From a virus: DNA of 44,454 bases. The DNA lies in the IMG/VR virus record IMGVR_UViG_3300036861_001044, positions 1 to 44,454 of that record, one strand, 5' to 3'. A program made the translations under genes and the position numbers. Under the pieces are notes generated by a model. It saw only the letters and a list, made by a program, of their open reading frames with translations, was not told the origin of the DNA and ran no database searches. Positions 1-44,454 of the stretch are shown here, piece by piece. Position 1 is the stretch's first letter. Each line of letters starts with the position of its first letter.

Positions 1-372
1 CGTATCGACGAGCTTGCGGTTGTAGAAATTCCCCCGGAGCAGCAGATGGCCCATCCCGAGCTTCTTCCACTCCGCCGCCGTCTGCCAGATGTTCGGCGTC
101 CGATGCAGCATCGTGTAGAGCTTCCGATCGCGGGCGCGCTCCCGGCCGTCGTCCCCCAAGCGACGGTAGAGGATCAGCGGCAAGTAGCCGACGACGTCGC
201 TCAGGAGCGTCACGCAGGCATAGACGGCGCTGAGCTTCATCGCGGAGTCCGGCGACACCGCGACGCCGGCCAGCACATTCCGCCCGCCTGGGTCCTTCTG
301 GAACCAGAAGTCGTCCCACGGCGCGTAGGTCGCCCCGATCGCTGGCGCGACCAGGTCGGTGAACAGGCCCAT
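1..372 (-). CDS. Portal protein, N-terminal part (HK97 family), cut by window edge
   Basis: The first 124 codons of the portal start at the ATG at 372-370 and run off the window at base 1. The visible protein has the typical portal start: a short leader, then SAVYACVTLLSDVVGYLPL and LHRTPN, and later GHLLLRGNFYNRKL. These match the clip and stem-approach region of HK97-type portals. The rest of the protein is found at the other end of the window (43022-44454, minus). The start overlaps the stop of the preceding two-TM gene as TGATG. Portals form the dodecameric DNA entry vertex and bind the terminase. Confidence 0.9.
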   Translation of the reverse strand, partial: MGLFTDLVAPAIGATYAPWDDFWFQKDPGGRNVLAGVAVSPDSAMKLSAVYACVTLLSDVVGYLPLILYRRLGDDGRERARDRKLYTMLHRTPNIWQTAAEWKKLGMGHLLLRGNFYNRKLVDT

Positions 373-599
373 CAGGACCTCCTCCGGATCGGGAGCACGC
401 CGAGCGCGAGCAGCGCGAGCCCGGCCAGGACATAGGCGGCTGGCGCGCTCCACTGCGCCACCCCGACCACGATGAGCGCGAGGCCGAGCACCATCAGCGC
501 GAGGTCCAGCGCGCCCCACAAGAGCTGGCCGAGGCGGGGGATCGCCTTGAGGGCGGCGCCGGCGGCGTGCGCGAGGCCGAGCACGAACCAGCGCCTCAT
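372..599 (-). CDS. Small two-TM membrane protein between terminase and portal
   Basis: A 75-residue protein whose ATG overlaps the TerL stop (ATGA) and whose stop overlaps the portal start (TGATG), so it is translationally coupled on both sides. After a basic start (MRRWF) it shows two hydrophobic segments, about residues 28-48 and 51-68, and a basic end (RRRS). I do not recognise a family. Its place between terminase and portal suggests expression with the packaging genes. It is not a classical holin position, though a membrane role is likely. Confidence 0.75.
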   Translation of the reverse strand: MRRWFVLGLAHAAGAALKAIPRLGQLLWGALDLALMVLGLALIVVGVAQWSAPAAYVLAGLALLALGVLPIRRRS

Positions 600-2389
600 C
601 CGAGCACCGAGATGCGGGCCGCGGGCTCGGCCGGCTGGACGATCACCCGCGCCAGGGCCGTCACCAGCGCGACGATGCCGTCGATGCGACCGGTGCTCTT
701 GGCCTTGGACGGCTTGATGTTGCCGCTGGCGTCGATTTCGGCCACGACGTTGGCGGCGCAGAGCGTGAGGACGGGATGGCTGCCGTGGCGCAGCCGTCGG
801 CTCGCGACGAGCTTTTCCAGCTCCTTGCTTGGGGCGGTCAGCGAGCCAAAGCCCTGCCGGATGGGCACGCAGGTAATGCCGGCGCCCTGAAGGCGCGTGA
901 CGAGCCCCATCGCATTCCACGGGTCATAGCCGAGCTCGACGAGCTCGACGCCCTCCCGCTCCGGAAAGCCGACAATCGCCTCATAGATCACGTCGTAATC
1001 GACGACGTTGCCCTCCGTCAGCGCCAGGAAGCCATCGCGCGCCCAGACATCGTACGGTGCGCGGTCGCGCTTCACGCGCTCGGCCACGTTGTCGGCGGGC
1101 ATCCAGAAGTGCGCGTGGACGTCGACCGTCCCATCGGCATCGGGGAACACGGCCACGAGCGCGGTCAGATCCGTCGTCGCCGAGAGATCGAGGCCGAGGA
1201 ATCCTCGCCGCCCCGCCAGCGCGCGCACCGGCTCGCCGCACGCCGCCCAGGCGTCGGCCGGCAGCCAGCGCGTGGCGCTGTGGGTCCAGAGATTGAGTCG
1301 AAATCGCTTGAAGGCGTTCTGGGCGGTGGGTTTCTCGCGCGCCTCCCTGGCGAGCTTGCGCATGTCATCGAGCTTCGGTGTGACCGGCAGGTTCGGATTC
1401 GCCTTCACCCAGACGCGCTCGTCGGTCCACTGATCACAGGTCGCGCACGTCTCGTCGGGCGCCGTCTTGCCCTCCGCGCGGCAGCGCTCGCAGACGTCGA
1501 GGGTGGCGATGAAGGCGAACGTCTCGTCATCGGTCAGGACGCCCTCGAGGATCTTGACGGCGTAGTCGCGCTCCTCCCAGCACACGGAGTGCCGGTCGAA
1601 GCCCGCGGTCGTGATGATGAAGAGCAGCGGCTGGCGGCGGGCCCCCATCGCGGTCTCCAGGACGTCGAGCATCGCCCGGGACTTATGGGCATGCAGCTCG
1701 TCCAGGAGATTGCCCTGGGGGTTCAGACCGTCCAGGTTGTCGGCGTCGGCGCCGAGCGGCTCGAACTTCGACGCCGTCTCCAGGCTGTGCAGGTTCGCGG
1801 CGCGGACCTGGATCCGCTGGCGGAGCCCGGGGCTCTTGAGCACCATGCGCTTGGCCTCGTCCCACACGATCTTGGCCTGGTCGCGCTTGGTGGCCGCCGC
1901 GTACACCTCCGCGCCGGCCTCGCCATCGAAGAACGCCAGTAGCAGGCCTACGCCGGCGGCCAGCGTGCTCTTCCCGAACTTCTTCGCCACTTCGTTGTAC
2001 GACTTGCGAAAGCGCCGCCGCCCGTCGACGCGGATCCAGCCGAAGACCGACCCGATCATGAAGCACTCCGGCGGCGACAGGACGATCGGCTGGCCCGCCC
2101 ACTCGCCTTTGCTATGCCGGACGCACAGGAAGAAATCGATCGCCTCGTTCGCGAGGTCGACGTCGAAGCGGAGTCCGCGCGCCGGGCCATCGACCAGGTC
2201 GCGGAGATGTCGCTCGCAGGCGAGCCGCACGAGGCGGCCGACGAGGAGCTGGCCCGCAAAGGCGTCCTGGGCGTAGGCGGTGACGCGATCATCCGGCCCG
2301 CCCGGCGCGCCGCGCTTCGCGCCGTTTGAGGAAGTCTTCGATCGAGTCGATCGGGGTGCCCGGCGTCCGCCTGCCTCGGTTACCGCCAC
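596..2389 (-). CDS. terL: Terminase large subunit
   Basis: This is the packaging motor ATPase and nuclease of the phage. A Walker A-like AKKFGKST is at residues 135-142, a Walker B-like LLDELH follows about 90 residues later, and the RNase H-like nuclease part carries LGLDLSATTDLTAL and a late acidic GRIDGIVALVTAL. The length (597 aa from the GTG at 2389) fits the HK97-type family. No in-frame start was found between that GTG and the conserved N-terminus, so the gene overlaps TerS by 101 bases, which is long for this genome. It lies directly downstream of TerS and upstream of the portal. Confidence 0.93.
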   Translation of the reverse strand: MAVTEAGGRRAPRSTRSKTSSNGAKRGAPGGPDDRVTAYAQDAFAGQLLVGRLVRLACERHLRDLVDGPARGLRFDVDLANEAIDFFLCVRHSKGEWAGQPIVLSPPECFMIGSVFGWIRVDGRRRFRKSYNEVAKKFGKSTLAAGVGLLLAFFDGEAGAEVYAAATKRDQAKIVWDEAKRMVLKSPGLRQRIQVRAANLHSLETASKFEPLGADADNLDGLNPQGNLLDELHAHKSRAMLDVLETAMGARRQPLLFIITTAGFDRHSVCWEERDYAVKILEGVLTDDETFAFIATLDVCERCRAEGKTAPDETCATCDQWTDERVWVKANPNLPVTPKLDDMRKLAREAREKPTAQNAFKRFRLNLWTHSATRWLPADAWAACGEPVRALAGRRGFLGLDLSATTDLTALVAVFPDADGTVDVHAHFWMPADNVAERVKRDRAPYDVWARDGFLALTEGNVVDYDVIYEAIVGFPEREGVELVELGYDPWNAMGLVTRLQGAGITCVPIRQGFGSLTAPSKELEKLVASRRLRHGSHPVLTLCAANVVAEIDASGNIKPSKAKSTGRIDGIVALVTALARVIVQPAEPAARISVLG

Positions 2390-2846
2390 GCGTGGCCCCC
2401 GCCCCGAGGTCCACCTCGAGTCCCTTGCGATCCGCCGGCGTCATGCCGAAGGCGGCCGCGATCTGCTTCAGGCCCTCGAGCGCGCCCTTGGCGATGTCGA
2501 CCTCGGGGCGCTTCACGGTCCCATTGGCGCCGCTCTTCTGCGTCAGATCGTGGCGGAGTTTCGCGGCCGCGCGTCGATACACCGCCGCCCGCTCGCAGAG
2601 CGCCGCGAAGAGCAGCCGGTCGGCCGTCGTCAAGAGCCCCAGCTGGATCATGCGCGGCGCCTCGGCGTTCCAGATTGCTCGAGCCGCTGGATCCCCACGA
2701 AGCCACGTTGGACATGTCGCCTCGCTGACCGGTGGCTTCGGCTCGTTGCGGTTCCGGCGCCGATGACTGGCACCGCCGTCGAGCTTGTCGAGTGCCGATG
2801 GCTTGGGCTTTGGTCCCCGACGACCCACCAGGACCGACCGTAGCAC
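2289..2846 (-). CDS. terS: Terminase small subunit (P27 family)
   Basis: A 185-residue protein with the hallmark opening of the P27 family, VGRRGPKPKPSALDKLDG, followed by a helical body and a basic C-terminus. The small subunit recognises phage DNA and loads the large subunit. The first start is GTG at 2846; a second GTG at 2828 sits just before GRRGPKP and is equally possible, since no clear ribosome binding site is visible. It lies between an HNH endonuclease and TerL, the usual order in cos-type phages that use an HNH protein in packaging. Confidence 0.9.
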   Translation of the reverse strand: MLRSVLVGRRGPKPKPSALDKLDGGASHRRRNRNEPKPPVSEATCPTWLRGDPAARAIWNAEAPRMIQLGLLTTADRLLFAALCERAAVYRRAAAKLRHDLTQKSGANGTVKRPEVDIAKGALEGLKQIAAAFGMTPADRKGLEVDLGAGATRGGNRGRRTPGTPIDSIEDFLKRREARRAGRAG

Positions 2847-2939
2847 TGGTGAACATGAAAACCGAAGCGCCTTGCCGCAATGGCACCAGGGCCACCTTGG
2901 AAAACCTGCGGGCGCGCGAGGCTGCCTGCCCGCGCGGTC
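2847..2939 (-). other. Gap between HNH and TerS, possible cos region
   Basis: These 93 bases separate the HNH gene from TerS in an otherwise tightly overlapping operon. They contain a short GC-rich inverted repeat (GCGGGC and GCCCGC arms near 2908-2935). In phages with this HNH-TerS-TerL order the cos or pac site often lies here. That is inference; I see no recognisable cohesive-end sequence. Confidence 0.25.
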
Positions 2940-3320
2940 TCATGGCGAGGACTCTGAAGATTTGACCCGCCCCTCCCGCCCGAACGATTGCTCGCGAGCG
3001 GTGCGCGCACTGTGGTGGCTCTTGCACTTCGGTCGGCAGTTGCTCTCGACGAGCCGGAGATCCGGCCGCTCGCGCACGGGGATGATGTGATCGATCTCCT
3101 CGGTCGGTGTCGGGCACTCGTCGCAGAACGGGTGGCGCCGGATGAACCACGCTCGGAAGCGCCGCCACGCCGGGTCGTACCCCCTCTCCGCCGCCGTTCC
3201 ACGTGCGGCATCCTGCCGGCGGTAGTGCTCGGCCTGGTGGGGTAAGCAGTAGCGCTCTCCGGCCGGGACCAGGGCGGGGCAGCCGGGTTGGGCGCAGGGT
3301 TTCCGGGGTCGGGTCGGCAT
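2940..3320 (-). CDS. HNH endonuclease next to terminase
   Basis: A 126-residue protein beginning MPTRPRKPCAQPGC. It has an N-terminal Cys-rich segment (CAQPGC, then YCLPH) and a C-terminal HNH core: FCDEC, EEIDHIIPV, ESNCRPKCKSHHSART. HNH proteins beside terminase genes assist DNA cleavage during packaging in many HK97-like phages; that role is inferred from position. The ATG overlaps the stop of the replication gene as TGATG, which decides the start over the longer upstream reading. Confidence 0.88.
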   Translation of the reverse strand: MPTRPRKPCAQPGCPALVPAGERYCLPHQAEHYRRQDAARGTAAERGYDPAWRRFRAWFIRRHPFCDECPTPTEEIDHIIPVRERPDLRLVESNCRPKCKSHHSARTAREQSFGREGRVKSSESSP

Positions 3321-3964
3321 CAGGGGAACCGACAGACGTTCGAGTGAAGGTGGTGGGGATGCTGGTTGCGCCAGAGAGGCGACACGGTGCAGGGCAGCAG
3401 ACGGTCGGGGTCCTCGCTCGGGCGTCCGGTCCATGGCGAAGCCAACGGTTCCCCTGGGGGAACCTTTAAGGAGGGGGTACTAGGACGGGACGGGGGCGAC
3501 AACATTGTACTCGCGTCCAGTTGACCTTCAGCCGCGTCTGGAGTTGACGCCCAACGCTTGGTATTCGTTATCTTCGCTCCTTTGAGGCCGCCCTTTCTCC
3601 TCGCCTCCCTCTCGGCTAACACGTCGGCTCGAGTGGGGTTGTAGTCGGGATAATCGTGCACGTAATACCCACCCTTTCGCTTCTCCCAGAGCCCGTGCCT
3701 GAGCATGATCGCCACCCAATCGAGCTCGTCGGCGTCGTAGCCCACGGTCGCGAGCTTGCCCTCCCGGAGCCTTCGGGGAGCGTAGATCCCGATCCCATCA
3801 AAGCCGAGCAGAAGCTCCGGCACGACAGCATCGGGCAGGAAGCCATCGGTGAGATGGCGCGCGCAGTAACAGATGGCCCGCACCTGAATCAAGGCCGCGA
3901 TCGGGCCTGCGGCGACGACTTTCGGGTGATGCGGGAAATTATCGTCGAGCCTCGCCCACGTCAT
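3320..3964 (-). CDS. Phage replication initiator-like protein
   Basis: A 214-residue protein starting MTWARLDDNFPHHPKVV, a start I recognise from phage replication proteins of the O/DnaD-like kind. It has a winged-helix-like N-terminal part (about 1-115), a basic linker (REARRKGGLKGAK) and a Ser/Pro-rich tail. It lies directly downstream of the DnaB-like helicase (overlap TGATG), consistent with a helicase loader or origin-binding role. The specific role is inference; the family resemblance rests on the N-terminal pattern and context. Confidence 0.7.
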   Translation of the reverse strand: MTWARLDDNFPHHPKVVAAGPIAALIQVRAICYCARHLTDGFLPDAVVPELLLGFDGIGIYAPRRLREGKLATVGYDADELDWVAIMLRHGLWEKRKGGYYVHDYPDYNPTRADVLAEREARRKGGLKGAKITNTKRWASTPDAAEGQLDASTMLSPPSRPSTPSLKVPPGEPLASPWTGRPSEDPDRLLPCTVSPLWRNQHPHHLHSNVCRFP

Positions 3965-5319
3965 CAGAATGGAACCTCCTCCTCCCCAGGTTCACGACCC
4001 ACAGGGAGCGCGGCCGGCACCTCGGTGAACCGCACATACACGGGCGTAAAGGCCAGGGTGACGCTGCCGCCGGCCTCGCCTTCGCGGAGCTTGGCGAAGA
4101 CGAGCTCGCGGTCACTGGAGTCCGGCTTCGGCTGGTGGAGCAGGAGAACGACGTCCGAATCGGCCTCGATGTCCCCCGACTCTTTGAGATCTTCGAGGGC
4201 GGGCGCCGCGCGCTTGCCGCGCTCGACCTGGAGGCGCCGCAAGGCGCTCAGCGCCAGGACCGAACAGTCGTACTTCTTCGCGATGTCCTTCAGCCCGGCG
4301 CTGACGGCGGTCACCTCCAGGCGCCGGTTCTTGGCGTCGGGCGGGCTCTTGACCAGCTGGAGATAGTCGACGACGACGAAGCGGTACCGGTGCATCCGGA
4401 CGAGGCGCCGAATCTGGGCGAGGGTCGACGACTGCTCATCGAGCCAGAGCGGCAGGCGACCGAGCCGGGGCAGCGCGCGGCGAAGGCGGATGAGTTGGGC
4501 CTCATCGACGTCGCGCCGTCGGAGCGCCGAGGCGCTGACCTGGGCCTGCTGCGCGAGGATACGCCGGCCAAGGGCGCGGTTGCTCATCTCCCGTGATACG
4601 ACCAACGTCCGATGCCCGTAGTCAGCGGCCAGCACCGCCCATTGCAGTCCGAGCGCCGTTTTTGCCGTTCCTGGTCGGCCACCGATCGTCACCACTTCTT
4701 GGCGTTGCAGTCCGCCTCCCAGACGTTCGTTGAGTTCCTGGATTGGCGACGGCACGTAGTCGGTCTCCCGCTCTCCGAGCGACGCGACGACGCCCTCCAG
4801 GACCTCACCGACCGGCACGGGTCGGCTCGGTCGCATGTCAACGAGGGCGGCCACCTCAGGTTCGGCGCGATCCGCGATGCGGGCCAGGGCAGCACTGAGC
4901 TCGCCGGCGAGCTGGGCGGGCGCCGTCCCGTTGTACGCCTGCTCGATGGAGGTGAGCAGCAGCGAGGCCTCTTCCCGCTTGCCCCACTCTCTGAGGACGA
5001 TCTGCATATAGGCATCCAGGTGCGTCGCGACGGCGGCGTGCTCGATCAGCAGGGCGAGCGTGGCGGGTCCGCCGGCCTGCTCGAGCTCGCCGGCCTGGCG
5101 AAGCGCATCGCTCAGCGTGATGACGTCAATCCCAACGTCGGCCTCAGCGAGCGCCAGAAGACGGCGAAAGATGGTGCGGTGCGCCTCGAGGTAGAAGTCT
5201 TCAGGGCGCAGGCGGCGGGTGGCGCGCTCGAGCCCGGCCGCCTCCAACAGGATGGCGCCCAGCACGGCGCGTTCGGCGTCGAGATTGTGAGGGGGAATCC
5301 GGGCCTGGGGAACGGTCAT
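3964..5319 (-). CDS. dnaB: Replicative DnaB-like helicase
   Basis: This 451-residue protein starts MTVPQARIPPHNLDAERAVLGAIL, the classic DnaB N-terminal domain, which continues to about residue 150. The RecA-like domain has Walker A GRPGTAKT (214-221), VVDYLQLV as Walker B, and ESGDIEADSDVVLLLHQP near the end, matching the family. DnaB unwinds the replication fork as a hexamer. The ATG at 5319 overlaps the stop of the small TM gene before it. The C-terminus is followed at once by the replication initiator-like gene, making a compact replication module. Confidence 0.95.
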   Translation of the reverse strand: MTVPQARIPPHNLDAERAVLGAILLEAAGLERATRRLRPEDFYLEAHRTIFRRLLALAEADVGIDVITLSDALRQAGELEQAGGPATLALLIEHAAVATHLDAYMQIVLREWGKREEASLLLTSIEQAYNGTAPAQLAGELSAALARIADRAEPEVAALVDMRPSRPVPVGEVLEGVVASLGERETDYVPSPIQELNERLGGGLQRQEVVTIGGRPGTAKTALGLQWAVLAADYGHRTLVVSREMSNRALGRRILAQQAQVSASALRRRDVDEAQLIRLRRALPRLGRLPLWLDEQSSTLAQIRRLVRMHRYRFVVVDYLQLVKSPPDAKNRRLEVTAVSAGLKDIAKKYDCSVLALSALRRLQVERGKRAAPALEDLKESGDIEADSDVVLLLHQPKPDSSDRELVFAKLREGEAGGSVTLAFTPVYVRFTEVPAALPVGREPGEEEVPF

Positions 5320-5453
5320 ACAAACCAGGGTCGGGTCTTTCCACAGAAGTCCCGCGGGAGCCTCGCTTCGGTCCGCATCCGCTCGAGGTCCCGACCCACC
5401 AGATAGGCCACGGCGAGCGCGCCGGCGATCACCATGAGGGCGAAGATCCTCAC
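5316..5453 (-). CDS. 45-aa single-TM protein
   Basis: A small gene with GTG start overlapping the preceding stop (GTGA) and its stop overlapping the helicase start (ATGA). It encodes an N-terminal hydrophobic helix (MRIFALMVIAGALAVAYLVG, reading the GTG as Met) followed by a charged tail with one cysteine. No family is recognised. The double overlap is the main support. Confidence 0.65.
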   Translation of the reverse strand: MRIFALMVIAGALAVAYLVGRDLERMRTEARLPRDFCGKTRPWFV

Positions 5454-5809
5454 GAGAACAGCTCCTCGCTCGCCCGAACCTGGCCGCGGCCCTCCCAGGC
5501 CACGAGCCGGCGCGCGCCGAGCCGCTGCAAGTAGGTGTCTCGGGTCGACCGCTGGTAGCTTGTCGCCTCCGAGATCCGCTCACGGTCCACCGCCTTCGGG
5601 TAGGCCTCGATGAGGACCTCGAGGATCTTGCGCTCGCCGTCCGGCAGGCGTGCCAGCCAATGGGCTCGGAGCGCATCGCCCGTCGGGAGCGGCGCGAAGT
5701 CAGCGCCGAGCGCGGCCACGCCGGCGTCCGTGGCCACGACGCGATCGCCGGCCAGGCCGACGAGGTCTCGGACCTGCGGGATCTCGGCGACGACGACCGG
5801 CTTGCTCAT
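5450..5809 (-). CDS. Winged-helix DNA-binding-like protein
   Basis: A 119-residue protein. The C-terminal half (LPDGERKILEVLIEAYPKAVDRERISEATSY and onwards to GARRLVAWEGRGQV) has the spacing and pattern of a winged helix: helix, HTH and a basic wing. The N-terminal half is Val/Ala-rich with no clear fold. It overlaps the Mini-A-like gene upstream (ATGA at 5806-5809) and the TM gene downstream. It may be a partner for the replication or recombination proteins beside it; this is inference from position. Confidence 0.6.
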   Translation of the reverse strand: MSKPVVVAEIPQVRDLVGLAGDRVVATDAGVAALGADFAPLPTGDALRAHWLARLPDGERKILEVLIEAYPKAVDRERISEATSYQRSTRDTYLQRLGARRLVAWEGRGQVRASEELFS

Positions 5810-6690
5810 GAGTCTTGCTCCTCATCGTCCAAATCGCGGAGCGCGCGCTGTAGTCGGCCTTTGTCTCGCTCCTCGCGCTCCTTGATCGTCTCCATTGCGG
5901 CCTCGTCGATGACACCGGCAAATGCGGTCCGGATGATCTCGGCAAGAACCTCGGGCGGGAGCGCGTCGACCTCCCACGATTCATCGCCATGCTCGGCCAC
6001 ATAGGCGCCTGCTCTTGGATCGGTCATCTTCGCGGGGTTGGGTGGCGGGTTGTGCTCCTGAACTTGGTCCATCGTCAGAGCGACCTTCTCGACCTTCACG
6101 TCGGCGCCGAACATTTCGAGTCGGTCGCGGATGTCGCGCACCATGTCTTCTCCGGATGGGTCGTGGTCGCCTAGATAGAACAGCACGCCTGGTTTTCCCG
6201 ACGCGATGAACCTCTTCGATGCCTCGTACATCGCGCTCTGGCTTGAATAGCCGCGGTTGACCATGAGCGTGACGTGATGATCGCGGGCCAGTGGCCCGAG
6301 GACGCCGGCGAGCGCGTCCTTTTCGACCCACAGCTCGGCATAGACGTCTTGAGTAGCCCACCGCGGTAGCCGGTAACTTGAGAGGGCGGCGTCGACGAGC
6401 TCACCGAGGTTCTCGAACTCGGGCGGGCGTCGCGGCTGGCGGACACGATCCTCGATCGCATCCCAGTCCATCTGGCCGGCCAGACGCGCGTTGCTGACGA
6501 GCGTCGAAAGATTCTTGTACTCGCGCTCGATGTTCCGGATCGCGTTGCGGATGACGAGCTGGTAGTAGAGCTGACGAAGGGTGAGGCGCAGCCCTTGGCG
6601 CAGATAGTCTCGGATGATGGTGTTGCAGAGGCGCACCTTGGCCCGTGACTCCGGGCTAAAGTTGACTTCCTTGAACGCCTCGCGCGCCAT
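5806..6690 (-). CDS. Topoisomerase VI A / Spo11-like protein (Mini-A type)
   Basis: A 294-residue protein with both hallmarks of the topoisomerase VI A/Spo11 fold. The N-terminal winged helix carries LTLRQLYYQLV with candidate catalytic tyrosine at Tyr42 or Tyr43 after Arg39. The TOPRIM domain has the acidic WVEKDAL (Glu123) and YLGDHDPSG (Asp175, Asp177). Free-standing short A-subunit homologues of this kind, called Mini-A, are known from mobile elements. No B subunit (GHKL ATPase) is encoded in this window. The expected chemistry is a tyrosine-linked DNA break; the in vivo role is unknown. It lies in the replication cluster between a winged-helix gene and RusA. Confidence 0.8.
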   Translation of the reverse strand: MAREAFKEVNFSPESRAKVRLCNTIIRDYLRQGLRLTLRQLYYQLVIRNAIRNIEREYKNLSTLVSNARLAGQMDWDAIEDRVRQPRRPPEFENLGELVDAALSSYRLPRWATQDVYAELWVEKDALAGVLGPLARDHHVTLMVNRGYSSQSAMYEASKRFIASGKPGVLFYLGDHDPSGEDMVRDIRDRLEMFGADVKVEKVALTMDQVQEHNPPPNPAKMTDPRAGAYVAEHGDESWEVDALPPEVLAEIIRTAFAGVIDEAAMETIKEREERDKGRLQRALRDLDDEEQDS

Positions 6691-6722
6691 CGCCTGGATG
6701 AACCTCCTTCAAAGGAGATTGC

Positions 6723-6751
6723 CCCGCCTGGCCCGACCTCGACCAGGCGGG
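6723..6751 (-). repeat. Inverted repeat upstream of the Mini-A-like gene
   Basis: Perfect 9-bp arms CCCGCCTGG (6723-6731) and CCAGGCGGG (6743-6751) with an 11-nt loop lie in the 68-base gap before the Mini-A-like gene. The following sequence contains a strong ribosome binding site (AGGAGG), although about 12 nt from the ATG. No T-run follows, so this is not a clear terminator. It may be a regulatory hairpin or protein-binding site. Confidence 0.5.
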
Positions 6752-6758
6752 CGGCTGC

Positions 6759-6989
6759 CTACTCCGTCTGCGCGCCCTCCCCGCGGTCCGGCGGATGCGC
6801 GGCCGCGGCGTCGACCGGCTCGGCCAGCAGGTCGACGATCCGCTCGTCGTCCTGCCCGGGGTGATGCACGACCACGGCGGCCGTGACGGTGCCGCCTTTC
6901 TTCACGACGGCCAGCGCTTCACGGCCGAGCAGCTCCGAGACATCGTTCGGAAATGCGAAGGTCTCGATCGAGATGACGCTCTTGCCCAT
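6759..6989 (-). CDS. Hypothetical 76-aa protein
   Basis: A small soluble protein (MGKSVISIETFAFPNDVSEL at the start, then LVVKK-like charged and beta-rich stretches, and an acidic Ala/Pro tail). I do not recognise it. It starts 6 bases after the RusA stop and has a good ribosome binding site (GGAGGTGAATAG before ATG). It precedes the hairpin at 6723-6751. Confidence 0.7.
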   Translation of the reverse strand: MGKSVISIETFAFPNDVSELLGREALAVVKKGGTVTAAVVVHHPGQDDERIVDLLAEPVDAAAAHPPDRGEGAQTE

Positions 6990-6995
6990 ATCTAT

Positions 6996-7454
6996 TCACC
7001 TCCCTCCTAGCTGAGACGTGACGAGCTCCGGTTGCGGCGCTGACGCGTAGACGCGCTCGATCCGGATCAGCACCCCCGGCGCCGGCCCGTAGTCCTTCGC
7101 GATCTCCAGCCGGACGATCTGGGCGTCATCCCGGTAGACGATGCCGGTCAGCGCGTCCTCGATCGCCTTCAACATATTTGACAGGTCGGGTCTCCGCGTT
7201 GGGAACTGCTCCCGCTTGGGTAACGACTGGGGCCGGGGCAGGATGAAGTCGAGCGCCATCTTCAGCGGGCCCTCGACGGGCATCGGCGGGCGCTGTGTGA
7301 TGACCTGGGCCTGGACGGTGCGCTTCCAGTCTCGCGCGGTGGCCGGGTCGTAGACGCGGATCTGGCCACTCGGCATCTTGAAGGCGCGCGGCCGGCCCTG
7401 GGCGACGGGCAGTCCGAAGATGCGCGCCTCCAGCACCAGGACGCCGCCAATCAC
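6996..7454 (-). CDS. rusA: RusA-like Holliday junction resolvase
   Basis: The 152-residue protein (GTG start overlapping the preceding stop) carries the RusA signature RRPDLSNMLKAIEDALTGIV followed by YRDDAQIV: the conserved acidic residues of the dimeric metal-dependent resolvase. It opens with a beta-strand pattern LEARIFGLPVAQGRPRA. RusA cuts four-way junctions, which helps resolve recombination intermediates before packaging. It sits in the early operon with the recombination and Mini-A-like genes. Confidence 0.9.
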   Translation of the reverse strand: MIGGVLVLEARIFGLPVAQGRPRAFKMPSGQIRVYDPATARDWKRTVQAQVITQRPPMPVEGPLKMALDFILPRPQSLPKREQFPTRRPDLSNMLKAIEDALTGIVYRDDAQIVRLEIAKDYGPAPGVLIRIERVYASAPQPELVTSQLGGR

Positions 7455-7537
7455 GCCTTCCCCTTCTTCCCGTGCGCCCGCGTCTTGTGATTGCCGCCGC
7501 ACGTCCGGCACGTGTGGATGACGCCGGCGCCCTTCAC
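7451..7537 (-). CDS. 28-aa zinc-knuckle-like peptide
   Basis: A tiny gene with GTGA overlaps at both ends. Its product has CRTCGGNHKTRAH, a CxxC...H...H arrangement like a zinc knuckle, followed by a Lys-rich tail. Coupled overlaps and the conserved-looking metal-ligand pattern support it as real; function unknown. Confidence 0.55.
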   Translation of the reverse strand: MKGAGVIHTCRTCGGNHKTRAHGKKGKA

Positions 7538-8016
7538 TTCCCGTCCGCCTCCACGAGCGACATCTGCTTCGCCTCCGTGACGAAGGCGGCGAGGTCGGCA
7601 TGGTAGGCGCCGTAGCGTTTGACGATCGCGCGGAACTCCTCGATCTCGTGATCGAGCATGCCCCACCGGCCCCTGTCATCGAGGCCGGCGAAGTGGCACA
7701 GCTCGTGGTCGATGAGGATCTTCCTGCCGCGCGCGTCAAGGCGCTCCCAGTGATCGAGACCGACCTCGATCAGATAGTGGACATCGAGGCCGGCGGCGTC
7801 CTTGTAGATCGCCTGGATCGCCCGCGAGGCGCGCTTGGCGACGGCCATCTTCTTCTTCGATCCCGTCGGGCGGCCGAGCGCGATGATCCGCGCGCGCTGG
7901 AGATGCGGATGATGGGCGCTCACCAACTCATCGACGATCTTCTCAATGAGAGGCTGACGCTCCCACTCCACCTTGACCGGCACCTTCGGCTTCTTCGCCT
8001 TCCTGCCTTTCGCCAT
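7534..8016 (-). CDS. Putative phage metallopeptidase-like protein
   Basis: A 160-residue protein with a Lys-rich N-terminus and a zinc-peptidase-like motif LIDHELCHF (HELCH at 104-108), followed about 15 residues later by LDHEIEEF. This pattern matches a family of putative phage metallopeptidases. Substrate and role are not known. It lies in a run of small zinc-binding-like genes in the early operon. The HELCH motif replaces the usual HExxH first-His context only by its spacing; I read it as HExxH. Confidence 0.75.
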   Translation of the reverse strand: MAKGRKAKKPKVPVKVEWERQPLIEKIVDELVSAHHPHLQRARIIALGRPTGSKKKMAVAKRASRAIQAIYKDAAGLDVHYLIEVGLDHWERLDARGRKILIDHELCHFAGLDDRGRWGMLDHEIEEFRAIVKRYGAYHADLAAFVTEAKQMSLVEADGK

Positions 8017-8017
8017 C

Positions 8018-8161
8018 TCAGCCCTCCTTGGGGCGATCGATCACCTGATGGGTGATGTCGTACTCGGCCTTCTTGGCCAGGCACTCCGGGCAAACGGGTT
8101 CGCCCGCGACGAGCGTCAGGTTCGCGGGCGACCTGGCGGCTCGGCATCTGGCGCACTTCAC
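8018..8161 (-). CDS. 47-aa zinc-ribbon protein
   Basis: GTG start overlaps the previous stop (GTGA). The product has two CxxC pairs, CARC near the start and CPEC at about residues 24-27, the spacing of a minimal zinc ribbon. A Lys-rich C-terminus follows. Likely a small DNA- or protein-binding factor; not recognised further. Confidence 0.65.
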   Translation of the reverse strand: MKCARCRAARSPANLTLVAGEPVCPECLAKKAEYDITHQVIDRPKEG

Positions 8162-8361
8162 AGGTCGGACTCCTCGGCGTAGTCGGCCGGGTCGGAGTCG
8201 TCTTCATCGAGATCCTCGTCTCGGTCGGGGCAATCCTCGCAGCCCGGGCATGTCATCTCACCGCCACATGCACAGATACAGAAATCGCCGCCGCAGCCGT
8301 CGCATTGGAGCGAGCCCAAGCCAGCACAGGTATCCGGCCAGTCGCAGATGCACTCGGCCAT
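8158..8361 (-). CDS. 67-aa cysteine-rich acidic protein
   Basis: The N-terminal 45 residues contain 11 cysteines (MAECICDWPDTC, CDGCGGDFCICACGG, CPGCEDC) and the C-terminal part is almost all acidic. The pattern suggests binding of two or more metal ions. It overlaps its neighbours by one and four bases. No family recognised. Confidence 0.65.
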   Translation of the reverse strand: MAECICDWPDTCAGLGSLQCDGCGGDFCICACGGEMTCPGCEDCPDRDEDLDEDDSDPADYAEESDL

Positions 8362-8429
8362 CAGTCCATCGTTCCTTGGCGGAGGTCATGCGCTGTCCGC
8401 TCGAAGAGATCCGCGACGCTGGTGGCCAT
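8361..8429 (-). CDS. 22-aa peptide (tiny coupled gene)
   Basis: A tiny reading frame, MATSVADLFERTAHDLRQ and four more residues, begins in a TGATG overlap with the stop of the 75-aa gene and ends in a TGATG overlap with the next. Only the overlaps and the helical-looking peptide support it. Confidence 0.4.
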   Translation of the reverse strand: MATSVADLFERTAHDLRQGTMD

Positions 8430-8656
8430 CAGCGCCTCCGCCGCGCCACCGCTAGCACGATCCGCCCGAGCTTCTCGGCCAGCTGGCCCATCGCGCTGGC
8501 GGTCCCGCTCACGGTCAGCGCTCCCGACGGGTTGCCGCCGGTGAGCACGCAGAGCGAAACGCGGCCGCGCTCCGGCGAGCCTACTATCGCCACCGTCCCC
8601 GTCTCGAAGTGCTGGACGGCGTAGGGCCCCGCCTGCACCGCTCGCCGCTTCCTCAC
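8429..8656 (-). CDS. Hypothetical 75-aa protein
   Basis: A small basic protein (MRKRRAVQAGPYAVQHFETG), beta-rich in the middle (VAIVG, VSLCVLTGG) and ending in four arginines. The start overlaps the stop of the DksA-like gene. Not recognised. Confidence 0.65.
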   Translation of the reverse strand: MRKRRAVQAGPYAVQHFETGTVAIVGSPERGRVSLCVLTGGNPSGALTVSGTASAMGQLAEKLGRIVLAVARRRR

Positions 8657-9051
8657 GGCTCCAGTTCTTCAAGCGGCCTCGCCGGCCGCGGCGTCCGGCG
8701 GATCCCGAGGACCTCGTCGTCGGCGGACCGGCGCTCGCGCTCGCGCTTGTCCTGGCAGGCCACGCAGGTCGCCGCCTCGGGCATGGCCTCCAGGCGCTTG
8801 GGCGCGATCGGGTGGTCGCAATCGGTGCAGATTCCGTAGTCACCGGCGTCGAGGCGCTCGAGGGCGGCCGCGAGGGCTGCGGCCTGTTCGATCAGCCGCT
8901 CGTGGGACAACGCCGCCAGCTCGCGGCTCTCGCTGGCCACGGCCAGGTCCTGGAGATCGCCGCGGACCTCGACGTCGCGGCCGTTGAGGAGGGCGAGGTG
9001 GCGCCGCACCGCGCGCAGCCGCTCCTCGAGGACCTGGCGGACCTTCTTCAT
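8653..9051 (-). CDS. DksA/TraR-like zinc-finger protein
   Basis: A 132-residue protein with an N-terminal coiled coil (about 1-75) and a C-terminal four-cysteine zinc finger: CTDCDHPI, then CVACQDK about 20 residues on. This is the DksA/TraR architecture. Family members bind the secondary channel of RNA polymerase and shift promoter choice; phage members can alter host transcription. Length and the GDYGICTDC signature support the call. Confidence 0.88.
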   Translation of the reverse strand: MKKVRQVLEERLRAVRRHLALLNGRDVEVRGDLQDLAVASESRELAALSHERLIEQAAALAAALERLDAGDYGICTDCDHPIAPKRLEAMPEAATCVACQDKRERERRSADDEVLGIRRTPRPARPLEELEP

Positions 9052-9644
9052 CGCGCGGCGAGCTTCTCGATCGCGACGATCGCCTCGTCGAGCGTCGCGC
9101 GACGCCCGCGCAGATCAGCGAGGACGGCGTCCAAGGTCGTCGCCGGGCCCGCCCCGTTACGCACAGCGGCGCTCGGCTTGGGGCGTCGACGTGTGCCCCC
9201 CCCGGTGGCGCTTTTCGGCTTCGACCTGGCGCCGGTGGCCGCCCGCGCGCAGGCGGCCGCATGCTTGCCGCCCCGCCGTCGACATTGAAGACACAAATCC
9301 TTCCTGCAGGAAGGGCAGTAGCTCGGCAGCCGGCCGCCGGTGGACTTCGGCGTGAACGGCTTCTCGCAACCCTTGCACGTGATCGCGTCTGCCATCGGGG
9401 CCTCCTTCACGGGGGATGGAGCCCGCAGACCGGTCGCGACGCGGCCGTCCTCCGGCCTGGCAGGGCCGGCGCTCTGCTCTGAGCTATGCGGGCGTGAATC
9501 AGAAGGGGTGAGCCTGGCCTTGACGGCCTGCGCCTGGCTGAACGCCAGCGCGGCGCTCACGGCGTGATCCTGGACCAGGTGCGCGGCGAGCCGGCCCGCG
9601 TCGGGCTGCTCGCTGCCACAGTCGCGCTCGGGGCAGGTCAGCAT
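9048..9644 (-). CDS. Double zinc-finger protein
   Basis: A 198-residue protein. The first 28 residues form a C2H2-like finger (MLTCPERDC ... LAAHLVQDH). Around residue 84 a second start-like stretch (MADAITCKGCEKPF) preceded by GGAGG begins a zinc ribbon with CKGC, YCPSC and CLQC. The rest is basic and helical. The good ribosome binding site before Met84 suggests an internal start giving a shorter product as well. It is the first gene after a 139-base gap with a promoter-like sequence. Confidence 0.7.
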   Translation of the reverse strand: MLTCPERDCGSEQPDAGRLAAHLVQDHAVSAALAFSQAQAVKARLTPSDSRPHSSEQSAGPARPEDGRVATGLRAPSPVKEAPMADAITCKGCEKPFTPKSTGGRLPSYCPSCRKDLCLQCRRRGGKHAAACARAATGARSKPKSATGGGTRRRPKPSAAVRNGAGPATTLDAVLADLRGRRATLDEAIVAIEKLAAR

Positions 9645-9783
9645 GATTCACCCCGATGAGGCGCTGCCACTATCGGTCGGTGGGTGAGTCCGCTAGTCCT
9701 GGGGGCCGAAGTGTGCGACGTGGAACGGTGTTTCAGGTAGGCGCGGACAATATATACTATCGGGGGTCGGCACAATTTCGCCA
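9645..9783 (-). other. AT-richer gap between integrase and zinc-finger gene
   Basis: This is one of the few non-coding gaps in the early region. It is locally AT-rich (TATATACTAT at 9751-9760) and lies just downstream of the integrase. It could hold attP, a promoter for the zinc-finger operon, or both. No repeat of a tRNA end is recognised. Confidence 0.4.
9747..9775 (-). promoter_or_regulatory. Candidate sigma70-like promoter
   Basis: On the minus strand TTGTGC (9770-9775) and TATTGT (9747-9752) are spaced by 17 bases. The match is partial (three and four of six). It would drive the zinc-finger, DksA-like and replication genes after the integrase. Confidence 0.4.
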
Positions 9784-10788
9784 TCAGGGCGCGTACTTAC
9801 CAGGCGTGTCTCCCGGCAGGTCGCAGGGAGTCTGAGAGTCAAGGCTGCTAGTACGAGGGAAGGTCCGGAGCCGGAGGGCGGCGGCATCCAGGCGGCGGTC
9901 GCTCACCTTGGTGTAGATCTCCGTCGTGGCCAGGCTTGCATGGCCCAAGGCGTCCTTGATGACCCGGATGTCCTCGCCCTCGTCGAGCAGGTTGGTGGCA
10001 AAGGTGTGCCGGAAGCGGTGCGGGGCGCAGTCATGGACCTCGGCCGTCACCCCCCACTGCCGGACGCGGCGCTGGATCATCCGCGGCGACCACGGGGACC
10101 CATCGCGCTGGCTGAGGAGAGGCGCCTCAGGGTCCTTCTCGATCGCGGCGCGCTGACGCATGAGACCGGCCATGAGCGCCCAGCAGACGGGCGGGACGGA
10201 GACGACGCGCTCCTTCCGCCCCTTGCCGAGGATCGAGACGCGCGCGACGCCCGAGGCGCTGACGGGTGGCCGGAGGTCGCAGAGGCGAATCCCGCAGATC
10301 TCGGCGTCCCGGGCGCCGGTGTAGTACAGCACCGCCCGGAGCACCTCGTCGGTTCCCGTGAGCGCCACGGCCATGAGCCGCTCGAGCTCGTCCGTCGCGA
10401 ACGGGCGCGGCAGCCCCTTGGCGTACTTGATCGTCGGCATGTCGAGCAGCGGATCCTCGGACCAGTAGCGTTTCCGCAGGCCCCACTTCGTGAATTCCCG
10501 GAGCGTCGTCTGATAGCAGGCCAGCGTCTTCCGCGTGATGTCGGACTTCCTGGCGTCGCAGTGAGCGAAGAAGCTCCGGATCATCGCGCCAGTGAAATGG
10601 AGCGTGGCGTCCCGGCCAGTCTCGTGGACGACGTGATCGATGAAGAGCTTCAGGTGGCCATGGTAGGCGCGCAGCGTGCTCGGCGTGCAGCTCTGGTCCC
10701 GCTTGTAGGCGATGAATTGGTCGCGTGCGGTGCTGAGACGCATGGTCTGCCACCCCCGGCGTAGCGTGCGCTGCTGGGTGGCGGTCAT
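9784..10788 (-). CDS. int: Tyrosine recombinase (integrase)
   Basis: A 334-residue integrase of the XerC/D-like type. The SAM-like core-binding domain covers about 15-105. The catalytic set is visible: Arg160 (TGARDAEICG), Lys near 189-192 (GKGRKER), His257/Arg260 (PHRFRHTFATN), His283 (LGHAS) and Tyr292. All are in place, so the enzyme should be active. It would integrate and excise the phage at attP, which was not located. It is transcribed with the early genes. Confidence 0.95.
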   Translation of the reverse strand: MTATQQRTLRRGWQTMRLSTARDQFIAYKRDQSCTPSTLRAYHGHLKLFIDHVVHETGRDATLHFTGAMIRSFFAHCDARKSDITRKTLACYQTTLREFTKWGLRKRYWSEDPLLDMPTIKYAKGLPRPFATDELERLMAVALTGTDEVLRAVLYYTGARDAEICGIRLCDLRPPVSASGVARVSILGKGRKERVVSVPPVCWALMAGLMRQRAAIEKDPEAPLLSQRDGSPWSPRMIQRRVRQWGVTAEVHDCAPHRFRHTFATNLLDEGEDIRVIKDALGHASLATTEIYTKVSDRRLDAAALRLRTFPRTSSLDSQTPCDLPGDTPGKYAP

Positions 10789-10835
10789 GATAGACGATCC
10801 GGCAGGGCGGTGAATGAGATCACGTCCCCTTCGCC

Positions 10836-11163
10836 CTACTTTTGCGACAGGATGCCCAGCTCGACGAGCATCCCGCGCACCTCTTCGGGTGTTCCGCCTT
10901 CATCGACCGCTGGGATCGCCAGCCACGTCGGGTCGAGCCCGGTAATCTCTTCGTCGGTGAGCGACCGCCGCAACTGGAACGAGAAGGGGTACCAGTCCGG
11001 GCGCTCCGGCGCCGCGCCGACACCCTTGGAGCAGCTCGTAGGCGAGCCGGCGCCCGCCGGCGCGCTGGTGCCGACTCCAGCGATTCGTGCGAATCGCGCC
11101 GCCACCCGCCGCCGGGATCGAGAGGGAGACGTGCCACACGGGCCGCCCCTGAAAGAAGTTCAT
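10836..11163 (-). CDS. Frameshifted hypothetical protein
   Basis: Two frames each hold half of what looks like one protein of about 108 residues. From the ATG at 11163 the reading MNFFQGRPVWHVSLSIPAA continues to about RRLAYELLQG. The natural-looking continuation (VGAAPERPDWYPFSF, then LRRSLTDEEITGLDPTW to the stop at 10836) is in another frame. The shift lies near 11020-11032 (minus-strand TCCAAGGGTG). A sequencing error, a real mutation or programmed shifting could explain it. The family is not named, but similar proteins with a WHxS start and a DEG ending occur in phages. Confidence 0.55.
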
Positions 11164-11283
11164 TCATTTGTTGAGGCTGAAGATCGTCCGGAAGCCGCCG
11201 ACCAGCTCCTGGAAGGCGGGCGCCGTCGTCTCAACAGCCCGCGCGCAGGGGCTCGCGTAGGCGATGGCCTGTCGCTTCGTCAT
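11164..11283 (-). CDS. 39-aa hypothetical protein
   Basis: MTKRQAIAYASPCARAVETT and 19 more residues, with the strong ribosome binding site GGGGAGAAGG just before the ATG. The stop is immediately followed by the ATG of the next gene (TGAATG). Helical, unknown function. Confidence 0.6.
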   Translation of the reverse strand: MTKRQAIAYASPCARAVETTAPAFQELVGGFRTIFSLNK

Positions 11284-11510
11284 GTCGCCTTCTCCCCTCG
11301 TTCACGACACCCGATGAAGAAGCAGGCGGGCGGAGAAGTCGAATCTCCGACGAGTCGCTGGCGCGCCCCGCCTTCCCAGAAACCCGCCTGCGGCCAGCTA
11401 CCGCGCGGGGCCATGTTCAGGAGCGGTCCGCTCCCGGGCCGACTCCCCGCGCGGCTTGATTCCGGACGCTGACTCCACCGCCCGGCAGCACCGTCGGCCT
11501 GGATCGTCAT
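11280..11510 (-). CDS. Doubtful 76-aa reading frame in a structured region
   Basis: This frame starts in an ATGA overlap with the coiled-coil gene and ends in an ATGA overlap with the 39-aa gene, as real genes here do. The protein, rich in Gly, Arg, Ser and Pro without hydrophobic pattern, does not look natural. The DNA beneath contains strong inverted repeats and a tRNA-like segment, so it may be a structured RNA or DNA element instead. Confidence 0.25.
   Translation of the reverse strand: MTIQADGAAGRWSQRPESSRAGSRPGSGPLLNMAPRGSWPQAGFWEGGARQRLVGDSTSPPACFFIGCRERGEKAT
11325..11388 (-). other. tRNA-like segment (incomplete)
   Basis: On the minus strand GGCGGGT (11388-11382) can pair with GCCCGCC (11331-11325) as a 7-bp acceptor-like stem. 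Just inside is a perfect T-arm look-alike: GGAGA, loop TTCGACT, TCTCC. CTGG and CCAG could form a D-like stem. The total is 64 nt, with no room for an anticodon arm and no CCA. A normal tRNA is excluded; a decayed tRNA, an att-related segment or chance remain. Confidence 0.3.
11401..11454 (-). repeat. 10-bp perfect inverted repeat with nested palindrome
   Basis: Arms CCGCGCGGGG (11401-11410) and CCCCGCGCGG (11445-11454) enclose 34 bases that hold a second palindrome, GGAGCGG, T, CCGCTCC (11420-11434). Together they can fold into a long GC-rich cruciform or hairpin. It lies about 620 bp upstream of the integrase start. Confidence 0.6.
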
Positions 11511-12250
11511 GCCCGCGCCGCCGTCACGCGCCGCGACGTGACGCGCACGCCCGGCACGTTCATCGCGCCCTTCAGCGCGCGGGCCATCTGATTCAGGGCG
11601 ACCTCGTCAGCCTTCACGTACGTGATGGGGGCGCGCCCAGCCGCGACGGCGCGCACCAGGTCGATGAGCGAGACGACCTCGGCTGACCACTGGTCCCGGA
11701 AGCTCACGCCGGCGACCGCGGGGGCCGGCGCCGGCGGCGGGGCGACGAAGACCGGGCGGGGCGTGACAGTCGGCACGTCCACTGGCGCCTCGATCAAGGC
11801 CTGGGCCCGCGCCGTGTCGCCTGCCTGCTCCGCGGCGAGCGCCTCGGCCAGCCGCTGCTCCTCGGCCTCCTCCTCGAGCCGTCGCTGCTCGGCGGCCACG
11901 CGGGCCCGTTCCTCGGCTTCGAGCCGTTCCTGTTCACGCCGAGCGGCCTCCTCAGCCTCGCGGCGTTTCCTGGCCTCCGCCTGCTCGTAGGTCGCCATCC
12001 GATCCTTCAGCACGCGCTCCGCCGTGAGCGCGTACTGCTCGACGCCCTTGCGTTGCTCCACGGCCGTCCGGTGGGCCCGATATGCGGTCTCGACGATTGG
12101 GTCGAAGACCTCCGCGACGCGCCGAAGGTAGGCCTTCACCGTCCTCAGCATCTCCCCGGCGCGCCCGAAGCTCTCCGCGTCGATGACCACGAGATCCTGG
12201 ACCGTGCCGACCAGGGCCTCGCCCTCGTTGGCGAGTTGATCTTGGCTCAT
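11507..12250 (-). CDS. Coiled-coil phage protein of the recombination module
   Basis: A 247-residue protein with a helical start (residues 1-80), a long Glu/Arg/Ala coiled coil (about 85-160), a Pro-rich hinge (VAPPPAPAPAV) and a C-terminal globular part (about 185-247) ending VRVTSRRVTAARA. Proteins of this shape commonly sit beside phage recombination genes. It overlaps the nuclease gene by four bases. No enzymatic motif is seen. Confidence 0.7.
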   Translation of the reverse strand: MSQDQLANEGEALVGTVQDLVVIDAESFGRAGEMLRTVKAYLRRVAEVFDPIVETAYRAHRTAVEQRKGVEQYALTAERVLKDRMATYEQAEARKRREAEEAARREQERLEAEERARVAAEQRRLEEEAEEQRLAEALAAEQAGDTARAQALIEAPVDVPTVTPRPVFVAPPPAPAPAVAGVSFRDQWSAEVVSLIDLVRAVAAGRAPITYVKADEVALNQMARALKGAMNVPGVRVTSRRVTAARA

Positions 12251-12798
12251 GCCGCCCTCTTGGCGTACCAGACGGTCACCGCCGCGAGGAACCCCGGCAG
12301 CGATGCGTTCACATCGATCTCATAGAATCGATACGTTCCATCGGCGCGCAGCTGGACGGCGGCGGCGATCTGCGCTGGCTCCGTCGGCCGGCTGGCATTC
12401 CAGGCGGCGTGATATCCGGCGAGCTGATACCCGACCGCGGTCCGATTGAGGCTGGCCACCGCTTTCCAATCGATCACCGCACGGTGGCCGCGAAGCAGCC
12501 CGACGCTGTCGATGTGGCCCCGGTAGCGCCAGAGATCGTGCGCCACTTCGATCTCGGAGATGGTGGCCGCGTAGCCGCTCTCGGAAATGAACTTGCGGTA
12601 GGCGTCGAGGTAGGGCGCCGCATCGAGCGGCAGCTCGCTCTCGTCGAAATACCCGTATGCGATCGCCTCGATCGCCTGATGCACGGCCACGCCGCGGGCC
12701 CGCGCGGCGTCCAGGACGGAGGGCAGGACCATGGAGAAATCGGGATCGAGCCCGATATCGGCCAGGATGGCTGTCACCTGCGGCAGCGCGTCGCTCAC
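12247..12798 (-). CDS. PD-(D/E)XK nuclease-like protein (Cas4/RecB-like)
   Basis: A 183-residue protein with the signature of the PD-(D/E)XK fold: RYRGHIDSVGLLRGHRAVIDWKA, containing the Asp and the DWK triad part, with an upstream helix holding HQAIE and a downstream YQLAGYHAAWN resembling the QxxxY motif of RecB/Cas4 nucleases. Probably the exonuclease partner of the adjacent annealing-like protein in a phage double-strand-break repair pair. Pairing is inferred from position. Confidence 0.78.
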   Translation of the reverse strand: MSDALPQVTAILADIGLDPDFSMVLPSVLDAARARGVAVHQAIEAIAYGYFDESELPLDAAPYLDAYRKFISESGYAATISEIEVAHDLWRYRGHIDSVGLLRGHRAVIDWKAVASLNRTAVGYQLAGYHAAWNASRPTEPAQIAAAVQLRADGTYRFYEIDVNASLPGFLAAVTVWYAKRAA

Positions 12799-13751
12799 GC
12801 GAGCGAGCCCTGGGCCGTCGTCGCCGCGGAGGGCGGCCGTTTCTTCTCGGCCTTGATGGTCTGGATGACGCCCTCATATTTCAACGGCGGAAGATCCTTG
12901 GTGTGCTCCACGCCGAGGCTCGCCAAGAGCGCCTTCACGTCGTCCTGGGACCAGAGCTGCTCCCGCGCGATCGCCCAGAGGCGCTTCTGCTGGGGCTCAC
13001 TGATGGGGCCGTCGCTCTGCTGGGACGCGGCCGGTGGTGTCGCCTCGCCACGCTCCGCCTGGCGCGGCGGGGCCTCTTCTTCTTCCTCGTCCCGCTCGTC
13101 GCCCTTGTCCACGTCCTGTGTGAAGATCTCGGAGGCCGCCGTCACGTTGAGCACGCCGGCCACGAGGCCGCGCTTGTTGGACATCTTCAGCACGGTGTTG
13201 TAGGTGTCCGGCAGGTCCGGGTTGGCGACGCGCTCCTCGGTCTGCTGCTTCTCGATCGCGGCGTCCCCATCTTTGAACTTCGCTCCGCATCCGCCCTTCT
13301 TGCCGAAGCAGAGCCAGCCGCCGCCATACTCGGCCTTGCCCTTGATGATGGTGTCGTCCTTGCCGCACGTGGGGCAGGTGCGCCCGGATCTGCGGTACGC
13401 GTACTTGGCCTCGCGCGTGGAACAGGAGCCCATGCCGGAGCCCATCCGGAGCCCAGTGGGGATATGCCAGAGCGTCACCGTGCTGCGGACAGTCAGGTGG
13501 TCGCCGTCGCGGATCTCCTCGATGGCGTACTCCGGATCGAGGCGGAACAGCATGCAGAGCAGCTCGCCGCCAGGCTTGTAGAGCGTCGGCTTCTTGGTGC
13601 CCGGGATCGTCCCGTAGTGAACGTCGGGCTTCATGAGCTTCTGCATCACGGCGTGGATCTTCTCGACCTGCGCCGCCAGCTCCTCGACCGTCAGCTCATG
13701 GCGGTAGGCGAGCTCGGTACTGCCGCGGGGAGCGAGCGCCTCGGCGCTCAT
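12795..13751 (-). CDS. Putative phage recombination/ssDNA-annealing-type protein with zinc finger
   Basis: A 318-residue protein of a widespread phage family. Conserved parts: KPDVHYGTIPGTKKPTLYKP (about 42-61), a GSGMGSCSTREAKYAYR stretch, a central zinc finger (CPTCGKDD and LCFGKKGGCGAKF), NTVLKMSNKRGLVAGVLNVT and a C-terminal helical module SEPQQKRLWAIAREQ as found at the ends of annealing proteins. An acidic linker (EEEEEAPP) separates it. The neighbouring nuclease supports a recombination role. That role is inference; I have no direct match to a RecT, Erf or Sak motif. Confidence 0.65.
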   Translation of the reverse strand: MSAEALAPRGSTELAYRHELTVEELAAQVEKIHAVMQKLMKPDVHYGTIPGTKKPTLYKPGGELLCMLFRLDPEYAIEEIRDGDHLTVRSTVTLWHIPTGLRMGSGMGSCSTREAKYAYRRSGRTCPTCGKDDTIIKGKAEYGGGWLCFGKKGGCGAKFKDGDAAIEKQQTEERVANPDLPDTYNTVLKMSNKRGLVAGVLNVTAASEIFTQDVDKGDERDEEEEEAPPRQAERGEATPPAASQQSDGPISEPQQKRLWAIAREQLWSQDDVKALLASLGVEHTKDLPPLKYEGVIQTIKAEKKRPPSAATTAQGSLA

Positions 13752-13921
13752 GCGGAATACGTCCCGCGCGGCATGACGATCCTCACGTCGCCCGTGCCGA
13801 TCTCGTGCAGGAGCTTCTCGACCTCGCCGACCTTGGCGGCGAGCTGGCTGAGCGTGAGCTTCTCGTCTACCGCGATATCCGCGCGGAGCTTGACGACGGC
13901 GAGCTTCTTGTCCTTCCCCAC
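13748..13921 (-). CDS. 57-aa hypothetical protein
   Basis: GTG start (GTGGGGAAGGACAAG) and stop overlapping the next ATG. The product is Lys/Leu-rich and helical with heptad-like LTLSQLAAKVGEVEKLLHEI. Probably a short coiled-coil factor; not recognised. Confidence 0.6.
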   Translation of the reverse strand: MGKDKKLAVVKLRADIAVDEKLTLSQLAAKVGEVEKLLHEIGTGDVRIVMPRGTYSA

Positions 13922-13925
13922 TTCA

Positions 13926-14099
13926 CTATCCTCCTTCAGCGCCGCACCGGGCGCCGAGCAGCTCCGTCTTGTTCAGAAGGTTTTCGATGAGGGCGAATTG
14001 CCGGCTACCACAAGCCGGACAGTTAGCGGCGAGGGAGAAAAGCGCCTCGCAATCTAGACATAGAGCCGCGAGGGACATGGGAAGCCAGACCACGGTCAT
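13926..14099 (-). CDS. 57-aa zinc-finger-like protein
   Basis: The ATG overlaps the HNH stop (ATGA). The product carries CLDCE near residue 14 and CPACGS near residue 28, a CxxC-CxxC zinc ribbon pattern, followed by a helix. A ribosome binding site for the next gene (AAGGAGG) lies just before its stop. Confidence 0.6.
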   Translation of the reverse strand: MTVVWLPMSLAALCLDCEALFSLAANCPACGSRQFALIENLLNKTELLGARCGAEGG

Positions 14100-14707
14100 A
14101 TCTTGCCTCGGGGTCGGAGGGCGTTTGGATTCCCGCTCTCCCTCAGCCGACGCAACCTTCGGTGGATCAATCGGTGGTAATTCTCGTCCTGGCAGATGAC
14201 GAGATTCGTTCGCTCATTGTGTGAGCGGTTCTCGTCGCGATGATGGACGATTGCCCCCAGTGGCAGCGCATGCCCGAGAGCAGCAGCTGCGACCTTGACG
14301 TGCTCCTGAACGTAGCCGTGACGATCGGCATGGGGATGATCCGGCTCCCAGATACACACATAGCCGCTGGGCTTGATCACGCGACCGCCTCGCCAATGCG
14401 AATTGAGTGGGCCGCGGGAACCGTGGCGGGGAATGTATGGGCGAGGCTGGCCCTTGATGTGCCGCAGTGCCGCATTCGTCTTGGTGGCGATCGGCGTCTC
14501 CTGACCACAGCCGCACTCACACAGCCGCGGGGCAATTGGAACAAGCGCCCGCGCCTGAGCCTCAGCAGCGCGTACTGCTGATGGAACAAGCCCCTGGCGA
14601 AGCATGGCGCGCCGCCAGCGGTGCCAGTGCGCGGAGCACCAGCCCCTCCCGATTCGGGGCTTGCCGCATCCGTCTTCGGTGCAGACCCTGACGCTCACCA
14701 CGCTCAC
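14096..14707 (-). CDS. HNH homing-type endonuclease
   Basis: A 203-residue protein. An N-terminal zinc-binding part (CTEDGCGKPRIGRGWCSAH) is followed by a second one (CECGCGQE) and then a phage-type HNH endonuclease domain: SGYVCIWEPDHPHADRHGYV, LPLGAIVHHRDENRSHNERTN and CQDENYHRLIH. This is the architecture of free-standing HNH nucleases that spread between phages. The GTG start overlaps the previous stop. It may be a selfish insertion in the early operon rather than a packaging protein. Confidence 0.88.
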   Translation of the reverse strand: MSVVSVRVCTEDGCGKPRIGRGWCSAHWHRWRRAMLRQGLVPSAVRAAEAQARALVPIAPRLCECGCGQETPIATKTNAALRHIKGQPRPYIPRHGSRGPLNSHWRGGRVIKPSGYVCIWEPDHPHADRHGYVQEHVKVAAAALGHALPLGAIVHHRDENRSHNERTNLVICQDENYHRLIHRRLRRLRESGNPNALRPRGKI

Positions 14708-14829
14708 GGCAGCCCGCCCATGATCGGCGGCTCGACCAGGAGCATCAGGACTCCGATGACGCCGACGGCGACGAGGGCGATCACCGCCGCGAGCAGAGGC
14801 TCGGTCGCCCGATTGATCAGGCGGTTCAC
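14704..14829 (-). CDS. 41-aa single-TM peptide
   Basis: GTG start inside a GTGA overlap. One clear hydrophobic segment of about 22 residues (LLAAVIALVAVGVIGVLMLL) after a basic/polar start, and a short Pro-rich tail. Function unknown. Confidence 0.6.
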   Translation of the reverse strand: MNRLINRATEPLLAAVIALVAVGVIGVLMLLVEPPIMGGLP

Positions 14830-14975
14830 GAGGCGTGCTCCTGCTCGCGGGGCAGCGGACAGGCCCGAGGCGTCCTGGCAAGGAACTGCTCCAGCGTGAG
14901 GACGTCGCCGCACCCACAGCAGACCAGGAGCAGCTCGGCGCTCACGTGTAAGCAGCACGGCGCGGGAGGCGTCAT
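14826..14975 (-). CDS. 49-aa cysteine-rich protein
   Basis: MTPPAPCCLHVSAELLLVCC and then GCGDVLTLEQF: paired cysteines CC...CCGCG fit a small metal-binding ribbon. ATGA and GTGA overlaps at both ends. Unknown. Confidence 0.55.
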   Translation of the reverse strand: MTPPAPCCLHVSAELLLVCCGCGDVLTLEQFLARTPRACPLPREQEHAS

Positions 14976-15157
14976 CGCCCCTCCGTCCCCCACGACGCGA
15001 AGACGACGTCGGCAACATGCTCCAGCGTCGCGTGCGCACCGACGAGTTTGGCCCCCATCAGGACGAACACGAGATAGCCGTCGCCGTTAGCACGCGGTTC
15101 GATGCTCACCACTTCATCGGGCCAGAGGGCCAGGCGGACGTGCAGCAGACGGCTCAT
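14972..15157 (-). CDS. 61-aa hypothetical protein
   Basis: MSRLLHVRLALWPDEVVSIE, then a beta-rich part (YLVFVLMGAKLVG) and a helix (LEHVADVVF). ATG overlaps the preceding stop. Not recognised. Confidence 0.6.
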   Translation of the reverse strand: MSRLLHVRLALWPDEVVSIEPRANGDGYLVFVLMGAKLVGAHATLEHVADVVFASWGTEGR

Positions 15158-15237
15158 CGCCGCACCCGCCGCGCCTGCCAGTCCACGACCGTCACGCAGT
15201 GCAGCTGGTGCCACTCCCGTCGCGTCACGGCCTTCAT
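15154..15237 (-). CDS. 27-aa basic peptide
   Basis: MKAVTRREWHQLHCVTVVDW and seven more residues, ending RRVRR. Both ends are ATGA overlaps. Support rests on the overlap chain only. A longer reading from 15390 in the same frame exists but would overlap two neighbours heavily. Confidence 0.4.
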   Translation of the reverse strand: MKAVTRREWHQLHCVTVVDWQARRVRR

Positions 15238-15332
15238 CGCCATAACCGGAAGCAGTAATGCCCGTAGCAGTGGCGCCAGAAGGGCCACCCGTGGCACCAG
15301 GAGCAGGCGCAGGTACAGCGCGGCCAGCTCAT
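15234..15332 (-). CDS. 32-aa Cys/Trp/His-rich peptide
   Basis: MSWPRCTCACSWCHGWPF followed by WRHCYGHYC. Six cysteines and three histidines in 32 residues suggest metal binding. The start and stop lie in ATGA overlaps with neighbours. Composition is far from random for this GC content. Confidence 0.5.
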   Translation of the reverse strand: MSWPRCTCACSWCHGWPFWRHCYGHYCFRLWR

Positions 15333-15502
15333 CGCGGTCCCATCTTCGCCAGCGGCCGGCGACTCGGCGTGATCGGCTGCGCGGCTTCAAGGTCCCGGAT
15401 CCGGTCTGCCAACTCGAGGATGGCGTTCGACTGCTGAGCGGCGAGCTGCTCGAGCTTGAGCAGCCGCGTGCACAGGGCCTCGACTTCTTGGTGAATAATC
15501 AC
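15329..15502 (-). CDS. 57-aa coiled-coil protein
   Basis: GTG start in a GTGA overlap with the CII-like gene. The product is a nearly continuous helix with heptads (EVEALCTRLLKLEQLAAQQS, then ILELADRIRDLEA), suggesting dimerisation. It may work with the adjacent regulator. Confidence 0.6.
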   Translation of the reverse strand: MIIHQEVEALCTRLLKLEQLAAQQSNAILELADRIRDLEAAQPITPSRRPLAKMGPR

Positions 15503-15885
15503 CGCCCCGCCTTCCGCTTCTCCTCGGGCCCAAGGTTCAGGACCAACTGCTCGATCCGCAGCCCCAACCGCTGGGCGTCCGCGCGGAGCTCCGTGATCAT
15601 CTCGCCCAGGCGCGCCTGCTTGGGCTGGGGCGGGTCGTAGCCGAGGAGATCGCAGAGTGTCCAGAGCGGGCTGTGATCGCCCGTCACGCGCATCAGCTTG
15701 ACGAAATGGTCGTCGTCGGCGGGGAAGGGGCGGACGGACTCGCCGCCCTGGGCGATCCGGTGGGACAGCTCCGAGGGCGACCAGTCGAGTTCGCTGGCCA
15801 GGGCTTTCATTGGCAGGCGGGAGGCGCTCGCCGTCGCGAAGATAGCGTCCTTCAGGGACGGGAACACCCGGCCGTTCACGGGCAA
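15499..15885 (-). CDS. CII-like phage regulatory protein
   Basis: A 128-residue protein with an early helical DNA-binding-like region: ALASELDWSPSELSHRIAQG resembles the HTH of phage CII/CP76-type regulators, followed by WTLCDLLGYDP. The C-terminal part is a helix (LGEMITELRADAQRLGLRIE). It is the second gene after the Cro-like gene, the usual place for a CII-type activator. The functional call is inference from position and HTH-like pattern. Confidence 0.6.
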   Translation of the reverse strand: MPVNGRVFPSLKDAIFATASASRLPMKALASELDWSPSELSHRIAQGGESVRPFPADDDHFVKLMRVTGDHSPLWTLCDLLGYDPPQPKQARLGEMITELRADAQRLGLRIEQLVLNLGPEEKRKAGR

Positions 15886-15961
15886 GTCCCGACAATTTCT
15901 TGAACACCCTTGCCGACACCCGGCGAGAAGACTTGTGCCATGCGGGATATACCTGGCTGCC

Positions 15962-16246
15962 TCAGGCGCCGATGGGGGCGGGAGTGCTGTAGTCGGCTCT
16001 GCGTTGGCCCCTAGGTCGCCGCGAGACGCTAATCCGCTCCGGGGCCTCCTTGAGCTTCGCGGCGATCAAGGCTGCGAGCTTCTGCAGGCAGGGGCGCGAT
16101 TTGGCCTTCTTGGCTAGGACCATGCTGACGAGCGCGGGGCTCTGCTCGGTCTCACGGGCGGCTCGGTATTGGCTGTATCCGATGGCCCGGAGCCCCGTCT
16201 TGATTCCGGCCGGCGTCTTCGGGTATTCAATTGAAGGCTGAGTCAT
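15962..16246 (-). CDS. Cro-like HTH protein, first early gene
   Basis: A 94-residue protein from the ATG at 16246. AGIKTGLRAIGYSQYRAARE, then SPALVSMVLAKKAKSRP gives a helix-turn-helix of the Cro/XRE type; the tail is basic. The first codons lie only about 3 nt after the expected transcription start of the promoter at 16257-16285, so the message is probably leaderless. One operator copy (16226-16235) lies inside codons 4-8. The divergent plus-strand XRE repressor makes this the lytic arm of the switch. Confidence 0.75.
   Translation of the reverse strand: MTQPSIEYPKTPAGIKTGLRAIGYSQYRAARETEQSPALVSMVLAKKAKSRPCLQKLAALIAAKLKEAPERISVSRRPRGQRRADYSTPAPIGA
16226..16235. promoter_or_regulatory. Operator O1
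   Basis: Perfect 10-bp palindrome TTCAATTGAA inside the start of the Cro-like gene. It is one of three copies in the switch and strikingly AT-rich against its surroundings. Confidence 0.7.
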
Positions 16247-16256
16247 GACGGAGGGG

Positions 16257-16285
16257 AGCATAGGACTTCAATTGAAGCCTGTCAA
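16257..16285 (-). promoter_or_regulatory. Early lytic promoter (PR-like)
   Basis: A near-consensus sigma70 promoter on the minus strand: TTGACA (16280-16285), 17-bp spacer, TATGCT (16257-16262). Operator O2 occupies the spacer, so a bound repressor would block polymerase. It drives the Cro-like gene and the early operon. Confidence 0.85.
16267..16276. promoter_or_regulatory. Operator O2
   Basis: Palindrome TTCAATTGAA (12 bp as CTTCAATTGAAG) in the spacer of the early promoter. Centre-to-centre distances are 41 bp to O1 and 22 bp to O3. Confidence 0.75.
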
Positions 16286-16288
16286 GCC

Positions 16289-16298
16289 TTAAATTGAA
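16289..16298. promoter_or_regulatory. Operator O3
   Basis: TTAAATTGAA, one mismatch from the other two copies, ending just before the repressor ATG at 16300. It overlaps a possible repressor -10 (TAAATT, 16290-16295), suggesting autoregulation. Confidence 0.55.
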
Positions 16299-16299
16299 C

Positions 16300-16806
16300 A
16301 TGCTGACGAGAGCCGACCTGGGCAAGAAAATCAAGCGGTTGCGCATCGGGCGGGGCTTCCCGACCCAGATCGCCCTGGCCAGGCGCCTGCACATCGAGAG
16401 CGCCACGGTCAGCGCGTGGGAGAACGGGAAGAGCTATCCCGACGTACCCACAATTTACGCGCTCGCGGAATTGTTTGAGATGTCGATCGACGAATTACTC
16501 GGGAAACCGAACCAGACCCCCGACGCGGCCGATGCGCCGGCGCAGGCCTTTTTGAACGAGCTCGGCGGCGTCGTGACGCGCAGATTCCGGGACCTCGCCA
16601 CAAAGCTCGACGAGGGCCAGCGCCGAGAAGTCGTCAGCCATTTCGATCGGCAGACGGGCTGGGCCCGCGAATGGTACGCGCGCTATGCTGCCCATGCGCC
16701 GCCATCGGAGAATCAGATCCCGGAAGAATCGAAGAGGCGGCCAGATCAAGAAGGATCGGTCGCGGGAGAGGGGCGGGCAGCAGCCAGGGGAGCGGGGAAG
16801 CCCTAG
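16300..16806 (+). CDS. XRE-family phage repressor without peptidase domain
   Basis: A 168-residue plus-strand protein from ATG 16300 (an in-frame TTG at 16294 is less likely). Residues 4-65 are a classic XRE HTH (IKRLRIGRGFPTQIALARRL, SATVSAWENGKSYPDVPTI, FEMSIDELLG). The rest is a helical stretch and a low-complexity basic tail. No LexA/CI-type Ser-Lys peptidase domain is present, so induction is unlikely to use RecA-driven self-cleavage. It presumably binds the three palindromes upstream and keeps the prophage silent. Confidence 0.88.
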   Translation: MLTRADLGKKIKRLRIGRGFPTQIALARRLHIESATVSAWENGKSYPDVPTIYALAELFEMSIDELLGKPNQTPDAADAPAQAFLNELGGVVTRRFRDLATKLDEGQRREVVSHFDRQTGWAREWYARYAAHAPPSENQIPEESKRRPDQEGSVAGEGRAAARGAGKP

Positions 16807-16915
16807 TGCATTTGTGCTATCCTCCCCGACCGCCCCTCCAGCTCGACTCCTGGGCCCCGTGGGGCTGGGTTAGCCGGGAGCGGAAGCGGCTGGAGGAGAT
16901 GAAAAGGAGGACGTG
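16807..16915 (+). other. Gap between repressor and first lipoprotein gene
   Basis: About 109 bases without a convincing gene. It ends with a strong ribosome binding site (AAAAGGAGG) for the lipoprotein gene. No clear promoter or terminator was seen, so the lipoproteins may be transcribed with the repressor. Confidence 0.4.
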
Positions 16916-17263
16916 ATGAACGTGATGATGCTGGCGGTGCTCGTGCTCGGGCTGGCGGGGTGCGGGACATATCACTGGACATCGCTGGGCACGCGCGACG
17001 GCCGCCCCGTGCTGGATCTCGCCGAGTTCACCAAGGATCATCGGACGTGTGCCCGCGAAGCCGCGGTGTCCGTGGGCACCACGCCGCCCGGACACGGGAT
17101 CATCCAGCAGACCTTCTTTCGGGCGTGCATGACGCGGCTCGGATGGCGGCGCGCGCTGCCGCCGGGCGCGATCATTCCCGCCGGTTGGTTCCGCGGCGTT
17201 GAGGATGACGATATCGTCGTGAGCCTTGACGCGATTCCGGCGCAGCCGAACGCGGCGAGATAG
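16916..17263 (+). CDS. Small lipoprotein encoded next to the repressor
   Basis: A 115-residue protein with a signal peptide and lipobox: MNVMMLAVLVLGLAGCG, cleavage expected before Cys16. The mature part (about 100 aa) has two cysteines (HRTCAREAA and FRACMTRLGW), a pattern seen in small envelope lipoproteins. The ATG at 16916 follows GGAGG by a good spacing. It lies behind the repressor on the only plus-strand operon, so it is probably made in the lysogen. A role in excluding other phages or changing the host envelope is inference. Confidence 0.8.
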   Translation: MNVMMLAVLVLGLAGCGTYHWTSLGTRDGRPVLDLAEFTKDHRTCAREAAVSVGTTPPGHGIIQQTFFRACMTRLGWRRALPPGAIIPAGWFRGVEDDDIVVSLDAIPAQPNAAR

Positions 17264-17278
17264 ACCATGAGGAATGCG

Positions 17279-17584
17279 ATGAAGCCGATGGCCGTGCTTG
17301 TTGTGGCTCTCGGGCTCGCGGGGTGCGTCTCCCTAACGCCCGGCGGCGAGCGTGTGCAAATCCTCCGAAATGCCACTGCCGTCCAGGCGTGCACGCCGCT
17401 CGGCCCCGTCAAGGCGATATCAGGGTGGGGCGGCGGAATCGGCGCCCATCTCGGCTATGAGAGCAACATCAGTGCGCTCGCCAATGCGACAGCGGCCAAA
17501 GAGGGAGACACATTGCTGCTTCTGAGCGAGAGGACCGGCTTTGTTCTATCGTCAACCGGAGAGGCCTATCGCTGCTGGAAATAG
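17279..17584 (+). CDS. Lipoprotein, DUF4156-like
   Basis: A 101-residue protein starting MKPMAVLVVALGLAGC with lipobox LAGC; the ATG at 17279 is preceded by GAGGA, whereas the ATG at 17267 lacks a ribosome site. The mature part has LTPGGERVQILRN, a central CTPLGPVKAISG and a C-terminal GEAYRCWK, resembling the DUF4156 lipoprotein family of Gram-negative bacteria. Two conserved cysteines (QACTPLG, YRCW) may form a disulfide. Cotranscription with the first lipoprotein is likely (15-base gap). Confidence 0.78.
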   Translation: MKPMAVLVVALGLAGCVSLTPGGERVQILRNATAVQACTPLGPVKAISGWGGGIGAHLGYESNISALANATAAKEGDTLLLLSERTGFVLSSTGEAYRCWK

Positions 17585-17608
17585 ACGGCCCCCCAGCCTC
17601 GCCCGCGA
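17585..17608. other. Convergent junction of plus and minus operons
   Basis: Only 24 bases separate the stop of the plus-strand lipoprotein gene from the stop of the minus-strand late operon. No terminator hairpin was seen, so read-through and antisense overlap are possible. Confidence 0.5.
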
Positions 17609-17794
17609 TCAGCTCTGAGGTTCGCCTCCCGCCGTCTTCGCCGTCCTCCTCACCGTCGGCAGCCACGTCGGGTCCTCGCCGAGCGGCCACGATTGCCACT
17701 TGGCTCCCTGGCACGCCAGGCAGAACGTCGGCAGGCTCATCGTGTGATCGAACGTGATAGCGACTCCGCATGTGGCGCAGTACATCGTTTGCAT
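17609..17794 (-). CDS. 61-aa zinc-ribbon protein
   Basis: MQTMYCATCGVAITFDHTMS then TFCLACQGAKW: two CxxC pairs 20 residues apart, a simple zinc ribbon. It is the last minus-strand gene of the late region. ATG overlaps the previous stop. Confidence 0.7.
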   Translation of the reverse strand: MQTMYCATCGVAITFDHTMSLPTFCLACQGAKWQSWPLGEDPTWLPTVRRTAKTAGGEPQS

Positions 17795-17979
17795 CAGCCT
17801 GGTCCTCCGGGCGGCACGAACCGCTCCACGACGCGCAGGACATCGGCGCGGCCCTCGCGGTACCCTTCCGCATAGCCCGCCCGCCACATCGCCTGGAGTA
17901 GACGTCGCAGGGGCTTGTAGTGGTAGGGCTGCAGCAGCGCCCAGCCAGCCGTGGTGGCCTCACTGGTAGGCGATGTCAT
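17794..17979 (-). CDS. 61-aa hypothetical protein
   Basis: A helical protein with an aromatic, basic middle (YHYKPLRRLLQAMWRAGYAE). Its start lies 20 bases inside the end of the preceding gene. Not recognised. Confidence 0.6.
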   Translation of the reverse strand: MTSPTSEATTAGWALLQPYHYKPLRRLLQAMWRAGYAEGYREGRADVLRVVERFVPPGGPG

Positions 17980-18373
17980 CGACGCCGAGGTTCCAGCCGA
18001 GGCTGAACGTCACCGTGACGACCGTCGACGGCAGGCTCCAGTTCGTCGCGACGAGCTGCAGCGCCCCGACCACGACCACGGCGGTTGCGCGCTGGCCCAC
18101 GTCGTCAGAGAGCGTGAGCGTGCCCGACGCCCCGCCCGCCCCGCTGGTGAAGACCTGAAGTCTCGTGAGGACGCGAGGGGCCGAAGAAAACCGGAACGTC
18201 CGCGCCGTCCCCGAGGCCGAGTCGAAGTAGACGTGGTTGCTGGGACTGGGGCCGGTCGGCCCCTCCCACCGCCACTGGCCCAGGCCGAAGTCGATCCCCC
18301 CGAACACCCCGCTGAGCAGGTCCGTCGGCAGTCCCGGCGGCGCTGGCGCGTCGAAGGTGACGACCGTCAGCAC
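17960..18373 (-). CDS. Beta-rich virion or envelope-associated protein
   Basis: A 137-residue protein, GTG start. Alternating beta patterns (HVYFDSASGTARTFRFSSAP, ATAVVVVGALQLVATNW, VVTVTFSLGW) suggest a jelly-roll or Ig-like fold such as in PEP-C-like or carbohydrate-binding modules. No cysteine or signal peptide. Function unknown. Confidence 0.6.
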   Translation of the reverse strand: MLTVVTFDAPAPPGLPTDLLSGVFGGIDFGLGQWRWEGPTGPSPSNHVYFDSASGTARTFRFSSAPRVLTRLQVFTSGAGGASGTLTLSDDVGQRATAVVVVGALQLVATNWSLPSTVVTVTFSLGWNLGVDDIAYQ

Positions 18374-18397
18374 CGGGCCCCCGGTGCAGGAGGCCGG

Positions 18398-18853
18398 TCA
18401 CTGGACGATTACTCCGCCCGGAGGAGCGGTCGGCGGCGCTGGGATCGTGCACGTGGCTTCCTTGGTCCGGTCGACGAACAACGGAGCCGCAAGCAGGCGC
18501 GCGCTTTCAGTCGGCGACGATGCCACGGTGGCCGTGATGGCCACGTTGATCGTCCCCGTCGTGCAGGGCAGGATCGGCATGAGGATGCTGTTGAACGTGA
18601 TGACTCCGCCGCCCGTTGCCTTGGAAGGCAGGACTGGGACCATCGTCTCGGGCCCGGTCCCGATCCGCCAGTAGATGCGCGTGCCGGTCAGATCCGTGAT
18701 CGGCAGGCCCGACGTGTACGCCGTGGGCTCGACGTAATTGATCGTCGGCGTGGCGCCAGTCGCCGATGTGGTGAAGGCGACCGCCGGGCCCGCCAGGCCG
18801 ACGAGGAGGACCGCGCTCACCATGGCTCCCCCTGCGCGCCAGGGCCTGATCAC
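18398..18853 (-). CDS. Secreted Ig-like protein
   Basis: A 151-residue protein with GTG start (GTGA overlap with the SNase-like gene). The N-terminus holds a Sec-type signal (MVSAVLLVGLAGPAVAF) after a basic RPWR. The mature protein is beta-rich and Thr-rich with an Ig/FN3-like pattern and ends Pro-rich (PAPPTAPPGGVIVQ). The signal peptide points to the periplasm. Confidence 0.65.
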   Translation of the reverse strand: MIRPWRAGGAMVSAVLLVGLAGPAVAFTTSATGATPTINYVEPTAYTSGLPITDLTGTRIYWRIGTGPETMVPVLPSKATGGGVITFNSILMPILPCTTGTINVAITATVASSPTESARLLAAPLFVDRTKEATCTIPAPPTAPPGGVIVQ

Positions 18854-19248
18854 CGCGCCACCCCCAGATTCCGCTTGATCAGCTCCGTCGCCAGGTTTTC
18901 GTCGCCGCGGGTCACCGTCGCGAGCTGCCGGCCGTTGAAATCCAGCCGGCAAGGCTCCTGCGTTCGGAGGACGAAGTCGGCCGTCGCCAGCCAGTTGATC
19001 ACGAAGAGTTTGGCGGCGGTCGCCTCGGCGAGCATCGGGGCCCTCATCTCGGGGGTGTTCACGCCGAGGATCCGCACGACGATCCGCCGCGCCTCCGGTG
19101 CGCCGGCCGAGGGATGCTGCGGGATGTCCACTCGGACGATGAACGTGTCGCCGTCGATCGTGCGGATGACATCGGCCGGCGGGATGAGGAGGGCCCAGCA
19201 GAGGAGCCACACGAATGCCACAACAATGCCATTCTTATTCATCGCCAT
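18850..19248 (-). CDS. Secreted SNase-like nuclease (thermonuclease fold)
   Basis: A 132-residue protein. A hydrophobic start (GIVVAFVWLLCWALLIPPAD) acts as signal or anchor. The SNase pattern follows: VIRTIDGDTFIVRVD, RRIVVRILGVNTPEM with the active-site Arg in RILGVNTPE, an Ala-rich helix and LATVTRGDENLATELIKRNLGVAR. The GKY/RLLG part near the middle is replaced by RLDFNGRQLA. A periplasmic nuclease could degrade host DNA or incoming DNA. Confidence 0.82.
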   Translation of the reverse strand: MAMNKNGIVVAFVWLLCWALLIPPADVIRTIDGDTFIVRVDIPQHPSAGAPEARRIVVRILGVNTPEMRAPMLAEATAAKLFVINWLATADFVLRTQEPCRLDFNGRQLATVTRGDENLATELIKRNLGVAR

Positions 19249-19255
19249 CCCCTTC

Positions 19256-19672
19256 TCAGAAGGCCCCCGCCGCGAAGCCCAGCAGGAGGCCGATCGGGCC
19301 TAACAGGCCCATCCAGAACTGGCGCGTCTCCAGCCGTTCGATTCGGGCTTGTGCCTTGTCCAGCGCGCGCTCCGATCGCTCGATGGCCTGCTCGGCGCGC
19401 TCGAGCGCCTTCGTGACGCGCGCATCGTCGTCCTGCCGGCGCTTCTCCCGGTCCTCGGCGATCGCCAGGGCGATCTCCCGCGCCTGGCCCTCAAGGCGGA
19501 GCTTCTCAATCTCCGCCTTCAGGGTCTCGATGATCGCCTTGGCCGCGCGGGCGTCCCGCAACTCCTCGGCCGCGCGCATGGCGTCCGCCGGCGGCAGCGT
19601 CAGGCTCGGCTCCTGAGCACTGGCCTGGATCGTGACGAGGACGAGCGCCGCCGCCAGAATCAGCGCCCGCAC
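19256..19672 (-). CDS. Periplasmic coiled-coil protein with C-terminal TM segment
   Basis: A 138-residue protein, GTG start overlapping the spanin-like gene by 13 bases. It has a Sec signal (RALILAAALVLVTIQASAQ), a long coiled coil (about 25-115) and a C-terminal hydrophobic segment (WMGLLGPIGLLLGFAAGAF). No lipobox, so it is not a typical Rz1. Placement after the i-spanin suggests an outer or partner component of the lysis apparatus. Confidence 0.65.
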   Translation of the reverse strand: MRALILAAALVLVTIQASAQEPSLTLPPADAMRAAEELRDARAAKAIIETLKAEIEKLRLEGQAREIALAIAEDREKRRQDDDARVTKALERAEQAIERSERALDKAQARIERLETRQFWMGLLGPIGLLLGFAAGAF

Positions 19673-20055
19673 GTGCGCACCTCGGCCGCATACCCGAGCT
19701 CGCGGAAGACGGCGACCGCCTCGGTCAGGGTTGTCGGCGCCGGCAGGGCGGCCCGCGCCGCCTCCAGGCCGGCCGTCCGCTTCCGGAGCTCGCCGGCCTC
19801 GGTCCGATAGCGCGCAGCCTCGGCCGTCTTCACGGCGATCAGCCGGCCCATCTCCCGGATGGCACCCTGGGTGGTGGCGAGCTGCCCCTTCGTATCCTCC
19901 AGCTCCTCGAGCGTCGCCTGATCCTCCTGGCGGACGGCGCCGAGGCCGGTCCACCAGCCAGCGACCTTGCCCCAGACCTGCCCGCCGATCCACAGCGTCA
20001 CGAGGATGCCCACCGCGATCGCCACCAGCTTCCAGTGGCGGAGGACCCAGGTCAT
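19660..20055 (-). CDS. i-spanin-like (Rz-like) protein
   Basis: A 131-residue protein with one N-terminal TM segment (LVAIAVGILVTLWIGGQVW) and a long periplasmic helix (about 40-110) with heptads, the Rz plan. Spanins join the inner and outer membranes in the last step of Gram-negative lysis. It lies beside the coiled-coil gene at 19256-19672 and downstream of the holin-like gene. Confidence 0.7.
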   Translation of the reverse strand: MTWVLRHWKLVAIAVGILVTLWIGGQVWGKVAGWWTGLGAVRQEDQATLEELEDTKGQLATTQGAIREMGRLIAVKTAEAARYRTEAGELRKRTAGLEAARAALPAPTTLTEAVAVFRELGYAAEVRTCGR

Positions 20056-20162
20056 GGGCCGAGGGCCTGATCGATGGCGGCCTTCACGCGCGATCCGTAC
20101 CGCCAGGTCACAAAGCCTCCGGCCAGCAGCCCCAGGGCGAGCCCGATCAGGAATCCAGTCAT
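20052..20162 (-). CDS. 36-aa single-TM peptide
   Basis: MTGFLIGLALGLLAGGFVTW, then basic (RYGSRVK). One TM helix. ATGA overlaps on both sides. Possibly a small holin-like or antiholin peptide. Confidence 0.6.
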   Translation of the reverse strand: MTGFLIGLALGLLAGGFVTWRYGSRVKAAIDQALGP

Positions 20163-20515
20163 GGGGGAGTTCCTCCGTTCACTTGGTCGGCCCGGGGATC
20201 CGTGCCGGCCTTGAACACGCCCGCGCGCCACAGGACTGCCACCACGAGGAGATTGCCGTACCCACCGACGAAGATGCCGGCGCAGAACCAGAAGAGCACA
20301 GGCCCGGTCAGCTCCACGCCGAGCCACTTGCAGACCTGGGGCAGCAGGCCGGCCACGGCCCCGCCCATGAGGAGATCGAAGCCTGTCCGCCGGCTGACGG
20401 TCTTCTGCTGCCCGAAGGCCGCCCGGAAGAAGGCGCCCACGAGACCGCCGGCGACGAGGGCGACGGTGATCGGGTCGAGCCACCCGGCGGTGTGGTGAAT
20501 GAAGAGGGGCGTCAT
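20159..20515 (-). CDS. Holin-like membrane protein
   Basis: A 118-residue protein with three hydrophobic segments: about residues 14-30 (ITVALVAGGLVGAFF), 49-66 (LLMGGAVAGLLPQV) and 75-100 (VLFWFCAGIFVGGYGNLLVVAV). A polar C-terminal tail follows. This topology and its position between the YkuD-like protein and the spanin-like genes fit a holin. No family motif recognised. Confidence 0.65.
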   Translation of the reverse strand: MTPLFIHHTAGWLDPITVALVAGGLVGAFFRAAFGQQKTVSRRTGFDLLMGGAVAGLLPQVCKWLGVELTGPVLFWFCAGIFVGGYGNLLVVAVLWRAGVFKAGTDPRADQVNGGTPP

Positions 20516-20616
20516 CCGCTTCGCCCCTTCTCCTCGCAACGTGTGCAGACGGCTGCACTGTGGTCGGGAAAGGCCCGGGCGGGCTTCCGGTTCCCGCAGG
20601 CCGAACACTTTCGCAT
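20512..20616 (-). CDS. 34-aa zinc-ribbon peptide
   Basis: MRKCSACGNRKPARAFPDHS then AVCTRCEEKG: two CxxC pairs. It begins in a TGATG overlap with the YkuD-like gene and ends in an ATGA overlap with the holin-like gene. Confidence 0.6.
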   Translation of the reverse strand: MRKCSACGNRKPARAFPDHSAAVCTRCEEKGRSG

Positions 20617-21104
20617 CACGCCTCCTCGTCGATAAGGCGGCAGTCGTAGAGCACGTTCCGGCCGGCGGCCAGGTGGGCGCGGACCGCTTCGGTCACGTCT
20701 GTGATGACCCGATTGGATGTCCGAAGACAACCGTGGGTCGCCCGCAGCTCGTTGCTCGTGCCCTTGGGGCCGGGCCGCCCCCCGTGGATCCCGATCCCCG
20801 TCCGGCCGCGCTCCCCAGCGCGCAGCGCCTCGCCCTCGAGCGGCTCGAGCTTGAGGAAGTGGGGCCCGTAGGTGCCCTGATCCCCCTCGGGGACGTCGAC
20901 GACCAGTTCGATCCGGTAGAGACCGCTGGGATGATCGCCAAACGGCCGCGTCGGGTCCTCCTGGATGTTGTCGTGACTGGCGGCGGCGGCGTTGTCCGCT
21001 TCCCCGCGGCATCGAACCGGCCCGTAGATGATGCCATCCGCGCCGTCGAGGACGAAGAAGAGGCCACTTTCGCGATCATGGGAGAGGAAGCTGACCAGCT
21101 TCAT
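20616..21104 (-). CDS. YkuD-like L,D-transpeptidase domain protein (possible lysin)
   Basis: A 162-residue protein with the L,D-transpeptidase active-site pattern: GIGIHGG, then about 15 residues on, RATHGCLRTSN, where the Cys of HGC is the nucleophile. No signal peptide is seen. This fold cuts or links meso-diaminopimelate stems in peptidoglycan. In this lysis region no other lysozyme, amidase or transglycosylase-like gene is visible, so this may act as the phage lysin, or modify the wall of the lysogen. The start at 21104 overlaps the previous stop (TGATG). Confidence 0.72.
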   Translation of the reverse strand: MKLVSFLSHDRESGLFFVLDGADGIIYGPVRCRGEADNAAAASHDNIQEDPTRPFGDHPSGLYRIELVVDVPEGDQGTYGPHFLKLEPLEGEALRAGERGRTGIGIHGGRPGPKGTSNELRATHGCLRTSNRVITDVTEAVRAHLAAGRNVLYDCRLIDEEA

Positions 21105-21418
21105 CACCATCCCGCCCAGCCCGAGCGCCGCCCCTGTTGATTCGTGAGAAAACGCACCCGCTGATAGAGGAGAATCCACACCAGCGGGCCGGCGGTGATG
21201 AGGTAGGCGACCAGCGTCAGCCAGTCGGGAAGCGGGAAGAGCGCGCGCCATACCAAGACGAGAAACCCCAGGCCGACGCTGATGACGTGGAACGGGACGG
21301 CGCCCTCGAATCGCTCGCGGCGTACATATTGGACCCACCAGAGTCGGAGGTAGTAGTACCAGGTCACCCCCGTGACGCCGGTGATGAGCCCGGCCAGCAC
21401 CAGGAGGGTCGTCCTCAT
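21104..21418 (-). CDS. Membrane protein with three TM segments
   Basis: A 104-residue protein with hydrophobic segments at about 3-21 (TLLVLAGLITGVTGVTW), 44-62 (VISVGLGFLVLVWRAL) and 67-85 (LTLVAYLITAGPLVWIL). The ends are basic. Probably holin-related or an envelope protein; not recognised. Confidence 0.65.
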   Translation of the reverse strand: MRTTLLVLAGLITGVTGVTWYYYLRLWWVQYVRRERFEGAVPFHVISVGLGFLVLVWRALFPLPDWLTLVAYLITAGPLVWILLYQRVRFLTNQQGRRSGWAGW

Positions 21419-21624
21419 TCGTCGCGCTTCCCCGGGAGCCTGAATCGACCGAGGACCCCGGTGCCGACGGCCGCTCCGACGACGACGCCCATCAGCACGT
21501 GGATGTAGCCATCCCGCCAGGTGACGAAGCCCAGGACCGATGCCATCCAGACGAACGTGACGGCGAGCGCGATACCGTTGACGACGACGCTCCAGAGTCT
21601 CGGCTTCTCGCCGTTGTTGCTCAC
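21415..21624 (-). CDS. 69-aa membrane protein
   Basis: GTG start in a GTGA overlap. Two hydrophobic segments (LWSVVVNGIALAVTFVWMAS and IHVLMGVVVGAAVGTGVLG). Basic C-terminus. Likely part of the membrane cluster of the lysis region. Confidence 0.6.
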   Translation of the reverse strand: MSNNGEKPRLWSVVVNGIALAVTFVWMASVLGFVTWRDGYIHVLMGVVVGAAVGTGVLGRFRLPGKRDE

Positions 21625-22001
21625 GCCACCTTCGCCAGATTCACCACCGTGAACTGCACCTCGTGCTTGCCCGCCTTGAGGCCAGCCGCCCAGGTCCACT
21701 CCACGAGCGCGACGTGGATCTCGCTACTCTGGGTCGGGTCGATGAGGACGTTGTCCGCTGGGAGCAGCGTGAGCGTCAACTTGCCTGCCGCGTCCACGGC
21801 GCCGCGCCCGCTGTTCAGGATGTTCGCCGCATTCACGCCGTTCACAATCGTCTGTGCGGCATCGAGCGCGTACAGCGTCAGGACGACGGTGGTCAGGCTG
21901 GCCGCCGGCAGGGCCGCCCCGGACTCGTCCGTGATCGTCGCCGTGATCCGATAGCTCGACTTTTCGACCGCCGGCTCGCTGAGCGGTGTGCGGATCGTCA
22001 T
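21621..22001 (-). CDS. Ig-like phage virion protein
   Basis: A 126-residue beta-rich protein (SSYRITATITDESGAALP, TTVVLTLYALDAA, KHEVQFTVVNLAKV) with a BppU/Ig-like pattern often seen in tail-associated proteins. Two overlaps at the ends (stop with the next gene, start shared with the previous stop). Confidence 0.65.
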   Translation of the reverse strand: MTIRTPLSEPAVEKSSYRITATITDESGAALPAASLTTVVLTLYALDAAQTIVNGVNAANILNSGRGAVDAAGKLTLTLLPADNVLIDPTQSSEIHVALVEWTWAAGLKAGKHEVQFTVVNLAKVA

Positions 22002-22210
22002 CAGCTGGTCGCCACCCCGGTCAGGGTCGGCGCGCTCCCGACGACGCTCCCGCTCGGGATGGCCACGGTGGCCGGCACCAGCGGGGATGGTTGCCCGAGG
22101 ACCAGGAGAATGCCGGCCACAGCGAGGACTTGCGGCTGGGCCGCTGCCGGTGGTGTCCCCCCCGATACGCCGACAGTCCCGTCCGTCGCGATCGCGCCGA
22201 GGTCAGGCAT
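22001..22210 (-). CDS. 69-aa hydrophobic protein
   Basis: A small Val/Pro-rich protein with a TM-like stretch (VLAVAGILLVLGQ). Unknown; possibly a tail or lysis accessory. Confidence 0.5.
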   Translation of the reverse strand: MPDLGAIATDGTVGVSGGTPPAAAQPQVLAVAGILLVLGQPSPLVPATVAIPSGSVVGSAPTLTGVATS

Positions 22211-22217
22211 GGCCGAC

Positions 22218-23201
22218 TCAGTTCGTCTCCCACGTGTCCGACGTCTCGACGACGTAGATGCCGTCCGCCGTCATCGCCGGCTTGAGGATCATGAAGGTCT
22301 TGCCGGCCAACGTCCCGGCTCCGCTGAAGGTGTCCTGGTCATTGACGGGCGCGCTGGCGATGTGCAGCCACTGCCACAACCCGCGAAGGCGTCCCCGCAC
22401 CGTGCCTTGGAGGCCCGTGTCCTCGTGCACCCAGAGCTGCGAGAGGAGGACATTCCCATCCGTCGGGTTCGGGTATAGCATGTTGCCCTCGAGCCGGGTC
22501 GTAGACCCCTTCACGCCATCGCCGTGCTTGCCGATGGTGCTGGTGGCGCCGACAATGTCGCCCTCGTACGACCTGGGAGTGTAGTGCCCAGCAACCAGCG
22601 TCGTCAGCGCCGCAAGGACGCTCAGGTTGTCGACCGACTCGTCCGCCTGGATGGCGTCACCCGCCGAGCGGCCGATGATGATGGCCCGGAACGGGTCGGT
22701 CGCACCCTTCAGCGAGAAGAAGTCCCCGAAGCTGAACCCGGACCACCCCATCGTCCCCAGCGGTTTCGTCCAGAGGTGAAACGTCCGCTGGTCGGCGACC
22801 ATGATCCAGTCCCGGGCCGTGGCGTCAGCCGACTTGGACTTCCGGACGATGATGCCGGCCGCAAGCAGTCCGGTCGTGGGGAACGGCCCCGTCACGCCGG
22901 TGACGGCCGTTCCGGTGTTGGCCTGCGTCGCAATCTCGTTGCCGCGCAGCCGGGCCTCGCGCGCTCCGGCCGTGGCCGCCTGCGCGTTGTCGTCGACGTT
23001 CAGGTAGAGACCGGATCCGACCGCCGCGGAGTTGCGGTAGACGGCCAGATTCGTCCCGGTGAACGGCTTCGTCCAGCCGGCGGCCGGCTTGGCCCCGTAG
23101 CCGTTGACCAGGACCGCGTCGAGTAGAGCAATGAGCGCGCCGACGGTACCGGATAGCACTGGGGCCGACGCGTCGGAATGCTTATAGACCGTGACCGCCA
23201 T
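22218..23201 (-). CDS. Phage virion protein (tail-associated, unassigned)
   Basis: A 327-residue protein opening MAVTVYKHSDASAPVLSGTV, with NVDDNAQAATAGAREARLRG and later LYPNPTDGNVLLSQLWVHE. It belongs to a recurrent but unnamed phage structural family, to my reading. It is the first gene after the strong terminator at 23246-23290, so it probably has its own promoter or relies on read-through. Confidence 0.6.
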   Translation of the reverse strand: MAVTVYKHSDASAPVLSGTVGALIALLDAVLVNGYGAKPAAGWTKPFTGTNLAVYRNSAAVGSGLYLNVDDNAQAATAGAREARLRGNEIATQANTGTAVTGVTGPFPTTGLLAAGIIVRKSKSADATARDWIMVADQRTFHLWTKPLGTMGWSGFSFGDFFSLKGATDPFRAIIIGRSAGDAIQADESVDNLSVLAALTTLVAGHYTPRSYEGDIVGATSTIGKHGDGVKGSTTRLEGNMLYPNPTDGNVLLSQLWVHEDTGLQGTVRGRLRGLWQWLHIASAPVNDQDTFSGAGTLAGKTFMILKPAMTADGIYVVETSDTWETN

Positions 23202-23358
23202 CTCATCGCCCTCCCGGCTTGGTGTCAGGCATCAACTCGCCGCCCAAAAGAAAAGGGCCGCCATCGTTCGTCGCGACGATGACGACCCTTCTCTTCGGCT
23301 TCCGCCCCCGCGGAGGATCAGCCCGCGGGTGGGCGCGTCCTCAATGCTCTACACTATC
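23202..23358 (-). other. Non-coding gap with terminator
   Basis: About 157 bases between the last tail gene and the virion gene at 22218-23201. It carries the terminator at 23246-23290, a purine-rich part, and a ribosome binding site (GGGAGGG) for the next gene. Confidence 0.6.
23246..23290 (-). terminator. Intrinsic terminator after the tail operon
   Basis: A 15-bp stem (including G-U pairs): AAGGGTCGTCATCGT and ACGATGGCGGCCCTT, loop 8 nt, followed by TTCTTTT on the minus strand. This is the clearest intrinsic terminator in the window. Confidence 0.85.
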
Positions 23359-23427
23359 TTAGCTCACCCATCGGTCTTCGATGAACTCGCTGATGTCGAG
23401 CGTCACGATCGTGGCCCAGATGGGCAG
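23359..23427 (-). CDS. Possible 22-aa peptide or read-through extension
   Basis: In frame with, and 30 bases after, the stop of the gene at 23458-23802 comes a natural-looking peptide, LPIWATIVTLDISEFIED and four more residues. The only starts are CTG at 23427 or an inner GTG at 23406. It may be a separate tiny gene with a rare start, or be reached by reading through the TGA. Confidence 0.3.
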   Translation of the reverse strand: MPIWATIVTLDISEFIEDRWVS

Positions 23428-23457
23428 CGCGGTGGGCGCCGGCTCATAAAGCGGTCC

Positions 23458-23802
23458 TCACGCGCCGACCTGGTTGTCGGGGATGTACAAGCTGACGTCG
23501 ACGTCCGTGAGGACTGCGCCGATGAAGAGCTTGAGCGCTGGCGAGCCGAGCTGGCGCCACCGCAGGAGCTTCTGGCGGCGCCAGAATGAGGCCTGGCAGA
23601 GCGCGCTGGCGCAGAACCAGACCGTGCCCTCATACCCGCGTGAGGTGTCAGCTTCATTGCCCGCGCTCACGGTCCCGCAGCCCCGGCAGGCGATGGAATA
23701 GGCCGCCGGCCGCGTGGGGTGGGCGACGATCTCGAGGATCGTCGGGGGAGCTTCCAGCACGAGGTCGGCGGCCATGTCGAGGAGGCGCGCGCCGAGCGCC
23801 AT
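23458..23802 (-). CDS. Cysteine-containing tail-tip accessory protein
   Basis: A 114-residue protein from ATG 23802, in a TGATG overlap with the tail tip gene. An alpha-rich start (LLDMAADLVLEA) is followed by IACRGCGTVSAG and FCASALCQASFW, a four-cysteine pattern that may bind zinc, and a beta-rich C-terminus (LFIGAVLTDVDVSLYIPD). A larger reading in the same frame upstream is out-of-frame antisense noise. Confidence 0.65.
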   Translation of the reverse strand: MALGARLLDMAADLVLEAPPTILEIVAHPTRPAAYSIACRGCGTVSAGNEADTSRGYEGTVWFCASALCQASFWRRQKLLRWRQLGSPALKLFIGAVLTDVDVSLYIPDNQVGA

Positions 23803-26800
23803 CAGACGATGACCTCGTCGATGGACTTCCCCGTCCCTCCGGCACCGCCAGGACCGCCCAGAGAAGAGGTGCCGCCGGCCCCGCCAGTCACCGTCGGCGC
23901 GAACGTGCCGCTCAGCGTTTCGCGCCGCATGACCACCGACCCGCCGCCCCCCCCGCCGCCGCCGCCTGCTGTGCTGGTAACCGCGCTTCCTGCTGCCCCA
24001 GCCGCTGTGAGAATGTGTCCGGCTGTCAACGTCACCGCCTTCGCGTCGATCACGAGGAGGCCGCCGCCCGCGCCGCCGGCGCCGCCCGCATCTGCCCCGT
24101 CGGTGCCGCCGCTGCCGCCGCCGGCGCCGGAGCCCAAGAGGCCCAAGCCGGCGACGAAGCCAACGTCCGTCACGATCGCCGGCAATGATCCGCCCGAGCC
24201 GCCGCCACCGGTCGGACCCGTCCCGCCGCCGCCGGCGCCGCCCAGCAGGTGCGTACCGCCCGGGCCGCCATTGTTCGGCAGTCCAGACCCGCCGCCCCCG
24301 CCGCCGGCCGCCGTCAGGGAGTCGGTGCCGGGAAGGCCGTTCGCGTTGGCTGGCGGCGGGCTGCCGCCGGCGCGACCTTTGCCCACCACGTTGACCGTCC
24401 CGTTCGCGGCCGCCGTGAAGGAGACCGTGCATTTGACGTGCAGCCCCCGGTCGGCGTCGTGCGTCAGCGTCGTCGCCGTCGTCCCGCCGATCTGGTACGT
24501 CGTGAAGTTGAATATCCCGTTGCGGACGACGGTGCCGCCGCCCTGGTCCGTCACGGCCCCGTTGACCGCGCTCCCGTGCGCGACCTTGTCGCCGGTGACG
24601 GCCGACCCGGCGATCTTCAGCGTGCTGACGGCGAGGTCGCCGATCTTCGCGGTCACCACGGCCAGGTCTTGGATCTTGGCCGACGCGACGGCGAGGTCGC
24701 CGATCTTCGCCGTCGTCACGGCGAGGTCCGTGAGGTTCGTCGTCCCGACCTGCTGGCCGGCCGCGCTCTGGGACGCGGTGAAGCCCGACGCCACCCCGGT
24801 CCGCCGCACGGCGCGGAGCTTGTAGAAGCGCGTAGTCGTGTCGCCCGTCTTGTCCACGAACGCCGTGCCGTCGACCTGCCGGGTCGTCACGTTGATGGTA
24901 AACCCGGAGTCGTCGGCGCGCTGCAGCTCGTACCGGGCCAGATCCGTCTCGGCGTTCGCCGCCCACGTCGCCGCCACGGCCAGGGGAAAGGGCGTGAGCA
25001 CGAGGCCGGTGGGCACGGCGGGGGCCCCGGGGTTCGCTGCCGTCGTCGCCTGGACGGTCGCCGAGAACGCGGAGATGTTGTTGGAAAAATCGACGGCAGC
25101 GACGCCCACGTCGTAGGTCATAGCAGGGTCCAGGTCTCGGATCATGAGGCGCGGGGGCGGCGTCTTGACCACCGCGCGCTGGTCGAAGGCGGCGGACCCT
25201 GCCTTGCGGAACCGCACGAAGTAGTGCGACAGGTCGGTGTCCGCGTTCGCCGTCCACGTCACGTCGAGGATGGCGATGAACGTGCCGTCCGCCAGCACCT
25301 CGCTGGTCGGCGTCACCGCCAGGCCGGTGGGCACGGCCGGCGGCGTCGTGTCCCTGACGGTGCTGGGCGTCTGGATAGCGCCCCCCGAGGTTGGCGCCGC
25401 GATGCTCGGCAGGCCGCCGATCCAGAGCAGCGTGACGCGCATCCGCCCCTGGACCCCGAACAGCGGCGTCGTGTCGATCACCTGGAATAGCTCGCCGCTG
25501 AGCCCGCGCAGGCCCGTCTTGGGATTCGGGAGCGCCGCGTGCGTCACCGTCACGTTGTCGCCGGCCTCGACGACGTGCTTCGCGTAGAAGGTGTCGAGCA
25601 CGAGGATCAGGCCCGGCTCCGAGAAGCGCTTCATCACCTCGAACCCGCGGTTATCGAGGATCGCCTGGCCGCCCTGGGTGGTTTTGATCCCGAGAGACTG
25701 GAGGAGCAGCGGGGCGCGGCGCCCGTACTTGTCCTGCGAGCCGCCGGCCCGGTAGATCTGGCGCCGCCCGAAGATCCCCGGGGCGGCGGCGAGGTTCCAG
25801 TCGTACTCGATCCCGAACTCGTTGATGATGTTCTGGTCGCCGATCCGCCAGTCGGCACTGATGATCGCCGCCTCGTCGAGGGTCGCGACCGAGGCCCCGG
25901 TCTGCTTGTAGCGCTTGGCCGAATACTTCCCGTCCTGCAGGACGACGGGGTAGGCGTTGAGCGCCTTCCAGATCTGCTCCTCCACGAACGTCTTGCCCTC
26001 CATCGGCTCGACCAGCGCGAACTCATAGACGTCACCGGGGAACTCCGCTGCGCGCAGGGTCTCCAGGCCGGCGACGTCGACGAGCGCCTGGGGGATCGCC
26101 AGCCCGTTGTCCGCGGCCAGGACGTCGTAGGCTCCGTTCGTTCCAGCCCCGGTAGAGGTCAGGACCTGCAAGGCCACCGTCACCGGGTTGGCGCTGATCG
26201 TGACCGGCGCGTCGGCCGTCGCGCCGAGGAAGACGGTGCGCCGCAGGCTCCGCTGGATGTCGCCGATCCGCACGGTGAAGGTGACGCCGTCGGGCCCGAC
26301 GCGGCGGTCGACGACCTCCATCTTCACGAACGACATGTAGTCGGCCTCGGCGAGGGGCGCGTAGCCGGCGAAGAGCTGCGCCCGCTGGCCGGGCCGGACC
26401 TGCTCGCCGTTGGTCACGGCGTCGCCGATCGCGTGGGCTGCCGCGACGGTGCCGTCCGCAGCGCGCCCGGACGCGGCCACGCGCACCTTCCGGTTCGCGG
26501 CGTCGACGAGGTCATACCGGACGCGCTCTATCACGCCGCCGGTCGTCACCTCGACCGTCCCGACCGCGGGCAGCCCGGTGACCGCCTCGTTCAGCTCGAC
26601 GAAGCCGCCGTCCGTCGGGCTGACGACCGTCATGGCCGTCTTGAGCGTCAGGGCCGGGGCCGCCAGGTATTTCAGGAACTCGCCGCCGACGTCCAGGAAG
26701 GCGAGCTGGAACATGCCGAGGCTCGAGCGCCCGTTCTCGTGCTCGATCGTCTGCGTGTTGCCGGTCGGCGCGAGCAGGAACGTCTTCTTGCTCTTCGTCG

Positions 26801-26954
26801 GCGTCAGCACGGCGTCCGTGGCGAAATCCACCGCGAAGGGATAGTCCGTGCCGTCACCGTACTTCTTGAGATGGAAGAAGCGGACGAAGTAGACCGGCTG
26901 GGTGGCGAGCTTGGCCCGCTCCGCGGCGTAGTTCGCGGTCTCCGTCTTCGGCAT
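23802..26954 (-). CDS. Tail tip / central fibre protein with FN3 and glycine-rich domains
   Basis: A 1050-residue protein. The first 520 residues are a tail-tip J/gp28-like body (phage-type FELGPE and WNLAAAPGIFGRRQIYRA stretches). Then come two FN3-like domains (about 546-640 and 646-735), a segment with repeated DLAVTTAKIGDLAVASAK units (about 755-800), and a C-terminal glycine-rich part (GGGGGGSGLPNNGGPGGTH). The last resembles polyglycine adhesins of phage fibre tips. This is the probable receptor-binding or central tail protein. Confidence 0.8.
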   Translation of the reverse strand: MPKTETANYAAERAKLATQPVYFVRFFHLKKYGDGTDYPFAVDFATDAVLTPTKSKKTFLLAPTGNTQTIEHENGRSSLGMFQLAFLDVGGEFLKYLAAPALTLKTAMTVVSPTDGGFVELNEAVTGLPAVGTVEVTTGGVIERVRYDLVDAANRKVRVAASGRAADGTVAAAHAIGDAVTNGEQVRPGQRAQLFAGYAPLAEADYMSFVKMEVVDRRVGPDGVTFTVRIGDIQRSLRRTVFLGATADAPVTISANPVTVALQVLTSTGAGTNGAYDVLAADNGLAIPQALVDVAGLETLRAAEFPGDVYEFALVEPMEGKTFVEEQIWKALNAYPVVLQDGKYSAKRYKQTGASVATLDEAAIISADWRIGDQNIINEFGIEYDWNLAAAPGIFGRRQIYRAGGSQDKYGRRAPLLLQSLGIKTTQGGQAILDNRGFEVMKRFSEPGLILVLDTFYAKHVVEAGDNVTVTHAALPNPKTGLRGLSGELFQVIDTTPLFGVQGRMRVTLLWIGGLPSIAAPTSGGAIQTPSTVRDTTPPAVPTGLAVTPTSEVLADGTFIAILDVTWTANADTDLSHYFVRFRKAGSAAFDQRAVVKTPPPRLMIRDLDPAMTYDVGVAAVDFSNNISAFSATVQATTAANPGAPAVPTGLVLTPFPLAVAATWAANAETDLARYELQRADDSGFTINVTTRQVDGTAFVDKTGDTTTRFYKLRAVRRTGVASGFTASQSAAGQQVGTTNLTDLAVTTAKIGDLAVASAKIQDLAVVTAKIGDLAVSTLKIAGSAVTGDKVAHGSAVNGAVTDQGGGTVVRNGIFNFTTYQIGGTTATTLTHDADRGLHVKCTVSFTAAANGTVNVVGKGRAGGSPPPANANGLPGTDSLTAAGGGGGGSGLPNNGGPGGTHLLGGAGGGGTGPTGGGGSGGSLPAIVTDVGFVAGLGLLGSGAGGGSGGTDGADAGGAGGAGGGLLVIDAKAVTLTAGHILTAAGAAGSAVTSTAGGGGGGGGGSVVMRRETLSGTFAPTVTGGAGGTSSLGGPGGAGGTGKSIDEVIV

Positions 26955-26958
26955 CGGC

Positions 26959-28029
26959 CTACGGGGCCAGGCCGTTGCGGATCACGAGGGGCCACCGATA
27001 GATTGGCGTCGAGGGCAGCAGGCGCTGCGGCTGGTACTGGCGCGCCGTGAGTTCCGCGTACGGGTAGTAGTTCCGCCAGGTCGGACGGTAGTCGGCCAGC
27101 GTCAGGGGCGCGGCGAAGGCCCGCTTGAAGATCGCCACGGTGTCGTACGTGCCCGGCGCGAAGTTGGCCGCCGCGTTGTCCGACCCGATGTAGAGCGTGG
27201 CGCCGAGCGTCGTGATGATCCCGGTCCCCGCGCCCCCGGCCGTCGTCAGCTCCGTGAACGCCCCCGTGCCCGTCGCGTACCAGAGCGCGAGCGCGCCGGC
27301 CGCGCTCCAGGACGCCACGATGCGGACGCGGGTGTTCGCCGCCCACGTCACGGCGCCCTGCTTGTTTTTCGCCCCGCCGGCGGCGTCGAGAATCTCGAAG
27401 ATGAGGAGGTTGCCGGCCGTCTTGTAGAGGCTGAGGCGGTTCGCGGTCGTGCCGCTCGTGTCGACGAGGCGGTGCAGGAGCCCGTCGGTGCCTGCCCACG
27501 TGGGCGCGACCTCGACGACGAGGATGCCCTCGTCCTTGAGCAGCGGGTCGTCGAAGCCCGTCGGCGTCGCCGCCGAGGCCTGGGCGGTCGCCACCGAGAG
27601 GGACTGCGCTGCCCCGAGGACGAGGCCGCGGCCGTTCGTCGCGGCGGCGTACGCGGCGCTGCCACTGTTGAGCACGAGGAGGAGGGCGTTCTGGTCGCGC
27701 AGCGTGTCCTCGAAACCCCAGACGGAGCCGGTGTGCCGGTCGATCCAGAGCTCGAACTGCTTGCCCTTGGCGGCGTGGTCCTCGAAGAACCACCGGAGCT
27801 GCGCCAGCTCGTCCGGCTGGCAGATGAAGTCGACCTGGCAGGCTTCCTCGATCCGCGAGAACAGGTACTCCGTCCGGCCGCCGTAGGCGCGGTTCTCGCC
27901 CCGTTCCGCAGTCTCCGTCGGCGCGTAGGTGACCGCGGCCTGGACGAAGGCCCGCGTGATCGCCGGTGTTCCGTACCGAATCTTGGGGTACTGGTATGCC
28001 GGAGCGTCGACGAGGCCGATCGGGCTCAC
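26959..28029 (-). CDS. Distal tail protein with LamG-like domain
   Basis: A 356-residue protein. Residues 1-125 look like a distal-tail N-domain with a short-tail-protein pattern (FICQPDELAQLRWFFEDHAAKG and ELWIDRHTGSVWGFE). Residues 126-315 have the LamG/ConA-like pattern (GLVLGAAQSLSVA, LSLYKTAGNLLIFEI, TRVRIVASWS, ATLYIGSD). Such domains bind sugars. It lies between the tape measure and the tail tip. Confidence 0.7.
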   Translation of the reverse strand: MSPIGLVDAPAYQYPKIRYGTPAITRAFVQAAVTYAPTETAERGENRAYGGRTEYLFSRIEEACQVDFICQPDELAQLRWFFEDHAAKGKQFELWIDRHTGSVWGFEDTLRDQNALLLVLNSGSAAYAAATNGRGLVLGAAQSLSVATAQASAATPTGFDDPLLKDEGILVVEVAPTWAGTDGLLHRLVDTSGTTANRLSLYKTAGNLLIFEILDAAGGAKNKQGAVTWAANTRVRIVASWSAAGALALWYATGTGAFTELTTAGGAGTGIITTLGATLYIGSDNAAANFAPGTYDTVAIFKRAFAAPLTLADYRPTWRNYYPYAELTARQYQPQRLLPSTPIYRWPLVIRNGLAP

Positions 28030-30716
28030 GCGAAGCTCGTCTGGGACACGACCTGCCCGGTCTGCGGGTCGCGCCGCACGATCCTGAGGTCGAGGTCCTG
28101 GTCGAGGCGGACGAGCTGCCGGAGGATGTTCTCCTTGATCGCGTCCGGCAGGCGCTGCAGCCCGGCGAGCGTCTCGCCGGTGATCGAGAGCTGCTGGCCC
28201 GCGGGGATCGGTAGGGCCGCGGACACGAACGTCGTGCGGAGGAGGCCCGTGGGCAAGGTCTCCTCGTACCCCACGATGGTCGCCGCCAGGCTGGAGCGCC
28301 AGTTCTTCACGGCGTCGATGAACCCCTGGAGCAGCGCCTCGGCGTTCTGCTTGAGGACCTCCAGGCCGCGGCCGGCGTGGAGCGTGGCGATGAACTCGAA
28401 CGTCGAGTTGAGCCGCTCATAGTTGACTTCTTCGCCCCGCGTGACGCCGAGCGCGGCGAGGATGGCGTCGGCGTCGCGCGCCACCTGGCTGGGAGGCCAG
28501 CCGAGCCCGCTGGTGAAGCCGCCGAGGTTAAGGTCGACCATCCGCTTGAGCAGGCCGCCCGCCGTGATGTTGCCACGGACAGGCGCGGCGACGATGAGGC
28601 CGGGGTCGCCGAGGGCGAAGGCTTGCTGGAGATCCTGGGCGATCCGCTGCCCGTGCTGCAGGCGCTGGACTCGCCGCTTGCGGCGCGCCGCCGTGGCCTG
28701 GCCGGCCGCGGCGCCGAAATACCCGATGAGCCCGCCGATCACGAGGCCCGCGATCGCGCCGACGGGCCCGAAGAACGCGCCGAAGGCGGCGCCGGACAGG
28801 GCCCCGCCGAGGACCGACGTGGTGATGTTCCCCGTCTGCGTCCCGCTCTCGTAGGCAGAATAGACGCCGTAGGCGGCGGCCAGCGCGCCGATCGCAGACC
28901 CGGCATAGCCGGCGATGGCAGCCCCCGCGAGATACCCGCCGCCGGCCGCGGCCTGGCCGCCGACGGTCTGGCCGGTGGCCTGCGTGCCGAACTCGGACCC
29001 CGACGTGATCACTTGCCCGTTGACGACGGCGGTGCCGGGCCCGAGCTGCTGCGGGACGCCGATGCCGCCTGCGTAGCCGAGGGTCGTGCCGCGGCCCGGC
29101 GCGTACACGGCCGACGGCACCGCGGCGGCGCTGCCGCCGCCGTAGGTGAGGTCGAGCAGGGAGAGCTGGGGCGCGGCGCCGGCCCCGGCCGGCGTCAGCA
29201 CCGCGCCGCTACCGAAAGGGCCGGCGCCGGCCCCTCCGGGCAGGCCGGCGAACTGCGCGAGGTTCGGGAAGGCGCCCGCGAAGGCCCGGAAGATGCTGCC
29301 CGTCGCGGCGCGCGCGACGATGTCGCCGATCGTCCGGAGGACCGCCAGGCCGAACTGCTGCGGGAGCTGCTCCAGCTTCTTGAAGTCGCCCGTCACGCTC
29401 GCCACGAAGGTGTCGCTGAACGAGCGCGACATCGCCTGGCCGACCTCGCCGATGCCCCGGCGCATGGACTCACCGAGGTTCGAGAATTCTTCCGTCGTCT
29501 CGCGGATGCCCTGGCGGATGCCGGTGAGCGGGTCGATCGCGGCAGCGCGCGCGAACTCGCGCCGCGCCCGCTCGACCTGCGCCTCGAACGTGATGAGCTC
29601 CTGCTCCGCGCCGGTCGGCGCGCGCGCCACCGCGGCGCGGCGCCGCATCTCGATCGCCTCCAGGTCGAGCTGGAACTGCTCCTCCAGCGAGAGGCCGGGG
29701 AGGTGCGCGCGCGCCACGGCCCGACGCGCCTCCCGCTCGGCCGGCACGGCGCGCAGCGTGATGCCGACCTGCCGCGCCCGCTCGGCGATCCGGCTCAGGA
29801 GGAGCAGCTCCGTCTCGTCGAGGTGGATCAGCTCGAGCCCGAGCTGGGCGAACACCCCGGCCGCTTCCTTCGTCTGGCCCACGGCGCTGAGCTGCGCGGC
29901 CCGCTGCGAGGCCTCGATCGTCACGCGGGTCCGTGTCAGCGCGACCTGCTGCTGGGTTAGCTTCTCTTCCTCGCGCAGCAGATCAAGGGCCAGCGGAATC
30001 CGTTCGCCCTGGACCTCGAGCTCCTGCTCCAGGACGAGGGCGATCTCGCCGCGGAGCTTGCGCTGGTCCTGGAGCACGGCGTTGTAGCGGAGCGCCTCAT
30101 CCGTCACCCGCTTGGCCTGCTCGAGCGGGAACAGCGCCGCCACCGCCGCCTCGGCCTCGGCGATCCGCCGCGGGTCCGCCCGGCCGAGGAGCCGGTCGAG
30201 CATGGTCATCCCGCCCTCCGGGCCGACGGCGTGGCTGCGGAAGAAGTCGAGGATGCCCTGGATGGACTTCGGGATGAACAGGGCGAACTCTTCCTGCTGC
30301 TGCTTGAGGCGCTGGAGCTGGCCCAGCGCCCCGCCGAAGTCGAGGCTGCGGACCGCCGCGTTGAGCTCGGTCTGCGCCTTCGCGCCTTCCCGCGCCGCCG
30401 CGATGAGCTGGGCGAGCCCGGCCGCGAGCGCCGTCGCGCCGACGAGGAGCAGCGCCTTCGAGGCCGTCAGGGTGCGGGCCTCGCGGCCGGCGGCGGACAA
30501 CGCGAACGTCATGGCCCCCAGCGCGGGGTTCACTTCGCTCGCGATCGACCCGGCCAGGAGTTTCAGGGTCGACGTGACGTCACGGACCTGACGCCCGGAG
30601 AACTCCGCGCCCTGGCCGAGGTCCTGGTGGAGCTTCGTGACCGTCTTGCCGGCCTTCTCGACAACCGGCGACGCCTCGTCGCGGGCGCGGATCAGGAGCT
30701 CGATGTTGAGGGCCAT
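28026..30716 (-). CDS. Tape measure protein
   Basis: An 896-residue mostly helical protein, MALNIELLIRARDEASPVVE at the start. Coiled-coil stretches fill about 180-400, with hydrophobic segments near residues 75-105 (LLLVGATALAAGLAQLI) and 590-670 (AAIAGYAGSAIGALAAAYGVY and PVGAIAGLVIGGLIGYFGA). This is the largest tail protein besides the tip, in the right place. By the usual 0.15 nm per residue rule the tail would be about 130 nm, a long flexible siphovirus tail. Confidence 0.9.
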   Translation of the reverse strand: MALNIELLIRARDEASPVVEKAGKTVTKLHQDLGQGAEFSGRQVRDVTSTLKLLAGSIASEVNPALGAMTFALSAAGREARTLTASKALLLVGATALAAGLAQLIAAAREGAKAQTELNAAVRSLDFGGALGQLQRLKQQQEEFALFIPKSIQGILDFFRSHAVGPEGGMTMLDRLLGRADPRRIAEAEAAVAALFPLEQAKRVTDEALRYNAVLQDQRKLRGEIALVLEQELEVQGERIPLALDLLREEEKLTQQQVALTRTRVTIEASQRAAQLSAVGQTKEAAGVFAQLGLELIHLDETELLLLSRIAERARQVGITLRAVPAEREARRAVARAHLPGLSLEEQFQLDLEAIEMRRRAAVARAPTGAEQELITFEAQVERARREFARAAAIDPLTGIRQGIRETTEEFSNLGESMRRGIGEVGQAMSRSFSDTFVASVTGDFKKLEQLPQQFGLAVLRTIGDIVARAATGSIFRAFAGAFPNLAQFAGLPGGAGAGPFGSGAVLTPAGAGAAPQLSLLDLTYGGGSAAAVPSAVYAPGRGTTLGYAGGIGVPQQLGPGTAVVNGQVITSGSEFGTQATGQTVGGQAAAGGGYLAGAAIAGYAGSAIGALAAAYGVYSAYESGTQTGNITTSVLGGALSGAAFGAFFGPVGAIAGLVIGGLIGYFGAAAGQATAARRKRRVQRLQHGQRIAQDLQQAFALGDPGLIVAAPVRGNITAGGLLKRMVDLNLGGFTSGLGWPPSQVARDADAILAALGVTRGEEVNYERLNSTFEFIATLHAGRGLEVLKQNAEALLQGFIDAVKNWRSSLAATIVGYEETLPTGLLRTTFVSAALPIPAGQQLSITGETLAGLQRLPDAIKENILRQLVRLDQDLDLRIVRRDPQTGQVVSQTSFA

Positions 30717-31267
30717 CAGGCCGGTTCCCGGGAAAGCACGCGCCAGTCGAAGGCGAACTTGTCGAGCGGGTCGCGGGCGACGTCGGCCGGCGAGCGGTGC
30801 GTCAGCCGCGCCACCACGCGCAGGGCGTCACGGAACGGGCCGGCGGGGATCGCCGCGCGGGCCAGGCCCGTCACGCGGGCGGCTTCGTCGCGGGCGGCCG
30901 GCGTCAGGCGCTCGCGCAGGTCCGCGGCCGCCTCCTCGAGCCAGCCCGACGCCTCCAACAGCACGACCGCCAGCGTGTCCCGGTCGGCCCCCAGGACGGC
31001 GGTCCCCTCCGGCCTGATCTGCGGAGCCACGAGCGCCGCCGCCACGAACTGGTCGAGCCAGCGCTCCCAGGCGATCTCCAGATCACGGGTCGCGCCCGCC
31101 TGGTCGACCGGCGGCGCAGCCTGGAGCAGCAGGGCCGGCGGCCAGCGCGTCAGCAGGACGACGGCGGCCGGCGGCGGCGGCTCGTCCGCGCCGCTCAGCA
31201 GCTCGACGGCGGCCACCACCGGGCCGCCGAACCGCGCGGAGAGGTCCGGCAGAGCGACGTAGATCAC
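30716..31267 (-). CDS. Tail assembly protein (second chaperone-position gene)
   Basis: A 183-residue protein with GTG start in a GTGA overlap with the preceding gene. It is helical and Ala-rich with many prolines near 28-45. It lies between the chaperone-like gene and the tape measure, where T-type chaperone proteins sit. I saw no slippery heptamer in the last part of the preceding gene, so it is probably made separately. Confidence 0.6.
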   Translation of the reverse strand: MIYVALPDLSARFGGPVVAAVELLSGADEPPPPAAVVLLTRWPPALLLQAAPPVDQAGATRDLEIAWERWLDQFVAAALVAPQIRPEGTAVLGADRDTLAVVLLEASGWLEEAAADLRERLTPAARDEAARVTGLARAAIPAGPFRDALRVVARLTHRSPADVARDPLDKFAFDWRVLSREPA

Positions 31268-31776
31268 GCGGCTGCGTCCGGCGCTGCCGGCGCTGGGATG
31301 GGGGTGGACTCCTCGCCGAGCGCCGGACCCTCAGCCGGCGCGACCGGCGCGACGAACCCGGAGAACTGCAGGATCGCCTCGGCCACGACGTCGGCGTCCT
31401 CGGCGAGGGCCCGGATCTGGTCGCGCGAGAGCTTCGGCTCCACCAGGCCCTCGGCCACGACGGCGTAGGTGACGTCCACCCATGCCCGGCGCCGTTCCTC
31501 CTGCTCCGCGGCCGGGAGCGACGCCAGCCACTCGGCGATCCGCCGGCCCCGGGCCGCCGCGGACTCTTCGGGCCAGCCGTCAGCGCCGGGTGGGAGCTGC
31601 GGGAGCAGGGACAGGTAGGTGGCGCGGCGCAGCGCGCGCACCAGCACACGGACGTCGCCGCCGGCGCGCCGGCTCAGCGCGGGGAGCCGCACCGGGGTGA
31701 CGCTCTTCGCGGCGAGCATCGCGGGAGTCAGGAGGGTCGCCCCTTCTGGTAGGCCGTGGCCGTTGTCAACGCTCAT
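31264..31776 (-). CDS. Tail assembly chaperone-like protein
   Basis: A 170-residue protein from ATG 31776 (a longer reading has no ribosome site; AAGGAGGACC precedes 31776). Helical with an acidic/Ala C-terminus, and a central part (WLASLPAAEQEERRRAWVDV) typical of tail-tube chaperones. Position after the tube gene supports the call. Confidence 0.65.
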   Translation of the reverse strand: MSVDNGHGLPEGATLLTPAMLAAKSVTPVRLPALSRRAGGDVRVLVRALRRATYLSLLPQLPPGADGWPEESAAARGRRIAEWLASLPAAEQEERRRAWVDVTYAVVAEGLVEPKLSRDQIRALAEDADVVAEAILQFSGFVAPVAPAEGPALGEESTPIPAPAAPDAAA

Positions 31777-31800
31777 CGCTCGGTCCTCCTTCGTCGCCGC

Positions 31801-31864
31801 CGGCCGGACCGCCGGCCGGGGTCGGAGCACGCCGGGCGCGGCCCGCCGGGGCCGCGAGCCCGGC
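31801..31864 (-). other. Two strong GC hairpins between tail tube and chaperone genes
   Basis: One 14-bp interrupted stem lies at 31831-31864 (loop 31845-31848) and a 7-bp stem (CGGCCGG/CCGGCCG) at 31801-31818. No T-run follows, so they are not classical terminators. They may protect tube mRNA ends or reduce downstream expression. Confidence 0.55.
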
Positions 31865-31870
31865 GCGCGG

Positions 31871-32833
31871 TCAGTCGTATACGATGCTTAGCTCATCGCC
31901 TCCCGCCGTCGCGTTCAGCGTCGCCGTCACCTGGAACGTGCGCACGCCGCCGCGCGTGCCCTCGGCCACATCGATCACCTGGAGGCGCGAGGCGCTGAAC
32001 TTGATCCGGTTGTACTGGGCCGTCCCGACCTGCCAGGACGCGGCCATCTGCGTCGCCAGGTCGCGCTTGTTGTGCCAGTCGAACGTCGCCGCCGTCACCT
32101 GATCGGGGTCGAATGTCAGCGTCACGCGCCGGTTTGCGATGAGCACGCCGGCCACCGCGTCGGCGGCGTTCGCCGAGCGCAGGAGCTGCACGTCGTTCCC
32201 GAGGTCCAGGTCGATGGCCTGCACGCGGTGCGTGGTGCCGCCGATCGTCACGACGCCGGACTTGAAGATCGGCGGCTGGATCGTCGACGGGGCCACCGTC
32301 AGCAGCGCGACGTCGGCCGGGGCGCTGTAGATCCCGGCCAGCGCGTAGGCGTGCACGAGCGGCTCGCCGGCGCGGAACGCCATGCGGAACGTGCCCAGCG
32401 CGCCGAGGAGCTTGCCGTTCGGCGCGTTCTCGGCGAACAGGGCCGCCGTGCCGGCTTCGCCCATGGTCGCGCCGGCCTGGGGCGTGTACGTCCACTTCTC
32501 CAAGGTCGCGACGAACGATCCGACCGCGGCGAGGCCGCACATGCGCAGCAGCGCGTCGTCGGGCGGCTTCACGGTGGCGCTGTAGGCCACGTTCGCCCCG
32601 CGCTGGAGCGTCTCGAGCCCCAGCGTGGCCGACCGGGCGCCGGGGATGTCCGGTAGCTGCGCGACGAACCCGCCCTGCCGCTCGTCCCGCAGGGCCTCCT
32701 GCACGGCGCGGAACACGATGTTCCGGGCCTCGACCAGGTCGGCCGCGGCGAGCGTCGCGTCGGTCCCGTACGTCGTCTCGATCTTGGCCCCGACCGACCC
32801 GCGCCGGACCCGGGCGACCGTCAGCTGCGCCAT
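31871..32833 (-). CDS. Major tail tube protein
   Basis: A 320-residue protein, MAQLTVARVRRGSVGAKIETTYGTD, with beta-rich duplicated domains, as in the double-domain phage tail tube families. Key stretches: NIVFRAVQEALRDERQGGFV, LRMAFRAGEPLVHAYALAG and the C-terminal VRTFQVTATLNAT. It polymerises around the tape measure. It is followed by the GC hairpins, consistent with being the most expressed gene here. Confidence 0.82.
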   Translation of the reverse strand: MAQLTVARVRRGSVGAKIETTYGTDATLAAADLVEARNIVFRAVQEALRDERQGGFVAQLPDIPGARSATLGLETLQRGANVAYSATVKPPDDALLRMCGLAAVGSFVATLEKWTYTPQAGATMGEAGTAALFAENAPNGKLLGALGTFRMAFRAGEPLVHAYALAGIYSAPADVALLTVAPSTIQPPIFKSGVVTIGGTTHRVQAIDLDLGNDVQLLRSANAADAVAGVLIANRRVTLTFDPDQVTAATFDWHNKRDLATQMAASWQVGTAQYNRIKFSASRLQVIDVAEGTRGGVRTFQVTATLNATAGGDELSIVYD

Positions 32834-32836
32834 GGT

Positions 32837-33004
32837 CTATGCCTCCTCCACTGCCCCGAGCGGATAGATGCCCGTCGCCTCACCGTCGAGCTTCACCGTC
32901 ACCGTGTCATCATCACAGGCCAGCACGGTCCCCTCGATCCCTTCCGGCACCCGGACCCGGTCACCGCTGGCGTAGCGTCTGGACTCGCGGCGATGGGCCA
33001 TCAT
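32837..33004 (-). CDS. 55-aa SH3-like protein
   Basis: MMAHRRESRRYASGDRVRVP then TVLACDDDTVTVKLDGEA: a KOW/SH3-like small beta barrel. Starts in an ATGA overlap (or TGATG with the second ATG). Unknown function near the tail terminator. Confidence 0.6.
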   Translation of the reverse strand: MMAHRRESRRYASGDRVRVPEGIEGTVLACDDDTVTVKLDGEATGIYPLGAVEEA

Positions 33005-33489
33005 CCGACCTCAAGCGCCTCGCGGATCGTGACGATATAGATCTGGCCGAAGAACCCCAACACTGCCCCGAGTTCATCGAATTCCCCGTCATCAACCTCT
33101 TCGGCTTCGCCGTCGGCATCGATATCCTGGACCAGGCCGCCCAGGGTTGCATTTTTCATGAGCGTCCGAAAGACATCGTCCGCGGCGCGCTGAAGCCACG
33201 TCGAACGCGGCACGTTCGCATCCCCTTGCACATAGCCGACGACGCGGACGCGGAAGCGATGAAGAAAGATGGCCGAGGTCGCTGAATCGGTCGTATCAGT
33301 CGCCCGGGTCGACCCAGGGGCTTCCAGGACGAGAAAATGCGGAAATCGATTGATTTGCTGAATGGCTTTCCAGATCCGCTCGACCCCGGGGGGATTGGCG
33401 TAGGTGCCCCCCCACGGTCGAATGCCCGTCATCCCGGTCAAGACCGTGACGATCGCCGCCAAGGCTTGCTCGCGGATGGGCTCAGCCAC
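33001..33489 (-). CDS. Tail terminator-like protein
   Basis: A 162-residue protein of gpU/completion-protein size, MAEPIREQALAAIVTVLTGM, with beta hairpins FPHFLVLEAP and HRFRVRVVGYV, and a C-terminal acidic segment. It lies between the HK97 gp10-like and tube genes, where tail terminators occur. It overlaps the next by four bases. Confidence 0.7.
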   Translation of the reverse strand: MAEPIREQALAAIVTVLTGMTGIRPWGGTYANPPGVERIWKAIQQINRFPHFLVLEAPGSTRATDTTDSATSAIFLHRFRVRVVGYVQGDANVPRSTWLQRAADDVFRTLMKNATLGGLVQDIDADGEAEEVDDGEFDELGAVLGFFGQIYIVTIREALEVG

Positions 33490-33976
33490 TCGCGGCCTCC
33501 GGAACGGCCGGGGCGGGCGTGGCGACCCGCCGGTTCAGCGTCGTGTCGAATTCTCCGAGCGCGAGCGCCTGCAAGCCGGCCTGGCTCTCTTCTGCGCTTT
33601 TCGCGAGCCAGAACCGCGCGCTGACGCCTGGATGGTGAAGACTCGCCGCAGTGATCCAGCGACCGGCCACCCGGAACCGAAGCAAGGAACGCCGCCGGGC
33701 TCGGATCTCATGCGGTCGCGCGCCACGTTCCAGGATGGCCCCGGTAAACCAGCCAGCCCCGACTCGCCCGGCCGGGAGTCGGCCGCTCCCGAGGACCTCG
33801 GCGCGCAGCGAGCCGCGGAGCCTCCCTCGACGAATGCCGACGACGCGCCCACTGAGATTGTCAAATGCGCGCTGGCGAATGACCTCGAGCATCTTCGGCA
33901 ATGCCGCGCGCCAGCCCGCCTCGATCGCTGGCGCCCCAAGATCGCCGGTCACCGCGACGCGAACACTGAGTTGCAT
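33482..33976 (-). CDS. HK97 gp10-like head-tail joining protein
   Basis: A 164-residue protein. The start (MQLSVRVAVTGDLGAPAIEA) and PKMLEVIRQRAFDNLSGRVVGIRRGRLRGSLRAEV match the gp10-like family, which closes the tail terminator/neck. It overlaps the next gene by eight bases. Confidence 0.78.
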   Translation of the reverse strand: MQLSVRVAVTGDLGAPAIEAGWRAALPKMLEVIRQRAFDNLSGRVVGIRRGRLRGSLRAEVLGSGRLPAGRVGAGWFTGAILERGARPHEIRARRRSLLRFRVAGRWITAASLHHPGVSARFWLAKSAEESQAGLQALALGEFDTTLNRRVATPAPAVPEAASG

Positions 33977-34045
33977 TCACCACGCCTCGCGGAGGATCAG
34001 GTGGTCGATCAGGCCCGTGACCTTGAGCCGGCCCCTCAGATCCAT
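33977..34045 (-). CDS. 22-aa peptide
   Basis: MDLRGRLKVTGLIDHLILRE and two more residues, tightly coupled: it begins in a TAATG overlap with the connector stop and its TGA is immediately followed by the next ATG. A leader peptide or spurious frame. Confidence 0.35.
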   Translation of the reverse strand: MDLRGRLKVTGLIDHLILREAW

Positions 34046-34677
34046 TAGCCGACCGCGGTTACGCGGTACCGCTCGTCGAGCGCCTGACGCGCCCACCGGG
34101 GCATCGGGATGTCCAGAAGGGTCACGGACCCCGAGGGCAGCGTGACCGTGGTGACATCTGCGAGCTGCTTCTGGCGGTCGCGCCAGAGCTTTTGGAGGAC
34201 GTACAGGGCCGCCTCCGCGAGATCGCCCGGGACGCTCGCCAGACCCCCGGTGTAGGTCAGCAGGATATTGAGCGGTCGACCGCTGGAGAACGGGGCCCAC
34301 CCCTGGCTCCGCCAGAGGCTTGTTCTGACTCCGAGGACCGCGTCCTCGGGATCCGCATCGACGATGATCACGTCTTTCAGGCCCTGATCGCCATCGGCTT
34401 CACTCTTCCAGATGGTCTGTGCCACGTCATCGACGACCACCGTCAGCGGTTGCGAGATGTTGAGCGGCGTGGCCCTGAAGCGGAGTTCCGGCCATGACAT
34501 CCCCCGTCGCCGCTGGTTCGTGAATGTCCGTTCCTTCAGCGGTCGCCGGCAATACCCCTCGAGGAAATCGGACATCCGGTTGATCTCCTCCTCGAGCTTG
34601 AGGTCATCAGCGCCGCCGGTGGTCAGCCACGACTTGGCCTCGTCAAGCGTCACCAGCGCGTTGGTGTTGAGCGCCAT
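34045..34677 (-). CDS. Head-tail connector (gp6-like)
   Basis: A 210-residue protein. It opens LVTLDEAKSWLTT and EINRMSDFLEGYCRRPL, the classic helical gp6 start that binds the portal. A beta insert (about 60-130) precedes a C-terminal helix (EAALYVLQKLWRDRQKQLADV). It is in the expected place after the capsid genes. Confidence 0.85.
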   Translation of the reverse strand: MALNTNALVTLDEAKSWLTTGGADDLKLEEEINRMSDFLEGYCRRPLKERTFTNQRRRGMSWPELRFRATPLNISQPLTVVVDDVAQTIWKSEADGDQGLKDVIIVDADPEDAVLGVRTSLWRSQGWAPFSSGRPLNILLTYTGGLASVPGDLAEAALYVLQKLWRDRQKQLADVTTVTLPSGSVTLLDIPMPRWARQALDERYRVTAVG

Positions 34678-34683
34678 CGGGTC

Positions 34684-35250
34684 TCAGAACTGGCTCGCCT
34701 GCACCGTGAGGGTCCCCGTATTGCCCACGCCGCAGGCGCCGAGAGTGACGACGAGCGTATTGCCCGTGGCCGCGGTGAGGCCGGTCGCCCATTCGCGCAA
34801 GAATTGGGCGGTGCCCACGGCCGCCGCCGGCGTCGCCCAGATCGTCGTCCCGCCATCGGTCACGGTCAGGCTCGCCGTCCCGGCGGAGCAGAAAGCCTGC
34901 ACGCTATGGAGTAGGGCGCGCTGGTTCGCCACGCCGGTAATGGTGGCCGTGACGGCCGTATTGGCCGCGCCGGTTGCATGCGAGTTGAAGAGTGCCGCGC
35001 CCTGGACCGGCGTGATGGCCCAGGGGAACCGCGCCTGGCCCGCGCCCGAGCTCTGGGTGGGAGTCGTCGTAGCCGTCGAGCCCGCGCCCAGGATGACCTT
35101 CTCGGCCCAGGTGCCGTCGGCCATGTCGACGGCCCGGCGCGAGATCGTATGGCCGGAGTCGGTCCGCTGATAGTAGACCGTGTCGGCGGCATCGGCGGAG
35201 ACGCCGAGGAGGAGCGCGAGGAGCCCGACGACGGCCGCCAGTCGCTTCAT
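34684..35250 (-). CDS. Virion-like protein with a Sec signal peptide
   Basis: A 188-residue protein, MKRLAAVVGLLALLLGVSAD, which is a strong signal peptide ending near Ala22-Asp. The mature part is beta-rich (GHTISRRAVDMADGTW, VTATITGVANQRALLHSVQA, TASLTVTDGGTTIWATP) like phage structural proteins, and has two cysteines (AFCSAG, GACGVG). The ATG at 35250 has a ribosome site (GGAAGGAGCG) at better spacing than the one at 35256. A secreted protein in a head operon is unusual. Confidence 0.65.
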   Translation of the reverse strand: MKRLAAVVGLLALLLGVSADAADTVYYQRTDSGHTISRRAVDMADGTWAEKVILGAGSTATTTPTQSSGAGQARFPWAITPVQGAALFNSHATGAANTAVTATITGVANQRALLHSVQAFCSAGTASLTVTDGGTTIWATPAAAVGTAQFLREWATGLTAATGNTLVVTLGACGVGNTGTLTVQASQF

Positions 35251-35262
35251 AGGCATCGCTCC

Positions 35263-35316
35263 TTCCTGAGCGGGGCGGATCCCGCGTCGGACCCGCCCCG
35301 TCAGAATTCTCAGGAA
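35263..35316 (-). other. Long hairpin before the secreted virion-like gene
   Basis: Outer arms TTCCTGAG (35263-35270) and CTCAGGAA (35309-35316) and inner arms CGGGGCGG/CCGCCCCG (35271-35278, 35293-35300), with a few more inner pairs. The outer arm overlaps the Shine-Dalgarno region (AGGAAGGAG), so folding could limit translation. No T-run. Confidence 0.6.
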
Positions 35317-35318
35317 GA

Positions 35319-35810
35319 TCAGTCGATAATCGCGCTGGGCGGCGGAGTGTACCGCGGCCCGCTCAGGACGTAGAGCAGCGCGCCGAGCTGCGCCGTCACG
35401 CCGACATCGGCGAAGGTCGCCCGCACGCAGTCGAACCCGCCCTCCGCGTCGAGATCCTCGGCGTTGAACTCGATCAGATAGATCACCTGCTTGTCACCGT
35501 CGTCACCGTTGTAGGTGTTCGCGGCCGCTTGGGTAACCTTGGTGAACTGGCCGACGGTCTGAACGTCGGCCGCCGACTTGCGGTAGATCGTGGTGAAGTT
35601 CAGCGCCTTGGCGCCGGCTCCGGCGACGTCCGTCGCCTGCTGAACTGTGATGATCGGGTCCTCGGCCGCGGCGCCGGCCGCCTTGAAGAAGACGATGGCG
35701 ACATGACGGTAGTTCTTGAGGCTGACCCAGTCCCCGGATTGGGCGGCCGCAGCGAGGTCGGCCGGCACGAACCCGGCGGCGATCTGGAGTTCTTCCGCGA
35801 GCAGCTTCAT
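35319..35810 (-). CDS. Head decoration-like protein
   Basis: A 163-residue protein, MKLLAEELQIAAGFVPADLA, of a common phage family found just after the major capsid gene: NYRHVAIVFFKAAG, TVQQATDVAGAGAKALNFTT, KVTQAAANTYNGDDGDKQVI, FDCVRATFADVG and a C-terminal VLSGPRY. Probably on the capsid surface or at vertices; this is inferred from position. Confidence 0.65.
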   Translation of the reverse strand: MKLLAEELQIAAGFVPADLAAAAQSGDWVSLKNYRHVAIVFFKAAGAAAEDPIITVQQATDVAGAGAKALNFTTIYRKSAADVQTVGQFTKVTQAAANTYNGDDGDKQVIYLIEFNAEDLDAEGGFDCVRATFADVGVTAQLGALLYVLSGPRYTPPPSAIID

Positions 35811-35835
35811 CTCGTTCTCCTCCTCGCGCCCTGGA

Positions 35836-37209
35836 CTACCGGGCGGCCAGCGCCACGAACGGCGACAGCGTGTTCGTTCCCTTGAACGGCGTGAGGGCCG
35901 TCCGCCACGTCGGCTGCCCGTTGATCCGGAAGACCCACCGGAACGTCTGCTCGTCGTTCAGGAAGCGGACGTGCATCGAGGTGTCGTAGCGCAGCCCTTC
36001 GCCCGACTTCGTGATGACGACGTACTCGTTGAGGTTGACGAGGAGGATGTCGCCGACGTCGCCCAGCGCGGCCGCCTGTTCGATCTCGATGACCGGCTTG
36101 CCCAAGAGGATCCCGAACGGCAGGTTGGCCACGCCGCCCGGCGGAAGCCAGACCGGCTGGTTGGCCACGCTCATGAGCGGCAGCTGGGTCATCACGTCGG
36201 AGTGGATGAGCCAGACGGCCCCGGGCTTGAGCCGCGCCGGGATCCGCGAGTACATCTTGATGACGTTCTCGACCTTGACCGTATCCACGGCCTGGCCGCC
36301 CTCCGCGGCCTGCGTCACCAGGACGGGCGAGTTCAGGATGCCGAGCATCTGGCCGGCGCCGGTGCCGTACAGGATCGAGGCATCGACCTTGAACGCGAAT
36401 TCCGACTCGAAGGCGCTGCCGAGCAGGGCCTCCAGGGCGGTCGCATCGCGGATCAGGCGCTCAGTGGAGTAGGCCAGGCCCATGATCTCCTCGAGCCGCA
36501 GCTCGCCCTTGCCGATCTTGGGCTGCTTGTTGGCCACCGCCGCGGCCTCGGACTTCCAGAAGACCTGGACGCCGCCCCATCGCGAGCCGTCCACGCGGCT
36601 CGACTCGTCGATATAGGGGTACTCGAGCCCATCGAAGTCCGCCCCGATGGGGATCGGTCGGCACCGGGGCAGCAGCATGGCCTGCTGGGTGGCGCGGTCC
36701 AGCATGGCGGTGCTCCAGTCCTTGCGCACCAGGTAGCCGCCATCCGACGGCGTGCCGACCGACATGCCGGTGCCGGCGGCCTGATAGGCGGCGAGCTTCG
36801 AGATGAGGACGTTCGCCTGGCTGCCGAACCGCATCCGGGTCGTCGCGTCGCTCTGGCAGGCGATGGCCTGCAGGAACTCGCCGAACCCGGCGAACTCGTC
36901 GTTGAACGGGGCCGAGACGGTCGCGCCCGGGCGGGATCCGCCGCCGGGGTGGGCCTGACCGATAGTCGCCCGCTCGTGCTCCTCGAGGCGGATCTCGGCC
37001 TGGATCTCCTCGTTGACGCTGTCGATCTGGACCTTGAGCTCGTCCAGCTCGGAGAGGATGGCGTCCCGGCGGGTCTTCTCCTCGGGCAGGAGCATGCGCT
37101 TCTCTTGCTCCGCCCGATCGCTGATCGCGTGGCCTTCTTTGGAGAGATCCTGACGCTTCCGGTCGAGGTCAGCTAGCCGGGTGGCCAGCTGCTGGTGGCG
37201 CTTCGTCAT
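35836..37209 (-). CDS. Major capsid protein (HK97 fold)
   Basis: A 457-residue protein. Residues 1-75 are an amphipathic delta-domain (RLADLDRKRQDLSKEGHAIS and DELKVQIDSVNEEIQAEIRL), cut off by the protease in maturation. After SAPFNDEFAGF the HK97 fold is seen (FEYPYIDES-like LEYPYIDESSRVD, ATALEALLGSAFESEFAFKVD, DILLVNLNEYVVITKS, TFRWVFRINGQP). ATG 37209 is preceded by GGGGGAGGAG; an in-frame ATG at 37242 lies before this site and is less likely. A promoter and structured leader precede it. Confidence 0.93.
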   Translation of the reverse strand: MTKRHQQLATRLADLDRKRQDLSKEGHAISDRAEQEKRMLLPEEKTRRDAILSELDELKVQIDSVNEEIQAEIRLEEHERATIGQAHPGGGSRPGATVSAPFNDEFAGFGEFLQAIACQSDATTRMRFGSQANVLISKLAAYQAAGTGMSVGTPSDGGYLVRKDWSTAMLDRATQQAMLLPRCRPIPIGADFDGLEYPYIDESSRVDGSRWGGVQVFWKSEAAAVANKQPKIGKGELRLEEIMGLAYSTERLIRDATALEALLGSAFESEFAFKVDASILYGTGAGQMLGILNSPVLVTQAAEGGQAVDTVKVENVIKMYSRIPARLKPGAVWLIHSDVMTQLPLMSVANQPVWLPPGGVANLPFGILLGKPVIEIEQAAALGDVGDILLVNLNEYVVITKSGEGLRYDTSMHVRFLNDEQTFRWVFRINGQPTWRTALTPFKGTNTLSPFVALAAR

Positions 37210-37232
37210 GCCCCGCTCCTCCCCCTGTGGGA

Positions 37233-37266
37233 TGCCGGGCATGAAAAAACCGCGCGGAGCCCGGCA
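37233..37266 (-). terminator. Terminator-like hairpin in the capsid leader
   Basis: On the minus strand CCGGGCTCCGCGCGG can fold (with one mismatch) and is followed by TTTTTT (37249-37244). Competing arms TGCCGGGC (37233-37240) and GCCCGGCA (37259-37266) can pair across it. Both in one place suggest an attenuator or an on/off switch 35 bases before the capsid ATG. Confidence 0.5.
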
Positions 37267-37387
37267 CCACGATTCAACGATCCGTGGTCACCAGCAGCTC
37301 ACACGCGGTCGAAGGACCCGTGCGTCTCGCTGCGCTGTCGTTGCCTGTTCGCCCGACGCGTAGGGTCAGCGAGGCATCGGCAACGAC
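37266..37387 (-). ncRNA. Candidate structured leader RNA (pseudoknot plus hairpin)
   Basis: Perfect 9-bp complementary pair GTCGTTGCC/GGCAACGAC (37337-37345 and 37379-37387) crosses a 5+5 bp pair GACCC..GCGTC / GACGC..GGGTC (37315-37326 and 37355-37367). A further 6-bp pair CTCGCT/AGCGAG and a bulged hairpin (ACCACGAT/ATCCGTGGT, 37266-37273 and 37280-37288) lie beside it. The RNA would be transcribed towards the capsid gene from the promoter at 37407-37437. No known riboswitch or ribozyme signature is recognised. Confidence 0.45.
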
Positions 37388-37406
37388 CTACTGCGTACGA
37401 TTGGGG

Positions 37407-37437
37407 ACTCTACACCCGCGCCCTAGCCGGTTGTCAA
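37407..37437 (-). promoter_or_regulatory. Candidate capsid promoter
   Basis: Minus-strand TTGACA (37432-37437) perfect -35. The -10 is TAGAGT (37407-37412) with a 19-bp spacer or TGTAGA with 17. Adjacent to the structured leader. Confidence 0.55.
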
Positions 37438-37447
37438 GATTTTCTGC

Positions 37448-38416
37448 TCACGCCCCCCGGGCCGCCAGTTGCCGGCGCATCTCTGCAGGATCATCATCGG
37501 GCGTGGGGGCGACCGCTGGCGGTGTCGCAGGCGGGGTCTCCACCAGGGCCGGCGCCTCGGCGATTGGTCCGATGCGCTTCCGGCCGCTCGCCAGCCGGTC
37601 GACGACCAGGTCGAGGGTCCCGAGGCTGTCGACCATGCCCTGGGTCCGGCCATCCCGGGCCGTGACGAGGCGCCCCTCCCCGAACCCGTCGCGGACCGCC
37701 GCCGGCGTCACCCCGCGCCCGCGCGCCACCGCCCGCACGAAGGCGTCGTAATACTGGTCGACCTTGCGCTGCATCGAGGCCCGGGTGGCGTCGTCCAGCG
37801 GCTCGAGCTCGTTCCCTTCGCCCTTGAACTTCCCGGCGGTCACGAAGGTCGGCTTGACGCCGAGCATTTCGGCCTGCTTCGACCGATCCATGTGGACCGC
37901 GATGACGCCGATGCTGCCCACCATTCCGCTCGGCGTGACGACGACCTCATCAGCCTGAGAGGCGATCCAGTAGGCGGCACTGGCGGCCGTCGCGTTGGCC
38001 ACGGCGACGATCGGCTTCGCCCCGCGAGCCTCGAAGATTTCCGCCGCGAGCTCCTGGATGCCGAACACCGAGCCGCCCGGGCTGTCCACATCGAGCACGA
38101 TCGCGGTGACGCCCGGATCGTTGAGGGACTGGCGGAAGGCGCCGGCGATCTGCTCGGTAGAGGTCCCCCCGCTGACCTGGGTCATCAGGTTCATGCGGTG
38201 CGCGAGGATGCCGAAGACGGGCAGGACCGCCACGGCACCGATGAGCTTGCGCGGGACGGCCGGAGGACCGGCTCCGATGCGCGCCTGGATCTCCTCGTCG
38301 GTGAAGACGCGCCCCTCGATGCGCAGCCGAAGGACTTCGAGGATGGCTTCCAGGCGGTCGGGAAGGATACTCCACGGGTGTTCGCTGACGAACTTCGTGA
38401 CGCGCTCATACCGCAT
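37448..38416 (-). CDS. Head maturation protease (SppA/S49-like)
   Basis: A 322-residue protein from ATG 38416, preceded by AAGGAGGAGCC. SppA-like signatures: VLDVDSPGGSVFGIQEL (oxyanion), ATAASAAYWIAS with nucleophile Ser146, SGMVGSIGVIA, and TAGKFKGEGN with Lys198 as candidate general base. The C-terminus is Pro-rich. This type (lambda gpC-like) cuts the capsid delta-domain and itself in proheads. It lies directly before the capsid gene. Confidence 0.9.
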   Translation of the reverse strand: MRYERVTKFVSEHPWSILPDRLEAILEVLRLRIEGRVFTDEEIQARIGAGPPAVPRKLIGAVAVLPVFGILAHRMNLMTQVSGGTSTEQIAGAFRQSLNDPGVTAIVLDVDSPGGSVFGIQELAAEIFEARGAKPIVAVANATAASAAYWIASQADEVVVTPSGMVGSIGVIAVHMDRSKQAEMLGVKPTFVTAGKFKGEGNELEPLDDATRASMQRKVDQYYDAFVRAVARGRGVTPAAVRDGFGEGRLVTARDGRTQGMVDSLGTLDLVVDRLASGRKRIGPIAEAPALVETPPATPPAVAPTPDDDPAEMRRQLAARGA

Positions 38417-38435
38417 GGTCAGGCTCCTCCTTCGT

Positions 38436-39371
38436 TCAAACTCCGAGCACCTCGAGGGCCTCGCGCTCATCGGCGCGCTCCGAGAGATACCGTCTGAGCC
38501 ACGGATAGGCCTCCGCATCCACCGTCATCATGCAATCCGCGGCACCCACCAACCTCACCAGGCGGGAAGGGATGACGGGCGCCACCTTGACGAGGACCGT
38601 CGCCGCCGCCCCTCCGAACACGAGCCCGCCCGCGCCAATGACTTCGCGGATGGCCGGCTCTGGCGGGGGCGCCGGCGCTTTGACGGGCGGCAACCACATG
38701 AACCCGGCGGGACCAGTCGGAAGGGCCGGCTTCGGCGAAATCGTATCCGCTTGCCCACCGAACACCACGCCGCCCGACATCGTGTACAGGAAGGTGTGCG
38801 GTCCGGTGAAGAGGACCGCGGCGGCTCCGGAGAGGAGCAGGCCGCCGACGCTCGGGGCGTAGACCTGCACGGCAGCAACAGAAGCGACGCCCGCGAGCGT
38901 GAGGCCGCCCGCCGGCACCCAGACGCGCGTCCGACTCTTCGTCGCCGCACCAGACAGAGCGAGGCCGCCCGCTGCCTCGTAGACCTGGACGGCCGCGATC
39001 GCGGCACCGCCGGCAAGGGCGAGGCCGCCCGTGGGCACGAAGACCTGGATGACGGTCGGCGAGGCGGCACCCGCGAGCACGAGCCCGCCCGCACCGATGT
39101 ACAAGAATGCGCGCGACACCGACGTCGTCGCTGCGCCGGCGAAAATGACGCCGCCGGCTGGCGTATAGACCTGGACCTGAGCTGTCGTGGCCGCGCCGGC
39201 GAAGGCGAGACCACCGGTGGGTTCAAAGACCTGAACGAGGACCCGCTCTGCGGCGCCGGCGAAGGTGAGGCCGCCAGAGCCCGTGTATTGCTTGACGCTG
39301 AACCCCACATCGACCAGGTCCTCGTCGAACCAGCTGAGCGGCAGGAGCGAGGCGTCGAAATTCAGCGGCAT
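38436..39371 (-). CDS. Repeat protein with GGLxxAGAA modules
   Basis: A 311-residue protein in which a unit of about 20 residues recurs at least ten times: GGL, a hydrophobic pair, AGAA, then about 6 residues, VQV and a Pro (for example GGLAFAGAATTAQVQVYTPA). The first residues (MPLNFDASLLPLSWFDED) and the last 60 (MTVDAEAYPWLRRYLSERAD) are different. The regular pattern suggests a beta-solenoid or stacked hairpins, as in fibre or decoration proteins. It lies between portal and protease. Confidence 0.7.
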   Translation of the reverse strand: MPLNFDASLLPLSWFDEDLVDVGFSVKQYTGSGGLTFAGAAERVLVQVFEPTGGLAFAGAATTAQVQVYTPAGGVIFAGAATTSVSRAFLYIGAGGLVLAGAASPTVIQVFVPTGGLALAGGAAIAAVQVYEAAGGLALSGAATKSRTRVWVPAGGLTLAGVASVAAVQVYAPSVGGLLLSGAAAVLFTGPHTFLYTMSGGVVFGGQADTISPKPALPTGPAGFMWLPPVKAPAPPPEPAIREVIGAGGLVFGGAAATVLVKVAPVIPSRLVRLVGAADCMMTVDAEAYPWLRRYLSERADEREALEVLGV

Positions 39372-39374
39372 CGC

Positions 39375-40154
39375 CTAAAACCAGGCCGTCGGCACGAGGT
39401 GGGGGTCAAAGACGCCGAGGGGGGCCGCGCCGCCGGTATCCGGTGGCGGCGGGGCGGCGGCGGCGTACGCCCGTTTGCGCCGTTGGGCTGACCACCCAAT
39501 CGGTGGCCCGTCATCAACCACCGGCGTCCCTACGAGCGTGAGGTCGCGCGCCAAACCGGAGTAATCCTCGGCGTTGGTCGCTATGGCCCGATCCACACAC
39601 GGATACCAGCCTTCCAGGTTGGCCGTGCGCTTGGGCACGTACGACCACCGCTCACTCGCGCGCTCGGCGGCGGTCAGGGCCGCACTCCACCACTTGATGG
39701 CGGCGATGCGTCCGGGCAACGGCCCGTCATTCGCGGAGCCGCCCGCCGCGCCCCACTCCATCAAGGCGTTGCTGCCGGTCTGCGCCTGAGTCCGCTGCGG
39801 CGCGGCCGTCGTGGAGCCGTCCCAGTAGACGTCGGTCCGGTCCGCCACCTCGCCCCGGAGCATGGCCACGTGGTACCAGGTCAACGTGCTCGGCGTGATG
39901 TTCAGCGTGGCGTTGATCCCGTCGACCTCAAGGAACACGCGCATCTGCCCGGCGAGGTTGCTGAGGCTCAGATAGTGATACGGGTTGGGGAACCCCGGGT
40001 TGCTGCCGAGGTAGCACATGATGTCGTGAATGTCCGGAGCCGGGAGGGAGGCAAAGAGAATCCAGAACTGGATCGTCCACGGTCCGGCAATCGAGGGCAG
40101 GCTCGCCGTGCGCTGTAGCCGGTCGAGCGCGTCACCAAAAAAGCGAACGGCCAT
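39375..40154 (-). CDS. LamG/ConA-like domain protein
   Basis: A 259-residue protein. Residues 1-190 have the LamG-like pattern: GPWTIQFWILFAS, YHYLSLSNLAGQMRVFLEVD, TWYHVAMLRG, RTDVYWDGSTTA and PGRIAAIKWWSAALT. Such domains bind carbohydrate. The C-terminus is Pro/Ala-rich. Together with neighbours it is likely part of an adhesin or capsid fibre block. Confidence 0.75.
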   Translation of the reverse strand: MAVRFFGDALDRLQRTASLPSIAGPWTIQFWILFASLPAPDIHDIMCYLGSNPGFPNPYHYLSLSNLAGQMRVFLEVDGINATLNITPSTLTWYHVAMLRGEVADRTDVYWDGSTTAAPQRTQAQTGSNALMEWGAAGGSANDGPLPGRIAAIKWWSAALTAAERASERWSYVPKRTANLEGWYPCVDRAIATNAEDYSGLARDLTLVGTPVVDDGPPIGWSAQRRKRAYAAAAPPPPDTGGAAPLGVFDPHLVPTAWF

Positions 40155-40651
40155 TAGGTCTCCCGCAGTTCGACGGATTTCAGGTGCGCGTCACCCACCA
40201 TATCGTCTGTCCCCGTCGTCCCATCGGCATCGCGCCGCACTCGGAAGCGGAAGTCCTCGCCGATGGCGATCCCGTCGATCTGGGCGTTGGTGAACGTGAT
40301 GGTCGTGTACTTCACCTCCCCGGCGAGGCTGGACGTCACGCTGCCGGCTGATTGCGAGGCCGCGAAGCTGTCCGCATCCAGATCATCCACATCATCTTGG
40401 TGACGCTCGAAGAGACCCTCCCATCGACAGGTGCCCGTCGTCGCGGTATCCGCCGCCCAGCCCAGCACGCAGGTGATCCCGCCCCCCGCGTAGCGCCGAT
40501 CCAGGACGTCGGCGAAGTCGAGCGACTCGTCGGCGGCGGCATCGAAGGCCGCGAGGAGGTGATTGTTGCGGCGGAGGAACGGCGCCCCGCCCGTCGTCGG
40601 CGGGAGCCCGTCGGCCGCTTGCCAGCGATGGAGCACGTCCCCCGAGGCCAT
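40154..40651 (-). CDS. Beta-rich virion protein
   Basis: A 165-residue protein, MASGDVLHRWQAADGLPPTT, with beta-strands through the middle (CRWEGLFERHQDD, KYTTITFTNAQIDGIAIGED, FRFRVRRDADGTTG). This looks like a jelly-roll virion protein known from tail or capsid accessory genes; no name can be given. Confidence 0.6.
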   Translation of the reverse strand: MASGDVLHRWQAADGLPPTTGGAPFLRRNNHLLAAFDAAADESLDFADVLDRRYAGGGITCVLGWAADTATTGTCRWEGLFERHQDDVDDLDADSFAASQSAGSVTSSLAGEVKYTTITFTNAQIDGIAIGEDFRFRVRRDADGTTGTDDMVGDAHLKSVELRET

Positions 40652-40896
40652 CAGGTCACCTCAAATCGCCGACGGAGCACAGTGACGAAGAGCAGGACCT
40701 TTTGCTTGGCCGTCAGCGATGTGCGCGCCGGCAACGGGATCGCCGTGTTAAACGACACCGTGTTGTCTTCGATCCACTGGTCGATCGCATCCACCGCAGC
40801 GCGGAGGTCGACCTTGCTGATCCCGATCGGCTCTCGGTTGGTGCGCATCGCCTCCGCCCACACCTCCAGGCGGTCTGCGGCAAGTAACAGGGCCAT
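40651..40896 (-). CDS. 81-aa hypothetical protein
   Basis: A helical protein, MALLLAADRLEVWAEAMRTN, with a hydrophobic middle and a basic end (VLRRRFEVT). Commonly seen beside tail or head accessory genes; role unknown. Confidence 0.6.
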   Translation of the reverse strand: MALLLAADRLEVWAEAMRTNREPIGISKVDLRAAVDAIDQWIEDNTVSFNTAIPLPARTSLTAKQKVLLFVTVLRRRFEVT

Positions 40897-40911
40897 CTCA
40901 CGCCTCCTGAC

Positions 40912-41127
40912 TCATGCTGGCCCGCGAATCCAGGCCGGGAACTGCGCGCGCAGGTCCGCCTCGACGGTGGCCGCCTCGTCCGCCGTCGCGTCGGGCAGGT
41001 CCACGTAGAAGAGCGTCGTGTCGTTGTACCGGATGTCGACCGGACGCCCCACGGGGATCGTCGCCCGGATGGCCGCGATCACCATGTTGGGGTCTACGGC
41101 ATCTTCGTTCGACAAGCTAATGCGCAT
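40912..41127 (-). CDS. 71-aa hypothetical protein
   Basis: From ATG 41127 (TGATG overlap with the preceding stop). A beta-alpha protein (MRISLSNEDAVDPNMVIAAI, then DIRYNDTTLFYVDLPD). A longer frame reads upstream but through the neighbouring gene. Confidence 0.6.
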   Translation of the reverse strand: MRISLSNEDAVDPNMVIAAIRATIPVGRPVDIRYNDTTLFYVDLPDATADEAATVEADLRAQFPAWIRGPA

Positions 41128-41693
41128 CAGAAGACCCTCGTGCCCCAGGCGGCGATCCACGTGCCGTTCAGGAGGTTGACGGCCCCGCCGTCGTCCAGCG
41201 TCACCGAGGTGAACAGGGCCGTCGTGTTGCCCCAGATGCCCGCGAAGTGATATTTGAGGGGCGCCGTCGTGGCGACGAGGGTATTCGAGTTGGTTTCCCC
41301 GTACACCGCTGCCACCACGCCCGACGACCGCTTTTGCGCCCGCATCGTCACCAAGGCCCGCGCGGCCGTAATGGCGACTGTGGCGACTCGGATGCCGGCC
41401 CGGCTCACCCCCGTCGTCGCCGTCACCGAAGTCGATGCGTGGATGCTGTCGGCGTAGGTCGTCCCCGTATCCCCGTTGAATTGCCACTGCGCGATGGATC
41501 CAGCCCCGGAGTAGCCCTGGATGAATCCCCAGACTTCGAGCAGCGACACCGGGAACGGAAAGGTCAGCGTGACGGCGGGCGCGTCGGCCGTCAGCGCCGC
41601 CAGGCCGAGATACTCCCTCGGCATCTCGGCTGGGACGACCATCCTGGGGATGACAATGCCGCGGCCGCCGATGGTGCGAATCCCGCCTTTCAT
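41127..41693 (-). CDS. Beta-rich virion accessory protein
   Basis: A 188-residue protein rich in Val, Thr, Ala and Gly, MKGGIRTIGGRGIVIPRMVV, with strands FPVSLLEVWGFIQG, RVATVAITAARALVTMRA and a C-terminal LLNGTWIAAWGTRVF. Typical of phage surface proteins with a jelly-roll. Starts in an overlap with the preceding stop. Confidence 0.6.
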   Translation of the reverse strand: MKGGIRTIGGRGIVIPRMVVPAEMPREYLGLAALTADAPAVTLTFPFPVSLLEVWGFIQGYSGAGSIAQWQFNGDTGTTYADSIHASTSVTATTGVSRAGIRVATVAITAARALVTMRAQKRSSGVVAAVYGETNSNTLVATTAPLKYHFAGIWGNTTALFTSVTLDDGGAVNLLNGTWIAAWGTRVF

Positions 41694-42361
41694 CAGGCGT
41701 GCTCTTTGCCGCTGAGGTGGAGGTTCACCTGCGACGCGGCCGACGCCAGCGCCGCGATGAAGTCGCCAGCATTGAGGTAGACGTCCTCGAACCCGATGAT
41801 GACGGTCTGCCCCGGCCCGATGGGGATGGCGTCGAGAAAGATATTCGTGGCCCCCGCCGCGCTGCCCGAGGGCACGAGGTGCAGCGTCGCCGTCCGTTCA
41901 ACGGTATCGTTGTTCATAAACAGCGCCTCGGTCAGTTCCGTCACCATGTCCGTCGGCACGGTGTACTGCGTGACCACGGCGGCCGTCAGCTGGTTCTGTG
42001 AGAGCTTGAGCGGCTGGATCATGAGACTCCAGCCCACGCCCTCGACGTATTCCAGGCACCGACCCGGGCTGAGATTGACTTTCTTGAGCTCAACCGCGGT
42101 CGTGCCGTCCGTGTGCACGACCGTAATGACCACGGGCGAGGTCCCCTTGTTTCGGATGTTCAGCGTCTTGACGTTGCGCGAGACGCCGGCCCCCGGCGAG
42201 GCGACGATGTCTGTGGTCGCCGCGGTCGTGATCGCGGTGTTCTTCCGGCCGGTCGTCACCGTGCTGCCGTTGTAGTCCATGAACGAGGCGTGGACGTCCA
42301 CCGTCACGGCGGCGCCCGTGATGAGCTGGATCTTGTCGGTCGTGCTGACGAGGAGGAGCAT
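41693..42361 (-). CDS. Beta-rich virion accessory protein
   Basis: A 222-residue protein, MLLLVSTTDKIQLITGAAVT, with a repeated strand pattern (TLNIRNKGTSPVVITVVHTD, ATLHLVPSGSAAGATNIFLD, GQTVIIGFEDVYLNAGD). A widespread phage structural family in my reading; not a named one. It probably acts in the same surface module as the 188-aa neighbour. Confidence 0.65.
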   Translation of the reverse strand: MLLLVSTTDKIQLITGAAVTVDVHASFMDYNGSTVTTGRKNTAITTAATTDIVASPGAGVSRNVKTLNIRNKGTSPVVITVVHTDGTTAVELKKVNLSPGRCLEYVEGVGWSLMIQPLKLSQNQLTAAVVTQYTVPTDMVTELTEALFMNNDTVERTATLHLVPSGSAAGATNIFLDAIPIGPGQTVIIGFEDVYLNAGDFIAALASAASQVNLHLSGKEHA

Positions 42362-42367
42362 CGCGCG

Positions 42368-42601
42368 CTATACGTACCCGAAGCCCTTCAGCACGGCCTC
42401 CGGCGTGCCCTTGAGCCGCGCCGCCGGAAGCTCGGCCCGCTTGGCCATCCGCACGGCCCCGAGCTTCGCGTAGCCCCGCTCCATCGTCTCGCCCTTCACG
42501 TTCACGTAGTGGAGCTCCCCGACGCCAGTGACCTCATCGATCGCCGCCAGAATCGCCACGCGCTCGCCACGCACGACCCACATCCCTTTGCGCCATCCCA
42601 T
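42368..42601 (-). CDS. 77-aa SH3-like protein
   Basis: MGWRKGMWVVRGERVAILAA and VGELHYVNVKGETMERGYAK: a small SH3-like beta-barrel with a basic, Pro-rich end. This pattern appears in short phage proteins near structural genes. Confidence 0.6.
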   Translation of the reverse strand: MGWRKGMWVVRGERVAILAAIDEVTGVGELHYVNVKGETMERGYAKLGAVRMAKRAELPAARLKGTPEAVLKGFGYV

Positions 42602-42620
42602 GGGGGCCCCTCCTCCTGAT

Positions 42621-43025
42621 TTAGTCGGCGGTGATCTTCGGCGTCACCTTGATCTGGTCGCCGTTGTTGGCGATCGGGTACGGCCCGTCCGTGAACCGCT
42701 CCGCCCACGCCAGCGACCCGCTCGTCACCTGAGTCAGGTAGTACCCAAAAATGTTCTGCGTTGCCTGAGCGGCCGTGGATGAGAAGGTTTGCTGGGCGAA
42801 CGTCGCCTCGGTCGGGGCGCCCTGGACCACGGTCCACGAGCTGCCGGTCAGTGTCACGTTCGCGTAGCCGGTGAACGTCGCCTCGGTGTAAGTCACAGCG
42901 ACGTCAGTCTCCGCCGGCGTGATGTTGTTCTGGAAGAGCCTCAGCACGAGGTTCTGGCCGGCGGTGTGGTTGAGGAAGGCCTTGAGCGCCAGTTCCTCGC
43001 CGATGTTCGGGACCAGGAGCGTCAT
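42621..43025 (-). CDS. Virion accessory protein next to portal
   Basis: A 134-residue protein starting MTLLVPNIGEELALKAFLNH, in an ATGA overlap with the portal stop. It is beta-rich (NLVLRLFQNNITPAETD, AVTYTEATFTGYANVTLTGS, PYPIANNGDQIKVTPKITAD). Proteins with this opening recur in phage tail or head accessory modules. Function not established. Confidence 0.65.
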   Translation of the reverse strand: MTLLVPNIGEELALKAFLNHTAGQNLVLRLFQNNITPAETDVAVTYTEATFTGYANVTLTGSSWTVVQGAPTEATFAQQTFSSTAAQATQNIFGYYLTQVTSGSLAWAERFTDGPYPIANNGDQIKVTPKITAD

Positions 43026-44454
43026 GGATTCTCCTCCTCACCATACTCGAACGTCTCGATAGATCCCTCGATCGTGCGGTTCGCGTCGCGCAGGACTTTC
43101 TTGGACACTCGCCGTGGCTTCGGGGCCTTGAGGTTCACGATCGGCGGGGCATTGTTGACCGTCACTTCTGCCGGAGGTGGGGGTTCCACGTTGACGCGGA
43201 CGGCCCCCTCCTCGATGGTGACCGGCGCCTGCACGTGAACGGGCGCCGGCGTTATGGCGACCTGAGCCGGCCGCACATCTACCCGGACCGCGCCGTCCTC
43301 AATCGTGACAGGGCTCTCGACGACGACCGCCGGCGGCGCGACCCGGACGGCGCCGTCCGCGATCGTCATGGGCGGACAGTGAATCGTGATGGTGATGGGT
43401 TGCAGCGGCGCGCGATCCTCCCGGGCCCTCGAGGGCGCGGGACGCGCCGCCATCAGCTCGGCGAGCTGCACCGGCGCCTCGTGCTCCCAGGTCTCCAGGG
43501 CGACCAGGCCTCGCTCGAGCAGCTCCGCGCAGTGCGCGGCCCCGTACCGCCGTGCGCAGGGGACGTCGAGCCGCAGTTCCCGCGTGAGGGTCTCGACGTG
43601 CCGTCCGTAGAAGTCGGTGACCCAGCGCGTCCAACCGTCGCGGTCGCCCTCGAAGCGTGGCGCCCATCTTTTGAGGGCGGCGATCTCCTTCCGGACGACG
43701 CGCGCGGCCGCATCGAGGGCGAGGAGCCGAGCGTCCGCGATCGCTTCTTCGCCGTCCCCGTCGTCATCATCGTCCGTGGGCGGTGGCCGGCGGCGGGCCG
43801 GTGTGAGCGCGGGCCCGCCGTCTGGATCGCCCCCGCGGCCCTGGTTCGTCGATCGCCGCGGCTCATCGAGGCCCGGCCTCGCGTTGTAATTCAGCTGCCG
43901 CCGGACTTCGTTCTCGCTGAGAATCCCGTTCATGACGTATGTCGCGTGGGCCTGGGCGCGCGACATCATATCGCCGCGGAGCAGGGCGTCCACGAGGAAC
44001 TCAGCGAAGAACTCATCGTCGTCGATCAGGTCGCGCCAGATGGCCTGTTCGAACGCCGTTAGCCAGGGCAGTTCCGTGAAGTTGATGAACCCGATGGTCT
44101 GCTGCTCGATCCCGGTACCCCAGCTCGTCGAGCGATCGACATCGCCGATCAGGTGCGGCGCGACGCGGAAGAAGCGCGCAATGTCGCTGAGGCTGAACTG
44201 GCGTCCCTCCATGTACTGTGCGTCCCGGGCCGAGAGCCCGATCGCCTCGAACTTCACGCCCCCCTCGAGGAGCGCGATCTTGTGGGCGTTGGCGACGCCC
44301 GCGTGCGTCTCCAGCCACTCCTTGCGGTTGTTCTCGCGCTGGGCCGGCGACAGCGCGCCCGGGAAGACGAGTGCCCCCTTGCGTTCGGCGCCCTGCGTCC
44401 AGAAGCGTGCCGCGAAGCCCTCCTGGGCCTGCGCGGTCCCGATGCTCTCCCGCG
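43022..44454 (-). CDS. Portal protein, C-terminal part with long extension, cut by window edge
   Basis: In frame from 44452, the part read here starts RESIGTAQAQEGFAARFWTQ, the conserved portal centre, followed by PGALSPAQRENNRKEWLETH, FSLSDIARFFRVAPHLIGDV and ELPWLTAFEQAIWRDLI. The typical portal core ends near NARPGLDEP; about 280 further residues form a C-terminal extension with an acidic DDDDDGDGEE stretch, a helical part and three repeats of V/MTIxxGAVRV separated by Pro/Val-rich linkers. The first 124 codons lie at 1-372. About 60-70 residues between the two parts are missing. Confidence 0.92.
   Translation of the reverse strand, partial: RESIGTAQAQEGFAARFWTQGAERKGALVFPGALSPAQRENNRKEWLETHAGVANAHKIALLEGGVKFEAIGLSARDAQYMEGRQFSLSDIARFFRVAPHLIGDVDRSTSWGTGIEQQTIGFINFTELPWLTAFEQAIWRDLIDDDEFFAEFLVDALLRGDMMSRAQAHATYVMNGILSENEVRRQLNYNARPGLDEPRRSTNQGRGGDPDGGPALTPARRRPPPTDDDDDGDGEEAIADARLLALDAAARVVRKEIAALKRWAPRFEGDRDGWTRWVTDFYGRHVETLTRELRLDVPCARRYGAAHCAELLERGLVALETWEHEAPVQLAELMAARPAPSRAREDRAPLQPITITIHCPPMTIADGAVRVAPPAVVVESPVTIEDGAVRVDVRPAQVAITPAPVHVQAPVTIEEGAVRVNVEPPPPAEVTVNNAPPIVNLKAPKPRRVSKKVLRDANRTIEGSIETFEYGEEENP

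Follow-up and report, generated by a model that had tools for sequence, protein, structure and literature searches.

Gene setting of the capsid leader

The window analysed here, one IMG/VR virus record of 44,454 bases, carries on its minus strand a tyrosine integrase gene (9784–10788), a terminase gene, a DnaB-like helicase gene and an HK97-type head module. Because of the tyrosine integrase, the phage is probably temperate. A leader of 238 bases (37210–37447, read on the minus strand) separates the S49 protease gene from the start of the capsid gene at 37209, and the first-pass annotation, made from the sequence alone, had given this gap correctly.

37448–38518, minus strand: gene of the S49 head-maturation protease, upstream neighbour of the capsid gene
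37407–37437, minus strand: promoter, read from the sequence, with −35 TTGACA (37437–37432), a spacer of 19 and −10 TAGAGT (37412–37407); predicted +1 near 37400
35836–37209, minus strand: gene of the HK97-type major capsid protein, 457 aa, which the leader would control (Pfam Phage_capsid, 4.8e-38; PHROG major head protein, 6e-35)

The head region also encodes, between protease and portal (39375–40154, minus strand), a protein with a Laminin_G_3 (concanavalin-like) domain, perhaps a decoration protein.

Relatives were gathered from IMG/VR by a capsid protein search (identity 38–74%), and 12 distinct leaders were compared: those of the window and of L002, L003, L004, L005, L023, L026, L027, L028, L033, L039 and L064. 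A common layout is kept in all 12. The order is promoter, domain 1 (D1), short linker, domain 2 (D2), hairpin P3, terminator arm T3 with the U-run, 3' strand of P4, SD and start codon. The −35/−10-like pair pointed out earlier holds up, with TTGACA and TAGAGT at a spacing of 19 in the window. Equivalents are found in most of the 12 leaders, as a TTGAC[A/G]-like −35 and a GTAKMGT-like −10 before D1 with spacing 17–19; the −10 matches of L005 and L033 are poor. A local consensus scan of 28000–44454 missed both the promoter and the terminator of this leader, since the promoter spacer is 19 bases long and the loop of the terminator is long and branched; for this reason the scan was rejected as a test.

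Two copies of one hairpin domain

The first half of the leader is formed by D1 and D2, which are two copies of one bulged-hairpin domain. The shared domain has a stem P1 and an internal loop formed by GAnAC (5' side) and UGA (3' side). On top, P2 is made of two short stems with a bulged G between them on the 3' side, and a small loop serves as the cap. The linker between the domains is 3 nt in the window and 4 nt in nine relatives.

37337–37387, minus strand: D1, with 9-bp P1 (37387–37379 with 37345–37337) and bulged P2, UCGC-UGAC (37372–37365) with GUCG-g-GCGA (37357–37349); from the RNAalifold consensus and partner tests
37294–37333, minus strand: D2, with P1 GCAGC/GCUGC (37333–37329 with 37298–37294) and internal loop GAGAC/UGA; from pairing, shuffles and model R1
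Within 37294–37333, minus strand: upper part of D2, with P2a CACG/CGUG, bulged G at 37306, P2b GGUC/GACC and a tetraloop; from pairing, shuffles and model R1

Folding of the 12 leaders by RNAalifold with no structure given recovers D1, D2 and P4, and 20 of the 37 pairs are doubly changed. In D2, 97.4% of the cells are paired, and 7 pairs and 19 cells are doubly changed. Its covariation score is 0.416 vs 0.151 in shuffles and at most 0.098 in slid-partner controls; 1/500 and 0/500 shuffles score as high as the real sequence. Changes on both strands are seen as CAAG/CUUG in L028, CAGG/CCUG in L002 and GCGG/CCGC in L064. We also compared the pairing of each arm with its own partner and with partners from other leaders. 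No reassignment in 20000 is as low for any of D1-P1, D1-P2, D2-P2 and D2-T3, and the counts are 10/20000 for P3 and 25/20000 for P4; these permutation tests ignore relatedness, and 12 leaders, with the capsids of nine in one clade, are a limited sample. Comparison with related phages was the check proposed in the first-pass annotation, and the paired arms do covary. In particular, the 9-bp complementary pair it had listed is real, covaries and is stem P1 of D1. The pseudoknot it had drawn, which joins the D1 loop to bases upstream of D1, is not supported by the same kind of test, with 1741/2000 reassignments as high as the own pairs. A kink-turn was rejected by inspection, the GA pairs and the bulge being in the wrong order.

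The homology of the two domains is recovered by a covariance model, R1, which was built from D2 only and scores D2 at 72.9 bits. R1 matches D1 directly upstream of D2 in eight relatives, with 42.8 bits in L028, 35.1 in L002, 28.9 in L003 and 28.4 in L026, and lower scores in L033 (25.5), L004 (25.1), L005 (21.0) and L027 (18.9). The window's own D1 lies below the R1 threshold and is not recovered. It has diverged, with a core of GAUGC/ACA instead of GAnAC/UGA; its stems are kept and its 9-bp P1 is perfect. No good further copy of the motif was found by R1 in 16 whole records of the same phages. The conserved unpaired GAnAC, UGA and bulged G suggest a recognition core. The leader has a conserved, structured and covarying candidate sensor of the kind expected of a riboswitch, and its two homologous domains, with D1 diverged in the window, stand upstream of one platform as in tandem aptamers.

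A predicted terminator sharing a strand with domain 2

The second half of the leader contains the elements of an intrinsic terminator, and its 5' arm is the 3' half of D2.

37297–37308, minus strand: terminator 5' arm CCGCGUGUGAGC, which is the 3' half of D2; best T3 partner in 12/12 leaders, reassignment test
37266–37288, minus strand: P3, ACCACG-g-AU/AUCGUGGU, an 8-bp hairpin with one bulge, which tops the terminator when that forms; own partners preferred, folds
37244–37260, minus strand: terminator 3' arm T3 GCUCCGCGCGG (37260–37250) with U6 (37249–37244); partner test, folds, U-rich run conserved in 12 leaders

The best partner of T3 is the D2 3' half in every one of the 12 leaders (37308–37297 in the window). 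A hand alignment of D2 and T3 has 133 of 137 cells paired and 16 doubly changed, and none of 5000 whole-arm reassignments is as high. The first-pass annotation had placed a hairpin with T6 just before the capsid gene; the T6 is present at 37249–37244, and the conserved terminator is a different structure from the short CCGCGCGG hairpin, its true 5' arm lying in D2, about 50 bases further upstream. The bulged 8-bp hairpin described there is present with matched partners, as P3. Both the tandem duplication and the sharing of a strand between D2 and the terminator were missed at that stage.

In P2a the three strands change together: CACG/CGUG/GCAC, CAGG/CCUG/GGAC (L002), CAAG/CUUG/GAAC (L028) and GCGG/CCGC/GGCG (L064); the window has CACG/CGUG/GCGC. 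Such three-strand changes would be hard to explain unless selection acts on both alternative folds. Since the 3' half of D2 is at the same time the terminator 5' arm, D2 and the terminator are predicted from sequence and covariation to exclude each other in 12/12 leaders; by the same evidence the terminator would act as an expression platform that excludes the sensor fold. This exclusion and the covarying arms support the earlier reading of the leader as an attenuator or cis-regulatory RNA. When the RNA is made to end at the U-run, folding into the terminator beats the best T3-blocked fold by 6.6–18.9 kcal/mol in all 12 leaders, in folding energies that take no account of kinetics, tertiary contacts or proteins.

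P4, P5 and the ribosome-binding region

Two further pairings are found between T3 and the capsid gene.

37233–37266, minus strand: P4, UGCCGGGC (37266–37259) with GCCCGGCA (37240–37233), with T3 and the U-run in its loop, competing with the terminator; RNAalifold consensus, partner test 25/20000
37210–37240, minus strand: ribosome-binding region, where GCCC (37240–37237, P4 3' strand) can pair with GGGC by the start codon (P5), with the SD in the loop; pairing energy

P4 corresponds to the second pair of arms that had been said to compete with the terminator. Because it takes part of the strand needed by P3 and the terminator, P4 would belong to the read-through state. The mean pairing energy of P5 is −10.3 vs −7.3 in shuffles, none of 1000 being as stable. 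Both sides of P5 are changed in L039 (GCUCG/CGAGC), and the changes are few overall. This modest evidence suggests a translational gate through P5.

Distribution of the leader

In the capsid tree, which left out L023 and L039, nine leader-bearing phages form a single clade with support 96/90. L064 (contig IMGVR_UViG_3300037882_004778) is placed far from this main clade, amid mostly leader-less relatives, and its capsid is only about 45% identical; it has the same D2/terminator/P4 module. Given this position, the RNA module would either have moved between phages or have been lost often, and transfer of the leader to L064 is possible. Of the more distant capsid relatives, nearly all either lack a long leader or have one of another kind. 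In L023 the capsid reading frame (from 2501) is broken after about 103 codons, by a sequencing error or in a disrupted gene.

No capsid relatives were found in the GTDB contigs searched. Among named phages the closest capsid proteins are just 22–34% identical; Streptomyces phage Dagobah has no leader before its capsid gene, and a Bradyrhizobium phage has a 100-base gap from which the motif is absent. A pattern search of GTDB contigs for the motif in bacterial genomes gave 25 matches, none of which had the conserved hairpin or the terminator arm on inspection. In viral contigs a relaxed pattern gave, beyond the known members, only weak model matches of at most 23 bits; the seven inspected have no T-run downstream, and all convincing copies found lay in capsid leaders of this phage group. 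Rfam 15 has no match in the window at gathering score and only chance-level matches in the leaders, so that a known Rfam family is rejected; this agrees with the earlier remark that no class matches. No description of such an element was found in the literature searched, in which subscription journals are thinly covered. Leader-peptide attenuation was rejected, since 8 of the 12 leaders have no ORF of at least 6 codons with an SD-like start and the ORFs in the other four are unlike each other.

Other capsid leaders were seen in the wider group. In the more distant L036, L037 and L041 the general layout recurs: the arm before a U-rich stretch can pair with the 3' strand of a hairpin further upstream, which would double as terminator 5' arm, but the core differs and GAnAC/UGA is absent. 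This is a hint that attenuation of the capsid gene may be common in this phage group. A second leader type, found by eye in L199, L202, L203 and possibly L037, has GCACGGCUGACGCG near its start pairing with CAGCCGUGCGC before the U-run. The long-range arms of the L199/L202/L203 type enclose a conserved ACAAC...GUUGU hairpin, and it differs from the type in the window. L009 (capsid 49% identical) has a different long leader at 2808–2974, in which a promoter-like sequence and a long hairpin are accompanied by a strong terminator, GGGCGCGGC...GTCGCGCCC, that has a T-rich tail.

Proposed switch mechanism

We propose that the leader acts as a bistable transcription attenuator of riboswitch-like type, whose sensor is the tandem of D1 and D2 and by which the capsid operon would be switched ON; we put the probability of this reading at about 0.74. 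It is carried by computed stems, covariation, a shared strand, a thermodynamic preference and a conserved position. The parts that we infer are termination itself, the bound state as the ON state, the added control of translation and the ligand as such.

Transcription would begin near 37400, from the promoter within the leader, and D1 would be made first and D2 second. If the tandem domains are bound and stabilised, the D2 3' half would stay inside D2. The T3 arm would then be free and enclosed by P4, so that the polymerase could read through and the ribosome-binding site would be open. With no stabiliser, the 3' half of D2 would pair with T3 and P3 would stack above, giving a strong intrinsic terminator upstream of the capsid start. 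On mRNAs that escape it, the 3' strand of P4, now unpaired, may also mask the ribosome-binding site. Since the terminator is the more stable fold without help, termination should be the default, and the capsid gene should be switched on when D2 is stabilised. During transcription D2 would be favoured to form before the terminator, as is usual for the kinetics of riboswitch attenuators. To be noted, transcription arriving from upstream would cross the leader too.

Possible triggers of the proposed switch

The switch itself is better supported than any reading of its trigger. The foremost candidate, still short of even odds, is a protein bound to D1–D2, which could come from the phage (a late protein or even the capsid protein) or be an RNA-binding protein of the host. 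It possibly binds in dimeric form, spanning the short constant linker, and the leader would then be a protein-sensing attenuator and not a metabolite riboswitch. Hairpins with a bulged G and an internal loop are common protein targets, and D1 and D2 are of this form; the linker is a near-constant 4 bases in 9 of the 12 leaders, and the motif is confined to one phage group and one gene. However, no candidate protein was found, nor a second binding site in the phage records. A true riboswitch, in which binding of a metabolite or ion by the two similar aptamers would be cooperative, as for glycine riboswitches, and would report the host state to the capsid gene, is a more tentative choice. Its conserved unpaired core would suit it, as would two homologous domains on one expression platform, the cooperative tandem-aptamer arrangement (PMC9481103). 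Against this, the motif was not found in bacterial genomes, the 25 GTDB matches being devoid of hairpin and arm, and riboswitches normally precede metabolic or transport genes. The fuller version, an undescribed tandem-aptamer riboswitch class of temperate phages in which a host small molecule or ion decides on completion of the capsid mRNA and P4/P5 add a second, translational gate, we consider doubtful. Since the motif is limited to a single phage group and a single gene, a metabolite is a somewhat less likely trigger than a protein or the polymerase.

The polymerase could itself be the partner if D1–D2 acted like put: bound to the transcribing polymerase, they would keep D2 from the terminator and confer resistance to later terminators. 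In the part of PMC9378689 drawn on here, putRNA consists of two stem-loops, putL lies just downstream of its promoter and no trans factor is needed; D1–D2 likewise follow directly after a promoter, a likeness of layout only. At about 70 nt, putRNA serves early genes, and the same part describes no overlapping terminator strand; moreover, constitutive put activity would make the conserved terminator pointless unless the polymerase state varies. We regard a put-like antiterminator as unlikely. Less probable again is an abundant small RNA of about 150 nt as the main product, with capsid mRNA as just read-through: the own promoter, the compact structured RNA and the strong terminator would fit, but a terminator arm that tracks D2 rather than an independent hairpin would stay unexplained, as would P4 and P5. 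Ordinary intergenic sequence with chance hairpins is hardly credible. Hairpins abound in the G+C-rich window, and terminators were not in excess in the local scan, yet the covariation and the conservation in 12/12 leaders speak against chance, and the D2-T3 reassignment test refutes it.

Phage late genes are usually viewed as timed by promoters and protein antiterminators. A conserved RNA switch gating the capsid gene alone would, if true, add a tier of regulation unlike these, and its sensor could be assayed in vitro. Triggered by a metabolite, it would be a phage riboswitch for virion production; triggered by a protein or by the polymerase, it would represent a new put-like or attenuation system. 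With either trigger, the model predicts base changes that turn the capsid gene on or off.

Comparison with known systems

The leader resembles the tandem riboswitches for glycine and NAD+ (NAD+-I) in having two similar domains in a row that feed a single expression platform, whose terminator uses a strand of the second domain. It differs from them in its fold and core, in having no Rfam match and a putative ligand, and in preceding a phage capsid gene and not metabolic genes. HK022 putRNA (PMC9378689) also has two stem-loops right after a phage promoter and an effect on downstream termination, whereas here the second hairpin overlaps the terminator 5' arm, the gene is a late structural one, the RNA is longer and polymerase binding is hypothetical. 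The cyanophage manA and wcaG RNA motifs (PMC2864571) are likewise phage-borne structured cis-regulatory RNAs, but they go with metabolic, exopolysaccharide or light-induced genes and not with a capsid switch. Amino-acid leader-peptide attenuators and the T-box share with the leader an alternative terminator/antiterminator folding before a gene; unlike them, the phage leader has neither a conserved leader peptide nor an Rfam T-box match.
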